Part shown: piece by piece, positions 1-64,000 of the stretch
Numbering within the stretch: the stretch's first letter is position 1
Layout: each line of letters starts with the position of its first letter
Source: Pycnopodia helianthoides
Lineage: Eukaryota; Echinodermata; Asteroidea; Forcipulatida; Asteriidae
Length of the DNA: 64,000 bases
Direction: 5' to 3'
Assembly: GCA_032158295.1 (NCBI GenBank)
Contig: CM063243.1
Location: 310,001 to 374,000 of the forward strand
Notes under the pieces: model-generated
Databases searched by the model: none
What the model saw: only the letters and a program-made list of their open reading frames with translations
Told to the model about the DNA's origin: nothing
Position numbers and translations under genes: made by a program

Positions 1-1799
1 CCGGACGGCCACTTCAAGGTGAGGGCTCGCTGAACTGATTTTGGCTATCGACCCAAATCAACTATCACCAGGGGCACGTTGCCACCTACTCCTGGGGCTG
101 AAACAGGGTTATACCCCCTTCACAGTCCGTAAGGATGTAGGCATGGGTATGATCCACTAGGAGCCTGGCTGGTAGAGCAGAATGCACTACCTTCCCTACT
201 TTTTACCAGCCAGAACTATCTACCACAACAAGTCAAACGTGTCTCACTTCAAAACGAGGTTTTCCAAAGGGTAAATGAAACATTGCCCCTCTGCATTTCG
301 GAATTATTTATCATTACACGAAGCATTGTCTTGGAATATTTGGCTGTATTAATGTATTTAATTGTTTTTAATTTCAGTATTTAGTAAATATTTGAACAAT
401 AACTATCCGTGATTTAAACCGGATGGAGTCATTTTGATGTTCAAATTTGATTTTGATGCTGATGGGCTTTTTTCACAATATAGTATTTACTCAACGCACA
501 GTTTCGTTTTTCCGTTTCACTGTCTGTTTGTTTCTTTGGTTTGGTTTGGTTTTAATTAGTTTGACCTGTATTCACACTTTGTTTCGATTGGGGTTCGGGG
601 TGTATAGTGTAAGTGTTTGGACACTGCGCACATGTTTCTGTTCTATGTTTGTTTTAATGAAATTTAGAATTAGGTTACCGCTCCACATTCTATATAACTT
701 TATTATTTAACAACACACGCACCACACGAAAACTGGATCTCTCTGTTATAGGCAGGTTTTGACCTATATCATGGGTGCGGCATAAGCGACACGTATGCCT
801 ACCTGATTTTACACTGGTATGGTACACCAAGGTCAGGAGTATGATAGACCGAAAGGGTATACACAAACTACAGTCAAAGTGCAACAGAAATAACAGCCAG
901 GGCCCAATTTCATAAAGCTGCTTAAGCAGAAAAGACTACTCAACGTTTTTCTGCAAAGCAAAACCAGATACCAGTTTCATTCTGTACATGGAAAATGGAA
1001 TTTTAGCTGGTAACCTTATTTTGGCAGACATTATTTTGTTGTGCTTAGCAACTTTTGATGCTTAAGCAGCTCTATGACAGAGGGCCCTGAGCTGTGGGCC
1101 TTGGGTATGCTGATTGAACATTACTCGGGTTTCATAACAATCAAATCGAGAAGATGAAATTTATAAATCAGCAAGTTTCTGTTTGTTTGTTTTTGTCTGT
1201 TTGTTGGGGTGTTTTAAAGCTGCATACGAAGTGTGGACCCGAGAACAAGACAGGTCCACAATGTGTAGGGCTTGAAACACTTTGTGGACTTACACACGTC
1301 CACACAGTAATTTTTACACTTACAGTGTTGAAAAATTTCCTTGAGGTGTACAAAGCAAAGGAATGTCTGCAGAGTGACTGCAACACAGAGCTCAGTGTTT
1401 TTGTTATGGTGTTTTGTTTTGTTTTTTCAAATAATTTATGTGTCACTTCAAGTCGAGAAAGGGATGAATGCAAACTAAGTATCAATTTGTTGGAAAATGT
1501 TGTCATCACACACACAAACATTCAAGTTACAACACCCTCGGCCCCTGCGTTTCCCTGTTAAGATAGGCTATGACGTATAACCAACGGTCGTAAGCAACAC
1601 GAACCCAGCTAGGCCTGCAGTGTTATTTTAAGGTACACAGAGGTCACAGCATTAAACGCCGACTCAACTCAGTAAACAATCACAACCATAGCGTTGTCTC
1701 TCTGTGCAACTACTGACCCCGTGTGCAGTTTGCTCCGTCACCAAAACTGAACAACGTCATAGCTTGGTTCCCAGGCTTCAATTGTTACCGGTACTAAAA
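1..1799. other. Upstream intergenic region, no gene recognised
   Basis: No exon with a recognisable protein and matching splice sites was found. The first ~210 bases have a higher GC content than the rest and may be the end of an interspersed repeat cut by the window edge. A MITE occupies 898-1089. The short ORFs at 447-710 and 1154-1561 have low-complexity or unbiased composition and no homology I can recognise. The P450 promoter should lie in the last few hundred bases, but I see no clear TATA box or other core element. Confidence 0.5.
898..1089. repeat. MITE, GGGCCC-ended family
   Basis: Terminal inverted repeats: left end CAGGGCCCAATTTCATAAAG, right end the reverse complement with a few mismatches (…CTATGACAGAGGGCCCTG), continuing inward through GCTGCTTAAGCA. 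About 192 bp, no coding capacity. Related copies lie at 11640-11867, 42952-43023 (partial) and 62717-62991. Confidence 0.7.
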
Positions 1800-4700
1800 A
1801 TGGCTGCCGATATGTTTACCGTCATAATTCTCGTCCCTGTGATCTGCATAAGTGCTTTGTTTTTGGCTTTTGTGATGTACATTCATTACCAGCATCGGAA
1901 GTATGCACATATTCCGTCACCACCAAGGGAAAGGTGAGTGTAGAGGGTATACGTTTGCGACTTTACATGAACTTTGAATAAATACTTATACAGTTAATAA
2001 TTATCACAAATGAAATAATACTATAATACTATATACACCGGTGTGTGTTAAAAACCCTCAAACCATGGAGGAAGGAAAGCTCAAATGAGGCACGTTGTCA
2101 GAACATACTGACACTTCTTATTTCCATTGTCTTAACCACATCGTATGTCTGTTGTCAGCTCATGCCATAATATCCTAAGCTGGACCGTACGTCCTAGACT
2201 GGGTGTAAATCAACAGGGGACGGTGATTTGGTTAGAAAGAGCAAGACAAAACTCTGCCAGCATATTTTTTTGTATAAAATCAGTATGTCAATAATTGTCA
2301 GTCGTATTGTCAATGTCCGTACTCTATGGGAAGATGGACCAAATTATAAAAATTATTTAATTAAGCAATCGCTATTTTTTCGAAATTGTGGGTGGGTGGT
2401 TCAAAAAAAATAACTGAGCCAGGAATAGCCACTGAAAACTATTGATGTAGGAGACCTTTGATCTCAAATATCTGCGTCATTTGAGGTATTACTCAGTTCT
2501 TCGACTTTTTTTACATTGACTATTCTGAATGGCCCCCTATATAAAGATAAAGAAAATGTTTTCAAAATGCCAAAAAAATCCTTTTAACTTACGGGAAAAG
2601 TTACGTTTGTCCCAACTTATAGGTGCCTCGTTTGAGGGTTTTAAGCACAGTATATACTCAGTACTTTCTCGGGTCATGTGAAAAGAAAATATTTCGGTTA
2701 TTAATACTCATACACGGTCCCTCGTGGCCTCATGATATAGTTCCATGAGAGCTAGGGTTGTGTGGCTGGAGGGGAGTCGATAAACACGAAACATATTACT
2801 ATGAAGTGAATGAGGAAACGATGATGTGTCAGGTTGGTGGTGTCTCAGTGACAAACATCTTTATAATAGTTTGATATTTCAATTATTATTTCGACTTGTC
2901 ATTCCCCTCAGTTTCTTCACTGGTCATTTGAACATGCTGGTCAGCTACAAGAAGAGGAACTTGTCATTTGCGTACTCATTTGTAGACATGTAAGTAACAT
3001 GTTGTGTCACTAATCACAACTAACGCGCAGCCAGCCAGTGGAGTAGACATTTTAGTCATCGAGAGTTTGGATGGAGGGGGCGGGGGGAAGTGGTTATTTA
3101 GCGTTATTTTTAGAGGGGGCTTTTTTATACTTTGCCAAGAGAAAGTATTTGCAAGTAGTATAAGACTTAATCCTCCGTATTATGATATACTGTAAAGTAT
3201 AAGAGTAATAATTTCTGAAACCATACAAATTCCAAGATACGTTTTTCTTTGATTTCTTTTAAGGGGGTGGCAAGAGGGGGCCAGGGTTGGGGGGGGGGTC
3301 AACCATCGAGGGCAGGTTCAATCATGTCTCACAATCCTTGAATCACAAATTGTTCTCATTAGTAATACAATGTACAATGTCATTTGAGTCTTGATTACTG
3401 TTATCGGATCAAGGGTTCGGAGTGCTTGAACAAGTCTCGTCTGCTGATAAAAAAGTGTCTCACAAATTCCTTGACCATCAATACTTTTGTTTGAGGCATA
3501 TTACTAGTTGTGTTTTATCTGTCTGTTTATCTACAGAATGAGAGAATGTGGCCCGATATTCCACGTATTTATGCTCTTCAGTCCGATTGTCGTCGTGTTA
3601 GATGCAGAGTTTGTCAAGGTAGGCCACATGAATATATTAAAGTGAATCAATCCGGAAGGGCTGTGGACTAAAGAGATATAAAATATATCAGTTATGGTCA
3701 TTACAGGCTACACTTATTGATGGATAAATCAAATGGTTATTTTTATGAATAAATTGTCGTTCATTTTCGTTTTACTCTTTATCCAAGGAAATCTTGTGCA
3801 CCAAAACCACGATCCATAGAAAGCCCTACTCATTCTATCGGATTTTCATGAAGTTATTTGGCGCTCGACTCATGGGTGATAGCATCGTGTGTGAGTTAAA
3901 TCCAGCAGTTCATGGACCCAAGAGATCTCTACTGAATCCCGCATTTCACAAAAGGTAAAACACGCCAAATTATGAAGCATGCCCCTTGGAGCTTTGGATT
4001 TCTTTACTATAATCTTCTTTGATGCATTAAAGATATGACCAGTCAATCCAGTTTTTCAAAGATTACGCCTGGTGTTTTAAGATTGGATTAATTTCATTTC
4101 AACAGGTGGATAGCATTTTCAAGATATTGCCGAAAATCTGGAAGAATAATCCGTAATTGGAATACACAATCTTGCATGAAACGATTGACAATTTTTTGAA
4201 TCCCTCTCTAAAACCAAATTCCATTGAAGGGAATCGCGTCTCAAATTGCTGCTTGTTTTCATGATCATTAATTTTGGGAGTAATTACCAAATGTATACCC
4301 TCCCAGATTTATTTAATTAGAAGGAAGGTCTTTAAACTTCAGTTTATTCTAGAAAATTCAGATTCAAAAGCTGATTTGGTGTCGGTTGCTATTATTTGCT
4401 TCTTAATAAAACTACTTTGTGTCATTTTTGTACTTTTGTTTAGTTGCTCAAGCTAACATGTTCTATCAAAGATGGCATTAGCATTACTGTTGCTCAATTG
4501 TTATAAGGATTATTTTTATAATTTTAAAACACAAACTTTCAATATAAAAGCAAAGTTCTTAGGTTATTCTCATCATCATCATTTCGACAGTTTATTGTAA
4601 GTTGCTTGCTGTACTCGATTATTAATCAACTATATTAAATCGAGAAAATATAATTATCTGTTGCAAACTGCTTACCAACTAAAATGACCTAGAGTATAAA

Positions 4701-7700
4701 TGTGAATTGTGCAGTAGCCGACCACCACTCATTTTGGTTTTAATCGATGATGATTTCTATTGAGTCACATTCACAACTTAAGACCTGCAACAAAACATTA
4801 AATTGATTCAGATATCTCGACCCATACCATTGTCTCAAGTTTCATTGTTTGTGATCATTATTTTTGTTGGTGTTTTTGTTCTTAGATATTTGGTGGATTT
4901 GATGCATCAGTTTAGTGCCAGTGCAGATCTTCTGATTGAGAAACTGAGCCATAAAGCTGATGGAAAGACAGAAGTGGCCATGTTGGATGAATTTAATAAA
5001 ACAACTCTGGATGTGATTGCAAAAGTACGGATATTAAACCCATCAATACAAAATGTGTTGAGTAATATTATAGTAAACCAATTGAATGAAACCTAATTTT
5101 GGAAGTGCGGAAATATTTAGCTAGTGAATAGGAGATCAGAATACTCTGATATTACTTCTGGGTCCTTGCTCTGTGGTTGTACACAGACCAAACAGAACTC
5201 TAACAGAACTAACCACAAACAACATTGCAAAATGACATTGCAAAATGCAAAAACACTACTTTGGCTCACAGCATTGGAGTTCAATGGAGACTATTGTAAT
5301 CACTTCTTTCATTATTGATTCTGAAATGCTTATAATGATTTCTATAGCGTTATAATTACTGTTATATTGATCAATCAGGTGGCGTTTGGACTGGACCTTA
5401 ATGTTGTAATGGACGAGAAATCTCCCTTCACTGAAGCAATCACAAAGTGTCTGAGTGGCATGAGTTCTAGTGTTAACACGCCATTCATGGAGGTAAACAT
5501 AACGAACATTGCAATATTGGTATAAACTAGTACTGAAGTCAATACTGTACATATACACACCTGTCTAAACATCTATTTTTTCATCAGATAAATGAGGATG
5601 TGAACTGTTTAGATTTCTTTCCAATCTTAATTTTACACTTAATGAAATACAAACTATTAATTAAAACTTCTCCCACAACGTTTATGACTGGAAATACTCG
5701 CAATTGAATGATATTTTTGAATTGATAATTGTATTTTTTTAATGGTATTTGAATCTTTGCAGTTTAATCCATTACCAGCTGCTCGTAAATACAAACAGGA
5801 AGTCCGAGATAGCATTAAGTTCCTAAGAGAAACCGGAAGAAAATGCATCGAGCAAAGATTGGAAGCAATGCAACGGGAGGAAGATGTACCTCAAGACGTC
5901 TTAACATACATCTTAAAATCAGTAACTGAAGTGTCTGGGAAAGATACAGACCAGATGGAAAACGTCATAGATGAGTTTCTCACCTTCTTTGTTGCTGGTA
6001 ATGGGAACCTCTCTGTTTAGAATCATTTAAAGACCTGGAACTTTTTTCCACAACACAATTTTGCTTCTTGCATTCATTCTTTCAAATTAATTTCCATTAT
6101 AGTCATTTAGTTACGTTTGGTTGAAGCCTAAGCATTGATTCCACAATTTGTAGTTTGTTTGTTTGTTGGTTTGTGTTTGTTTGTTTGTTTTGTTTGTTGT
6201 GTTTGTTTGTTTTGTTTTTGTTTGTTTGTTTGTTTGTTTGTTTGTTTGTTTGTTTGTTTTGTTTGTTTGTTTGTTTGTTTTTGTTTTTGTTTGTTTGTTT
6301 GTTGTTTGTTTGTTTGTTTGTTTGTTTGTTTCAATAAATGTTTACATTCATCATTTTGTCGAGTGCACGGAAGAAGGACATACGAACATTTACGAAGAAA
6401 GGGTGTAATTAAGCAACTAAATTGTGCTTCACGAAAACTGAGTGTGAAAGTTTGAACGGTTTTCTGCCAGGTAATTCTAGCATGCAACAAAAATGTAGCA
6501 GTAAATGCCCAAATAATTTGTCAGGAGCCATTCTATTGCTTATGGTGTTTCGTTATTGAAAAAGTTCTTTGTTTGCCGGTAAGAAGGGCGTAGAGCCTCA
6601 AGCCCTTCTTCCAGGCACACGACGATTTCTTACATCTCACTGTGAAACACAGATTCTATTATTCTTCATGGTGTTTTGTGTCTAAATTAATTTTCTATGA
6701 TCTCTTTGGTCAGGTCAAGAGACAACGGGCCAACTTGCTGAGTTTCACTTTGCTAGAACTTGGTCACCATCCAGAAGTCATGCACAGGTAGGTAAATATT
6801 TTGGCTAAAATCACAAAGCTGTTATTATTTGTTTATTTGTAATTAATTTGTCATTTTATCATGATGATCATTATTATTTATTATTTTGGGGGTCTTTAAA
6901 TGTTACATTCTCAACTTTGACAGATGGGGAAAGGAAATAAACTTCAGAGGATAGCTACATATGTACGGACTTAAAAGTCATTGGCTTTAAGATCGAAACT
7001 ATTAAATCTTGTCCTAAATATTTCCGTCACAGTGTTAACCAATTTTGTTTGATTGAAACAGATTGAAAACCGAGGTAGAGTCTGTGTATGGGGATAAGGA
7101 TAATTTGGAATACAGCGATGTTGTCAAACTCAGTTACATGATGCAGGTATGTATGTGAAGATAACGCTCAAACAAACGTCATAATGCGACGGTATATAAA
7201 AAAGTGTACAGCACGTAAAACCATGTTGGATAATCGATACTTTTGACTTCCAATAAACGCCAATCTAATGAATTACAGAACGCACTGACACAATAGTGTA
7301 TCTAGTACCAACGATGTGACGTTTTGAATCGAGACTACATCTGGATTTACAATTCATAATCAGGGTGCTATGCCAAGGTGAGAATCTGACATTGATTTAA
7401 TTCTTTCACTCAACTTTCTTCACTTTAGGTTCTTAAAGAAGTACTGCGTCTCTGGCCCCCTGTAACTGGTACTGGGAGAGAGCTTGCTCATGACGTCACA
7501 TTCAAAGGCTATAACTACCCAAAGGGTCTATTGTTTTAGTAAGTTTGTCACACAAACAGTCATAATTAAGTTACAATGTACATACTGTATCATTCTTGTA
7601 TTTGATTTTGCAAAACAACATTAACTACAAATTTGTCCTATACACCGATGCAAATTAATCCAAAATGCACCGTAAATGTATGGTATACAATTATGGATAA

Positions 7701-9397
7701 ACAGCAGTTTGAAGATGAGGTGACCTCGGGAAGAGAGATTTGGTTCCAGTCCTGGAAAATGAGGCTCCAATTCCAAAACTCCCACCACCCTGAAGTGCCA
7801 ACTAGTATAAAGAACCTATACTTTTATCACTTTCCAATGTTGCAAAGATACATAGCATGTATTGTGCAATTTACTATAGCTGTGAAATTAAAATAAGAAA
7901 CTTTCAGTGCTTTAGTGAAAGATGACACTGAATTCGACATCACCGTTAGTTTGCACTGATGTGACACTATTGTGTAGCTCGAGCTGTTCTAAATATGATA
8001 TTGTATCAAATTTATGTTATTGTGATTCCTGCAGATGAACACGTTTGCTATGGCAAGAATGGAGGAATATTTCCACGATCCATTGCAGTTTGATCCTGAT
8101 CGTTTTAATGAAGTGGTGACAAGTAAGATAACTGTCCTTCTATGTCATTTCTAAATCTCAATTACGTTATATACAGGGCGCTTCAAATGATGGAAAGCCA
8201 CTTTTGTCAGCGATTTTCAACTTTTTTTGGGGGGGCATATTATTTTCAAAATTCAAATTAATGGTACTACAATTTTGATCTTTGAGCATAAAATAAGTGA
8301 TGAAAATTATTGCAATGATATTTGAAATAATGCAAACATACTATATGTTTTTTGAGGCATTGCATGGTGAGGTATAATGTATATTCGGTTTGCGGTTAAT
8401 ACCATGTGTTAAAAATCTACTTTGCTGTGTAGATTTTGTTCTTTAGAAACTTGTCTTGCTATTTGTTCTACTACCGCGGAGTAGATTTTCGGAATTCGGG
8501 AGACTTCTCAGTTCTGAAAAATACTGTCCTGCTTATTAACTACTACCTGGACGGGAGGTAGGAAATCGGCCTGGACTACTACTTTAGCTTTGTGGATCGG
8601 GGGACTTCTCGTAATTAACTGCACTGCCGCAGAGTGAGCTCTTTTGGTCTTAACGTTTCGACTAGCTTGCTCTAGTCATCGTCACTAAATCTACACAGCA
8701 AAGTAGATATACACATAGTGTTACCGCAAACCGACTATGCTAACATACTATTGTTGACTTACAATGACTTCGGATCCATTATTTTTGTTGAACCCTTTCA
8801 GACCACAATATGCCTACTTTCCATTTTCCTTGGGCAGTCGTAATTGCATTGGGCAACAGTTTGCCATGGTGAGTAAAGATCACGTGACGTGACGATTATT
8901 ATACCCTTATTCAATGGGAGTCCGTTGGGCTTAGACGGATGGCCAGCCCAGTGTCTATTCCCAGCAACTTTACAGCCGTAGTAGTAAACTACTTTAGACT
9001 TTACAATTTATGCAATTTATTTTTACAATGTGCATTATTTATTTACTTTTTCTGTTAAATTTTTTCTCTCAAATCGAAGCTGATCGGAGCATGCCAATAA
9101 TTCTCTTCCAATGGCGGTACACGGGTGTTAGGGTTATTAGGGTGTTAGGGCGTGGCCAGTGTGTATTCCCAGCAACTCTAAAGCCACAATAAACCAATTA
9201 ACTTGTCCACATTTTTTGATTTCGAATTTCATGTGATCCGTTTATTGTTTTTTCAGATCGAAGCCCGTGTTCTCTTGGCCAAGTTGCTTCATCGATTCAA
9301 CTTTGACCTTCTACCAGGTCAAGGTCACGAGATTCTGGATGAACTTACACTAAAACCCCTGGGTCGATGTAAAAACTACATCCGACCCGTGGAGTAG
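1800..9397 (+). CDS. CYP46A1: Cytochrome P450 46A1-like (cholesterol 24-hydroxylase), 13 exons, complete
   Basis: Exons: 1800-1933, 2912-2989, 3537-3618, 3788-3954, 4886-5024, 5379-5492, 5763-5997, 6714-6787, 7062-7146, 7429-7538, 8035-8122, 8802-8868, 9257-9397. About 504 residues, against 500 in human CYP46A1. An N-terminal membrane anchor (residues ~5-28) is followed by a basic stretch and a proline hinge (HIPSPPRE). Exons 7-8 give the I-helix oxygen-binding motif (FFVAGQETT, allowing one indel). Exon 10 has the ExxR pair (KEVLRL). Exon 12 has the haem-thiolate loop FPFSLGSRNCIGQQFA with its cysteine ligand. Exon 13 ends in a CYP46-like tail (LTLKPLGRCKNYIRPVE). The known family role is ER-bound 24-hydroxylation of cholesterol; the substrate here is inferred. 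Three one-base frame problems occur (G run 6727-6729, G run 7524-7526, exon 11/12 junction), all fixed by adding or removing one G. The start codon precedes the only plausible anchor. It is convergent with BBS1. Confidence 0.85.
2043..2652. repeat. MITE-like inverted-repeat element in P450 intron 1
   Basis: The left arm (GTTAAAAACCCTCAAAC, from ~2047) is matched near 2628-2645 by the inverted arm (GTTTGAGGGTTTTAAGCAC). The ~600 bp between has no coding signal. Target duplication not resolved. Confidence 0.5.
6155..6332. repeat. (TTTG)n microsatellite in P450 intron 7
   Basis: Long run of TTTG with occasional TTTTG and TTG variants. It opens several frames (Cys/Leu/Val/Phe-rich on +, Lys/Gln/Thr/Asn-rich on -) that are not genes. 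Confidence 0.95.
6490..6650. repeat. Interspersed hairpin repeat with AAGAAGGGC/GCCCTTCTT arms
   Basis: An inverted AAGAAGGGC…GCCCTTCTT hairpin (~6581-6611) adjoins TGTCAGGAGCCATT. The same blocks occur in the other orientation at about 60425-60535, so this is a dispersed repeat in P450 intron 7. Confidence 0.55.
8385..8734. repeat. MITE with ~50-bp inverted termini in P450 intron 11
   Basis: The left arm TCGGTTTGCGGTTAATACC… followed by AATCTACTTTGCTGTGTAG is matched at the right end by CTACACAGCAAAGTAG… and ACCGCAAACCGA. About 350 bp. The middle includes an AACGTTTCGACTAGCTTG block. No coding capacity. Confidence 0.7.
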
Positions 9398-9994
9398 GAA
9401 CTAACATTTTAAGTCTTCAATGGTCAGTGCAGAAAATAATTGCCCGTGAAAAAAACAGGAATGGTTTAATGTACATGTAAATTTTTAAAATGATTTTTAT
9501 AGTTATATAAGTACTTTAAAAAATATGTGTATTTGCGAGGTGTGAAGTATTTCAACACTTAGAATAGAGCGTTATTAATGTCAGATACTGTGAGCTCTGG
9601 AAGCTTGGCTTTCAATCTCTAAATTTGCACCTGCCATTAGTACAAACGAGTGTTTTGCATCAGTCGTAGCTAATGTTTTACATCAACATTTAGTCAATGC
9701 ATTTACACCATTTAGTAAAAACAAATGTTTTACCACATCATTTAAGGGAACTTTCTCAAAAAGCGGCTGCAAAATGTAACCACTGTTCGAGTAGCTTAGT
9801 TCAATTATACATCAACCATTGTAATTTCCGCAAAAGAAATCTCAACAAACTCTTACAAGACAAAGTCAAATTTTCGAAATGTTTATTTATCTATATCCTC
9901 GTTCAGAAACAAAGCACATCACAATATATACATATAGTCATAGCCCTATTTATGTACAGACAAACACCAGCACTATTTCAGAGCTGAAGCTTCG

Positions 9995-10310
9995 TTTTTG
10001 TCAGGGCAAGTCAGCTTTTCCTTTGTAAAGGGCACTTCTATGAGAAAAACTTGAATTTTGTATGGACCTTTCCAAGGGGCACCAAGGCAATGACTAGGTG
10101 CCTGGAGGCAACTGCCTCTGTTGCATCCATAAATGATCAAGCCAGGACTCTGTGAAATGAATTCTGTCAATACTTGGTTCTTATAAGGACAAGGCGATTT
10201 CCCTGAGTGAAGGTCACCTCTATGAGGAAAACTTGACTTTCTATACAGGGACATTTCAAGGGGCACCAAGGCAATGACTAGGGGGCATGAAGGCAATCCT
10301 GGAGTATCAG
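9995..10310. repeat. Interspersed repeat with GGCACCAAGGCAATGACTAG blocks
   Basis: Contains GGGGCACCAAGGCAATGAC twice (about 10076 and 10260) with AAGGGCACTTCTATGAGAAA-type blocks. The same vocabulary, often inverted, recurs at 34386-34440, 44575-44950, 62480-62620 and 63195-63362. Class unknown. Confidence 0.6.
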
Positions 10311-11142
10311 ACCCTGTGGCATATTACATAGGCATCATACAAAAAGAAGTTGTCAATTCTTACAATTGGACTCATCCAGAATTCAAATAATCGTTGCTTA
10401 GAAGATTATTTTATATATATATACATTTGCCTCTCTGTTTTGCTATAAATGGATATGTTTTCGTTTGTGCTTGTTTATGCCTCTGACGAAGGTCCGGTTT
10501 GGATCGAAAGCCAAGGCCATCTACCCTACAAATTTGATACATATTCATACAATATATATATTTTTTAAGTAGCTTTTTCAAACAACACACTAAGATTTCT
10601 GTACAATGTATATACCAAGTGATTAAAAAATATATTCAACACAATTTTTCAGGTACATCAAATCAGAACACAGAAGATTAAAATCTGGTTTGATAAATTC
10701 TTGTCAAGGTGTATGTGTGGTTGAAGATGCCAGTTGCAGTCAGTTCAACTCTATCAACAACTTTAACTGCATCAAATACCTGTTTTCTTTTTCATCTAAA
10801 GTTACTGGTGTGATAACTAAATAACTGATCTGCATCTCCTTCCAGAGTATCTTGAAACATTTTCTTAGCTTATAAACTTAAAATTTGAAAATGTAAAAGA
10901 TGTTAAGCTGTGATACCATAAATGGTTTTGTTAATCAATCTTTATATTAGGCCTATGGTTCATCATCATGTTATAGTTAACCTCCTTTTTCACTAGTGAT
11001 GAGGACATCGCCTTCTAAGTACATGAACTTTGTTGAAAGAACTTCTGAAAGCCCACTTGTTTCTGGAGGCTTGCTAACCATCAAAGACGTATTGACTTCT
11101 TCTGTGCCTCAGCGCTTTTGAGCAAACCTTTGATTTAGGCGC

Positions 11143-11484
11143 TTAAAGGCCCTGTACACTATTGGTAAGATCGAAAAACACAATGTTCACAGATTCACAC
11201 ATAACTTTCATGATTTAAAGTAAGTAATGGTAGAAAGGGTTCCTTAAAATATTTCTGCCTAAAATGATATTGTTTCTGAGAAACGAGTAAAACAATAGTA
11301 ATTATCGCGCGCGATAATTTGAAAAAACAGAAAAAACATAAGATCTCTTTTCACTATTTTCTCGTGACCTCGATGACCAATTGAGCTCAAACTTTCACAG
11401 GTTTGTTTGTTTATGCATATGTTTAATCACACAAAATGTGGACACTGATTTTGAGCTGTTACCAAATGTGTACAATACCTTTAA
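11143..11484. repeat. MITE, TTAAAGG…CCTTTAA family, ~342 bp
   Basis: Begins TTAAAGGCCCTGTACACT and ends AATGTGTACAATACCTTTAA, an inverted terminal pair. A second near-identical copy in the same orientation is at 41516-41852. The ends are palindromic (TTAA), so the exact target duplication is ambiguous. Confidence 0.75.
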
Positions 11485-11492
11485 TACATTTT

Positions 11493-11525
11493 GTATGATT
11501 GATTGATTGATTGATTGATTGAATT
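11493..11525. repeat. (TTGA)n microsatellite
   Basis: Perfect GATT/TTGA tetranucleotide run of about eight units, immediately after the MITE. Confidence 0.9.
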
Positions 11526-11639
11526 GACTAATGTATACATATCTGTTTGACAGATTAGCTAGTAAGAGACACATAGTGTCAGTAAGTTAATTGTGTAAAC
11601 ATTATATTAAGTGCATATATTTTGTGACTAAGTAACCAG

Positions 11640-11867
11640 GAGCTCAAATATCATCGAGCTGCTTAAGCAGAAAAAAAAGTAGCTAAGCACAGGCTCACAA
11701 AAGTAACCGAGCACAACAAAATTATGCTTACCAGAATAAGGTTACCAGACAAAATACCATGTCACATGTAGCATATTAGACTGGTATCCTGCTTATCTTT
11801 GCTTAGCAGAGAATTTACAAGCAATATTTATTGCTAAAGTAGCTCTATGAAATTGGGACTTGAGCTC
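11640..11867. repeat. MITE, diverged member of the GGGCCC-ended family
   Basis: Termini GAGCTCAA…TTGAGCTC enclose the family's inner blocks (GAGCTGCTTAAGCAG at left, GTAGCTCTATGAAATTGGG at right). About 228 bp. Confidence 0.6.
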
Positions 11868-12048
11868 TGACAACTTACGCTTATTCATTCTAAATAAATA
11901 GTGACAGTGTACTTAGACTTATTTTGTATTCCAAACCGAATAATGACCACACTTTGTTTAATTGGTAACTAGTTTTTCAGATCAATAAATAATCTTCATA
12001 ACCAGCATGAGATTGTTTGAAGCAATATACTTGTATATGGTCTTTCTT

Positions 12049-12438
12049 TTAAAGGAACATTACAGAATTGGTAAGAAAAAAACTTGTAAAAATACTTTTG
12101 ATCACAGATTTACATAAACTTACACGGTCTAATGATGATGATAGTAGAAAACATCCCTTGAAATATTTCTGTCTGAAATGCCATATTTGATGAGAAATGA
12201 ATAAACTAATTTTCCGATTGAGTTTATCGCTCAGTGAGCGTTTTATTTCATTTGTTGAACCTATATGATTTCATGCAAATGTGTAATCGGGTTTTCACTA
12301 TTTTCTCGTGACCAAGATGGCCGATCGATCTCAAACTTCTACAGGTTTGTAAGTTTATGTATATGGTGGATTACATAAAGTGCTTACACTGCCAGCAACT
12401 GTTTTGTTAGCAAAAACCAATTCTGTAATGTTCCTTTC
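12049..12438. repeat. MITE with long arms, 22 bp from the BBS1 stop codon
   Basis: Arms TTAAAGGAACATTACAGAAT and CCAATTCTGTAATGTTCCTT; about 390 bp. Copies at 38344-38735 (inverted) and 42552-42949. Because BBS1 is read leftward and stops at 12461, this element lies in the BBS1 3' untranslated region if the transcript extends that far. Confidence 0.8.
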
Positions 12439-12460
12439 AGATACATGGAGATCCCTAACA

Positions 12461-15400
12461 CTAAACAACCACCATTGTTTCACTGACTGGCATGTTGATA
12501 ATTGCTGTAATAACCGGGATGGTCTGTCCTTGTTTCAAGACAAACACCTTGATGACATCTGAGATTCCTTTGTCACTCAAACACTCCACCAGAGTCTCAA
12601 AGGAGTAATTAAGTCCAGGTACCAGCATCGGGACCTGTACTCCAGCCAAATCAAATTAAATAACAGATGAGAAGTGGTTGTAAAATTGTCTGCAAACATG
12701 ATTTAGTATAGGGAGTACACAGGGCATAAATTTTGGCAAATGTCTCATACACTCTTCAAATCTCATTCCACATTGTTAATATCTTTTTATTTATTTTTTA
12801 TCTATTTATTCGATATCCAACAGCGATATCTGCCATTTACAAGTATCATTTAAAAACAAATAATATATATATTAATATATCTACTTACTCAATCATTGTC
12901 TTCTGTAAGGAGTAGAGTTTTTCATCGTAAAAGAAAGTGATAAGAAGCAGCATGGAGGGCAAATTAAGGGATGTATTCTGAAGATTGACGGTCAACTTGA
13001 AAGTTGGCCCTATACCTTGAATCTGCCACAAAGAAAGAAAGAAGTTTATAAATGAATTGAAGAATTTCTAGAAATGAAAATGCTTTTCATGTAACGTTCT
13101 TCAGCAATAAATGCACTTGACCAAACTGGGATTCTCCTAGTACCCCATGATAAACCTGGAGGCCAATAACACTGATTTTGGTTTAATCACAGTTACCCCA
13201 TAAGCCTTACCTGAGCAGAGAGCTTCAGAGGTTCTGCAGGATTAGACGAGATCGGTGTTAAGCTGTTATCAAGAGCTTTGACAAACGACTTTGCCGTATT
13301 AAGTCTCAGTCGATACAAATCATGCTGAAACATACGATGCATTGCTAGAAACACAAATGGAATTCACATTATGGTTAGTTTTCAATATCCAACCTTGTTC
13401 CTAGACCAGGAGTAGATCTAGAGTGTTGTTTGCCAGGGGAAGGGGGTTTCAAATCAATTGGCAGGGAGGCTAATGAACAATGATCCAGTATGTCATTATG
13501 TAAGTATATGCTGGACTCATTCAACCTTTATTCCTTCAATTCCCAATTCTAAACCCTGAGGATCAACCCCTGGGTCCAACTCCACCACTGGGTCCACCCA
13601 CTGGGTGTCCACCCATGGTCCACCCACTGGGTCCACCCACTCGGTCCACTTACTGGGTCCACCCACTGGGTCCACCCACTGGGTCCACCCACTGGGTCCA
13701 CCCTACTGGGTTCCACCCACTGGGTCCACCCACTAGGGTCCACCACGCCACCCTAATGGGTCCACCACATGGGTCACCCTTAAGGGTCCACCCACTGGGT
13801 CCACCCACTGGGTACCCACCAACTGGTCCCTGGTCCACCATGGTTCCACCCTAAGGGTCCACCCACTGGGTCCACCCTAATGGGTCCACCCACTGGGTCA
13901 CCCATGGATCCACTGACACTATCTTATTTCATTTCATATATGAACAAATATATCTGGAGAATATTAATCTATAACAACTTAATGGATTAATTCTCATCAG
14001 CAACATAACCTGTATGTTCTGTGAGTTAGTACATAGAAATTGTATGAATTAAACTGAACTTCACTTACATATCCATTTTCCCTCTCCCGCATAGTCTGGT
14101 CAACAAACACCTTTGTCTTCTTAGGAACATTGAGTTTTTGTGCTTGGGAAGGAGGTGGACCCCTGACCAGATCTTTCTCTTCAAACATGGCGCTTCGTTT
14201 TAGAATCTTGATGAGTAGACTTCCTCTTCTTGTGGTCAGTACCAGGGTGGAATCTTCTCGTCCAAAGCGACCATACTGAAGTCCAGTTATTACGTCCTAC
14301 ATGAACAAACAAAACTTCCGCATGTCAAATTAAATCAGTTTTCTGGTTTGCTGTTTATTTTTGTTCTTTATTCAGCAATTTTTTTTAAAAGCCACACAAA
14401 CAATTATTAATTAATAAGGTCGAGTGAACAAATAAATAATATAGAAAAGCAAGGCACATGAACATTTACAAAAATAAGCCTAAAATCTGATGGCCAGGAT
14501 CAACAAAAGGATTAACACCGTAGCTAGAAAGCCTAGAAAGGCACACAAGGAGACTTAGAAAAAACTGACATTAATAACAAATATTATAACCACACCCACG
14601 GATCCTTGTAATTTGATTATGGGAATCCTTTATTTTGCCATGTATACTGCCGCAACACAAAAAACTGAAATACTGGAGTCCAATATGGATAACTATTGGA
14701 CACTTTGCAGCGTCATTCCAAAACTAATCGCTCCTACCCCGTTTGTCCAAACGAGGCAAGGTCATGTCACAGCAGACAAGGTTGGTGTCTACATGGAATC
14801 GTCCACAATGTTAGAAGGGGGTTTTAGAATTTACAGAGTGTGGGGGTGGAGAATCTGTGTCTATTTTGTGTTTATTGTGAACAAGATTTTAAATGACAAG
14901 GATCTATGTGCGAGTTATAAAGCAAATAATAAATATTTCATTTGTGCAATTGTCGCAGAATATATTAACTCGGTGAAATAAAGCTTTTCCATTTCACTCG
15001 GCTTCTCTTCTTAAATTGGACTAGTCCAGATTTCACCTCCTGATTATATTCCGCAACAACGCACTCATATCATCCAAATGTAAAACATTTGTAATAAATA
15101 AAGAATATGCAAGAAATACAAATTGATCAATTCAATATTTTGCAAAAAAACCTGAAGAAGTATTTTCAAACAAGTAGAATGAAACACTTTGTATTTGATT
15201 AAACATTAAACATGAGGTATCACAATTCAAATGTACTTATTGATGTGTTGTTATTTGTGTTTATTCAGCCATCACAAACATGAACAACAATACAAAACAG
15301 TAATTCCACATGGGCGTTGATCAACAAAATCAAAGTAAATACTGTGATCCCGAGACCTGCTGCCCAACATGAAGGTTGTACGAGCAAATAGACAAATAAA

Positions 15401-18400
15401 AATACAATCAATTGTTATAAAATAAATACAATGAAACAGATACAAAGTACTACATAAATACCTGCAAGGTCATGAATTAACTTACATCGCACTTGATTGT
15501 GTTGATGAGATACTTTTCCCGATAGAAATGAACTTCACCATTATTGAGTGCCACCATGACAGCCTTGAAGCCCTTCTGTTTATGGTCCATGATGGCCATT
15601 GTGGTGATACTTGATGGCAGGTACACACACCATAGTTTTTTACCCTAGGTAGATATAACATAATAACAATAGCAGTTCTTATATAACGCTTTATCATACA
15701 CGAGCGCATCTCAAAGTTCCCCCTTTTTTCTTCTACGGGGCATGGGAGCTATGTTTGAAATATCAGACCCATTTATTTACTTAGCACCGTGTAACGGATT
15801 ACAAGGTGCTGTGGAGCAATCTGCAACCAACCCTACCCTGGGCAAACCCTACCCTAGTAGATATAACATAATAATAATACGCAGTTCTTATATAACGCTT
15901 TATCATACTCGACGCATCTCAAAGTTCCCCCATTTTTTCTTTCTACAGGGCATGCAGAGCTATGTTTGAATATCAGACCCATTTATTACTTAGCACCGTG
16001 TAACGGATTACAAGGTGCTGTGGAGCAATGTGCAACCAACCCTACCCTGGGCAAACCCTACCCTAGGTAGATATAACATAATAACAATACGCAGTTCTTA
16101 TATAACGCTTTATCATACTCGAGCGCATCTTAAAGTTGCCCCCTTTTTCTTTCTACGGGGCATGTGGAGCTATGTTTGAAATATCAGACCCATTTATTTA
16201 CTTAGCACCGTGTAACGGATTACAAGGTGCTGTGGAGCAATTGCAACCAACCCTACCCTGGGCAAACCCTACCCTAGGTAGATATAACATAATAATAATA
16301 CGCAGTTCTTATATAACGCTTTATCATACTCGAGCGCATCTCAAAGTTCCCCCCTTTTTTCATTTCTACGGGGCATGATGAGCTATGTTTGAAATATCAG
16401 ACCCATTTATTTACTTAGCACCGTGTAACGGATTACAAGGTGCTGTGGAGCAATGTGCAACCAACCCTACCCTGGGCAAACCCTACCCTAAGTAGATATA
16501 ACATAATAACAATACGCAGTTCTTATATAACGCTTTATCATACTCGAGCGCATCTCAAAGTCCCCCCTTTTTCATTCTACAGGGCTTGGAGCTATGTTTG
16601 AAATATCAGACCCATTTATTTACTTAGCACCGTGTAACGGATACAAGGTGCTGTGAGCAATCTGCATCAAACCTACTAGAACACACCTGGGCAAACCCCT
16701 TTAAGGTTCTTTTATATACAATACACAACACACAAAACCTAGGCTTTATGTTTAAATCAAAGACAAGGCAATAATGGTTAAGTATCTTCCCAAGGACACA
16801 AGTGTCAAGACTGTGTCTCGAACCAACACTCTGCTTATCAGCAACACAGCGCTTGAGTCCATTGCGCTTGACCGCTCAGCCGTGTCTCGAACCAACACTC
16901 TGCTCATCAGCAACACAAGCGCTTGAGTCCACTGCGCTTGATCGCTCGCCGTGACATGCCACAATTACACTAGGCCTGGACTACATGATCAACTGTGATA
17001 TGAACTGATAACGATGAAATCATATTGCTACATGTATGTAAACCATAGACTAGAAGAGAACATCCCATTATGAAGCACTGGTGTAGCTGGTACATACCTT
17101 GATTGTAAAACATTGCAGAGTTGATCCATACATCCAACCACAATATTCTTGCCTACTCTCTCCAAACCAACTGGTTGACTGTTCAATTCTACACAGTGTT
17201 TAGCAACCTTCATTCCTCTATAACACATCAATGTAATATATCATGTTATTAACATCATTAAGTTGCAATAACCAACTGGTTGAGTGTTCAATTCTACACA
17301 GTGTTTAGCAACCTTCATTCCTCTATAACACATCAATGTAATATATCATGTTATTAACATCATTAAGTTGCAATAACCAACTGGTTGACTGTTCAATTCT
17401 ACACAGTGTTTAGCAACCTTCATTCCTCTATAACACATCAATGTAATATATCATGTTATTAACATCATTAAGTTGCAATAACCAACTGGTTGACTGTTCA
17501 ATTCTACACAGTGTTTAGCAACCTTCATTCCTCTATAACACATCAATGTAATATATCATGTTATTAACATCATTAAGTTGCAATAACCAACTGGTTGACT
17601 GTTCAATTCTACACAGTGTTTAGCAACCTTCATTCCTCTATAACACATCAATGTAATATATCATGTTATTAACATCGTTAAGTTGCAATAACCAACTGGT
17701 TGACTGTTCAATTCTACACAGTGTTTAGCAACCTTCATTCCTCTTATAACATCAATGTAATATATCATGTTATTTACATCATTAAGTTGCAATAACCAAC
17801 TGGTTGACTGTTCAATTCTACACAGTGTTTAGCAACCTTCATTCCTCTATAACACATCAATGTAATATATCATGTTATTAACATCATTAAGTTGCAATAA
17901 CCAACTGGTTGACTGTTCAATTCTACACAGTGTTTAGCAACCTTCATTCCTCTATAACACATCAATGTAATATATCATGTTATTAACATCATTAAGTTGC
18001 AATAACCAACTGGTTGACTGTTCAATTCTACACAGTGTTTAGCAACCTTCATTCCTCTATAACACATCAATGTAATATATCATGTTATTAACATCATTAA
18101 GTTGCAATAACCAACTGGTTGACTGTTCAATTCTACACAGTGTTTAGCAACCTTCATTCCTCTATAACACATCAATGTAATATATCATGTTATTAACATC
18201 GTTAAGTTGCAATAACCAACTGGTTGACTGTTCAATTCTACACAGTGTTTAGCAACCTTCATTCCTCTATAACACATCAATGTAATATATCATGTTATTT
18301 ACATCATTAAGTTGCAATAACCAACTGGTTGACTGTTCAATTCTACACAGTGTTTAGCAACCTTCATTCCTCTATAACACATCAATGTAATATATCATGT

Positions 18401-21400
18401 TATTAACATCATTAAGTTGCAATAACCAACTGGTTGACTGTTCAATTCTACACAGTGTTTAGCAACCTTCATTCCTCTATAACACATCAATGTAATATAT
18501 CATGTTATTTACATCATTAAGTTGCAATAACCAACTGGTTGACTGTTCAATTCTACACAGTGTTTAGCAACCTTCATTCCTCTATAACACATCAATGTAA
18601 TATATCATGTTATTAACATCATTAAGTTGCAATAACCAACTGGTTGACTGTTCAATTCTACACAGTGTTTAGCAACCTTCATTCCTCTATAACACATCAA
18701 TGTAATATATCATGTTATTAACATCATTAAGTTGCAATAACCAACTGGTTGACTGTTCAATTCTACACAGTGTTTAGCAACCTTCATTCCTCTATAACAC
18801 ATCAATGTAATATATCATGTTATTAACATCATTAAGTTGCAATAACCAACTGGTTGACTGTTCAATTCTACACAGTGTTTAGCAACCTTCATTCCTCTAT
18901 AACACATCAATGTAATATATCATGTTATTTACATCATTAAGTTGCAATAACCAACTGGTTGACTGTTCAATTCTACACAGTGTTTAGCAACCTTCATTCC
19001 TCTATAACACATCAATGTAATATATCATGTTATTTACATCATTAAGTTGCAATAACCAACTGGTTGACTGTTCAATTCTACACAGTGTTTAGCAACCTTC
19101 ATTCCTCTATAACACATCAATGTAATATATCATGTTATTAACATCATTAAGTTGCAATAACCAACTGGTTGACTGTTCAATTCTACACAGTGTTTAGCAA
19201 CCTTCATTCCTCTATAACACATCAATGTAATATATCATGTTATTTACATCATTAAGTTGCAATAACCAACTGGTTGACTGTTCAATTCTACACAGTGTTT
19301 AGCAACCTTCATTCCTCTATAACACATCAATGTAATATATCATGTTATTTACATCATTAAGTTGCAATAACCAACTGGTTGACTGTTCAATTCTACACAG
19401 TGTTTAGCAACCTTCATTCCTCTATAACACATCAATGTAATATATCATGATATTTACATCATTAAGTTGCAAAAGTTGTTAATTGCCTGACACTTCGACA
19501 CTAGCAAAGTCTTCATCAAAGGCTAAATGACACCACAACACTAACCCACAATGCTCTAGTGTAATATAAATAGTCAGGGAAAAAGAGGTGAAAAGAAAGA
19601 GGCAAAATATTATAGAGGGAACTCCTACGCAAGTCTTTGATGTACTAAAGATCAACAGTAAAAAGCAACAAGTCATAGTATTAAACAAGTTATCAACACA
19701 GCGCAATGAGTTCTAATAGTAAATGTCATACTGAATTAAGGCCTGCGCTAAACGTCGCACGTTTGTCGTGTCGAACTCAAACAGTTGTAAAATTAGGAAT
19801 TAAATTCGACAAAAGAGCGACGTTTAGCGCAAACCTTTTATTTAAGTTCGGCACTGCCGTGTAGCACGGCAAGCCCTGCCGTGCTACACGGTAGCGGCAC
19901 GACACGGTGACAAACGTCGCGCTCTTGCCGTGTCGAATCAAACTGAAAACATTTGAGTTCGGCTCGGCAAAAGTGCGACGTTTAGCGCAGGCCTTAATCA
20001 CACAATCAAAAGTCAAAATGTCACCCGAACAACTATTTCAAAACTACACAGTTCCACAGTTACGTTGATAAAATAATTGCATCAGAGATAAACACTCAAG
20101 TATACCCTTATATGGATGTGGAATAAGCACTGTATACTCAGTGCTTTCCAAGTCTTGGTTCTCCTACTCATAAACTTGGAAGTCATTTCTTAAAACTCAA
20201 TTATAATGCATATATATATACAAATCCATATGTTTTATAGCCATATTGACAATTTTCAATGAGCTACAACATCACTAATCAGATACATGAAGATTTGAAA
20301 TGGAATAATGCAACAAAAGGAGACTTGCATCTGGAGGTACAAGTAACTGATAATCAATAAAGGATAAAGGATACATCTATAATCAATCACAGTTACTACA
20401 TGTGTAATTTCACAACAATATAATAGCACATGAATAAATTGAGATATTGAGGCTGACCAGGTACAGGTTAATAATGAATAAATAAACAAAACAAAATATT
20501 AATCGCGACAAACAGTTTTCATATTGCACAAATTTACAATTAAGTCTCAGAGCACTTTAGGAAAGGAGAAGAGAGAGACAAACGGAAGTCTGGAATACAA
20601 AGAGCAAGAATATAACACGCCAAGTTCATTTTACAGAATTAATTACAGATATATACAATGAAATCAGGAGTTAATTGATAAAAAAAACAATAAATATATG
20701 CCATGGAGTAAAAAAGAACAAAATGCAAACTTGAGAAATCTATGTACAAAACAATGGATGTGATGACTTATTTATGATAAGTGCATTCAGATCCATCCAG
20801 GAGTGATTTTGTCAATGATAATTGTATGTCAGCATACATGTATACCTTTGGGATTAAACAAAGGTAACATGACTCCGTAGAACTAGCCAAGCATTGAGAG
20901 ATGATTTACCTTTTTAGAGAATAAATGTTGCCGTTTCTGCAGGATACGATGATGCGATATTCAACGTCGTATAAACCACTAACACTCATGAACACGGGAA
21001 CACTCTGAATGGACATCTGTGGAAGACAAAGAATAATAAAGTACTGTGATAGTTTGTAATCAAGTATTTTAATTACCATTGTATTTTAAATGAAATACAT
21101 GTAAATAGTAACAATTTGAAACAACAGGATAAATTTGTAAAAAGTCAACACTCTGAAAATAATAATTACTTTCAGGGTAACAGATAAACATGCTTCGAAT
21201 CTAAGATGTACATAGCTTCCGTACTCTCTGTACCAACCACTATAGAACTAATACCATCTTACCTCAACCAAGATGGTGAATGCTTCTGGATCTAAGATGT
21301 ACACTTCCTTACTCTTTGTACCAACCACTATACAACTAATACCATCTTATCTCAGCCTATACAACTAATACCATCTTACCTTAGCCAAGATGGTGAATGC

Positions 21401-24400
21401 TTCTGGATCTAAGATGTACACTTCCTTACTCTCTGTACCAACCACTATACAACTAAAATACCATCTTACCTTAGCTAAGATGGTGAATGCTTCTGGATCT
21501 AAGATGTACACTTCCTTACTCTCTGTACCAACCACTATACAACTAATGCCATCTTACCTTAGCTAAGATGGTGAATGCTTCTAGATCTAAGATGTACACT
21601 TCCTTACTCTCTGTACCAACCACTATACAACTAATGCCATCTTACCTTAGCCAAAATGGTGAATGCTTCTGGATCTAAGATGTACACTTCCTTACTCTCT
21701 GTACCAACCACTATACAACTAATGCCATCTTACCTTAGCCAAGATGGTGAATGCTTCTGGATCTAAGATGTACACTTCCTTACTCTCTGTACCAACCACT
21801 ATACAACTAAAATACCATCTTACCTTAGCTAAGATGGTGAATGCTTCTAGATCTAAGATGTACACTTCCTTACTCTCTGTACCAACCACTATACAACTAA
21901 TGCCATCTTACCTTAGCCAAGATGGTGAATGCTTCTGGATCTAAGATGTACACTTCCTTACTCTCTGTACCAACACTATACAACAATTGCCATCTTACCT
22001 TAGCCAGATGGTGAATGCTTCTGGATCTAAGATGTACACTTCCTTACTCTCTGTACCAACCACTATACAACTAATGCCATCTTACCTTAGCCAAGATGGT
22101 GAATGCTTCTGGATCTAAGATGTACACTTCCTTACTCTCTGTACCAACCACTATACAACTAAAATACCATCTTACTTAGCTAAGATGGTGAATGCTTCTG
22201 GATCTAAGATGTACACTTCCTTACTCTCTGTACCAACCACTATACAACTAATGCCATCTTACCTTAGCCAAGATGGTGAATGCTTCTGGATCTAAGATGT
22301 ACACTTCCTTACTCTCTGTACCAACCACTATACAACTAATGCCATCTTACCTTAGCCAAGATGGTGAATGCTTCTGGATCTAAGATGTACACTTCCTTAC
22401 TCTCTGTACCAACCACTATACAACTAATGCCATCTTACCTTAGCCAAGATGGTGAATGCTTCTGGATCTAAGATGTACACTTCCTTACTCTCTGTACCAA
22501 CCACTATACAACTAAAATACCATCTTACCTTAGCTAAGATGGTGAATGCTTCTGGATCTAAGATGTACACTTCCTTACTCTCTGTACCAACCACTATACA
22601 ACTAATGCCATCTTACCTTAGCCAAGATGGTGAATGCTTCTGGATCTAAGATGTACACTTCCTTACTCTCTGTACCAACCACTATACAACTAATGCCATC
22701 TTACCTTAGCCAAGATGGTGAATGCTTCTGGATCTAAGATGTACACTTCCTTACTCTCTGTACCAACCACTATACAACTAATGCCATCTTACCTTAGCCA
22801 AGATGGTGAATGCTTCTGGATCTAAGATGTACACTTCCTTACTCTCTGTACCAACCACTATACAACTAATACCATCTTCTTCTGCAGATGACTTCTTCAA
22901 GATATCCAGACATGTGATTACCGTCTACAAAGAAAGAAACTTAAATCCATTAGTAATCCATGCTACATTATTTACTCTTCAGTATCATCATACAGTCAAA
23001 GATAATTGCAGACTTTTCCTAGCAGGAAATTACAATCAGTCATTCCAATCATAATTTTCAAAAAGAATTGTCTGATTTTAACCAGTGTTCTAGACTCCAT
23101 GTACATTAAATGCAACATACTATGATCTATTAACACAACATTCAAGACACATAAAGGTTATCTTGATCCTGATTGATTGATTTCTTTCACACACCTGTCT
23201 TTTAATGGCAGTCTGTTTATGCAGTTGAGCGAAGTTCTCCATTTGTTCCTTGTCTCGTAGCATTAAATACCTGAACAGAACACAATGAAACACTCATTGA
23301 GTCTATTTACATTCAAGAAAAAATGCTTGATATTTTGTTTTATTGGAAATAAGTTAAACTAATATCTAAGTTACACTACTCATAGAATTTTTAAGGGTTA
23401 TTTAAATCATTGTTGTCCAAACAATAATCAAGTGATTATACTGATTGCAACTACTTGAGAATCGGTAGTTAACTAGGATGCATAAGATAAACTTGTTAAT
23501 CCTTTCTAAACTCAAACTCTGATGCAAAAAATCTGATTTGAGTAATCTAAAATCTCTGAAGATTTTATATCAGCTGACTTTCATTTATTTACTTCTTTCA
23601 TTACACATACAACAGTTCAAGCATCAATAACATGATGACTAGAAAATGTTGAAGAGATGTTCAGTTTTAGATGTGGGAGAAAAAACCCACGCAATCAGGT
23701 AGGGTCTGAAAACCCAATCCACGTTCAAGCTTCGGTCTGAGGTGGGATTCAAGCTTCGGTCTGAGGTGGGATTCAAACTTTGGTCTGAGGTAGGATTCAA
23801 GCTTCGGTCTGAGGTGGGATTCAAGCTTCGGTCTGAGGTGGGATTCAAGCTTTGGTCTGAGGTAGGATTCAAGCTTCGGTCTGAGGTGGGATTCAAGCTT
23901 CGGTCTGAGGTGGGATTCAAGCTTTGGTCTGAGGTAGGATTCAAGCTTCGGTCTGAGGTGGGATTCAAGCTTCGGTCTGTGGTGGGATTCAAGCTTTGGT
24001 CTGAGGTGGGATTCAAGCTTTGGTCTGAGGTAGGATTCAAGCTTCGGTCTGAGGTGGGATTCAAGCTTCGGTCTGAGGTGGGATTCAAGCTTTGGTCTGT
24101 GGTGGGATTCAAGCTTTGGTCTGAGGTAGGATTCAAGTTTCGGTCTGAGGTGGGATTCAAGCTTCGGTCTGAGGTGGGATTCAAGCTTTGGTCTGAGGTG
24201 GGATTCAAGCTTCGGTCTGAGGTGGGATTCAAGCTTCGGTCTGAGGTGGGATTCAAGCTTTGGTCTGAGGTGGGATTCAAGCTTCGGTCTGAGGTGGGGT
24301 TCAAGCTTCGGTCTGAGGTGGGATTCAAGCTTTGGTCTGTGGTGGGATTCAAGCTTCGGTCTGAGGTAGGATTCAAGTTTCGGTCTGAGGTGGGATTCAA

Positions 24401-27400
24401 GCTTCGGTTTGAGGTGGGATTTAAGCTTCGGTTTGAGGTAGGTTTAAGCTTCGGTCTGAGGTGGGATTCAAGCTTCGGTCTGAGGTGGGATTCAAGCTTC
24501 GGTCTGAGGTGGGATTCAAGCTTCGGTCTGAGGAGGGATTCAAGCTTCGGTCTGAGGTGGGATTCAAGCTTCGGTCTGAGGTGGGATTCAAGCTTCGGTC
24601 TGAGGTGGGATTCAAACTTCGGTCTGAGGTGGGATTCAAGCTTTGGTCTGAGGTGGGATTCAAGCTTCGGTCTGAGGTGGGATTCAAGCTTCGGTCTGAG
24701 GTGGGATTCAAGCTTCGGTCTGAGGTGGGATTCAAGCTTCGGTCTGAGGTGGGATTCAAACTTTGGTCTGAGGTGGGATTCAAGCTTTGGTCTGAGGTGG
24801 GAGTTCAAGCTTCGGTCCGAGGTGGGATTCAAGCTTTGGTCTGAGGTGGGATTCAAACTTCGGTCTGAGGTGGGATTCAAGCTTCGGTCTGAGGTGGGAT
24901 TCAAACTTCGGTCTGAGGTGGGATTCAAGCTTTGGTCTGAGGTGGGATTCAAGCTTCGGTCTGAGGTGGGATTCAAGCTTCGGTCTGAGGTGGGATTCAA
25001 ACTTCGGTCTGAGGTGGGATTCAAGCTTTGGTCTGAGGTGGTATTCAAGCTTCGGTTTGAGGTGGGATTCAAGCTGAGATCCACAGAGGTCAAAGACAGG
25101 AAAATAAACCACTAAGCCAACCTGATGCCCCCAATACAAAGACAGCTTTATAAAGATGTAGAAAGAAAGCTTTAATTTACAAAAAACATAATACCATCAT
25201 CTATATTTTACATATTTACCAAATACAAGAGAAAATGTACACATTTGACAACAATTTCTATGTGATAGCGATAAAGTACTCTTGTGGAGAGTGTGGAGAG
25301 TTCTTCCTGTGGATAAGATATAGCAGGAGTTTTTGTACCTGAGAGATCTGACTGTTAGTGCTCCTTCATTCCCCTCTCTTCTTATACTATCCAACATCTC
25401 TCTGAGTACAGTCACATCAATCTTATCCTGTAACAAAAACAAACAAGTGCATTATTCCTCAAACCCGCGGTACCTAATTAGGGCAGACGTCCCTCCGGAA
25501 CGTTGTCAGCACATGCTGACAAGTTTGTTCCGTTATACAAACTGCTGTAATCAAACTCAATCGAACAAAGACTGGAACGAATTCTCATCTGACGACACTA
25601 CAGCATCAGAGCAAAGTGTAGACTTGATAGATTCACATTAACTGTCACACACGAGAAAGTCTAGATTAGCTGAACCTGTTCATGAAACTACAGGATGAAT
25701 CAAGGGTCACATGTACTGCACATTACTGACAATAATAAACTAATAGCCATGAAAACATTGAGGTTATAAATACACACTGAAAGATTACACATTTATTATG
25801 CTTCATTGTTGTTTGAATGATATCATTATTCTTGTCATTATGACAAAGTTTCCAGGACAGTCAGGTAATTGGAAATGCTAAATGACTTCTATCAATTTGA
25901 AATATCAATACATCAATCATCTGATATGAGAAAGAGCCTGTCAGTGTACCATTCATCCCAGGCCAATCTATTTATACACAATGCCGGTTACATGTATACG
26001 TCTTCTTGTCATTTGAAATAAATTTAGAAAGCAACAACTACCTAAATTACCTCCAGCTAATATTGACATGACGTGAACTGGAAAAGCAATCAGACAGGTC
26101 GTTCAGACACAGCACTTAAGGCAGTTCTGACTCATTCGGGTTTAACTTTTGGTATCTGAACACTTTAAAACTTAACCGAAATGGGTTGAACCTGAATGAG
26201 TTAAATCGGTCGGCAAGGGTGGTTTAACGCTAAGCCACTTGGGTTTATCTTTTAGCATGGTGTGTGGACAGAATAAAGTTTACCACATCCGGTTTTAAGC
26301 CCTCACTGGTGACCACTGACCCAGGACGTGTTGCATAAAATGCCATAAGTTGTGAAAGCGTGCGTCTTTTGTACACGCTTGTTTATGTAAATGCAGGGTT
26401 TGTGTAAATGTAGCGGATGTTGCTGTGGGTCATGGTGCTGTTTGACCTCTTAAAACCGAAGATAAACCGTATCGGGATTAACTTCGAGCTGTCTGAACGC
26501 AAGGTAGTTTTATTTTTACGACCAACCCCCGCTGCTCATAAAGTTAAACCGGTTCGGGTCTAACTTTAGTACGCTGTCTGAACATGGCCAGAGATTCGAG
26601 GAAACACTGTAATATAACTTATAAGAATAATGAGAGACTAAGTGATAGGAAGAGCTTTAAAATACACTGGATTGCTTACCTCTTTTGCCTGGTTCCATAG
26701 GTCTTGTTCCACTGGGTTCACATCTAATGGTGGTAGAGTGAACTTGAAATATGGTCGTAGGTTCTTGTACACGTATAGATAAGGACCTGATGCTACTGCA
26801 ATGGCTACAAACAGTTAAAATATGTAAGAATCTTCAATCAATTCTAAAAGCAGATATCTTTACACCATTCTTCAAAGAAATTGGTTGACATTTTCTCACT
26901 CAGGCTAATTTGTGTTAAATAAGTACCCAGGTGAGCAACATTAGCCCAGCGTACATTGTCTAGTCCAAACTGCTACAGGCTAGTCAACACCACTTCTCAA
27001 CTTGCCCCGTGGGCTACTCAAAACTGTGCAACCTACTTGTTTAAAATGCTCATAATGTTTCCTTTTCAGATCTGAATATTAATAAATTTTATGAATAATA
27101 CACCAACTCGTACACCAACTCGTACACCGACTTGTACACCGACTCATACAACAACTCCTACACCAACTCGTACACCAACTCGTACACCAACTCGTACACC
27201 AACTCATACACCAACTCGTACACCAACTTGTACACCAACTCCTACACCAACTCCTACACCAACTCGTACACCAACTCGTACACCAACTCGTACACCAACT
27301 CTTACACCAACTTTTTACCAACTTGTTACACCAACTTGTACAGTGTTTGAGTCGGTGTACAAGTTGGTGTACGAGTTGGTGTACAAGTTGGTGTACAAGT

Positions 27401-30400
27401 TGGTGTACGAGTTGTGTAGTTGGTGTACGAGTTGGTGTACGAGTTGGTTAGTTGGTGTACGAGTTGGTGTACGAGTTGGGATAAACGTTGGTGTAAGAGT
27501 TGGTGTACGAGTTGGTGTACAAGTTGGTGTACGAGTTGGTGTACGAGTTGGTGTTGAGTTGGTGTACGAGTTGGTGTACGAGTTGGTGTTCGAGTTGGTG
27601 TACGAGTTGGTGTACGAGTTGGTGTACGAGTTGGTGTACGAGTTGGTGTACGAGTTGGTGTACGAGTTGGTATACGAGTTGGTGTACGAGTTGGTGTACG
27701 AGTTGGTGTACGAGTTGGTGTACGAGTTGGTGTACGAGTTGGTGTACGAGTTGGTGTACGAGTTGGTGTACGCGTTGGTGTACGAGTTGGTGTACGAGTT
27801 GGTGTACGAGTTGGTGTACGAGTTGGTGTACGAGTTGGTGTACGAGTTGGTGTTCGAGTTGGTGTACGAGTTGGTGTACGAGTTGGTGTACGAGTTGGTG
27901 TACGAGTTGGTGTACGAGTTGGGTACGAGTTGGTGTACGAGTTGGTGTACGAGTTGGTGTACGAGTTGGTGTACGAGTTGGTGTACGAGTTGGTGTACGA
28001 GTTGGTGTTCGAGTTGGTGTACGAGTCGGTGTACGAGTCGGTGTACGAGTTAATACATTTTTGAGCATGTGAATGTAACCATGGAGCTATAAAACCGTTT
28101 AACCATTAAACTGGTTGTGATCGCTAACAATAATACATCAGAAAGACACATTTATGACAATCCATGTTTCAAAACTTGGGCTACTAAAACTTCCTGTGGG
28201 CAAGTAAAATGCCCATATTATTAGCCCAGTGGGATACTTTACAAACAGCTTTAGTGCAAGGCCTAAAGATAGTTCCCAGTAGACGTAATCTTTTCGGGCA
28301 AATTGCATTTTGTCTTGCAGGTGCGTCAAACGCTCAACTTATTAACTGACCAATCCTGCAATGAGTTTCGTGAAATGCGCGCGTGTTGCACCCGTTCTCA
28401 CACGAAACGCACGACTGTTTGTTCTAAACTGCCCGTAAAGATGGCCAATTTACGTCATACTGCAACCTATCTATACCCCTACTTAAAACCTGGGTTAGCA
28501 TTCCGAGTGTTCATTTTCTTATTCAGGAAAATTACATCAAGTGTGAAAAAAAACATGAGATGGCAGTGGGGTTAAAATTCTTCTGGAATTTCCTGGGGAT
28601 TTATTTTTGGGAATCAGCTCAGCAGAAGTAAACAGGGCGTCAATTGTTGTCCTACATTAACACTGCATATCCATAGAGCTATAAACGTACATCCAAAGAC
28701 TGATACACAGATGAGATTTGATGTCTGTGTTAAGTCCTGATAATGGCTTGCAGGTCTGGGTTCCCCTCTCATTCTAGACCCAGAACCTACCAGATGTTAC
28801 AATTCAGGAGGTGTACAGACTCTGTGCATCACCAGAAATACACAACCACAGGTTTGGACACAGTGTGGACTATTTCTTTCTCCCTTTGGTGATTGCTTTA
28901 CTTCTTTCAACAAAATTGTAATGCTCAAGGAGATTTTCAGAAAACCCTGAAATCAGAAAAATCACGAGCCTGTGCATATCTGACTAACCAGCAAATAAGC
29001 TAATATAGTTTTACTAACTTTTGTCAGTTGTCAGATACAAGACAAAATGTCACATCCATGTGTTTATGAGAACATGGAGAGTGCATTTACCTGGTACTCT
29101 TGGTTCATTGGTGTCCATGAAGAACGTGCTGACACCAGTTGGTAGCTCAATGATGGTATTTTCACTCATGATACTGGTTCCCTTGTACACTTTCAGCTTC
29201 ATGTTATATGAACCGGTACCCAGATCCGCAATGACCAACTTGTTTTCACCATCTCCATTTATGTCTGAAAAGGCTGATTATGAAGAAAATAATACAAATG
29301 TAATATCCATAGGTTTTTTTATTAAAATATAGAAAATATGCACACACTACACTGGTTCATATTTTTTTTTAAATCAAATGATTGTATCACAAGGAGCAAG
29401 AGTATGAAAATATAAAAGACACATTGAGATAAAATGCAAATGTGGAGGAGGCTTGACTAAGGAGGATATAATTATGCAAAGATATCTGTTTTATTATCAT
29501 GCCAAATTAAACTTGTATAATTTCCATTTCCTATTCTGAACGGAACTTAAGAAGGAACTTTGAAGATGCTTGTCTAAACTTCAATTCTCGCTGAAATTTG
29601 TTTGAATGAAAAAGTCAATGCTTGATGCTCAAGGATAAAACAAACAACGGTTTTTACATTGGCATTTCACCTTCGCGTGTCGTGGCCGAGCGGATAAGAA
29701 CACCGGACTCAAGCTCTGGTGTTTCTGATCAACATAGGTGGGTTCGAGTCCCGGTCGTGACACTTGTGTCCTTTAGCAAGACACTTAACCGTTATTGCTG
29801 CATCCTTCGGATGGGACATAAAGCCATAGGTCCCGTGTGTTGTGTAATGCAGTAAAAGAACCCAGTTAATCTATCGTAAAGAGAAGGGGTTTCCCCGGTG
29901 TTCCTGGTTTGATTGGCAGCATATTGCGCCACAGCACCTTGTAAACCGTTAAGTGCAATAATATGCCTCATAAGAATAGGCCTCATACTTCAAATATGTA
30001 GCTCCACATGCATGGCAGGTAAAATACATGGTATATCAGCGCCTTGTATCATTTGGCAAAAGGCGCTTTATAAATACAGTTATTATTATTATTATTATTA
30101 TTTAAACTTGAGCAAAGAACTAGCAAGACCCACAACAAAACAGGGGTTGGACACCGTTTCCCTCTGGTCTGGTGATTTTCCTCACAAACTTTCAATTCTA
30201 ACTGCTTAAAATTTCCTTTCAAATTATCAAACTGTGCATGTTTCTGCAGATACAAACACCATACGTAAAACCTTAATAACCTATACCGTTTACAAGTTGT
30301 GTCTTTAGGATAGATTTACACTGTGTGGTGATAAAGATCAGATTATCAATCTCATTTCTTGCAAGTGTGATTTTTCCAAGATTACTGCTTATGTTAATTG

Positions 30401-33400
30401 GAATTTTATAATAAGTGACTATTCTTTGATCATCTTGGCTGTAAACACAACACTTCAAACGACAAACAAGCATTGTACAGTAGCAAAGATAAAACACTAT
30501 GTACCATTGAAAACATATTACATGTACCTACAGCCTCTTTATATCAGACAAATTTGCCAAAAATCTTGGTAAAATTTAAGAATTGCTTTTCCAGGGGGGG
30601 GGGGTGTATAGATTTTAATTAATTCTCCTCATACTCCATGGGATTTAATGATAATACTGCATTGTAAAAACTTACTCATGCAAGATGAGAAGGTGCAGAG
30701 ATTTGAATTAATTCTCCTCATACTCCATGGGATTTAATGATAATACTACATTGTAAAAACTTACTCATGCAAGATGAGAAGGTGCAGAGATTTGAATTAA
30801 GTCTCCTCATACTCCATGGGATTTAATGATAATACTACATTGTAAAAACTTACTCATGCAAGATGAGAAGGTGTAGAGATTTGAATTAACTCTCCTCATA
30901 CTCCATGGGATTTAATGATAATACTACATTGTAAAAACTTACTCATGCAAGATGAGAAGGTGTAGAGATTTGAATTAACTCTCCTCGTACTCCATGGGAT
31001 TTAATGATAATACTACATTGTAAAACTTACTCATGCAAGATGAGAAGGTTGAGGATTTGAATGAATTCTCCTCATACTCCATGGGATCTTAATGATAATA
31101 CTACATTTTAAAAACTTACTCATGCAAGATGAGAAGGTGTAGAGATTTGAATTAATTCTCCTCATACTCCATGGGATTTAATGATAATACTACATTTTTT
31201 AAAACTTACTCATGCAAGATGAGAAGGTGTAGAGATTTGCAACAGGATCATAATGAGCATCTAACCATTTGGAGTTTCCTTCATGAGCACTGTTAGAAAA
31301 AAAGGAAAAAAACACATAAGTATTAACAAAGAAAATCACTAACAAGGTTCTAATGCCCATCACCTTGACAACAAAACACCTACATGTACCTTTCCTTTGT
31401 TTGTAATTTGTGATTCTTTTGATAGTATCCATAGGATAGATCAGCATACATGTAACTGTGCGCTTTCTCCTTTGTGTGTCCACCAACATTGAGTTGTTTT
31501 AAGTTGTTAACAAATTGCCGCTGACTGTCTTGATGCGGTGTCTCGTCGTCTTCCTTATCACTGAAACTGTTCTGAGATATAAGATGGGCATCTTTACTGA
31601 AGATAGAATCCCATATGTCATCAGTAACAGTTGAAGATCTTTTTCTTGACATCATGAAGGGTTAAATCACATCGCAGTTACACAATGAGTACTTCAAATC
31701 TCCTTTCTGACCAATATACAGCTGACGACAAAGTTCACAAAACTGACGTGAATTCAGAACTCATGATTTATTCTGATACTGGTGACAATTTATCCTCATA
31801 TCTGTTTGATGATCAACATAACAGTGAGCCCCTCTCAGCGCTTGTAAAAACACTAGATGATCAGGACTTTGATTCCTGCCTGCAAGTAGATCTCACAGTC
31901 ATCTTTGTACCACCATTTGAAGAGGAGCAAACATTAGGATAACATCAGCTTATTGCGGCGCTTTTCTGATAAGAGGCAGAGCTCCAGGCCTGCATGGCAA
32001 TCCACTTAGCTCTTCCCAGCTGTACCTGTGCCAAGACATTAGGAGTAATTTACCACAGTATCCCCCTTGCCCTCAGTCCAAGCTTTACAAGCTGTATAAT
32101 TGACAGGCTACTTCAAAGTGTTTCCATACACAGTGCACTCTACAATCACTCCTCCGTACACAGAGACACGCACTATAAAGCTCAAGCTATAACTACCTGG
32201 GAAATTGCAAGTGATGACTGGTAACTAACCATTTTGATTGGACTAACAGTGAAATGGTAATAGAATAGCAAGTCAGCTACCTCCACCAGGGAAATACAAA
32301 TCTACAGTCCAGAGAGTTTGAGTATGTCCTTGTGTGCAGCTGCATATTGATCCAAAAGCAAGTCATGTTTTATAAAAATTGCATCATTCACAAGATAAGA
32401 ACAATCTATGAAACATATTTAAAATAGACGGCTCTTTTCTGCATGATCTATAAAAATGAATTAAACATACGTGTATTGGTCATGGAAGCAGATGTTTTTT
32501 GTTGCTTTATGACAAATGCTGCAAATCTAATGACAAATTATGTCACTGTATGTAAAGATAACTGAACCGCGGAATTATACTAAATTTAAAAACTGGTAAT
32601 TTGTAAACTTACCAAAACAATTACTAATTACACATGAGAGACTAACTTAACGATCAAGTTTTAATTGAGTTTAGGTATTAGAACGAAGTTTAGATAATAG
32701 GTTTGTTTTCTGTACCGGGTTTTAAATCCATGCAAATTCACATGTTTTTGTTTTACATGATCACACACTCTCACAAAAGAAGAAGGTGGAACGGTGTACT
32801 TTGTATTTAAGCAAATCATTCATGATTTGCTAAAAGAAAATGGATAACTAATTACATGTCCAGTAACATTGTAAAGCCAAAAATTAGTTAATGGCCTGAC
32901 ATTTTGATCCTAGGGGTGCACCCCACTCAATAAACTCCCATACGCATACAGTGCAAAATTTCAAAAATATTCAAAAATACACCAAAAATACTTAGAAGTC
33001 TCACAGCTTTTTACAGTAAAGGGGAAATTATCCATTGACTCTCGAACTGTTACTCTCTGCTCAATTTGATATGGGAAGTCCAGGCCATCGAGTTATTCCC
33101 CTCCAAATAAAAACACCCCTACACCAGTGTAATTTCCAAATGTCCGAGCATCAATCTTGAAAAATGTCCCTACACTTCGCGGCAAATAGGACCGTTTATT
33201 TTAGGGCCTTTGTCATCCAAAATACCTCAAGTTGGAAGTCAACAACCCCCAGGTCACAATTGGGCAAACATTTTACACTGTACCCCTTTTATTTGGCTCT
33301 CAAATCTGTCTTGTACATGATATTTTGAGGGCCTACAAATATGAATGAGGCCGACACTCTGTTTTCGCCTATTTAGTGGTGTGCACCCCTAGCAGAGGCT

Positions 33401-36400
33401 TTTTCAAAGGCTAAATTACAACACAACGCTAAGCTTGGGCGATATTGCTTTTTCTCAGCCACGATATATCGTCGAGAATATATCGCGATATTCGATATAA
33501 TCGCGATTATTATTTTATGACGTCAATCTACTACAAATCTCACGGTGGGAGATGTGGCTATGATTAACCTAGCGTTTCTATCGTTATTCCAATCACCTAT
33601 TCTTCTGGTTTTACTCTGAACCTATGGTATGAAAACCTGGGCCTATTACTTTACACACATTTAATGTGTTAACTGCGCATGACAGACTGTTCTTTATGTG
33701 TGCATAGCTAATTAGATCACGCCACTCGCACGTCCGCAACACGCACGTGATAATGCACGTGATAACACCCGTCTGTGTGGGACCGCCTGACCGCTAAGGC
33801 TTTGATGTTGGTTTTTTCCGAAGACTAAACCCCGTCGGATCGAATCTGTTTGGGAATCTTGCGGTTGCGGTCTGTGACTTGCAACTCTTTGTTGCAGCAA
33901 ATCATCTCGACAAGGAGATTTATTGTTGCAATATCGTCTCGACAAGGAGATTTATTGTTGCAAGATCGTCTCGGCTAGGAAATACATCGCGATACTTAAC
34001 GATATCGCGATTTACCGATATCACGATTAAAAAAAACGTGACCCGATATCGTAATCGTTTCAGAACTAGTATCGCGATATTCGATAATATCGTGGTATCG
34101 CCCAAGCTTACACAACGCACGTCTACTGGTGTAACAGAAACAGTCAGGTGGAGAGAGGCATAAAAAAACATGGGATAAACAATGAAGAAGGACAAGAAGG
34201 GGGAAGAGGTTTAGGTCAATTCTCATTTAGTAGCTTCAAGATCTGTGATTGTTGTGTGACTACGAAACCAATGACCCCGGCAGAATCATATCACAATTTT
34301 TCTTTTGTCATTGAATTTATTCTTTTGGGGAAAACCTGCTACTGCAGCCATTATGTATTCAATGACTTCAATACTCGAATTTCATGTTAGAGAGGGCAAG
34401 GCCATTTTCATTTTGCAAAAGGGCACTTCAATTGGAAAGTCATTATGATGATTTGTTCATAACTCATCTTCCCTGCTTTCTTTTCTCTTGTTTGCTGATG
34501 ACACTACTATTATCTTCTCTAATTCTAGCTGTAATTGTCTTTCCTCCACACTCAACAATGAGCTCATCAAAGTCTCCTCCTGGTTCAAATCTAGTAAACT
34601 TTCTTTGAATCCTATTAAAACTAAATGCATCTTCTTCAATAAATCCAACAGTTTTCATTCTAATTCTTCCATCCGCATCGACAATACTCCAATTTCTATT
34701 GTCCGCTCTACGAAATTCTTGGGTGTCACTGTCGACGATAAACTCAGCTGGATTGAGCATATTTCAATGGTCACAAAAGTCGTCTCTCTATCTAAGCTTC
34801 GTTCTTTTCTTCCACCTTCTACTTTAGTTTCTCTTTATAACACACTGATTTTGCCTTATCTCAATTATTGCAACATTGTTTGGGCACGCTCCAGTAACAA
34901 CAACCTTCATTCCCTTACTACCATTCAAAAACGGGCCATTCGAATTTGCACCCTTTCGCACCCCTGGGCACATACAGCGCTTCTTTTCGCTTCGCTGCAC
35001 ACTCTAACGCTCTTTGACATTGCACAAAATTAGTTAGTGGCCTGACGTTTCTACCCTATCACTACAGAGTCTTTCTCGAAGGCTAAAACAAAATTAAAAT
35101 AAACTACACACAGGGATTTTTATGTACAAGCACATTCACAACCTTCTTCCTACAAGGTTTTCCTCTTATTTTTCTGCAGTTCAAACCATTCACAGTCATA
35201 ACACCAGATCAAACCACCACCTATTCTCTGAACACCTTGAGATTTTACGGACCTCCTCTTTGGAATGGTATCGATGGCAAGATTAAGTCAGGGTCATTTG
35301 TGGGTTGTTTTAAGAACTCTTACAAAAAACATCTTGTCTCGAATTATCTTGAGTGACTTCTTCTCTTTTCATCCTTCCCCTCTATGAGTTTCTAGTTATG
35401 AACTACCTTCTTGTTCCATCCTAGCTTGTTAAGTAGCATTTTCTTTGTTTGTTTGTCCTGTTTCGTTCCTGTCTGTACGTTCTGTTGTACCCTAAGTTCT
35501 GTTCAGAAGTCCACATGTTGTTTTCCAAGGCATTTCTATATAATAATACTTTGTCTTTTGAATAGGCCCCTATGCCTCCATATTTGCCTCTGTTTCATTC
35601 ACTTTAAATCATTGTGTCTCATATAATTTTTATTCTAGTACTAGTAGTAGTTCTTTAAACATCTTTGATCAATACACCTTCTTTATAATTATTTCTATGT
35701 ACATTTTGCATTATGGAAGTAAATGTCGAATTGAATTGAATTGTTCAGTCACTCATTGTACCAATGTTCAGTCATTGTGAAAGTCATAATAGCACAATAA
35801 CCAGTGAACATTTTCTGCGTTACGTTGTCTAAAAAACTACTCATAACTTCTCTATAATTTTTCTGACTGAGTTAATTTGTGGAGACAGTCAGTATTGCTA
35901 ATATTTACATCAACCATCGTGTATTTTTGAAAGTTTTGTTGTTGTAAAAACAAATATTATGGGGTTGAACAAAAAAAATTGACTAGAGCGGGATTTGAAC
36001 CAACGACCTCCGGATTAACGTACCGGCGCTCTACCAACTGAGCTATCTAGCCCTATATTGGCGGTCTCCCTATTTTGTCAATATCTTTGTTCGGGGGTGC
36101 CAGTCAGAAGCCATACAACCGTTAACTGCCGTGTAACCAGGGATCACACCCAAGTTTACGATACAACCTGGGAAGCAGCAGCCACGGGATCACCTTGAGG
36201 GGATGCGACTTTTTCAATTTAAATGTCAAGTAATAAACCACAAGGGAAACTGACTGGGTAAATTTCAAATAGTATGGGGGTTGAACAAAGAAAAATTGAC
36301 TAGAGCGGGATTTGAACCAACGACCTCTGGATTAACGTACCGGCGCTCTACCAACTGAGCTTTCTAGCCCTATATTGGCGGTCTCCCTATTTTGTCAATA

Positions 36401-37317
36401 TCTTTGTTCGGGGGTGCCAGTCAGAAGCCATACAACCGTTAACTGCCGTGTAACCAGGGATCACACCCAAGTTTACGATACAACCTGGGAAGCAGCAGCC
36501 ACGGGATCACCTTGAGGGGATGCGACTTTTTCAATTTAAATGTCAAGTAATAAACCACAAGGGAAACTGACTGGGTAAATTTCAAATAGTATGGGGGTTG
36601 AACAAAGAAAAATTGACTAGAGCGGGATTTGAACCAACGACCTCTGGATTAACGTACCGGCGCTCTACCAACTGAGCTTTCTAGCCCTATATTGGCGGTC
36701 TCCCTATTTTGTCAATATCTTTGTTCGGGGGTGCCAGTCAGAAGCCATACAACCGTTAACTGCCGTGTAACCAAGGATCACACCCAAGTTTACGATACAA
36801 CCTGGGAAGCAGCAGCCACGGGATCACCTAGAGGGGATGCGACTTTTTCAATTTAAATGTCAAGTAATAAACCACAAGGGAAAAAAACAAATATGAAACA
36901 AAAATAAAGGAGAAATGTCATGTCTGAGAGATTATTATTCATACTATTTTTGTGAATCAATCAATAAACAATCAACATTTATAACATTACATTGCAAGGT
37001 TTTATTTACATGATTTAGTTTCAAACTTCTTGTAATTATAATACACATGAGGAAGTTAAAAGGCTTTGAGCCGAAGGCGAAGGACCATGGGATGGGATTG
37101 AACAACGAAGAATTTGGGTCTGTCGGTGTCATTTGTAAAACAATTCCGTCACAGCGGCACAAGTGAAGTGACATTCATTAAATTCTCTACAGTTTTTTAT
37201 AAAATATTATACACAATTCTGATCCTACAATTCCCGCGAATAAAGTACCTACCTGCCGTCACTATTTGGAAGTTGTGAGGTCATCTGAGAACTGTTGTTG
37301 TCGACTTCTGCAGTCAT
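12461..37317 (-). CDS. BBS1: Bardet-Biedl syndrome 1 protein (BBSome subunit), 14 exons, complete
   Basis: Exons in order: 37253-37317, 31210-31289, 29091-29273, 26680-26804, 25339-25427, 23195-23270, 22793-22924, 20910-21016, 17098-17217, 15486-15644, 14069-14296, 13211-13344, 12889-13022, 12461-12634. About 602 residues, against 593 in human. Family matches run throughout: [20 protein letters not shown] (exon 2), [12 protein letters not shown] and [10 protein letters not shown] (exon 4), [12 protein letters not shown] (exon 7), [10 protein letters not shown] (exon 11), [14 protein letters not shown] (exon 14). The family folds as an N-terminal beta-propeller with a C-terminal adaptin-ear-like part, and works in the BBSome carrying membrane proteins to and from cilia. 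Junctions 9/10, 11/12 and 13/14 each lack one base under strict GT-AG splicing; adding one G restores frame each time. Exons 2, 7, 9 and 10 adjoin tandem arrays carrying copies of their splice edges. The start is the first ATG of exon 1 ([10 protein letters not shown]), whose phase fits exon 2. Confidence 0.93.
13560..13910. repeat. 12-bp minisatellite (CACTGGGTCCAC) in BBS1 intron 11
   Basis: About 28 units of CACTGGGTCCAC with indel variants. It gives Trp/Gly/Pro-rich ORFs on both strands that are not genes. Confidence 0.9.
14590..15070. repeat. Interspersed repeat, also at 56800-57310
   Basis: Shares blocks with the second copy: GGAGTCCAATATGGATAA / GGAGTCCATTATGGATAA, then ATTGGAC…GCAGC(G/A)TCATTCC, and an end with GTCCAGATTTCACCT and a TTCCGCAACAACGCACTCAT type block. 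The 122-residue ORF at 14613-14981 lies inside the repeat and is not called as a gene. Confidence 0.6.
15645..16690 (-). repeat. Tandem array of ~210-bp SINE-tail units abutting BBS1 exon 10
   Basis: Five units; the marker AGATATAAC starts at 15651, 15859, 16069, 16280 and 16494. Each carries the SINE 3' part (AGCACCGTGTAACGGATTAC, ATAACGCTTTATCATAC). On the minus strand each unit contains the 3' splice-like string TATATCTACCTAG/GGTA; the leftmost one is the acceptor of exon 10. Single-base differences between units are frequent. Confidence 0.85.
16691..16965 (-). repeat. SINE head (tRNA-like) on the minus strand
   Basis: Read leftward it has a B-box-like GGTTCGAGACACGG and a tRNA-like leader (GAGCGATCAAGCGCAGTGG), and the leader block is duplicated (two copies around 16801-16880 and 16885-16950). 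It continues into the tail array at 15645-16690, so together they are one SINE whose tail has been amplified. Confidence 0.65.
17167..19475 (-). repeat. 105-bp array, ~22 units, carrying the BBS1 exon 9 3' splice site
   Basis: The marker CCAACTGG starts at 17167, 17272, 17377, 17482, 17587 and so on to 19371, spaced 105 bp apart (one unit has a 1-base loss near 17745). On the minus strand each unit has intron sequence (TTAATGATGTTAATAACATG), the acceptor GTGTTATAG, then about 50 bases of exon 9 coding ([17 protein letters not shown]). Only the leftmost unit continues into the rest of exon 9 ([11 protein letters not shown]). Units are almost identical, which implies recent expansion or homogenisation. 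Confidence 0.95.
19478..19735 (+). repeat. Interspersed repeat, GCCTGACRTTTCGAC family
   Basis: Starts GTTGTTAATTGCCTGACACT, then TCGACACTAGCAAAGTCTTC and AAAGGCTAAATGACACCACA. The same order of blocks occurs at 32884-34235 (interrupted), 35029-35090 (short) and 43022-43112 (inverted). It begins at the edge of the 105-bp array. Confidence 0.65.
19740..19993. repeat. 254-bp MITE with TTAA duplications and a GC-rich internal hairpin
   Basis: TTAA at 19736-19739 and 19994-19997. Termini GGCCTGCGCTAAACGTCGCAC and the matching inverted GTGCGACGTTTAGCGCAGGCC (shown here as the family's ends, 21 bases less the flanking AAG/CTT). Inside is a near-perfect hairpin GCCGTGTAGCACGGC…GCCGTGCTACACGG. TTAA duplication suits piggyBac- or Kolobok-type transposition. 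Confidence 0.75.
21200..22892 (-). repeat. 88/90-bp array, ~18-19 units, carrying the BBS1 exon 7 5' splice site
   Basis: The marker GATGGTGAATG lies at 21272 and onward to 22448, 22538, 22626, 22714 and 22802; the period is 88 bp, or 90 in units with an extra AA. On the minus strand each unit is 28 codons of exon 7 ([20 protein letters not shown] then AFTILAK) followed by the donor GTAAGATGG, with only four intron bases before the next unit. The rightmost unit is the genuine end of exon 7. The exon interior (AGAAGATGG) and the intron start (GTAAGATGG) share AAGATGG, a plausible microhomology for the first duplication. Confidence 0.95.
23730..25078. repeat. 24-bp minisatellite in BBS1 intron 5, ~56 units
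   Basis: Unit GGTCTGAGGTGGGATTCAAG plus CTTC, with T/C and G/A variants. Because 24 is a multiple of three, long frames stay open on both strands (484 residues minus, 457 plus). They are simple repeats of LNPTSDRS or GFKLRSEV with no start context or homology. Confidence 0.95.
25428..26679. other. BBS1 intron 4, no recognisable element
   Basis: No tandem repeat and no exon seen. The 26110-26590 part has several TTTAACC/GGTTAA-like blocks and a CTGTCTGAAC motif repeated near each end (about 26495 and 26573), which suggests an old degraded element, but no clean termini could be read. Confidence 0.4.
27091..28053. repeat. Strand-switching 12-bp minisatellite (giant palindrome) in BBS1 intron 3
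   Basis: From ~27099 to 27340 the unit is ACACCAACTCGT (about 20 units). After a short break (CAGTGTTTGAGTC, ~27339-27352) the array continues to 28053 as the reverse complement, GTACGAGTTGGT (about 58 units). The first arm can therefore pair fully with part of the second. Long Thr/Pro-rich or Tyr/Glu/Leu/Val-rich ORFs here are by-products. Confidence 0.95.
28290..28450. repeat. Interspersed repeat, also at 57780-57935
   Basis: Shared blocks: GGGCAAATTGCATTTTGTC / GGCAAATTGTATTGTGGC, CGTCAAACGCTCAACTTATT / CGTCAAGCGCTCAAATTATT, TGCAATGAGTTTCGTGAAA / TGCAATGAGTTATGTGAAA. No termini identified. Confidence 0.55.
29668..30103 (+). repeat. tRNA-derived SINE, full length, in BBS1 intron 2
   Basis: Head 29678-29765 has a tRNA Leu/Ser-like A box (TGGCCGAGCGG) and B box (GGTTCGAGTCC) with a long variable region. 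A unique body follows (GCATCCTTCGGATGGGACAT, AGCGCCTTGTATCATTTGG). The 3' end is GGCGCTTTATAAATACAG plus (TTA)n. It sits in the opposite orientation to BBS1. Relatives: 15645-16965 and 61770-62045. Confidence 0.85.
30640..31235 (-). repeat. 89-bp array, 7 units, carrying the BBS1 exon 2 5' splice site
   Basis: The marker TCATGCAAG starts at 30676, 30765, 30854, 30943, 31031, 31120 and 31210. On the minus strand each unit has the end of exon 2 (NLYTFSSCM) with the donor GTAAGTTTT, then intron sequence. The unit at 31210 is the genuine exon 2 end; the other six lie downstream in the intron as decoy donors. Confidence 0.93.
31390..31655 (-). CDS. Possible alternative first exon of BBS1 (88 codons), or exon of an unknown gene
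   Basis: ATG at 31655 ([16 protein letters not shown]…), open to a donor AG/GTACATG at 31390. An in-frame TAA lies just upstream of the ATG, so it would be a first exon. It ends in phase 2, the same as BBS1 exon 1, and could splice in frame to exon 2 only 100 bp downstream. That would replace the 21-residue N terminus with an acidic, hydrophilic one. I do not recognise the peptide. Splicing compatibility is seen; use is inferred and could be chance. Confidence 0.35.
31685..31942 (+). CDS. Unrecognised 85-residue ORF divergent from the alternative exon
   Basis: Starts 29 bp from the ATG of the minus-strand exon at 31655. Composition is acidic and protein-like ([15 protein letters not shown]… ending [14 protein letters not shown]). 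No homologue recognised, no clear splice donor, stop at 31940-31942. It may be spurious. Confidence 0.2.
   Translation: MSTSNLLSDQYTADDKVHKTDVNSELMIYSDTGDNLSSYLFDDQHNSEPLSALVKTLDDQDFDSCLQVDLTVIFVPPFEEEQTLG
32913..33389. mobile_element. 477-bp inverted-repeat DNA element with TA target duplication
   Basis: Starts GGGGTGCACCCCACT and ends with inverted AGTGGTGTGCACCCC, flanked by TA at 32911-32912 and 33390-33391 (CTAG could also be the duplication). TA suits a Tc1/mariner-type non-autonomous element. No transposase ORF. Confidence 0.75.
33430..34110. mobile_element. 681-bp non-autonomous hAT-like element with 8-bp target duplication
   Basis: Perfect 15-bp terminal inverted repeats TAAGCTTGGGCGATA…TATCGCCCAAGCTTA, flanked by the direct 8-bp duplication CACAACGC (33422-33429 and 34111-34118). 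Subterminal regions are rich in TATCGCGATA-type palindromes. An 8-bp duplication is the hAT hallmark. The middle (~33700-33970) includes CTCGACAAGGAGATTTATTG repeated. No transposase. Confidence 0.85.
34465..35743 (+). mobile_element. 5'-truncated non-LTR retrotransposon (CR1/L2/Rex-like), decayed
   Basis: Begins inside the reverse transcriptase with the catalytic FADD motif (LLFADDTTI). Thumb-region blocks follow ([46 protein letters not shown]). The C-terminal part resumes after a small insertion as [14 protein letters not shown] and, in another frame, [17 protein letters not shown] to a stop near 35356. The 3' end is a short (GAATT)n tail at ~35728-35743. Frameshift and truncation make it non-functional. 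It lies in BBS1 intron 1 on the opposite strand. Confidence 0.85.
35029..35090 (+). repeat. Short GCCTGACRTTTCGAC-family fragment inserted in the LINE
   Basis: TTAGTGGCCTGACGTTTCTA followed by CAGAGTCTTTCTCGAAGGCT interrupts the LINE protein between LFDIAQ and FMYKHIHN. The string ACAAAATTA occurs on both sides (about 35024 and 35088) and may be a target duplication. Confidence 0.55.
35957..36890 (-). repeat. Three tandem ~316-bp units each with a tRNA-Asn-like sequence
   Basis: GGGGTTGAAC starts at 35961, 36277 and 36594. Each unit has a tRNA-like element on the minus strand (35980-36052, 36297-36369, 36614-36686) and a shared non-tRNA part (ACGATACAACCTGGGAAGCA and so on). AAAAACAAATAT flanks the whole array at ~35947 and ~36884, so one target duplication appears to bracket all three units. 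Units 2 and 3 are closer to each other than to unit 1. Confidence 0.85.
35980..36052 (-). tRNA. tRNA-Asn(GTT)-like sequence, probably a SINE head or pseudo-tRNA
   Basis: 73 nt folding as a near-complete cloverleaf: all seven acceptor pairs (GGCTAGA with TCTAGTC, including one G-U), A box TAGCTCAGTTGG, B box GGTTCAAATCC. The anticodon loop ACGTTAA gives GTT but has C instead of the usual U at position 33, and the anticodon stem has a T-T mismatch. Two further copies in the next units carry GCTTTCTAG instead of GCTATCTAG. I treat it as repeat-borne rather than a functional gene. Confidence 0.4.
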
Positions 37318-37341
37318 TTTGGCAGCTGTTTTAACTCGCTT

Positions 37342-37357
37342 GTCACTGCATAACAAC
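37342..37357 (-). promoter_or_regulatory. Weak X-box-like (RFX) site near the BBS1 start
   Basis: Read on the minus strand, GTTGTT-ATGC-AGTGAC lies 25-40 bp upstream of the BBS1 ATG. Both half-sites fit the degenerate RYYNYY…RRNRAC pattern, but the four-base spacer is one longer than the usual 1-3. RFX control of BBS genes is well known in animals; this site is only a candidate. Confidence 0.2.
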
Positions 37358-37564
37358 GAAAAAGCTTTGCATTAAGTGCTGGAATGCATAATGTATGGTC
37401 TCTAGTTTGGAGTACGTTTGATAACACGTGAAACATTGGATGGAGTACAGTCTAGTGTTGATTTAGACTACTGGTGGCGCTATTTCATTTTCGTTGCAGT
37501 CGCGCGAGCGGGAGTTGGTAAAATTAATTGCAAAGTCTTTTGGCAGGTCTGGTTCTTACTTTAC

Positions 37565-37880
37565 GAAATGAGTGAATAAATGAATGAATTAATGAATGAA
37601 TAGTGAAGGGAAGGAATGATTGAATGAATGAATGAATGAACGAATGGATGAAGGGAATGAAGGGATGAATGAAGGGATGAATGGATAAATGAATAAATGA
37701 ATGAAGGGAAGGAAGGAATGAATGAAAGCATAAAATGTGCTTTCATTCCCCCCTTCCTTCCTTCCTTCCTTCCTTCCTTCATTCATCCCTTCATTTATTA
37801 AATCATTCATTCATTCATTCATTCCCCCACTCATTCATTTATTCATTCATTCATTCATTCATTCATTTATTCATTAATCT
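37565..37880. repeat. Strand-switching tetranucleotide repeat (palindrome)
   Basis: The left half is GAAT/GGAA on the + strand to ~37730. After a hairpin centre (GAAAGCATAAAATGTGCTTTC region, ~37724-37744) the right half is TTCC then ATTC, the complement. It lies just upstream of BBS1 exon 1. Confidence 0.9.
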
Positions 37881-38343
37881 TCCCCACTACAGTCGATGAC
37901 AATTATTAGGCATCATTACGAGATCTTAAATTCACATTGAGGTATAACAGCATGTTTTATTCAGAGTGTACATGTATTTCTGTGATTTATCCATGTCGCT
38001 CATCAAATTAGAGCACCGCAGAACATTCATTGATGAATTTTTAAATAATCACGTCTAGAATTATGAACGGATTTAAATTTTATGAACGGGTTGATTATAG
38101 TGATGCCTGTCTTGCAACTTGGTCAAGATTAGTGTGTGTTTAAGATGTATTTATTAATGGTATAGCTAATTTAAAAACTATTTATTTTTGTACACATCCC
38201 CCTTTCTGGTAGCCTTGTTTGATATCTTTAAGTCACCTTAAAACAAAAGAATTTACTTACAATTGAATTGGAATTGAAAACTGGAGACTAAAGTAGAAAC
38301 TTGAATGAATGGTTTTTTTAAGTTCTAATAGATGTTGTTAATG

Positions 38344-38735
38344 AGGAACATTACAGAATTGGTTTTTGCTAACAAAACAGTTGCTTGCAGTGTAAGCACT
38401 TTATGTAATCCACCATATACATAAACTGACAAACCTGTAGAAGTTTGAGATCGATCGGCCATCTGGGTCACGAGAAAATAGTGAAAAACCGATTGCACAT
38501 TTGCATGAAATCATATAGATTCAACAAATGAATAAAACGCTCACTGAGCGATAAACTCCAATCGGAAAATTAGTTTATTCATTTCTCATCAAATAATATG
38601 GCATTTCAGACAGAAATATTTCAAGGGATGTTTTCTACTATCATCATCATTAGACCGTGTAAGTTTTATGTAAATCTGTGATCAAAACGTATATTTTACA
38701 AGTTTTTTTCTTACCAATTCTGTAATGTTCCTTTA
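38344..38735. repeat. Long-armed MITE, second copy
   Basis: Starts GGAACATTACAGAATTGG and ends CCAATTCTGTAATGTTCCTT, with the internal body inverted relative to 12049-12438. Confidence 0.8.
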
Positions 38736-38911
38736 ACCAGACATAAAACAAGTACCCAGAATGTTTTCTTGTCTCCTGTCCGCTCGGTTACACAAGCTTT
38801 CAGATTGTACTGTAGTTCTTATTAATTGCCGGGCCCAGCATCATCATCGTACAATGACATTATTTAAGGAATACAAACAAACCAGGTTCTCGTTTGAGTT
38901 GCGGTGTATTT

Positions 38912-40093
38912 TCATTCTGGAATTACGTCTAAAGTTGGGGGTGTGGAAATTAATCTCCACGGTGGGAGGTGTTTTCTCGGGATTTTAAATCGTCTTAATA
39001 AAACTGGTGAAGAAGCTTGATAAATTTCATTGTAATAAAACAGTCTTGCTACTACCAGCTGATCACGTGAGTCAAATAGATTGTTAGATGTCTGTATGTG
39101 TGACACATCAACTTCACAAATCCAAGGAAGTCTGCCTTCCTCTGCTAGTCTCCATAAATCATCATCAGCGTGAACACTAATTCTACTAGTCAATCCATCC
39201 TCAATTAAATCCTCCCCATCGCTATTACTTTCATTAATATCGCCGTTTGAACATTTATGTCCAACTCTACGGGACGCTTCAGTTTTTTGCGTACATCTCA
39301 AATCGTTACAAAATGAGCCATCCGATTTGATGTCACGGGATTTTAAAACCGAAGATGAGCTGACGTCTTGTTGCGTTCTTGTCTTTTTCACGGGCTGAAG
39401 AATTCCCCTAATCGATCGTTGCTTAGCAAGCACTTTAAACACCAATAATTGTTCACTAGTAAGCTCTTCTATGTCAGAAGTCCGACTGTTACTTACAGCA
39501 TGGGGGAAGGAATCCTCAATGCTTACAGTTTGAGTTACAGCATCTCTCGATGAAGTTTTACAACCACATACATCCTGGTTAGTCAATGATTTACAACGAC
39601 ATGCGCACCTTGCGAAGGTTGTCTGCGTGGTGCGACTTTGACGCATCTTATCATCAGCACATACCTCGATCACACTTTCATCACCATCACTCTCAGACGC
39701 TGTTGTATCTGATCCCATGGCAACGAACTGTCCGTATAAAGACAGATCACTATCGGATCGCCTCCTTCTCAATCCAACTAAGTGTGTGTGGCGGCGACAT
39801 TTTGTATCAAATTGTTCCAGAGATGACTTAAGAGAGGCAACTTTAAACTTGAGTGAGGCTCTGTGCTTGGCAAGCTGCTCGTCGAATGAGGAACGTTTTT
39901 GGATAATCCCTTTGGCAGGTGCTGGGAAACAGTGCTGCTTGGTCAACGACCTATTGAAGGAGGAGTCACGTTTGTTTGGTGGAGGGGGGAACGATGACGA
40001 ATTTGTTCCATTTGACGCCTCTTCATATTCCATAGAAGTTACATCAACATGACCGTTATGATATGAACTTGACATTGGCAGTAACTGGTTCAT
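38912..40093 (-). CDS. Unrecognised intronless 393-residue protein
   Basis: One open frame from ATG at 40093 to TGA at 38912-38914. I do not recognise the family. Visible features: a serine-rich N terminus with PPPPNKRDSSFNRSLTK (residues ~37-52); a basic helix-prone stretch RSSFDEQLAKHRASLKFKVA (~68-87); RRRRSDSDLSLYG (~109-121); a cysteine cluster CACRCKSLTNQDVCGC (~163-178); acidic tracts; and a hydrophobic C terminus (LPWICEVDVSHI, QLVVARLFYYNEIYQ) that could be a small folded domain. There is no signal peptide or transmembrane segment. Complex, non-repetitive composition over this length supports a real gene. It lies between BBS1 and BLOC1S3 on the same strand. An upstream noncoding exon cannot be excluded. 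Confidence 0.6.
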   Translation of the reverse strand: MNQLLPMSSSYHNGHVDVTSMEYEEASNGTNSSSFPPPPNKRDSSFNRSLTKQHCFPAPAKGIIQKRSSFDEQLAKHRASLKFKVASLKSSLEQFDTKCRRHTHLVGLRRRRSDSDLSLYGQFVAMGSDTTASESDGDESVIEVCADDKMRQSRTTQTTFARCACRCKSLTNQDVCGCKTSSRDAVTQTVSIEDSFPHAVSNSRTSDIEELTSEQLLVFKVLAKQRSIRGILQPVKKTRTQQDVSSSSVLKSRDIKSDGSFCNDLRCTQKTEASRRVGHKCSNGDINESNSDGEDLIEDGLTSRISVHADDDLWRLAEEGRLPWICEVDVSHIQTSNNLFDSRDQLVVARLFYYNEIYQASSPVLLRRFKIPRKHLPPWRLISTPPTLDVIPE

Positions 40094-41515
40094 CTTACCG
40101 CTAAGATCATGTCATCAGTGCGACTGTGAATGCAGTTAAATCACAAGCTCTTCATTGCTACCTGCGTGTTATTGTATTTTGCGAATCATCATGCCTTGTT
40201 CACTCACATACGTTTTGTTATTGTGCAAATATGTATTTCAACCAAACTTTGACCTCGGAAGATAATTTCCCCTGGTAGTCAGTATGGACGCATCGTTCGC
40301 TAACAAACGTTATCATTGCGGTGTAGGTGTGTGCATAATGGCAATGCGTACGTGTAGGATATTGGAAGATCCAAGAGAGTGGATGTGTTTACCGTCATGC
40401 ATGATTGAATGGGAGGTGTGCCAATGTCTTCATTTAATATACGGACCCATTATCTGCTTGATTCCAGTTCCAATATGAGAGGTACATTAGGTTGACATTC
40501 AGTCGGTAACAGCATCCGCAAAGGCCACTGTTGTTGTCGTTCTCAGCATACGCCAATGTCCCTCAATTATTGGCAATGTCATCATCACGCATAGATATGC
40601 CACATATTTACCATGTATCTCATAATACTGTGATGACAGCTGTTCGGTAATCAGCCGTCGTCTATGTATAGCAGTATTATATGTCAAGCTGTTATTTCAT
40701 GATACCAACTTCGCTATAGTTGATTATTAAATCAATCATAATAGTAAGTTATGATGTGTCATAAAAATACATGTACTATGCTCCCATACAGCTGTCTATA
40801 TTATGGCAATCATGCCCGCAATTATTACTACTCACGTAATACTGAACACTACTGCCACGTGACTACCAACACAATCTGGTACCTCAACGCTTGAGCAAGC
40901 ACAGACATTTTACGCTCAATGGGCACAACACAGCAAAACCACCTTTGTTGCTCCGTAATAATAATAGCCGCAGCGTAACAATAATTGTATAATGTTTTCT
41001 AGAGTTTTTGGACCGCATTTGCTGCTCGGATGTTTCCTATACACAAGAGGGTTGTTTTTTTTATTTGTATTAGACAAACACAAGTCGTAGCCCGCAGGCC
41101 AAATTGAATGTATTCTTACAAACGTTTTTTTAAAAAAGGACAAAAAGCGGTCAAAAGAAAACAAAAATACTTATTGTTATAATAGCTTATTTCAAAAGTG
41201 TCCCCCTATGTGTCATATTGTTCATTGGTGGTTCGACGATTTCAACTTGTGTTCGTTTTATCGATCTGGGTTGCAACATAATATTGACAGCTAGAAAAAT
41301 TGAATCTTTCAAAATATTATGCTTATTCTGTGGTGAGCACATCTCCCATTAGACCAAAAGCACAGGGTCACAATGTCATTAGGAAAAACGACAACAGGTT
41401 TCAAACAGCAACGATGAAGTAATTCCAACTCAACTTTTTTGTAAAGCTTCATTTAGCCTTTACGTGTTTTTAATGCTTTTGTTGTTCCTGTACTTTTTTG
41501 TTTACCTTTGTGGCT

Positions 41516-41852
41516 TTAAAGGCCCTGTACACTACTGGTAAGATCGAAAAACACAATGTTCACAGATTCACACATAACTTACATGATTTAAAGTAAGTAA
41601 TGGTAGAAAGGGTTCCTTAAAATATTTCTGCCTAAAATGCTATCGTTTCTGAGAAACGAGTAAAACAATAGTAATTATCGCGCGCGATAATTTGAAAAAA
41701 CAGAAAACACATAAGATCTCTTTTCACTATTTTCTCGTGACCTCGATGACCAATTGAGCTCAAACTTTCACAGGTTTGTTCATGCATATGTTGAATCACA
41801 CAAAATGTGGACACTGATTTTGAGCTGTTACCAAAAGTGTACAATACCTTTA
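41516..41852. repeat. MITE, TTAAAGG…CCTTTAA family, second copy
   Basis: Near-identical to 11143-11484, same orientation, with ends TTAAAGGCCCTGTACACT and GTGTACAATACCTTTAA. Confidence 0.8.
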
Positions 41853-42551
41853 AGACAAAGCCGAGAGGTGGTATATTGTCTGCAATGCAATCATTGATTC
41901 AGGTAAATGCACTATACACTTTGTACATTCACAAAATGCACTAAAATATACTTTCTCAAACAACAATGTTTAAATTCTTCTACAGCACAGACTCAAGAAC
42001 ACAACGTATAGTTTATAGTCTTTAATCCTGTTTAAATGTAATAAAACAATATTTCTTATACAAATTAGGAAATTCGTTCATCACTTTGCAGCACAAAAAT
42101 ATGACATTTTTTAGTACAATTTACAATACATGCGGTGAACATTTTCAACAACCTTTTAATCTTTACACTAAATTGAATTAAATAGTTTAAGTGGCATGTA
42201 GCCAACCATGCTGACGGCAGTTGTAGGTGTAATTTCACCCTAATAACAAAAGAAGTGTTTTCGCTGGGCGTAACTTTTGTTAACTTGATATCAAGCGTTT
42301 AAGTTCGAGTTGAAAGCAGTATCCGTTTGCAAGTATAGACCATGAAACCTTTGTTTACAAAAATGATGACCTTGTACATTCCAGGGCTTTTCTGGCAGGC
42401 GAGATACTGCACTGGTCGTATGGTAAATTTTGCAATTTGTGTAATAATTTCCACATAAATTCAAGAGTTATAAAAAAAAACAACTGTAAAAGTTTTGAGA
42501 TGAACCCCTTTTCCTCATATCAAAAGTTGACAAAAAACAGACAGTGCAAGT

Positions 42552-42949
42552 TTAAATGAACATTACAGAATTGGTAAGATAAAAACTTGTAAAATATACT
42601 TTTTTATCACAGATTTACATAAAACTTTCACGGTCTAATGATGATGATGATAGTAGAAAACATCCCTTGAAATATTTCTGTCTGAAATGCCATATTTGAT
42701 GAAAAATGAATAAACTAATTTTCTGATTGGAGTTTATCGCTCAGTGAGTGTTTCATTCATTTGTTGAATCTATATGATTTCACGCAAAATGTGTAATCGG
42801 TTTTTCACTATTTTCTCGTGACCCAGATGGCCGATCAATCTCAAACTTCCACAGGTTTATCAGTTTATGTATATGGTGGATTACATAAAGTGCTTACACT
42901 TCCAGCAACTGTTTTGTTAGCAAAAACCAATTCTGTAATGTTCCTTTAA
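42552..42949. repeat. Long-armed MITE, third copy
   Basis: Same arms and same orientation as 12049-12438; the right end is CTGTAATGTTCCTTTAA. Confidence 0.8.
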
Positions 42950-42951
42950 GA

Positions 42952-43112
42952 TTAAGCAAATTCGTCTGCTACAGTAAGCACAAAATTTGCTTACCATTAA
43001 GCAGCGCTATGAAATTGGGCCTTGTTTATGTGTGTTGTCTTGTCTTGTCATTTAGCCTTCAGGAAAGACTCTGCTAAGGTCGAAACGTCAGGCCCTCAAC
43101 TATTTTTTGCAT
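42952..43112 (-). repeat. Fragment of GGGCCC-ended MITE plus inverted GCCTGAC-family repeat
   Basis: 42952-43023 ends with TTAAGCAGCGCTATGAAATT plus GGGCC (right part of the GGGCCC family). 43022-43112 has ATTTAGCCTTCAGGAAAGAC and GGTCGAAACGTCAGGCC, the reverse complement of the 19478 family. Confidence 0.6.
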
Positions 43113-43261
43113 TTTTACAATAGGTCCTTTTGATTGGTAAGCAGTTTGCAACAGGTAAATCTATTTTCGCATTTTGATTAAACCCCTCATTTCACATCAA
43201 GTTTGGAAACCACTGCCCATTGTGAAGCAAACACTGACCGGTGATGGGATATTTCTGTCAT

Positions 43262-45285
43262 TTAATTCTTCACATGTTCCCTTTGTTTAAGTTCAATTCT
43301 GATGTTTGGAATGTTGACACAAGAGTTGATCATATCCAGTCTTTGTTCGATCTTTTTCAAATCTGTGGTGAAAACTCTCAAGTTGTGACTCACATCCTGT
43401 GGACAAACACAAAATCAATACATCAGAGATAGTCAAAGTTTCAAGTTGTGAAACTAAATATCCTAATATTATTAATCAAACAGGTACCTCTCAAATGCCA
43501 CAATAGCTCTTTGCTTTAACCCTCTTGCTGTCTGACCATTCAATACCATTCAAGTGGTTTTGAATGATAGATAAACTATGCCAGCTTGAAATATGATACC
43601 ATGAGGGAATGCATGTACACAGTACACAGTTAGTTCTGTGCACAGTTGTGCCACCGTACACAACCTTGGCAGTCGAATGGTTTCAAATGGTTGGTCAACT
43701 CACTGGAAAATGTTGCCAAGAGTCACGGACAGTAGGAGGGTTAATACCTTCCATATGAAACCTTCAATTTTCTACGATGTCTGGAAGCATAGCTTGTCAC
43801 AAAAACCAAAATCTAAACTGAGACTATTGACCCTAACCCCTAACCCCACTGTCATGCACCCTTGAATAGCCTAGACTGGAATTGGCGCATTATAAATACA
43901 ATTATTATTAATATTCACCTCGTCTTTTGCTATAGACCATCCAGAATCCTCCAAACTACTCCTCTATTATAACAACTCAACAACAAAATTTTTGGACTCT
44001 GCAATTTAATTCTGGCCTACAGTACCACGTCCTACAAAGTCATACAACTTCAAACAGACTGTTGCAGTTCACTAAGTTGAAGTGAATCCAAACATACCTG
44101 AATAACAGACTGTGATTTTGCCAGCATCTGGTTTGCTTCCCCTAACTCCTTGGCAGATGATAGGAATGCTCCAGCTACGCAGTCATACAACGTCGTTTGA
44201 AGACTTGCATTCCTCTCTCGTAGTTTACGATGTAGCAGTGTATCAAACTTTGATGTTTCTTTCTCTGAAGGTTGTGTTTCACTTTGTGAAGTTGTGCTTC
44301 CTGTTGATAATGACTTTAAATCATCTGCTCTAGATGAAAGCTCAACTATAAAAACAAAAATAAATGACTAATCAGCAGCCAGTCACGACTTTGCAGTACC
44401 ATTGACGTATTTGTAAAGACCAATCATAATGGGTGAAAAGTGGGTGAAAAAGTGGTGGTGAAAATCTTTAACATTAAATGAAAATGTTGAAAATCCAATC
44501 AGCAGATCAGTAAAAAAAAATGTAAGTGGAGTTATTCATTCACACATACAAGCCTGATACTTCACACAGGCAACAGAGGCAATCACCTCCGTTGCCCTGT
44601 GTCATTGCCTTGGTGTGCTTTGAAATGTTCCAATAGAAATTTTAAATTGCCTCATAGAGAGGTGCCCTTTACCAAGAAGAAAATGTAGCGTTCTCCCATA
44701 ACAGTGGTCCACGGGCCACGTGCCAGTTAAAACACAAGAGGACCAGTCAAAATTCACTCTGTGTGGTCCTCTGGTGTTTTTAATATTGAAAGAGGTCTCT
44801 ATTTCTTGATATGAAATATGGACTGGTGAAAAAGCTGATGGACTAGTGAAATGACAGGCTAACTGGTCCTGCTGGCCAGCCACACAATTTAAGGGCAAAC
44901 CCTGCAACGCCTTGGTGCCCTTTTGCCATTTTGCCATTTCAAAAAAACGAAGCATCAGTAAGCAGGATGTTAACCAAAACATAGTATGTTGAATGATACT
45001 ACCTTTTAATGGAGGAAGACCCGCATGTCTTGTACTGGCAGGATCGGATGCAGATCTTGTTATCCTCGCGGGTTCGTCTTCCACATCATCTTCACTCTCA
45101 TCCGTTTCGGAAGCTTCACCTTGTACGACGACTCCTGGCTGAGCCGACAGAGATCGAAGCGGCACGGACCGTGTGGTCGGCTGACACTGCGGTAACCTCT
45201 CCCCAATCATACTGGCACTTACTTCTTCTTCATCGGAGTCAGATTCATTTGCCTCACCATAAACAATTGAAATTGATTCTGACAT
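43262..45285 (-). CDS. BLOC1S3: BLOC-1 subunit 3, three exons, complete
   Basis: Exons 45003-45285, 44098-44345 and 43262-43396; phases match and total 666 nt (221 residues). BLOC1S3 is a small coiled-coil subunit of BLOC-1, which sorts cargo to lysosome-related organelles. The N-terminal half carries two acidic motifs, GEANESDSDEEE and GEASETDESEDDVEDE, matching the paired GEA-x-TDS motifs of vertebrate BLOC1S3. The C-terminal half is helical (RKLRERNASLQTTLYDCVAG, FLSSAKELGEANQMLAKSQS, then DLKKIEQRLDMINSCVNIPN), matching the family's conserved region and its RLD…C…LPDI end. Vertebrate BLOC1S3, as I recall, has its coding region in one exon and ~202 residues. The start chosen is the first ATG (MSESISIVYG); the frame is open a little further upstream without an ATG. 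A MITE sits in intron 2. Confidence 0.85.
43520..43740. repeat. 221-bp piggyBac-like MITE with TTAA duplication in BLOC1S3 intron 2
   Basis: TTAA at 43516-43519 and 43741-43744. Ends CCCTCTTGCTGTCTGACC and inverted …GGACAGTAGGAGGG. TTAA plus CCC termini is the piggyBac signature. A sister copy in the opposite orientation starts at 63781 and is cut by the window end. Confidence 0.8.
44575..44950. repeat. Interspersed repeat in BLOC1S3 intron 1
   Basis: Blocks GGCAACAGAGGCAATCACCT, GTCATTGCCTTGGTGTG, CTCATAGAGAGGTGCCCTTT and, at the right end, CGCCTTGGTGCCCTTTTGCC match 63195-63362. The middle (~44690-44890) is a separate block. Confidence 0.65.
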
Positions 45286-46692
45286 TACGAACAATTTAAA
45301 CAAAATTGTTTTCCTTTTCAGAAATCCGTAGCACAGTGATGATGTTTACATACTGAACAGTGTATCCATCTAGTGGATGTATCGCACTTTAAAGAGCAGG
45401 TGCCGATCAGAGTTTACACGATAATAAACGACAAGGCCGTCTGGGTGCAATACAAAGGGCAGTGTATCGACCCTTACTTTGTGGGAACGATCCCTGAACC
45501 GTCCCCATTGGTGCAGTTTCCTTGGCCCTTTCGAAAGCAGCTCCACTGATCGGCTTGGGTTCCGTCTGCCTGTGTGATGTGAAAGAGCACGTTTCTCTCC
45601 AAATCACTGACGGAGCCCAAGCCTAAGATCACTCGTAGTTTCTAAAAGGGCCATTATGTGATTGTGAAGTAGAGGGCGCTATAACCATATTATAGTATCC
45701 ATAAAAATAATAGCAGTTCCTACGGGATTTTCCCGTTAGCAAAATGTATAAAAACGTCAGCAACAAAATTTACCAAGCATGTGCAAATACCCACCAAATA
45801 TAGTATTAGATGTAATTATTTACAATGTTTCAGAAAACAAGTGTTTACCATTTTTGTTCTGTGAAATGTTATCCCGGTCCGTAAAGATCGAGAAGGCACA
45901 GTTTGTCATTGCGCCCACCAGGGCCGGGTTGGTGTGCTAATAATTAAAGGGTGACAAACAAGATCGGTCCTAAAGTTTTTAAAAGTAAAACAATTCTTCA
46001 TTGAACTGCAAGCCACAATTTAGGTTAACATTTTGTTTAAAATTTCACTATTATTAATTACAATTAACAACAATTATTAATTGTTAGTCTAGCAGATAGG
46101 GAAAATATTTGGGGAAATTGTGCCTATGATGAAACAGGCATGGAATTTGACTCACTGTCAGGGTATAATAAATACGGGCATTATGGCTATCGCAAATTAA
46201 TTTTGAAAAAAGGTGTTGGTGGAACGACGAGCAATTTTCAACATGGCTGCCATTGCTTGTAATATATATTTTTTCAAATATATCTTTCTAATATTCTCTC
46301 ACTGTGTTCCAAATTCAATGATTGTATGGCATAATCCCATCCCTTCATACCATGGTAAGTACTTCGAGCATGTAATTTTGACACTCGTTTGAGAAATGGG
46401 CCCACGGTTTGAATATATTTCGGCAACCAGGTGAGTTTTTAAAACTATTTTTGCAAATTTGTTATTGTTTAGTCTGTCGAGGTGACAAGCGTATAGCTTG
46501 GCTGGGTGCCTCGGGTGGTGCGACGCATGCTGTGCTAACCTTGGAGAGATTTGCTTCATAAAATACTATATATTATATCAGTAGATTATTCCGGTAGTCA
46601 AATCAGATGGAAGCTCCCTAACTAGCATTAGCGTTCAGCAGTGGAGTAACTATAGCAATTACAATTTTTTTTTTAAATTGGGGGACATAATG

Positions 46693-46735
46693 TTTGTTGT
46701 TGTTGTTGTTGTTGTTGTTGTTGACTTTGTCGTTG
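46693..46735. repeat. (GTT)n microsatellite
   Basis: TTGTTGTTG run followed by imperfect GTTGTTCTTGTC units. Confidence 0.9.
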
Positions 46736-48239
46736 TTCTTGTCGTTGTTGCTGCTGTTGTTTTATTGTTATTATTGTTTAATTATTAGTTTAATTGTTTT
46801 GTGTGTCCAGTGTGGTGAGCCAACCAGTGGCGGCACCAGACCTGTTAATCTGGGGGGGGGGGGGGCAAACTTAAATTTAGGGGGAAAACAAAAGTCTATA
46901 ATGTACTGTATAAGCCTACAATTCACTCCAGAAATAAGATTTTGCACTGTGTGAATGTGACGTGTTGTGCGAACTGCGTGTACAATGGCTGCTTACGGTT
47001 TGGGGCAGACAATGCATTTCTATTTATAGCAAGTTTCCAAGCTCGTACAGATAAATAAATCCACATTTTATTAACATTGCCGGAGATGGAAAGTGTAATG
47101 GGCTTTTTTGATGGTGCCAGCTAATTATGATGGATGAAATTGAGTTTATTATTTACAGCGCAAACAACATTGTAACAAATTGGGTGCAACATGGTTTGGG
47201 ATTAAACTCAATTTCCGCCGGGGAAAAAACTGGGGGGGGGGGCAAAAAAATTACTGGGGGAATTTGCCCCCCCCCCCCCCGTAGCGCCGTCGCTGGAGCC
47301 AACCTGTATGGCCACGAGGCGATTCTGAGCTAGAAGGGGGCGGCACCCCTCCTCCACCTTATTGGATTTCCAAAAAGTAGTTTGTCGATCTTTGGAGTAG
47401 CTTATTATCTCTTCCCACCCCCACCCCCTTCAAAAGAAGAACTCAGTCATATTGTAACAAGCAGACATAAACTGATGTGACACACGGTCTGCCATGATCA
47501 CAGCGTCATTAATGATCACAGCTCAGTTAATGTTCTACCCATAGATTTACGCAGAAGAGTCCTTCAACTCAAAGGTCAACCATTATTATGTCGAATATTA
47601 TGCGCAGTATATGAATCATTGTGGAACTGCCTCCTTTCACGTTCAAGTCTACACAAGCTTCCGTGTGTGTTTTAGCTCGTGGACATTTTTTGTAATCGAC
47701 GGTTTCGGGGCGGGCAGTCGCAACCCGTATTTTTGGAGGATCAGACCCCCGGGCTAAGGTGCTTGAGATGACCTCTCGGTTGCGCTCAACCGCTACCGGA
47801 TCGAGGACGGGTAGCAGCAGTGATGGTCAAAAACATGAGTCTGTTTCACCGCCGCGTTCACAGGTAGGCACCCAAGTCTCGTCGTCGTGTCGATCTTTTA
47901 CGCCTACCCTATGGTAATGTTCACCATTGAATTTCTAGTGCACAGATTCATAGGCCATTAGTTATTTACATGAGGCGAAGATTTCCCGGGGGATGGTATA
48001 GAGTTTTATGAAAATTTATCGAAATAAAAACTTCGAAAAAGCTCGCCTGCAAGTGCTGCGCAATACAGTGTTTAATTTGTATTACAATTTTTAACCAAGA
48101 GAAGAAGTTTCACTCCTCTCGAGACAATCCCTAGAGAAATGCCGCGTGCATCAAACTTCAAAGAGTCAGAGTTTAATTGGTTTGGTCAGATCCCCGACTC
48201 TTATAAGTTATATCAGGAGAACGAACGAATGAACGAAAT

Positions 48240-48560
48240 AATGTGTCTTCAACGATGGGAAATTAAGTAATGGGGTGACTCTCCCACCATCAAGTCTCAA
48301 AATGAAGAAATTGTCCTACCCCCGCCACTCAAAATGAAGAAATGGGTTACCTCCACACGCTCAAAATTTAGAAATCATAATTGCCGTACCTCGTCCCTCT
48401 CAAAATGAAGAAATTTGGTAAACCCCCCCGCCCCCCTCAAAATGAAGAATATTGTTTTTGGCCCCACCTCTCAAAATAGGGGCCAGGCCTACCCCACCTC
48501 GGTCTCAAAATAAAATGGTCGTACCTCGTATAAAGAAATGGGGTGTACCTCCCCTACCTC
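48240..48560. repeat. Degenerate ~45-bp tandem repeat
   Basis: Seven or so diverged units built around CTCAAAATGAAGAAATGGGG followed by a C-rich stretch (ACCTCCCC / ACCCCCGCC). Unit length varies. Confidence 0.7.
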
Positions 48561-50692
48561 TTAGAGGGTATACATGACTGTAGATATGAGCTACTCGATC
48601 ATCGCCTGGTGACATTTGTGGTGAGATGGCATCAATGGTCATAGGCAATTCGGTGCAGAGTCATCAGGGTTTGAACCCTGGTCCTATAGCATGGGTGTCA
48701 AAGGAGCAGGTGCCCCGTACCAATTACTGTCGGTCGAATGTAGCATCAAGCTGTAGGTCAATATCTTGATATGTTTGGTAGTGAACTGCAGAGAAATGAT
48801 TCTCCCTACAGCTGCTCATGAATTTATAGGTAAGCGGCTGTAGGCCCATACATTCTTGGGAGTGACTGTTATACTAGCCAGTCTAACTTTCATCGCATTA
48901 CAGGGTAACCTAAAAGAAAAAGTTTTCTTCGCCAACTTTGACGTTTGACAATTTTTCGAAATTAATTATCAGCCTGGATGAAAATAACAGTAACAAAAGA
49001 ATTAATTCGTGATGATCTGTTGCAACTATACATTCAATTTTTCTTTTTGACAATACTAAGCAGTTGTAGACATTTTGCTGTACTTTTTGATTATGTTTGT
49101 ATGCGGCCTAGGGCCTGTGAGCATGGTCCTCAGGCTTTATGGGTGTGGGCGCCTCTGGGTGCACGCCTGGGCTTAGGGCTAGCCACAGTCCCACACAGCT
49201 GATAATTGTGTTAAACACAGTTTCTTTGCATCATTTTTGTATGGAACAGCACTTCGTTGGTATTACTATTTCTAATGATCAATAATGAGATGCGCAGATC
49301 ATTTCAATAATAACTGTACGAGCATGCTTCATGAGCAAGCACCCATTGTGTTCAGCTTCACACAGTCTGCAGTGTGTGTGTAGACAATAGAATACGCCGG
49401 TATGGGTGTGTACAATGGGTTTGTGCATAGTGTGTGGACGCTGTTTTGGCTGACCTGGAATTGGGGTCACTTAGTTCTTCGTATCTGTTTTATGCAAACA
49501 GCAGTGTTTGTAAATTGAAGCATTTAAAACTTACAATGCAAACGAGCCTTACAAGTTTGTAACACTAACAGTGAGTGGTCCTATTCATGATTATAACAAT
49601 AAAGAAAGCTTTATTTACAGATTGTAGCCATGCCACTTTAAGATGATTTTTTTATGGGTCATCACTTAAAAATAAAGTATAAGAAAATATTGATTTAAGT
49701 TGTTTATTTTTAAATTACTACAGCATAATAAACTGAATAATATGCAATTATTAGTACAAATACAAAATACATTTTCCATTTGGGAGATCCTCCGAGGAAG
49801 CTACGATTATAGATGACATTCAAAGTGAGAAACCACAATTGATGATTCTCATTAAAACACAATTAATACACAGTCCTTAAGAAGTGCACATACACAATGA
49901 CGATCAAGGCGCTTGACTGGGGGAAGTTTAGTTCTTCTTGCCGACTAGTGGAATGATGCGTCAGACTATGAGACTAGAGCGGTCAAGTTCCAACCAATCT
50001 TAAGCACACTGAAAATTTAGGACAAGTTATAAGTAATCACCCTCACACTGACTGGTGTGTGTGAGAATGTCTTAAAACAGTCGTCTGATCAGATAAACAA
50101 GTGCTTGGACTAGCGGCGTTGCCAGACTCTTTGGAAATAGCCGGACCCCCCGGGGGGGGGGCTGAATGAAATGAGTTGGCGATCGAATGATTTGACTTTC
50201 CAATAATTATATCAAAACGTTAACCGTAAGACTTGATAAAATAAATATTCAAGGTTTTGTGAAGAGTATTTTGTCCAGCAAAGTTTGTCAATAAAACAAA
50301 ACAGGTAGGAAACTTTAGGCCTGATTGGGGCCAACTTCGTGCACTATAAAAATTCAATTTGTAAACTTTTAGTATGAGTGTGAAGGGGAGAAAAATGGGG
50401 AGGCAAACTAGGGGGGGGGGGAACTTGGGGCAAATAACTCCTGTCTATGATTTTTCTCGATCGATTCACTTCAATATCACGTTCTAGGAACTACTGTCCC
50501 AGTAGTCTTGGCAAGATGTGAAAGGCAAGTCACCGAAAATTGTATTCTTATTATGTTCAATGTATTTCCACGGGCTCTTGGACATCGATTCTATGGGCCG
50601 TACGCCTAAGCGCAGAAATCCCTTAGAAAGCAGAGCCATGAAATTTTGCCCAGTTTGGTTCAGTGGATTGACGTCACACTTACCAACAGGGG

Positions 50693-50763
50693 TGCGTTTT
50701 CGCGGCCGTAGTCAATTACAATAACTAATGAAACAGTTATTGGTTACGACCGCGAAAACGCAC
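50693..50763. repeat. Near-perfect 71-bp hairpin
   Basis: Arms GTGCGTTTTCGCGGCCGTAG… and …CTACGACCGCGAAAACGCAC-like right arm (GACCGCGAAAACGCAC) with a short loop around AATGAA. About 33 bp per arm with few mismatches. Not part of any other element seen here. Confidence 0.8.
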
Positions 50764-51878
50764 CGTGGCCCATGACCCAGTGCACCAACGTCACACACGC
50801 GGCTTACTGTGAAAACAAAATCCAACCGGAAACCGTAGATTAAAAAAGTTTAAAATCATAACTATCGACATGAAATGTGCCACTTCTTTAGTGACCCTAT
50901 ATGTAACCGTGTGTTATACAGTGTAGTGAACATTTTGAGGCGACGTAGCATTTACACGTGATCCACAACTCATTGACTATTTCATGGTATATCGCCTAGG
51001 TCATCTTCGATAGCATTTTTTGAGTATATATGGTCAAGGAGAGGAACACCGAACAGCACTTATAAACGGCAAATAGGCCTACCATTTTAAGGGGCAGTTC
51101 TGCGGCAAGGTTATGAAGAATGAACTGCATTTCTTGCATCAATAATGTTTTGTTTGTTTGTTTTTGTTTGTTTTAAAAAATAGTTGATTATGGGCCTATT
51201 TGTTTATTTGTATCTTACGGTTTCGGAATGTTTTCGCGGGGTCATATTTAGGACCCTACGCCCATTCCATATTAAATGCTTCAATGGAAGAGTATTGGTA
51301 CAAAACAGATCCGAAAAACGTTGACGCCACACCGCAGACGCCCGACTGTGCTTTGGCTGCCCGATCGTTGGTATGACTATGATAATTCACTTCATTTGCA
51401 TGGAAATTAAATGAGTTGGATGCATATTTGTACAGCATGATGGAATGTTATACGCATTGAGAATTTTTCCAAAATCTGCATAAATTTACAGGAAGTATAA
51501 TGGATGTTTTAAAAATTTTGATAACGCGTACGTTGTCCGCATCTACACACACAGAAATTAATGAAGAGCACAGATACCCATGAACCGTCTATTTCCGACA
51601 CCAATCACTGTTTCTTAGTGTTGCTGTTTATGTTATTGTTGATTAATCCATCAATTATATTGAGCAGGCCAATGAGGCCTTTTCCATTTGAACTTAAATT
51701 CATATTTACTATCGTTGTAATATTTCATCAGGATTTCCTTACACACAAAAAATAGCTAGTTTAGTTATGTTTTGTAGACCCTCAATCAATTTGGTGGGCG
51801 CTGTGCCTGTCTGTGCTCCTCTTTTTGAAATATTGAATTCGGCGGTTGTATGTGTCAACATTTTTTAATACAGGAATA

Positions 51879-52379
51879 CAGGGGCCCAGTTACTGGGTCT
51901 AACAAATATCATACAAGTTCATTTCCCTTTGTTTGTATTCCAACATTTGTCGTTTGATTTTTTGACACAAACACTTGACAGAGCAGTTTCGGTTTGTCGT
52001 TGTTTGGTTTGTTGTTGTTTTAACATGCTTAAATAACCTTTGTCCTGTCTGTTATTGTTTGTCAAAGACAATGGCATTTTAGTTTAATCTAAAAACAAAA
52101 TGACTTGGGTTAACTCTCTGTTCACCGCATCAGCTTCCTTTTTTCTCTTCTTTAATACTCCAGTTTAAAATAAAGGGTTTTAGTGTGTGTTTATTTCCAT
52201 AAGAGCAGCCTTCGTTATGTTTAATAATTTATTACTGTTTTGTTCACTTTTTTTGTGTATTTGCTGTACATAGGAAATATATTTTGAATTGAATTGGTTA
52301 TGACAACTGATCAGTTTTTCAGTTATTGCAGTACCTGCTGCTAGTGCTATTAGAGTTAGACCCAGTAACTGGGGCGCTG
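51879..52379. mobile_element. 501-bp inverted-repeat DNA element, TA-flanked
   Basis: Left end CAGGGGCCCAGTTACTGGGT, right end the inverted ACCCAGTAACTGGGGCGCTG, with TA on both sides (51877-51878, 52380-52381). The termini are themselves palindromic (CCAGTTACTGG). Near the right end is TTTTGAATTGAATTGG, like a LINE tail. A related half-terminus is at ~52850. No transposase. Confidence 0.7.
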
Positions 52380-53310
52380 TACTTCTTTCAATTTTTTTTT
52401 TTTTTTTTGACATCTGTGGTCGTACTTTACTAAAGTACTAGTGCCCCGTGAAACACTGTCGTTTATGGCGTGTTCGGCAAATTGCTATGGTTTTCCGAAC
52501 ACCCAGCCACAAATGCCACAAAATGACAAAAAGACACAACAAATTACTTAAAAACACCTACTGGCTTCTCAATGTGTCAAAGATGCAACCTCGGGCATTT
52601 AATTGTACCCGCGATCATTTTTTGTGCTCCAAATTGATGATTTTTTTAAGATCCCAATCGGAGAAACGATGTCAACAAAACCTATCCTAACTATTGAGCT
52701 ATCAGATTAGATGGTGCCCTACCACCGTTATCGCAATAGATCATGTGGTCTTGTGTCCCGTTTGCAGTTGATGCATTATGGGTTGTGGATGTAACAGTCG
52801 TTGATTTACATCATTGATCTCCATTAGTATTGATTTTAAAGGAGTACAGTGTCCCAGTTACTGCCTCTAATGGTAATACTGGATTCAAAATGGCCTCTAG
52901 CTATCGGGCAAACTCGATGGTCTAATGGTATGACATCTACTCAGTGGCAAAAGTCGTGGGAAAGTACTGAGTATACAGTGAGTGACACACATCAGTTTCG
53001 GGTAAAAATGATAAATAGTATTTTTTATCCCTGATGCTAATTCCACGTCTATTCGCTCATATTGTTTTGTTTAAAAAATGGGATAAAGTCAAGGTCTTGA
53101 AGGTGGCTGTCCCTCAAAATAAAACAGCAATTAGCAAAATGAGCAGTAGAAAAAAAATTGTTCATTTTTTATTTAAATTCAAAGAGATATGTCTTGTTGG
53201 AAAAGATTCTAAAACAAACTACTACCTTTGCATTTATTATAACAAAAATAGTGTCTAATTAACCAAGATTTATTTCCCCTTTGTTTGTCCAGCCTCGACG
53301 GAAAGCAAGA

Positions 53311-56300
53311 ATGGCGGAAGAGGGCGGGGAGCTAACCAATGGACCATCTACATCGAAGGTAAAGACAAAAATGCAGAGTTGTCCCTGGAAGGACATACTT
53401 GGAATGCATAATACTTAATCACCTTCTGAAGAAAGCTACAAATATTTCCAAAATAAGCATTAGACTCTCCAAGGTTTTTATACTTGGTTACATTTATAAC
53501 AGGTTAGATGTAATTTTAATTAAGTATTTGCTTTGTTTATGAGTAGTTTATTTACTTTGTTGTAGTTGATCCCAACATTTCAAAACCAACAAGAAGATTA
53601 AAGGTACACGTTGCCTTGATTCGGCCGAGTTGGTCTACTTTTAAAACGTCTTTCTAACCATGTGCATTTTATACCAAACGCTTTTTATAGACCAACTCGA
53701 CCGATCCAAGGCAACGTGTACCTTTAATAAGTATTTCCATCTGTAATTTAATGTGGAGTTTTTATAGAGAAATGGTAAACAGTAAATTTCAGGACAAATA
53801 CTCAGCATCTACATTTGGTAAAAGAGCTAATTGATTTTCATCTTTTCAATTTTTCAACAAGCAGGGGAAGAAGCGTCCCGTACCTTCTCCACATCTTCCT
53901 CCTCGTAGCCCACAGATCAAGCGTAAGCGTATGCCTGCAGAATACTACCAATCAGATGTTGTGGATGCTATCTCTAAACAATCTATAAGAACTCCAAATG
54001 CAGACAAAGAACTATACTTCCAGAAGAACACCTACCTGGCTGTAAGAACTGAAAATGGTAAGTTCCTTTCAAATCTTTTCCTTGATGTTCATTTCAATGC
54101 TGATAAGTTAAGTTGTTCACCATGTTTGGAATCTAACCAACACTGAGATCAGTTGGTTAGCTCGGCTCATATTAATTGGATGTCAATAAACGAATAAAAC
54201 CCATTTTGATTTATCTACCCTTGGAGTGTTCTACAGAAGAGTAAGAAAAGTGGAATTACCTCTGCTTTATCATTAAAATGGATCCTAATAAATTTGCTAA
54301 AAACACAATATCTTTAGAGAGAGTTAAGGTCCTTCACAAGTTTTTGACAGTAGGTCTTTCTTTGTAGATAATGTTTTTGGCAGTAGGTCCTATTTTGTAG
54401 AGAAGGATCTCTGATGCATAGCAGCTTTTTGATAGTACGTCCTATTTTACTAATGCATTACAGGTTTTTGGCAACAGATCCTATTTTGTACAGGAAGTTC
54501 TCTGATGCAGAGCAGGTATTTGACAGTAGGTCCTATTTTATAGATAAGGTTTTTGGCAGTAGGTCCTATTTTGTAGAGAAGGATCTCTGATGCATAGCAG
54601 CTTTTTGATAGTACGTCCTATTTTATAGATGAGGTTCTTTTATCCATGGTTGTTCTGGTAGTCTGTATAACTGTCCCAATGTTCTCATTTCAGGGAAGTA
54701 TTTCATCTGTAAGACTGCTCAGAATGTCTACCACAAGACCAAGCTGTTCAAGATCTTATGGCTAGAGCTGAGATCAGAACCAGGGACATATGAGATGTCT
54801 TATCGTGATACCATTGACATAGACAGCATCCTTACAGATGTAGTCATGACTAAACAGTCTGGAGGGCTGCTGGTCATGCCACGCAGTGAGATTGCACGAG
54901 TAGAAAAGGTTCTCGGACTTGCCATCAAGAAGGAGAATGGAACAACAGGCATCGATGATAGTAAGTCTCCCTTAGCTCCATTTTGCTTAAACATAAGAAA
55001 CTTTCTTATAATTTGTTTCGATAGTTTGAGTTTGAACCACTTGTTACTACTTTGTTTTTCTAAACTTACGTTATCTTCATTATAATAATAATAATGGGCT
55101 GGTATGGCACAATTTTGATGCCTGGCGCATGAACATTAATTCCTTGGTCATTGGGAAAGTTACTTCATTCCTTGAACCAACCATCTCAGCTCCCTTGGGA
55201 GTATGAAGCCTTTGATACAAGAAACTTCTGTCCTCACAGGTACTCATCTACCATTGGGAGAAGAAAAGTAATGATAGTAAAGTGTCTTTCTTCAGGACAC
55301 AAATGTCATGACTAGGATTCGAACCCACACCCTGATGACTTTGCCACCAGACCTTGGTTGCACTTGGCCTCAACAAGCAACCTTTATTTAGGTCATTTTG
55401 AACCATTAAAATTGTTAATTGTTTTTTACCTGCCAAATTTAAATGAACATTTTTTTCAAAGCATTCACACTTTATATATCAATGTATTCAAGTAATATAC
55501 AACACAAACTACTGCATAATTTACACAATTGATTAAACTTTGTATACAAATTTGTTTTGAATTACCACCTACATATACTTACAAATTACTGTTGTTGTCT
55601 GCAGCTCCACGATTCCTGGAGATGAAAGATGTTAAACGTGCGGAGAGCAGTGATGATGAGGATGAGGATGAGGATGAAGACGAAGATGATGATGAAGATG
55701 AAGATGAAGACAATCCATCCACCTCCACTAAATCCAGGATGAGAAGACCAATCAAGCGACTTCAAATCAAGAAACCTAAGCCTCAACCCAAGGCTAGAGC
55801 AGGTGTTGTGACGCAAGCCGGTAAACAGAGGGGCCGTGGAAGACCTAAGAGCTCACAAACTACAGCAACAAAGACAGGTAAAGTAGAAGAAAATTGCAAA
55901 CATGTTCACCAAGTGCTTGAAGGCCGTTAAACAGAAAATGACAGGTGGCAACTGGCAGAAGGTGGTTTAGTGGTTTGCTAGTGGACTGTGAAGCACATGG
56001 TTTTGTTTCCTTCACCTAATAATGCAATGTACATGGAAACCCACAGTCTATTCATTCTTCAATTGGCTATTTGATAATGGGGTGGGGGTGTATGTGGGAA
56101 CACAGGTGGACGGGATGGTCTATGTAGGAATACCTCCCCCCCTCCCAATCACCATTATTTCCTATCAGGAGTGAAAATAACGAATGCACGGCAGCAATCA
56201 TTCTTTGAGTACTCCAAAAAGACTAGTCCAATTTATTTTATTTAGCCGCAGTACCATTTTCTTCTATCATTCATTATCAATGACTGTTGTTAGCTGACAC

Positions 56301-59300
56301 TGGATAGGAATTTGATTGTCGCTCCTTAAAAACGCCTTCGCAGCCACAGATTTGGACATAGATGTACACCACAAATTGCCTAAAATACTAGGCTAAGATG
56401 AAAACTCCCAAATTTGACTCCATTTCAGTTGCAAAGAAAATCACTGCCAAGGCGAAGACAACAAGGGGAAAAGCTGCAGCTAAACCTGGCAAGAGAGGGC
56501 GTAAACCCTTGAAGAAAGAGAAGAAAGCATCCAAAGAAAAGGCCAAGAAGAAAAAAGAGAAAAAGGTGAAAGAAAAGAAGAAGGCAAAAGAGAAGGTTCA
56601 TCCGAATGACAAGCTCGTCCAGAGGCCAGATATTGAAGTGGTGCAAAAGGATCCAATGTTTGAAGTCAAGTAAGTGGCATTGGTATTTCCCATTGTAAGT
56701 TGGGGAACCAGGTGGTGGGGAAATTTTTCTTATGCAGTTTTATATTTTTATCTCATTCTTTGTTCTTCTAAAATATTTAAAGAAGTATATTGCATATTAT
56801 ATACCACACACAGAGATGCTTGTCATTTGATTGGTGGAACACGCATCACGTGTCATCCAATAATTTGCCATGTATTTACCGCTGCGACACTCCACAATTT
56901 GATATTGGAGTCCATTATGGATAATTATTGGACGATTCGCAGCATCATTCCTAAAGTAACCGCTCCCTGCCTGTTTCTCAAAATGAGGCAAGGTAGTTTT
57001 TACGGCATACAAGATTGGTGTCGACATAGAGTCATCCACGTTTAAGTTTTTTAAAAGAATTTTCAGAGTTTGCGGTCGAAGAGTCTATTAGGTGTCTATT
57101 GTGAACCAATTTCAAATGACAGGGATCTATGTGTGAGTTTTATATAACAAATATTGAATGAATTTCATTTGTGCATTGTCGCACAATATAATCACATGGT
57201 GAAATCTGGCCATTCCAATTCACTTGGTTTTGCTTTGTGAAATGTCCAAAATAGTCCAGATTTCACTTGGTGATTATATTCTGCGACAATGCACTCATCC
57301 AATATTTGTAAATTAAAATGATGCATCTGAAAATTTCTAAAACAAATTATTGGTTTGTTGCTCTATGGATCTAAATTATTTGTGCAAATGATTTCATTTT
57401 GGTGTTGTTGCTAAAAGAACTGAACATCAAATTACTTAAATAATTGTAATCTCGGCTGTATTTCACAAAGCGCTAAGATTCATCTTAAGATGAGTTGTGA
57501 TTATCACCATAGTGATTTGTATTGTGACATCACACTCTGCTTAGCAGTTTAGATTGATACACATCTTGAGACCAATCTTAGCTCTTTGGGAAATGAAGCC
57601 TTGGACATGCAGAAGAAAATTATTTTTTTAAAGATACAGATCAAGTTAAAAAGAGTTATTAGATTACAAACAAAAAATCATAATGCTTAGATCATCTAAA
57701 AATATACACAAATGTATAAACAAAATCAGGTTAGAGAGAATTTCCAATCCAGTAGATAGATTGCAATAGATGCCATCTTTACAGGCAAATTGTATTGTGG
57801 CTTGCACGCTCGTCAAGCGCTCAAATTATTAACGCGGCCACGTTATTCACTAATCAATCGTGCAATGAGTTATGTGAAACTGCACGCCGTTCTCACGCGA
57901 TGGTTGATTGAAGTCATAGTGCAACCTATTAATACATGTTTTGATTGTGAATCATATCAGGAATGAAAACGAGATGCCAGAGGTATCCAAGTTTGTCTTG
58001 TGCAAACGCTCTATCAGGGCAGTTCTTACCAATGACATCCCACTCCTCAAGAAGCTGGTGGACAACAAAGAGGTTCCTGATGTTATGCTCAATCGGAGTA
58101 ATGATGTGAAACTATCTGCCTTGGATTATGCTGTGAGATTGGAAAACCAGGCTGCTTTGAAGCTTTTGCTACCCGAGATGAGCAGTTCCAAGCAACGTGC
58201 CAAGCTACCTGAGGTTATCATGCAGCATCAAAGCCGTGGAAGGTGAGCTCATATTAAAATTATCATAATTTAGTATTGAGATCTAAGATATGAGTAGCTC
58301 TAAGGGCAACATGCTGTTAGAGAAAGGTGAAGACGATGTGAGGATGTTAGTTTGTCTTACTGAGTGTTGATTTCTTCCATGGCTAGGTATAACTTCTTGA
58401 GCCTTAGTCATGCTGTTAGAGATAGGTAAAGATGATGTGAGGATGTTAGTTTGTCTTACTGAGTGTTAATTTCTTCCATGACTAGGTATAACTTCTTGAG
58501 CCTTAGCCATGCTGTAATAGATAGGTAAAGATGATGTGAGGATGTTAGTTTGTCTTACTGAGTGTTGATTTCTTCCATGGCTAGGTATAACTTCTTGAGC
58601 CTTAGTCATGCTGTTAGAGATAAGTAAAGACGATGTGAGGATATTAGTTTGTCTTAGTGAGTGTTGATAGGTAAAGATGATGTGAGGATGTTAGTTTGTC
58701 TTACTGAGTGTTGATTTCTTCCATGGCTAGGTATAACTTCTTGAGCCTTGGTCATGCTGTTAGAGATAGGTAAAGATGATGTGAGGATGTTAGTTTGTCT
58801 TACTGAGTGTTGATTTCTTCCATGGCTAGGTATAACTTCTTGAGCCTTGGTCATGCTGTTAGAGATAGGTAAAGATGATGTGAGGATGTTAGTTTGTCTT
58901 ACTGAGTGTTGATTTCTTCCATGGCTAGGTATAACTTCTTGAGCCTTGGTCATGCTGTTAGAGATAGGTAAAGATGATGTGAGGATGTTAGTTTGTCTTA
59001 CTGAGTGTTGATTTCTTCCATGGCTAGGTATAACTTCTTGAGCCTTGGTCATGCTGTTAGAGATAGGTAAAGATGTTGTGAGGATGTTAGTTTGTCTTAC
59101 TGAGTGTTGATTTCTTCCATGGCTAGGTATAACTTCTTGAGCCTTGGTCATGCTGTTAGAGATAGGTAAAGATGATGTGAGGATGTTAGTTTGTCTTACT
59201 GAGTGTTGATTTCTTCCATGGCTAGGTATAACTTCTTGAGCCTTGGTCATGCTGTTAGAGATAGGTAAAGATGATGTGAGGATGTTAGTTTGTCTTACTG

Positions 59301-62300
59301 AGTGTTGATTTCTTCCATGGCTAGGTATAACTTCTTGAGCCTTGGTCATGCTGTTAGAGATAGGTAAAGATGATGTGAGGATGTAAGTTTGTCTTACTGA
59401 GTGTTGATTTCTTCCATGGCTAGGTATAACTTCTTGAGCCTTGGTCATGCTGTTAGAGATAGGTAAAGATGATGTGAGGATGTTAGTTTGTCTTACTGAG
59501 TGTTGATTTCTTCCATGGCTAGGTATAATACGTATCTGTCGGATAGGAAAGAGATTGAATAGTTCTTACTGAGTGTTGATTTCTCAGGGCTAGTAACTTC
59601 TTGAGCTGGTCATCGTTCAGAAGGTAAAGATGATGTGAGGATGTTAGTTTGTCTTACTGAGTGTTGATTTCTTCCATGGCTAGGTATAACTTCTTGAGCC
59701 TTGGTCATGCTGTTCGAGATATTAATGTTGGCAGAGGCAGCAGAGAAGGTAACAATGCCTTTACAAAGGTAAGTTTAATTCTTGTCAAATTCGTCCTTTA
59801 ACACGTTGACTGCCGCCTACGAGTATTTTCGTAGTAACAGGTGTAACGGATTCTGCCACTACGAGTATACTCGTAGGGAATGAAAGGGCTTTGTATTGTT
59901 AATTGAATACACTGGCATCACTGAGCACGCAACAAATACGCTTCTGGCAGTGGTGAGGACATACATCCTTAGAATGTGTATGTTCAATTTTTTTTGTGTA
60001 TATTAGCTATTTGGTATGCACGCATGCGCACTGCACTTGGCAAATGGGAACGCCCATTGAATCTGTGACGGCAGTCAACGAGTTAACCCCCCCCCCCCCC
60101 TTCATAAGCAATCTAACTGTATAATTGCATCAATGATTACTCGATATTAGACACCTGAATTCTTGAGCAATTTGGTTGGCTAGTGCATCAAGTGCTCACC
60201 TTTGCGACAATGCACTTATATGCATCCAATATTTATATAATTAACGTTTAACATTTGCACCATTGCTACTTCCATGGATGTAGGATCTTGACTATCATAA
60301 AGACGAGGACGAATACATACTGCAAGCGATGACAACTGGAGTTTCTCTTAAAACCATTGAGTTTATCATGGCCACCAACCCAGATCATAAGGTGAGCTGT
60401 CAGTAGTCTAGTCAATACATTGTCGTGTGCCGGCAAGAAGGGCATAAGGCTCTTCGCCCTTCTTCCAGGTACACAAAGAACTTGTTTCCAGTAACAAAAG
60501 GCCGTAAGCAATAAAATGGCTCCTGACAAAAAAGAAATGTTGCATTAATGTTACATTTTTGTTGATAGAATTATCTCAAAGAGATGTTTTCCCATTCCCA
60601 TGCAGAATTTAACCATCCTATGATGACTAATGAATGGCAGAAAACCGATCAAACTGTCACTCTCGGTTGTCTTGAAACACAATTTTTCACATTAATTACT
60701 TACGCCCTTTCTGTGGTAACTTTTCGATACGTCCTTCTTCAACACGGCAACATATTTACAGCTTTTCTGTTACATTATTCATTCATCAATTCACTGTCAT
60801 AGCTGTAAAACACTGTTAATTTGGTATTTTTTTCAAGCAATAATTACAGTAGTTATTTTATTTCATGTGTTTATAAGAAGTTAGTTTGTGCTTGTGATGT
60901 TTACCTTTGTAAGAAAGATATGTAGCCCTACATGAAAGTAGACATAAAGCATCAGGGATAATGCAAGGTCATTTGCTCTCTGCACTTCTGCCTGTCTTGA
61001 ACTATACAGTATGCTAGGTAGAAGATACTGTTAGCAGTTTCCAATCACTTCCTGAGCCTTGCCAGTCTGTTCTACCCAACAACTGTTTCCAGTAGGATGC
61101 ATTTTTTTTCATAGCAATCCTTAATAACTTCCTTAATATCAAGGTGTCTAGCTGTTTGATTGTTTGTTTTTATTTTTGATATCTAGTACCTTGTGGAAGA
61201 AAATATTGTTGTTGCAGTAAAAGCAGGTCATCGATTGTTAGCTGGTCGTCTGATCCAAAAATGCAATCAATCTGGTGGACGCTACTTTAATAAACTACAT
61301 GAAGAGGTGAGAGTCATTATTAAACTATTTATCATATTAGCACGCATACCACCCGCAACCACCCTGACTGTTACTCCTCAAACCATCCGCAACCACCCTG
61401 ACTGTTACTCCTCAAACCATCCGCAACCACCCTGACTGTTACTCCTCAAACCATCCGCAACCACCCTGACTGTTACTCCTCAAACCATCCGCAACCACCC
61501 TGACTGTTACTCCTCAAACCATCCGCAACCACCCTGACTGTTACTCCTCAAACCATCCGCAACCACCCTGTCTGTTACTCCTCAAACCATCCACAACCAC
61601 CCTGACTGTTACTCCTCAAACCATCCGCAACCACCCTGACTGTTACTCCTCAAACCACCCGCAACCACCCTGACTGTTACTCCTCAAACCACCCGCAACC
61701 ACCCTGACTGTCGAAGGTATTCAAGGAGCTTGAACAAAGAGAAACATTTAAGACTTTTTACATTTTTGAGTAATGAGAACGATTGATGTAGCACCTTGTA
61801 AGGGTTTACAAGATGCTGCGCTGCATTAGCAGCCACTGCTATAAACACTAGGGCAAACCCCCCTTCTCTTAGCGATAAGAATAACTGGGTTCTTTTACGT
61901 GCATTACACAACACGCGGGACCAACGGCTTTAAGTCCCATCTGAAGAATCAAGCGATAATGGTTAAGTGTCTTGCTTAAGGAGTGTCAACACCGGAACTT
62001 GATCTCACACTCTGCTGATCAGAAACACCAGAGCTTGAGTTCATGTGTATAAAAGTGACAACCATCGTCGGTATTCATGAACAAGGCTTAAGATTATGGT
62101 TTCATTTGACCTTTTAGTTGAAAAATACTCCAAATTGCCCAAAGCACAGAAAGAATAAAATAGCAATTATTAGGGAGACATTTCTTTGTTTAATTATTGT
62201 AATTAATTAACTATCTATGGTTCATTATTTACAGGTGCTCCTGGTTGATAAACCTGAGGATCTGTCTCCATTCAAAGCAATATCCGTCAAGAAGAAGCCC

Positions 62301-63607
62301 TGTGACAACCACAGAGTAAGTTGCACTATTCTTCTTGTTAGAACTCAAATATATGTTGGGGTTCTTTGCGGTGCTTCACTACTTTTGTGTATGATTTTGA
62401 TCTAGGTGTACTTTACAACTTTGTCTCATTTAGTTAAGACTAGTTGTTGATCCAATTCACCTGACATCATCATCCCACAGGCCTGGTCTGTTGCCCTGGT
62501 CTTGGCCTTGGTGCCCCTTCAAATACTTTCCTATAGACTTTAAGATTTTCCACTGGAAGTGCCCTTCAAAAAATGAAAATGGCCTTGCCCTCTCCAAGAT
62601 GAAATTCCAGGCCTGATCCCAATAGTCTTGGTTGCGCCATTTCTGGAGCCTGGTTCCCTAAGTGTTATACTGCTTAGTACACATATTAGATGACGCACCA
62701 CAAATTGACAAATTGGCAGGGCCCAATTTCGTAAAGCTGTATACTGGTTGCACATTTTTGTGCTTACTATGGCAGAAAACTCTGCGTAAGCAAACGTTTA
62801 TTGCATAATCGATCAAGAAGTTTTCACAATGGATTTGCATTATTGCCTCACTCGTCTGCCCAGAAACCACTGGCAAGTTAGCGTGCCTTTTGCTTTGCTT
62901 ACTGTTAGCAGTGGTTATGAAGTAGAAATTCTGCTGAAGGTCACTCTGTAAGCAGAAAAGATCTGCTTACAACCTTTATGAAATTGGGCCCACACCGTGG
63001 GCAAACAGTACCAAAACCTGCTTTAAATTAAACAGTTTTGAAGGTAAAAACCCCTTATGCCAGAATGGTGCATTTCAGGGAACTTTACTCTTCAAAACTT
63101 CCACAGAGGACTATTTGTTGTGTCAGAGATTAATTGTGGAGATTTCTGGCTTATTATTGAGCAGGGTGTTTGACAATGAAAACAACAATGCAGGCCTGGT
63201 GCTTCTTGGGGCAACAAAGGCAATTGCCTCTGTTGCCCCTGGTCATTGCCTTGGTTCCCCTTGAAATGTACCAATAGAAATTTATTTTCCTCATAGAGGT
63301 GCCCCTTTACCAAGCAGAAAACGCCTTGGTGCCCTTGCCCTTTCAAAAATGAAGCATTTCAAAGAATACATTGCTAGAAAGAATTATCATCCAGAAAAGA
63401 AAGAAACAAATTATGTAAAAGTAATTTTGTTTGTTGTTTATAGATGAGCCCACTGCATTGTGCTGCTATCAACCCGAACCCTAAGATCTTAGCTAAACTG
63501 TTATCAGTATGCCCTGAGTATGCCCTAGCTGATATTAGAGGAGTGAAGCCTATTCACTACGCAGCAGCATGTGAAGGCAGTGGACCGCTCGAGTTTCTAC
63601 TGGGAAG
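53311..63607 (+). CDS. Ankyrin-repeat, PME-5/tankyrase-like PARP, 5' part (11 exons), runs off the window
   Basis: Exons 53311-53358, 53865-54057, 54694-54960, 55605-55877, 56429-56669, 57961-58242, 59684-59768, 60284-60391, 61187-61306, 62235-62315, 63444-63607. All ten internal junctions are GT-AG and in phase; ~620 residues, the last exon ending in phase 2. Order: basic N terminus (KKRPVPSPH, IKRKR); a globular block in exons 2-3 (KYFICKTAQNVYHKTKLFKI); a long Asp/Glu tract in exon 4; a Lys-rich nuclear-type tract in exon 5 (KKEKKASKEKAKKKKEKKVK) with AT-hook-like RGRGRPK and KRGRKP; then ankyrin-like repeats (LSALDYAVRLENQAALKLLL; MSPLHCAAINPNPKILAKLL; VKPIHYAAACEGSGPLEFLL). This layout recalls the C. 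elegans PME-5 type PARP. WGR and catalytic domains are expected downstream but not seen, so the PARP assignment is inferred. Exon 7 is preceded by a splice-site-bearing array. Confidence 0.6.
53598..53727. repeat. 130-bp foldback MITE in intron 1 of the PARP-like gene
   Basis: Starts TTAAAGGTACACGTTGCCTT and ends AAGGCAACGTGTACCTTTAA; almost the whole element pairs with itself (GCCGAGTTGGTCTA with TAGACCAACTCGACC). Same TTAAAGG termini as other MITEs here but a different body. Confidence 0.8.
54320..54640. repeat. Diverged tandem repeat in intron 2 of the PARP-like gene
   Basis: Variants of TAGGTCCTATTTTGTAGAGA, AGGATCTCTGATGCATAGCA and TTTTTGGCAGTAGGTCCTAT recur five or six times at ~50-60 bp spacing. 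It ends before exon 3 and does not include a splice site. Confidence 0.7.
55082..55385 (-). repeat. tRNA-derived SINE on the minus strand, intron 3
   Basis: Read leftward: head with B box GGTTCGAATCC (~55315), the junction GTCATGACATTTGTGTCCTG, a body, and a tail ending in (ATT)n at ~55082-55095. The body differs from the 29668 SINE, so this is a different subfamily. Confidence 0.7.
56800..57310. repeat. Interspersed repeat in intron 5, second copy of the 14590 family
   Basis: Blocks TATTGGAGTCCATTATGGAT and TCAAAATGAGGCAAGG match 14590-15070. An inverted pair, TAATCACATGGTGAAATCTG (57190) and CAGATTTCACTTGGTGATTA (57262), lies in its right part. Confidence 0.6.
57780..57935. repeat. Interspersed repeat, second copy of the 28290 family
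   Basis: Matches 28290-28450 in block order. It ends ~25 bp before exon 6 of the PARP-like gene. Confidence 0.55.
58300..59683 (+). repeat. 99-bp array with a 39-nt mini-exon per unit, before exon 7 of the PARP-like gene
   Basis: The acceptor TTCTTCCATGGCTAG recurs about every 99 bp (58384, 58483, 58582, then 58730 and on to 59422), 11 intact copies plus degenerate ones near 59521 and 59590. The last (ending 59683) is the genuine exon 7 acceptor. In each unit the acceptor is followed by 39 coding nucleotides (Y-N-F-L-S-L-G-H-A-V-R-D plus split Arg codons) and a good donor AG/GTAAAG. The genuine exon reads GTTCGAGATATTAATG where the units read GTTAGAGATAGGTAAAG. The unit length also keeps a 264-residue repetitive frame open on the minus strand, not called. 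Confidence 0.95.
59802..60082. repeat. 281-bp TTAA-flanked MITE in intron 7 of the PARP-like gene
   Basis: TTAA at 59798-59801 and 60083-60086. Ends CACGTTGACTGCCGCC and inverted …GACGGCAGTCAACGAG. Inside is an inverted pair around TACGAGTATTTTCGTAG / CTACGAGTATACTCGTAG. piggyBac-like by target duplication; a different family from 43520-43740. Confidence 0.75.
60425..60535. repeat. Hairpin repeat, inverted copy of the 6490 family
   Basis: GCCGGCAAGAAGGGC…GCCCTTCTTCCAGGTACAC then AATGGCTCCTGACAAA, matching 6490-6650. Confidence 0.55.
61350..61712. repeat. 34-bp minisatellite, ~10 units, intron 9 of the PARP-like gene
   Basis: Unit GCAACCACCCTGACTGTTAC plus TCCTCAAACCATCC. It starts about 45 bp after the donor of exon 9 and contains no exon sequence. 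Confidence 0.95.
61770..62045 (-). repeat. tRNA-derived SINE on the minus strand
   Basis: Inverse of the 29668 SINE: AGCACCTTGTAAGGGTTTAC, TAAGAATAACTGGGTTCTTT, then tRNA-like head with CAGAAACACCAGAGCTTGAG. The tail end is diverged. Confidence 0.7.
62480..62620. repeat. Interspersed repeat, GGCCTGGT…CCAGGCC termini
   Basis: Starts GGCCTGGTCTGTTGCC and ends GATGAAATTCCAGGCCTG, with TTGGTGCCCCTTCAAATAC inside. Related to 63195-63362. Confidence 0.55.
62717..62991. repeat. MITE, GGGCCC-ended family
   Basis: Ends CAGGGCCCAATTTCGTAAAG and inverted CTTTATGAAATTGGGCCC; 275 bp. Confidence 0.7.
63195..63362. repeat. Interspersed repeat with GCCTTGGTGCCC blocks
   Basis: GGGGCAACAAAGGCAATTGC, GGTCATTGCCTTGGTTCC, CTCATAGAGGTGCCCC and TTTCAAAAATGAAGCATTTC; matches 44575-44950. 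It ends ~80 bp before exon 11. Confidence 0.65.
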
Positions 63608-63780
63608 GTAAGCGCCTTTATTAAACTTATTATTCATTCAAGCTTATTGTTTGAGGAGCAAATATTGCATGCTATTGATAACATCATTTGGTTGTATCAG
63701 TGCAAAGATGTCATATCTCCTAAAATAGCACTTACGTTACATGCGAGTTTTTGATTGCCAAAACATTGTACCTTGTTTAA

Positions 63781-64000
63781 CCCTCCTACTGTCAGTGACT
63801 CTTGGCAACATTTTCCAGTGAGTTGACCAACCATTTGAAACCATTCGACTGCCAAGGTTGTGTACGGTGGCACAACTGTGCACAGAACTAACTGTGTACT
63901 GTGTACATGTATTCCCTCATGGTATCATATTGCAGGCTGGCATAGTTTATCTATCATTCAAAACTACAGTGAATGGTATTGAATGGTCAGACAGTAAGAG
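63781..64000. repeat. piggyBac-like MITE, second copy, cut by the window end
   Basis: TTAA at 63777-63780, then CCCTCCTACTGTCAGTGACT; the body is the reverse complement of 43520-43740 and it ends ACAGTAAGAG at the window edge, where the family would be expected to finish with GG and TTAA. Confidence 0.8.

Follow-up and report, generated by a model that had tools for sequence, protein, structure and literature searches.

The window analyzed here is a 64,000-nucleotide stretch of contig CM063243.1 (positions 310,001 to 374,000, assembly GCA_032158295.1) of the sea star Pycnopodia helianthoides, and all positions below are counted from its first nucleotide. The gene of interest was correctly called PARP-like in the original prediction. 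It is a pme-5/tankyrase-like PARP, and an ortholog that maps across the locus (P0010) contains ankyrin repeats, WGR and PARP catalytic domains according to precomputed Pfam annotation; the half of the host gene that lies inside the window contains Ank_2 only. The host species is close to Asterias rubens, with 91% identity over 281 residues. We retain the exon numbers first assigned to the gene as names, although the ortholog alignment adds an upstream exon at 47768-47863, which makes "exon 7" the eighth exon or a later one. Exon 6 (57961-58242, plus strand), placed by the spliced model with support from the ortholog alignment and the junction, ends in phase 2 with the donor AAG/GTGAGC, where the slash marks the splice junction. 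Exon 7 (59684-59768, plus strand; 85 nt), placed by the spliced model, the ortholog alignment and splice-site scoring, ends with the donor AAG/GTAAGT, which has the highest score (11.9) among the 11 donors scored in the window. Exon 8 follows at 60284-60391.

A Minisatellite Across the Intron 6/Exon 7 Boundary

A 99-bp minisatellite on the plus strand straddles the boundary between intron 6 and exon 7 at 58310-59721, as delimited by TRF, unit alignment and a genome search. TRF reported arrays with a 99-bp period across 58310-59528, and a row with a period of 297, equal to three units, extended to 59721. Each unit joins the end of intron 6 to the start of exon 7, and 12 additional copies of the acceptor (AG/GTATAA) are thereby placed upstream of the genuine acceptor of exon 7 (59684), which shares this sequence. 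The 12 near-identical acceptors are tandem copies rather than chance occurrences, and the predicted 99-bp array with copies of this acceptor was borne out by both TRF and unit alignment. When the unit was queried against the 479-Mb genome in a search that scores the best candidates only, all 15 matches fell within the array. A dispersed repeat was rejected on these grounds, and among the candidates scored the unit has a single locus in this one assembly.

The prediction that every unit carries an acceptor, 39 nucleotides and a donor holds for 11 of the 12 extra copies, but three stretches of the array depart from it in whole or in part. The left partial copy (58310-58386, identified by unit alignment and genome search) has no acceptor of its own; 13 of its first 14 nt agree with exon 7, and the donor-like AAG/GTGAAG comes next. 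The segment 58585-58730 consists of one unit and a 47-nt fragment without an acceptor. The twelfth acceptor copy, at 59523, opens a stretch (59523-59623) with many small indels, amounting to about 19 gaps against the consensus, and no GT at the end of the mini-exon, whereas its neighbors are 99-100% identical. This stretch is perhaps a piece of uncorrected long-read sequence. It also bears on the question of whether the array or its copy number was produced by misassembly, as happened to a published amphioxus array in a draft genome (PMC3087553). We consider this highly improbable for the sea star, however, given the ordering of shared and private substitutions along the array and the similar arrays seen elsewhere, both at different boundaries and in different genes.

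The units in the middle of the array are 99-100% identical and those on the left 94-97%. Similar central units and diverged edge units are as expected of a minisatellite. Changes were counted by hand on the units other than the incomplete ones (the partial copy on the left and the 47-nt fragment) and the indel-rich copy at 59523. They affect 5 of the 39 positions in the mini-exon part and 7 of the 60 positions in the intronic part (P = 1). The mini-exon part shows no sign of constraint and changes as freely as the intronic part; three of its five distinct changes are replacements and two are silent, as read by hand. Selection on the mini-exon was considered because of a silent AGA/CGA difference that separates the copies from exon 7, but AGA is already present in the leftmost copy within the intron, and descent can therefore explain the difference.

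Splice Signals in the Repeat Units

The first 11 acceptor copies each open a 39-nt mini-exon with an open reading frame, followed by GT. These mini-exons, all on the plus strand and defined by unit alignment and donor scoring, are located at 58387-58425, 58486-58524, 58585-58623, 58731-58769, 58830-58868, 58929-58967, 59028-59066, 59127-59165, 59226-59264, 59325-59363 and 59424-59462, with an acceptor copy at the first position of each. The claim that they are frame-neutral was confirmed, as exon 6, the mini-exons and exon 7 agree in phase (phase 2 in and out), and any copy, if used, could add 13 amino acids. Ten have the donor TAG/GTAAAG, with a score of 5.5, and the third, at 58585, has TAA/GTAAAG, with a score of 1.7, followed by the fragment without an acceptor. 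All scores were calculated with a vertebrate weight matrix, applied here to sea-star sites. On this vertebrate-derived scale the donor does not deserve the term "strong" that was first given to it: its 5.5 falls short of all 11 real donors located in the window, which range from 5.9 to 11.9. Donors with a score of at most 5.5 nevertheless make up 16.5% of the 121 modeled donors, and the mini-exon donor could therefore work.

The acceptor copies have the same score as the true acceptor (5.6), and the first is only 144 nt from exon 6. Because the copies are nearer to exon 6 and equally good, a first-AG rule would pick them over the true acceptor. None of the 121 modeled introns is as short as the 60 nt between mini-exons, and none of the 108 modeled internal exons is as short as 39 nt, although the method misses very short exons. 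Recursive splicing, in which the AG/GT copies are reused as donors, was also considered and set aside, as GTATAA has a weak score both in place (1.6) and when joined to exon 6 (3.1).

Each unit also contains a rival donor, GAT/GTGAGG, 11 nt downstream of the mini-exon donor, with a score of 7.1 versus 5.5. Its use would yield a 50-nt frame-shifting exon with in-frame stops, and in all 11 copies tested, read-through likewise reaches a stop. Both features would be expected if the array tuned expression, with the copied acceptors sometimes used together with the 50-nt donor or with no donor, the resulting early-stop transcripts degraded and the length of the array setting the output. Changes in splicing with the length of the human ABCA7 VNTR (PMC5954066) point in the same direction. 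The score gap between the two donors depends, however, on the vertebrate matrix, and we regard such tuning as very unlikely.

Homologs of the Host Gene

Chance alone seldom yields frame neutrality: once such a duplication has occurred, only 1.9% of 20,000 simulated units offered an open mini-exon that preserves the frame and ends in a donor of at least 5.5. Together with the 11 open copies in phase 2, each with a GT donor, this argues for a cassette of real alternative mini-exons, of which zero to eleven would be spliced in to give a PARP protein whose number of RYNFLSLGHAVRD repeats varies. A precedent is found in the schistosome SmPoMuc genes, in which the 27-nt exon 2 is repeated (PMC2576457). 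The homologs speak against it, as none of the 62 family sequences that carry the adjoining motif contains a tandem copy of the segment. The segment is closely spaced beside the best conserved motif of the family, and 16-19 residues are kept at the insertion point in 58 of the 59 sequences where this could be measured. The lack of constraint on the mini-exon part and the weak donor, with a better-scoring competitor that yields stops, add to the case against a cassette. In the model of a homolog, confidence is low over the stretch that contains the segment, and an insertion may for this reason be tolerated. On balance, we find a cassette of this kind unlikely. In the paralog, the homologous exon is also 85 nt long, and the intron that precedes it contains no array and no second copy of the acceptor.

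Other Boundary-Spanning Arrays

Five further minisatellites cross exon-intron boundaries in the same PARP gene, and two each do so in the paralog and in a dynein gene (DNAH3). In eight of these nine arrays, every copied site would shift the frame or hit a stop if used, and such copies are therefore presumably ignored as a rule.

Enrichment was assessed for arrays with a period of at least 20, at least 1.9 copies and at least 80% matches, with periods and boundaries entered by hand, against a null of our own design with random seed placement. An exon-intron boundary is spanned by 6 of 15 arrays in the PARP gene (1.1 expected, P 0.0003), 2 of 13 in the paralog (0.7 expected, P 0.16) and 2 of 10 in DNAH3 (1.1 expected, P 0.32), which gives 10 of 38 for the three genes pooled (3.0 expected, P 0.0003). 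The pooled figure becomes 9 of 37 without the 99-bp array (2.8 expected, P 0.001), and 8 of 35 if the second block of an 80-bp pair and the paralog's copy of a 123-bp array are also left out (2.6 expected, P 0.0024). Before two of the 123-bp boundaries were verified, the counts were 5 of 15 for the PARP gene (P 0.0013) and 1 of 13 for the paralog (P 0.45). For one DNAH3 array TRF gave a period of 475; the acceptor copies in this array are 153-161 nt apart. With that period kept, the DNAH3 result is 2 of 10 versus 1.7 expected (P 0.54). Most of the excess is owed to the PARP gene, itself selected because it has such an array, and the result is suggestive only. A broader proposition is that minisatellites in this genome preferentially arise or persist where they straddle splice junctions, with rows of copied splice sites in several per cent of introns, and that low-level inclusion of the PARP copies gives graded, heritable variants in protein length; this seems improbable to us.

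Discussion

We favor the hypothesis that the array is a "mirage" minisatellite that arose when an intron-exon junction was duplicated in tandem, and that is normally skipped, an explanation that we consider probable. The process may have started with the tandem duplication of a segment composed of the final 60 nt of intron 6 and approximately 37 nt from the start of exon 7, possibly between two short matching stretches, one intronic and one exonic, by microhomology. The duplicated segment would then have been expanded and homogenized as other minisatellites are. In the copies, the exon fragment would have come to abut a formerly intronic GT, thereby creating an accidental 39-nt mini-exon. The bulk of the transcripts probably join 58242 to 59684, with the true exon 7 favored by its length of 85 nt and its strong donor, while the copied acceptors may be outcompeted owing to the very small mini-exons, their weak donor and the intervening introns of only 60 nt. 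Occasional, leaky inclusion of a mini-exon is possible and would leave the reading frame intact. Of the two roles first proposed for the array, a source of length-variable protein and a set of spliceosome decoys, our data thus favor the decoys: no tandem copy in the 62 homologs, no modeled introns as short as 60 nt, free change of the mini-exon part and damaging sister arrays all suggest that the look-alike splice sites are probably ignored by the cell.

Mirage minisatellites have been described in the amphioxus genes Adh3, BflGb6 and BflGb9 (both globins), TnC and PGBD5, where RT-PCR suggested regular splicing (PMC3087553; PMC3902484). In those arrays many copies carry AG/GT signals and the central units are homogenized (PMC3087553). 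The sea-star array likewise has a boundary-spanning unit, minisatellite-like turnover and splice signals in many units (12 acceptors and 11 GT donors). As reported for BflGb6, the repeat couples the 3' end of the intron to the 5' portion of the exon (PMC3087553), with 12 extra copies in the sea star versus 6 and 3 in the two BflGb6 haplotypes described. The sea-star array also differs from the amphioxus mirages in that each intact copy is a complete, frame-neutral mini-exon. Among the matches listed in our literature search, most judged by title and the start of the abstract, "mirage" minisatellites in this sense were found in amphioxus only, and the echinoderm matches listed, judged in the same way, included no boundary-spanning minisatellite.

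Other systems share parts of this architecture. In the gain of an intron and exon in the potato RdRp gene, the duplicated segment also contains a 3' splice site and the start of an exon, with a cryptic GTAAG donor providing the end of the new exon (PMC4974935). The sea-star duplication carries both AG and GT sites, as in intron gain by tandem duplication. The VNTR in intron 18 of human ABCA7 is likewise a minisatellite that contains the real splice site of the neighboring exon, but there the 25-bp units carry the donor and a retained unit causes a frameshift (PMC5954066), while the sea-star units repeat the acceptor and the exon start. Tandem short, frame-neutral exons are also found in exon 2 of SmPoMuc in Schistosoma mansoni (27 nt), in genomic units of about 1 kb (PMC2576457). 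The potato event is described as a single duplication, with splicing that treats it as a genuine intron and exon, and the SmPoMuc repeats were seen in transcripts and proteins; the dozen copies in 99-bp units of the sea star have been seen in genomic DNA.

The locus represents a natural experiment on splice-site choice, in which twelve near-identical acceptors compete with a thirteenth. Because the competing acceptors differ mainly in their downstream sequence, a single RNA experiment could separate exon definition from first-AG scanning. The finding extends boundary-spanning minisatellites from amphioxus to a sea star. If such arrays are common, they would provide raw material for the gain of introns and exons, which could be caught at an early stage.

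Array structure and host gene

Nearly all of intron 6 (1441 nt) is occupied by a 99-bp minisatellite (58310-59721, plus strand), the unit of which combines the final 60 nt of the intron with the initial 37-39 nt of exon 7 (59684-59768). Twelve extra acceptors are found upstream of the true exon 7 acceptor, and 11 copies form an open 39-nt mini-exon followed by GT that is entered and left in phase 2. The main points of the original prediction, a 99-bp array with acceptor copies and 39-nt mini-exons in phase 2 at both ends, are thus right and the observation is confirmed, with corrections. It had taken each unit to be complete, which holds for these 11 copies and fails for a truncated left copy, a 47-nt fragment after copy 3 and a damaged copy at 59523. 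The latter has about 19 gaps in approximately 136 positions of its alignment to the consensus; most span 1-3 nt, and one spans 10. By comparison, the two units in front of it show 99 and 100% identity. The damaged copy has the appearance of a long-read stretch left uncorrected, and the copy number of the array is therefore not to be trusted. As 99 is divisible by three, the minus strand of the array also has an open frame of 303 aa (58654-59565), made up of 33-residue repeats and probably a by-product.

The window covers 310001-374000 of contig C1 in a genome of 479 Mb and 742 contigs. A spliced model of the 11 host-gene exons placed there has its best match in a "poly [ADP-ribose] polymerase tankyrase-like" protein of Asterias rubens (91% over the 281 residues searched), and the next sea stars follow at 70-71% in the same protein search. 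Precomputed domains of the A. rubens ortholog include PARP catalytic and regulatory domains, WGR and ankyrin repeats, and this protein aligns in 46 blocks over coordinates 47768-100687, in a numbering carried on into the DNA past the window. Together, the match, the domains and the mapping identify the host gene as a PARP of the pme-5/tankyrase-like kind, in a sea star related closely to Asterias. Exon numbers are those of the original prediction; one further exon lies upstream. The host gene looks like a working gene, because stop-free junctions were obtained in 40 of 45 attempts and the alignment blocks are 66-100% identical to A. rubens (printed blocks only, filtered at more than 60% identity).

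Splice-site quality

The donor of each mini-exon (TAG/GTAAAG), which had been described as strong, scores 5.5 in a vertebrate weight matrix, here applied to a sea star, and thereby ranks below every one of the 11 real donors that the window was found to contain (5.9-11.9). Among the 121 donors modelled in three genes, 16.5% score 5.5 or less, and the exon 7-type acceptor is average, with 42% of the 121 modelled acceptors scoring 5.6 or less. Each unit also carries a second donor (GAT/GTGAGG, 7.1), which would yield a 50-nt exon with stops, and reading on past the mini-exon end meets a stop from all 11 copies. Frame-neutral splicing of any number of mini-exons, as had been proposed, would therefore require use of the weaker of the two donors. 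In a simulation, a random unit of the same design carried a donor of at least 5.5 in 8% of cases and was frame-neutral and open in 1.9%.

Furthermore, neither an intron of 60 nt nor an exon of 39 nt falls within the range of the 121 modelled introns (minimum 100 nt, four under 250 nt) and 108 modelled internal exons (minimum 59 nt, a figure biased by a protein-to-DNA search that misses exons much under 45 nt). Automatic modelling left 14 of the 132 junctions tried unresolved, and three host-gene junctions were added by hand.

The insertion point in the protein family

The repeated residues RYNFLSLGHAVRD directly precede RGxxEGNNAFTKD, which is the most strongly conserved motif in this family. 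With the query added to the 66 proteins found, the set numbers 67 sequences, and 62 of them carry the motif as written; P0035, P0046, P0054, P0065 and P0066 lack it in this form and were not counted. The distance from the preceding glycine to the motif is 16-19 residues in 58 of the 62, and exactly 17 in 47 of those; among the other four, P0063 differs, and P0007, P0042 and P0064 have their starts inside the segment or beyond it. No tandem copy of the segment was found in the 62 motif-bearing sequences, which suggests that the relatives examined have used no such insertion. The segment falls between helices in the AlphaFold2 model built for homolog P0003 from nine sequences (mean pLDDT 81), in a stretch (residues 119-149) with pLDDT below 50, and an insertion might for this reason be tolerated. 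The homologous exon of a paralogous gene on the same contig is likewise 85 nt long, and its upstream intron contains no TRF array and no second acceptor copy.

Origin of the array

On its left side, the array opens at 58310 with CATGCTGTTAGAGA, in which 13 of 14 nt are as in exon 7, directly followed by a donor-like AAG/GTGAAG. The simplest account would be that exon 7 and this part of the intron underwent unequal exchange or slippage, which we infer as the founding step. It would fuse the start of exon 7 to an intronic GT, creating the mini-exon in one step, and would account for the silent AGA/CGA difference with no need for selection. The CATGCTGTTAGAGA stretch could also be a truncated older copy of the unit, which would look identical.

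Other arrays at exon-intron boundaries

Tandem arrays with a period of at least 20 were mapped in three gene models, and 6 of 15 cross an exon-intron boundary in the host gene, 2 of 13 in the PARP paralogue and 2 of 10 in the unrelated axonemal dynein DNAH3. Placement statistics, the less favourable runs included, are suggestive of an excess at boundaries, mainly owing to the host gene. Besides the 99-bp array, the host gene has acceptor arrays of 123 bp (68025-68489) and 80 bp (76520-76843; another block occupies 76141-76458), and donor arrays of 49 bp (70739-70963), 45 bp (21 copies, 81362-82307) and 72 bp (86294-86502). The paralogue has a 123-bp acceptor array at the homologous exon (989307-989647 of contig C1, which holds the window) and a 108-bp acceptor array (C1:932524-932771). 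One of the two DNAH3 arrays, on another contig of the same genome (C3:26741066-26742619), has nine extra copies of a single acceptor ahead of the true one, mostly at a spacing of 153 or 161 nt, and a stop follows if any of them is read onward.

When the effect of using the copied sites was worked out, eight of the nine other arrays gave a frame shift or stop at each site tested, which for the 108-bp array holds in the frame matching the A. rubens protein. The sole in-frame exception is the 72-bp array, which adds 24 residues per copy, so that later donors would add 24 or 48. Since the copied sites are damaging and the host gene looks functional, we infer that it must be spliced by a machinery that usually ignores them, and extend this to the 99-bp array.

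In the 45-bp array, the donor of the exon is followed by 20 copies, and every unit ends in CTTTGCAG/GTTAGT or nearly so, with the result that a single site resembles an acceptor and a donor simultaneously. The 123-bp arrays of the two PARP paralogues, in genes about 0.6 Mb apart, have near-identical units (a difference of one base) and different outer flanks; gene conversion between them is likely, judging from the sequences. Across the whole 64-kb window, 21 tandem arrays with a period of at least 12, hand-picked from the TRF output, cover about 18.5%. Other features of the window are a 24-bp array of 56 copies (23639-25115) with open frames, at most putatively coding, of 490 aa on the minus and 470 aa on the plus strand, two adjacent 12-bp arrays (27099-28051) with consensus units that are reverse complements, allowing rotation, and a 317-bp unit present 2.9 times (35951-36883) with one tRNA-Asn inside according to ARAGORN (35980-36052, minus strand).

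Relation to known systems

Amphioxus has "mirages", minisatellites over intron-exon boundaries in Adh3, globins, TnC and PGBD5, for which RT-PCR suggested regular splicing; the copy number of the BflGb6 mirage was 6 and 3 in different haplotypes, and in the draft genome one mirage had been wrongly assembled (PMC3087553, PMC3902484). The sea-star array most likely belongs with these, its twist being the eleven open, frame-neutral mini-exons, and as far as the literature searches go, mostly over titles and the beginnings of abstracts, it extends the mirage type to a new phylum. In potato, one duplication of identical layout gave rise to an additional intron and exon (PMC4974935), internal repeats at exon-intron boundaries may give rise to new introns in human (PMC2812944), a VNTR in ABCA7 repeats a donor and alters splicing (PMC5954066), and SmPoMuc uses an array of 27-nt exons (PMC2576457). 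For the starfish Plazaster borealis, the value stated for intron length in its genome paper is 1,261 bp (PMC9270726).

The array is most likely a mirage minisatellite with copies that are skipped, perhaps by exon definition; splicing of the mini-exons into transcripts is possible. Roughly 7-8% of the sampled introns (10 of the 132 junctions tried) carry tandemly copied splice sites, and we consider this a more interesting result than the single array.
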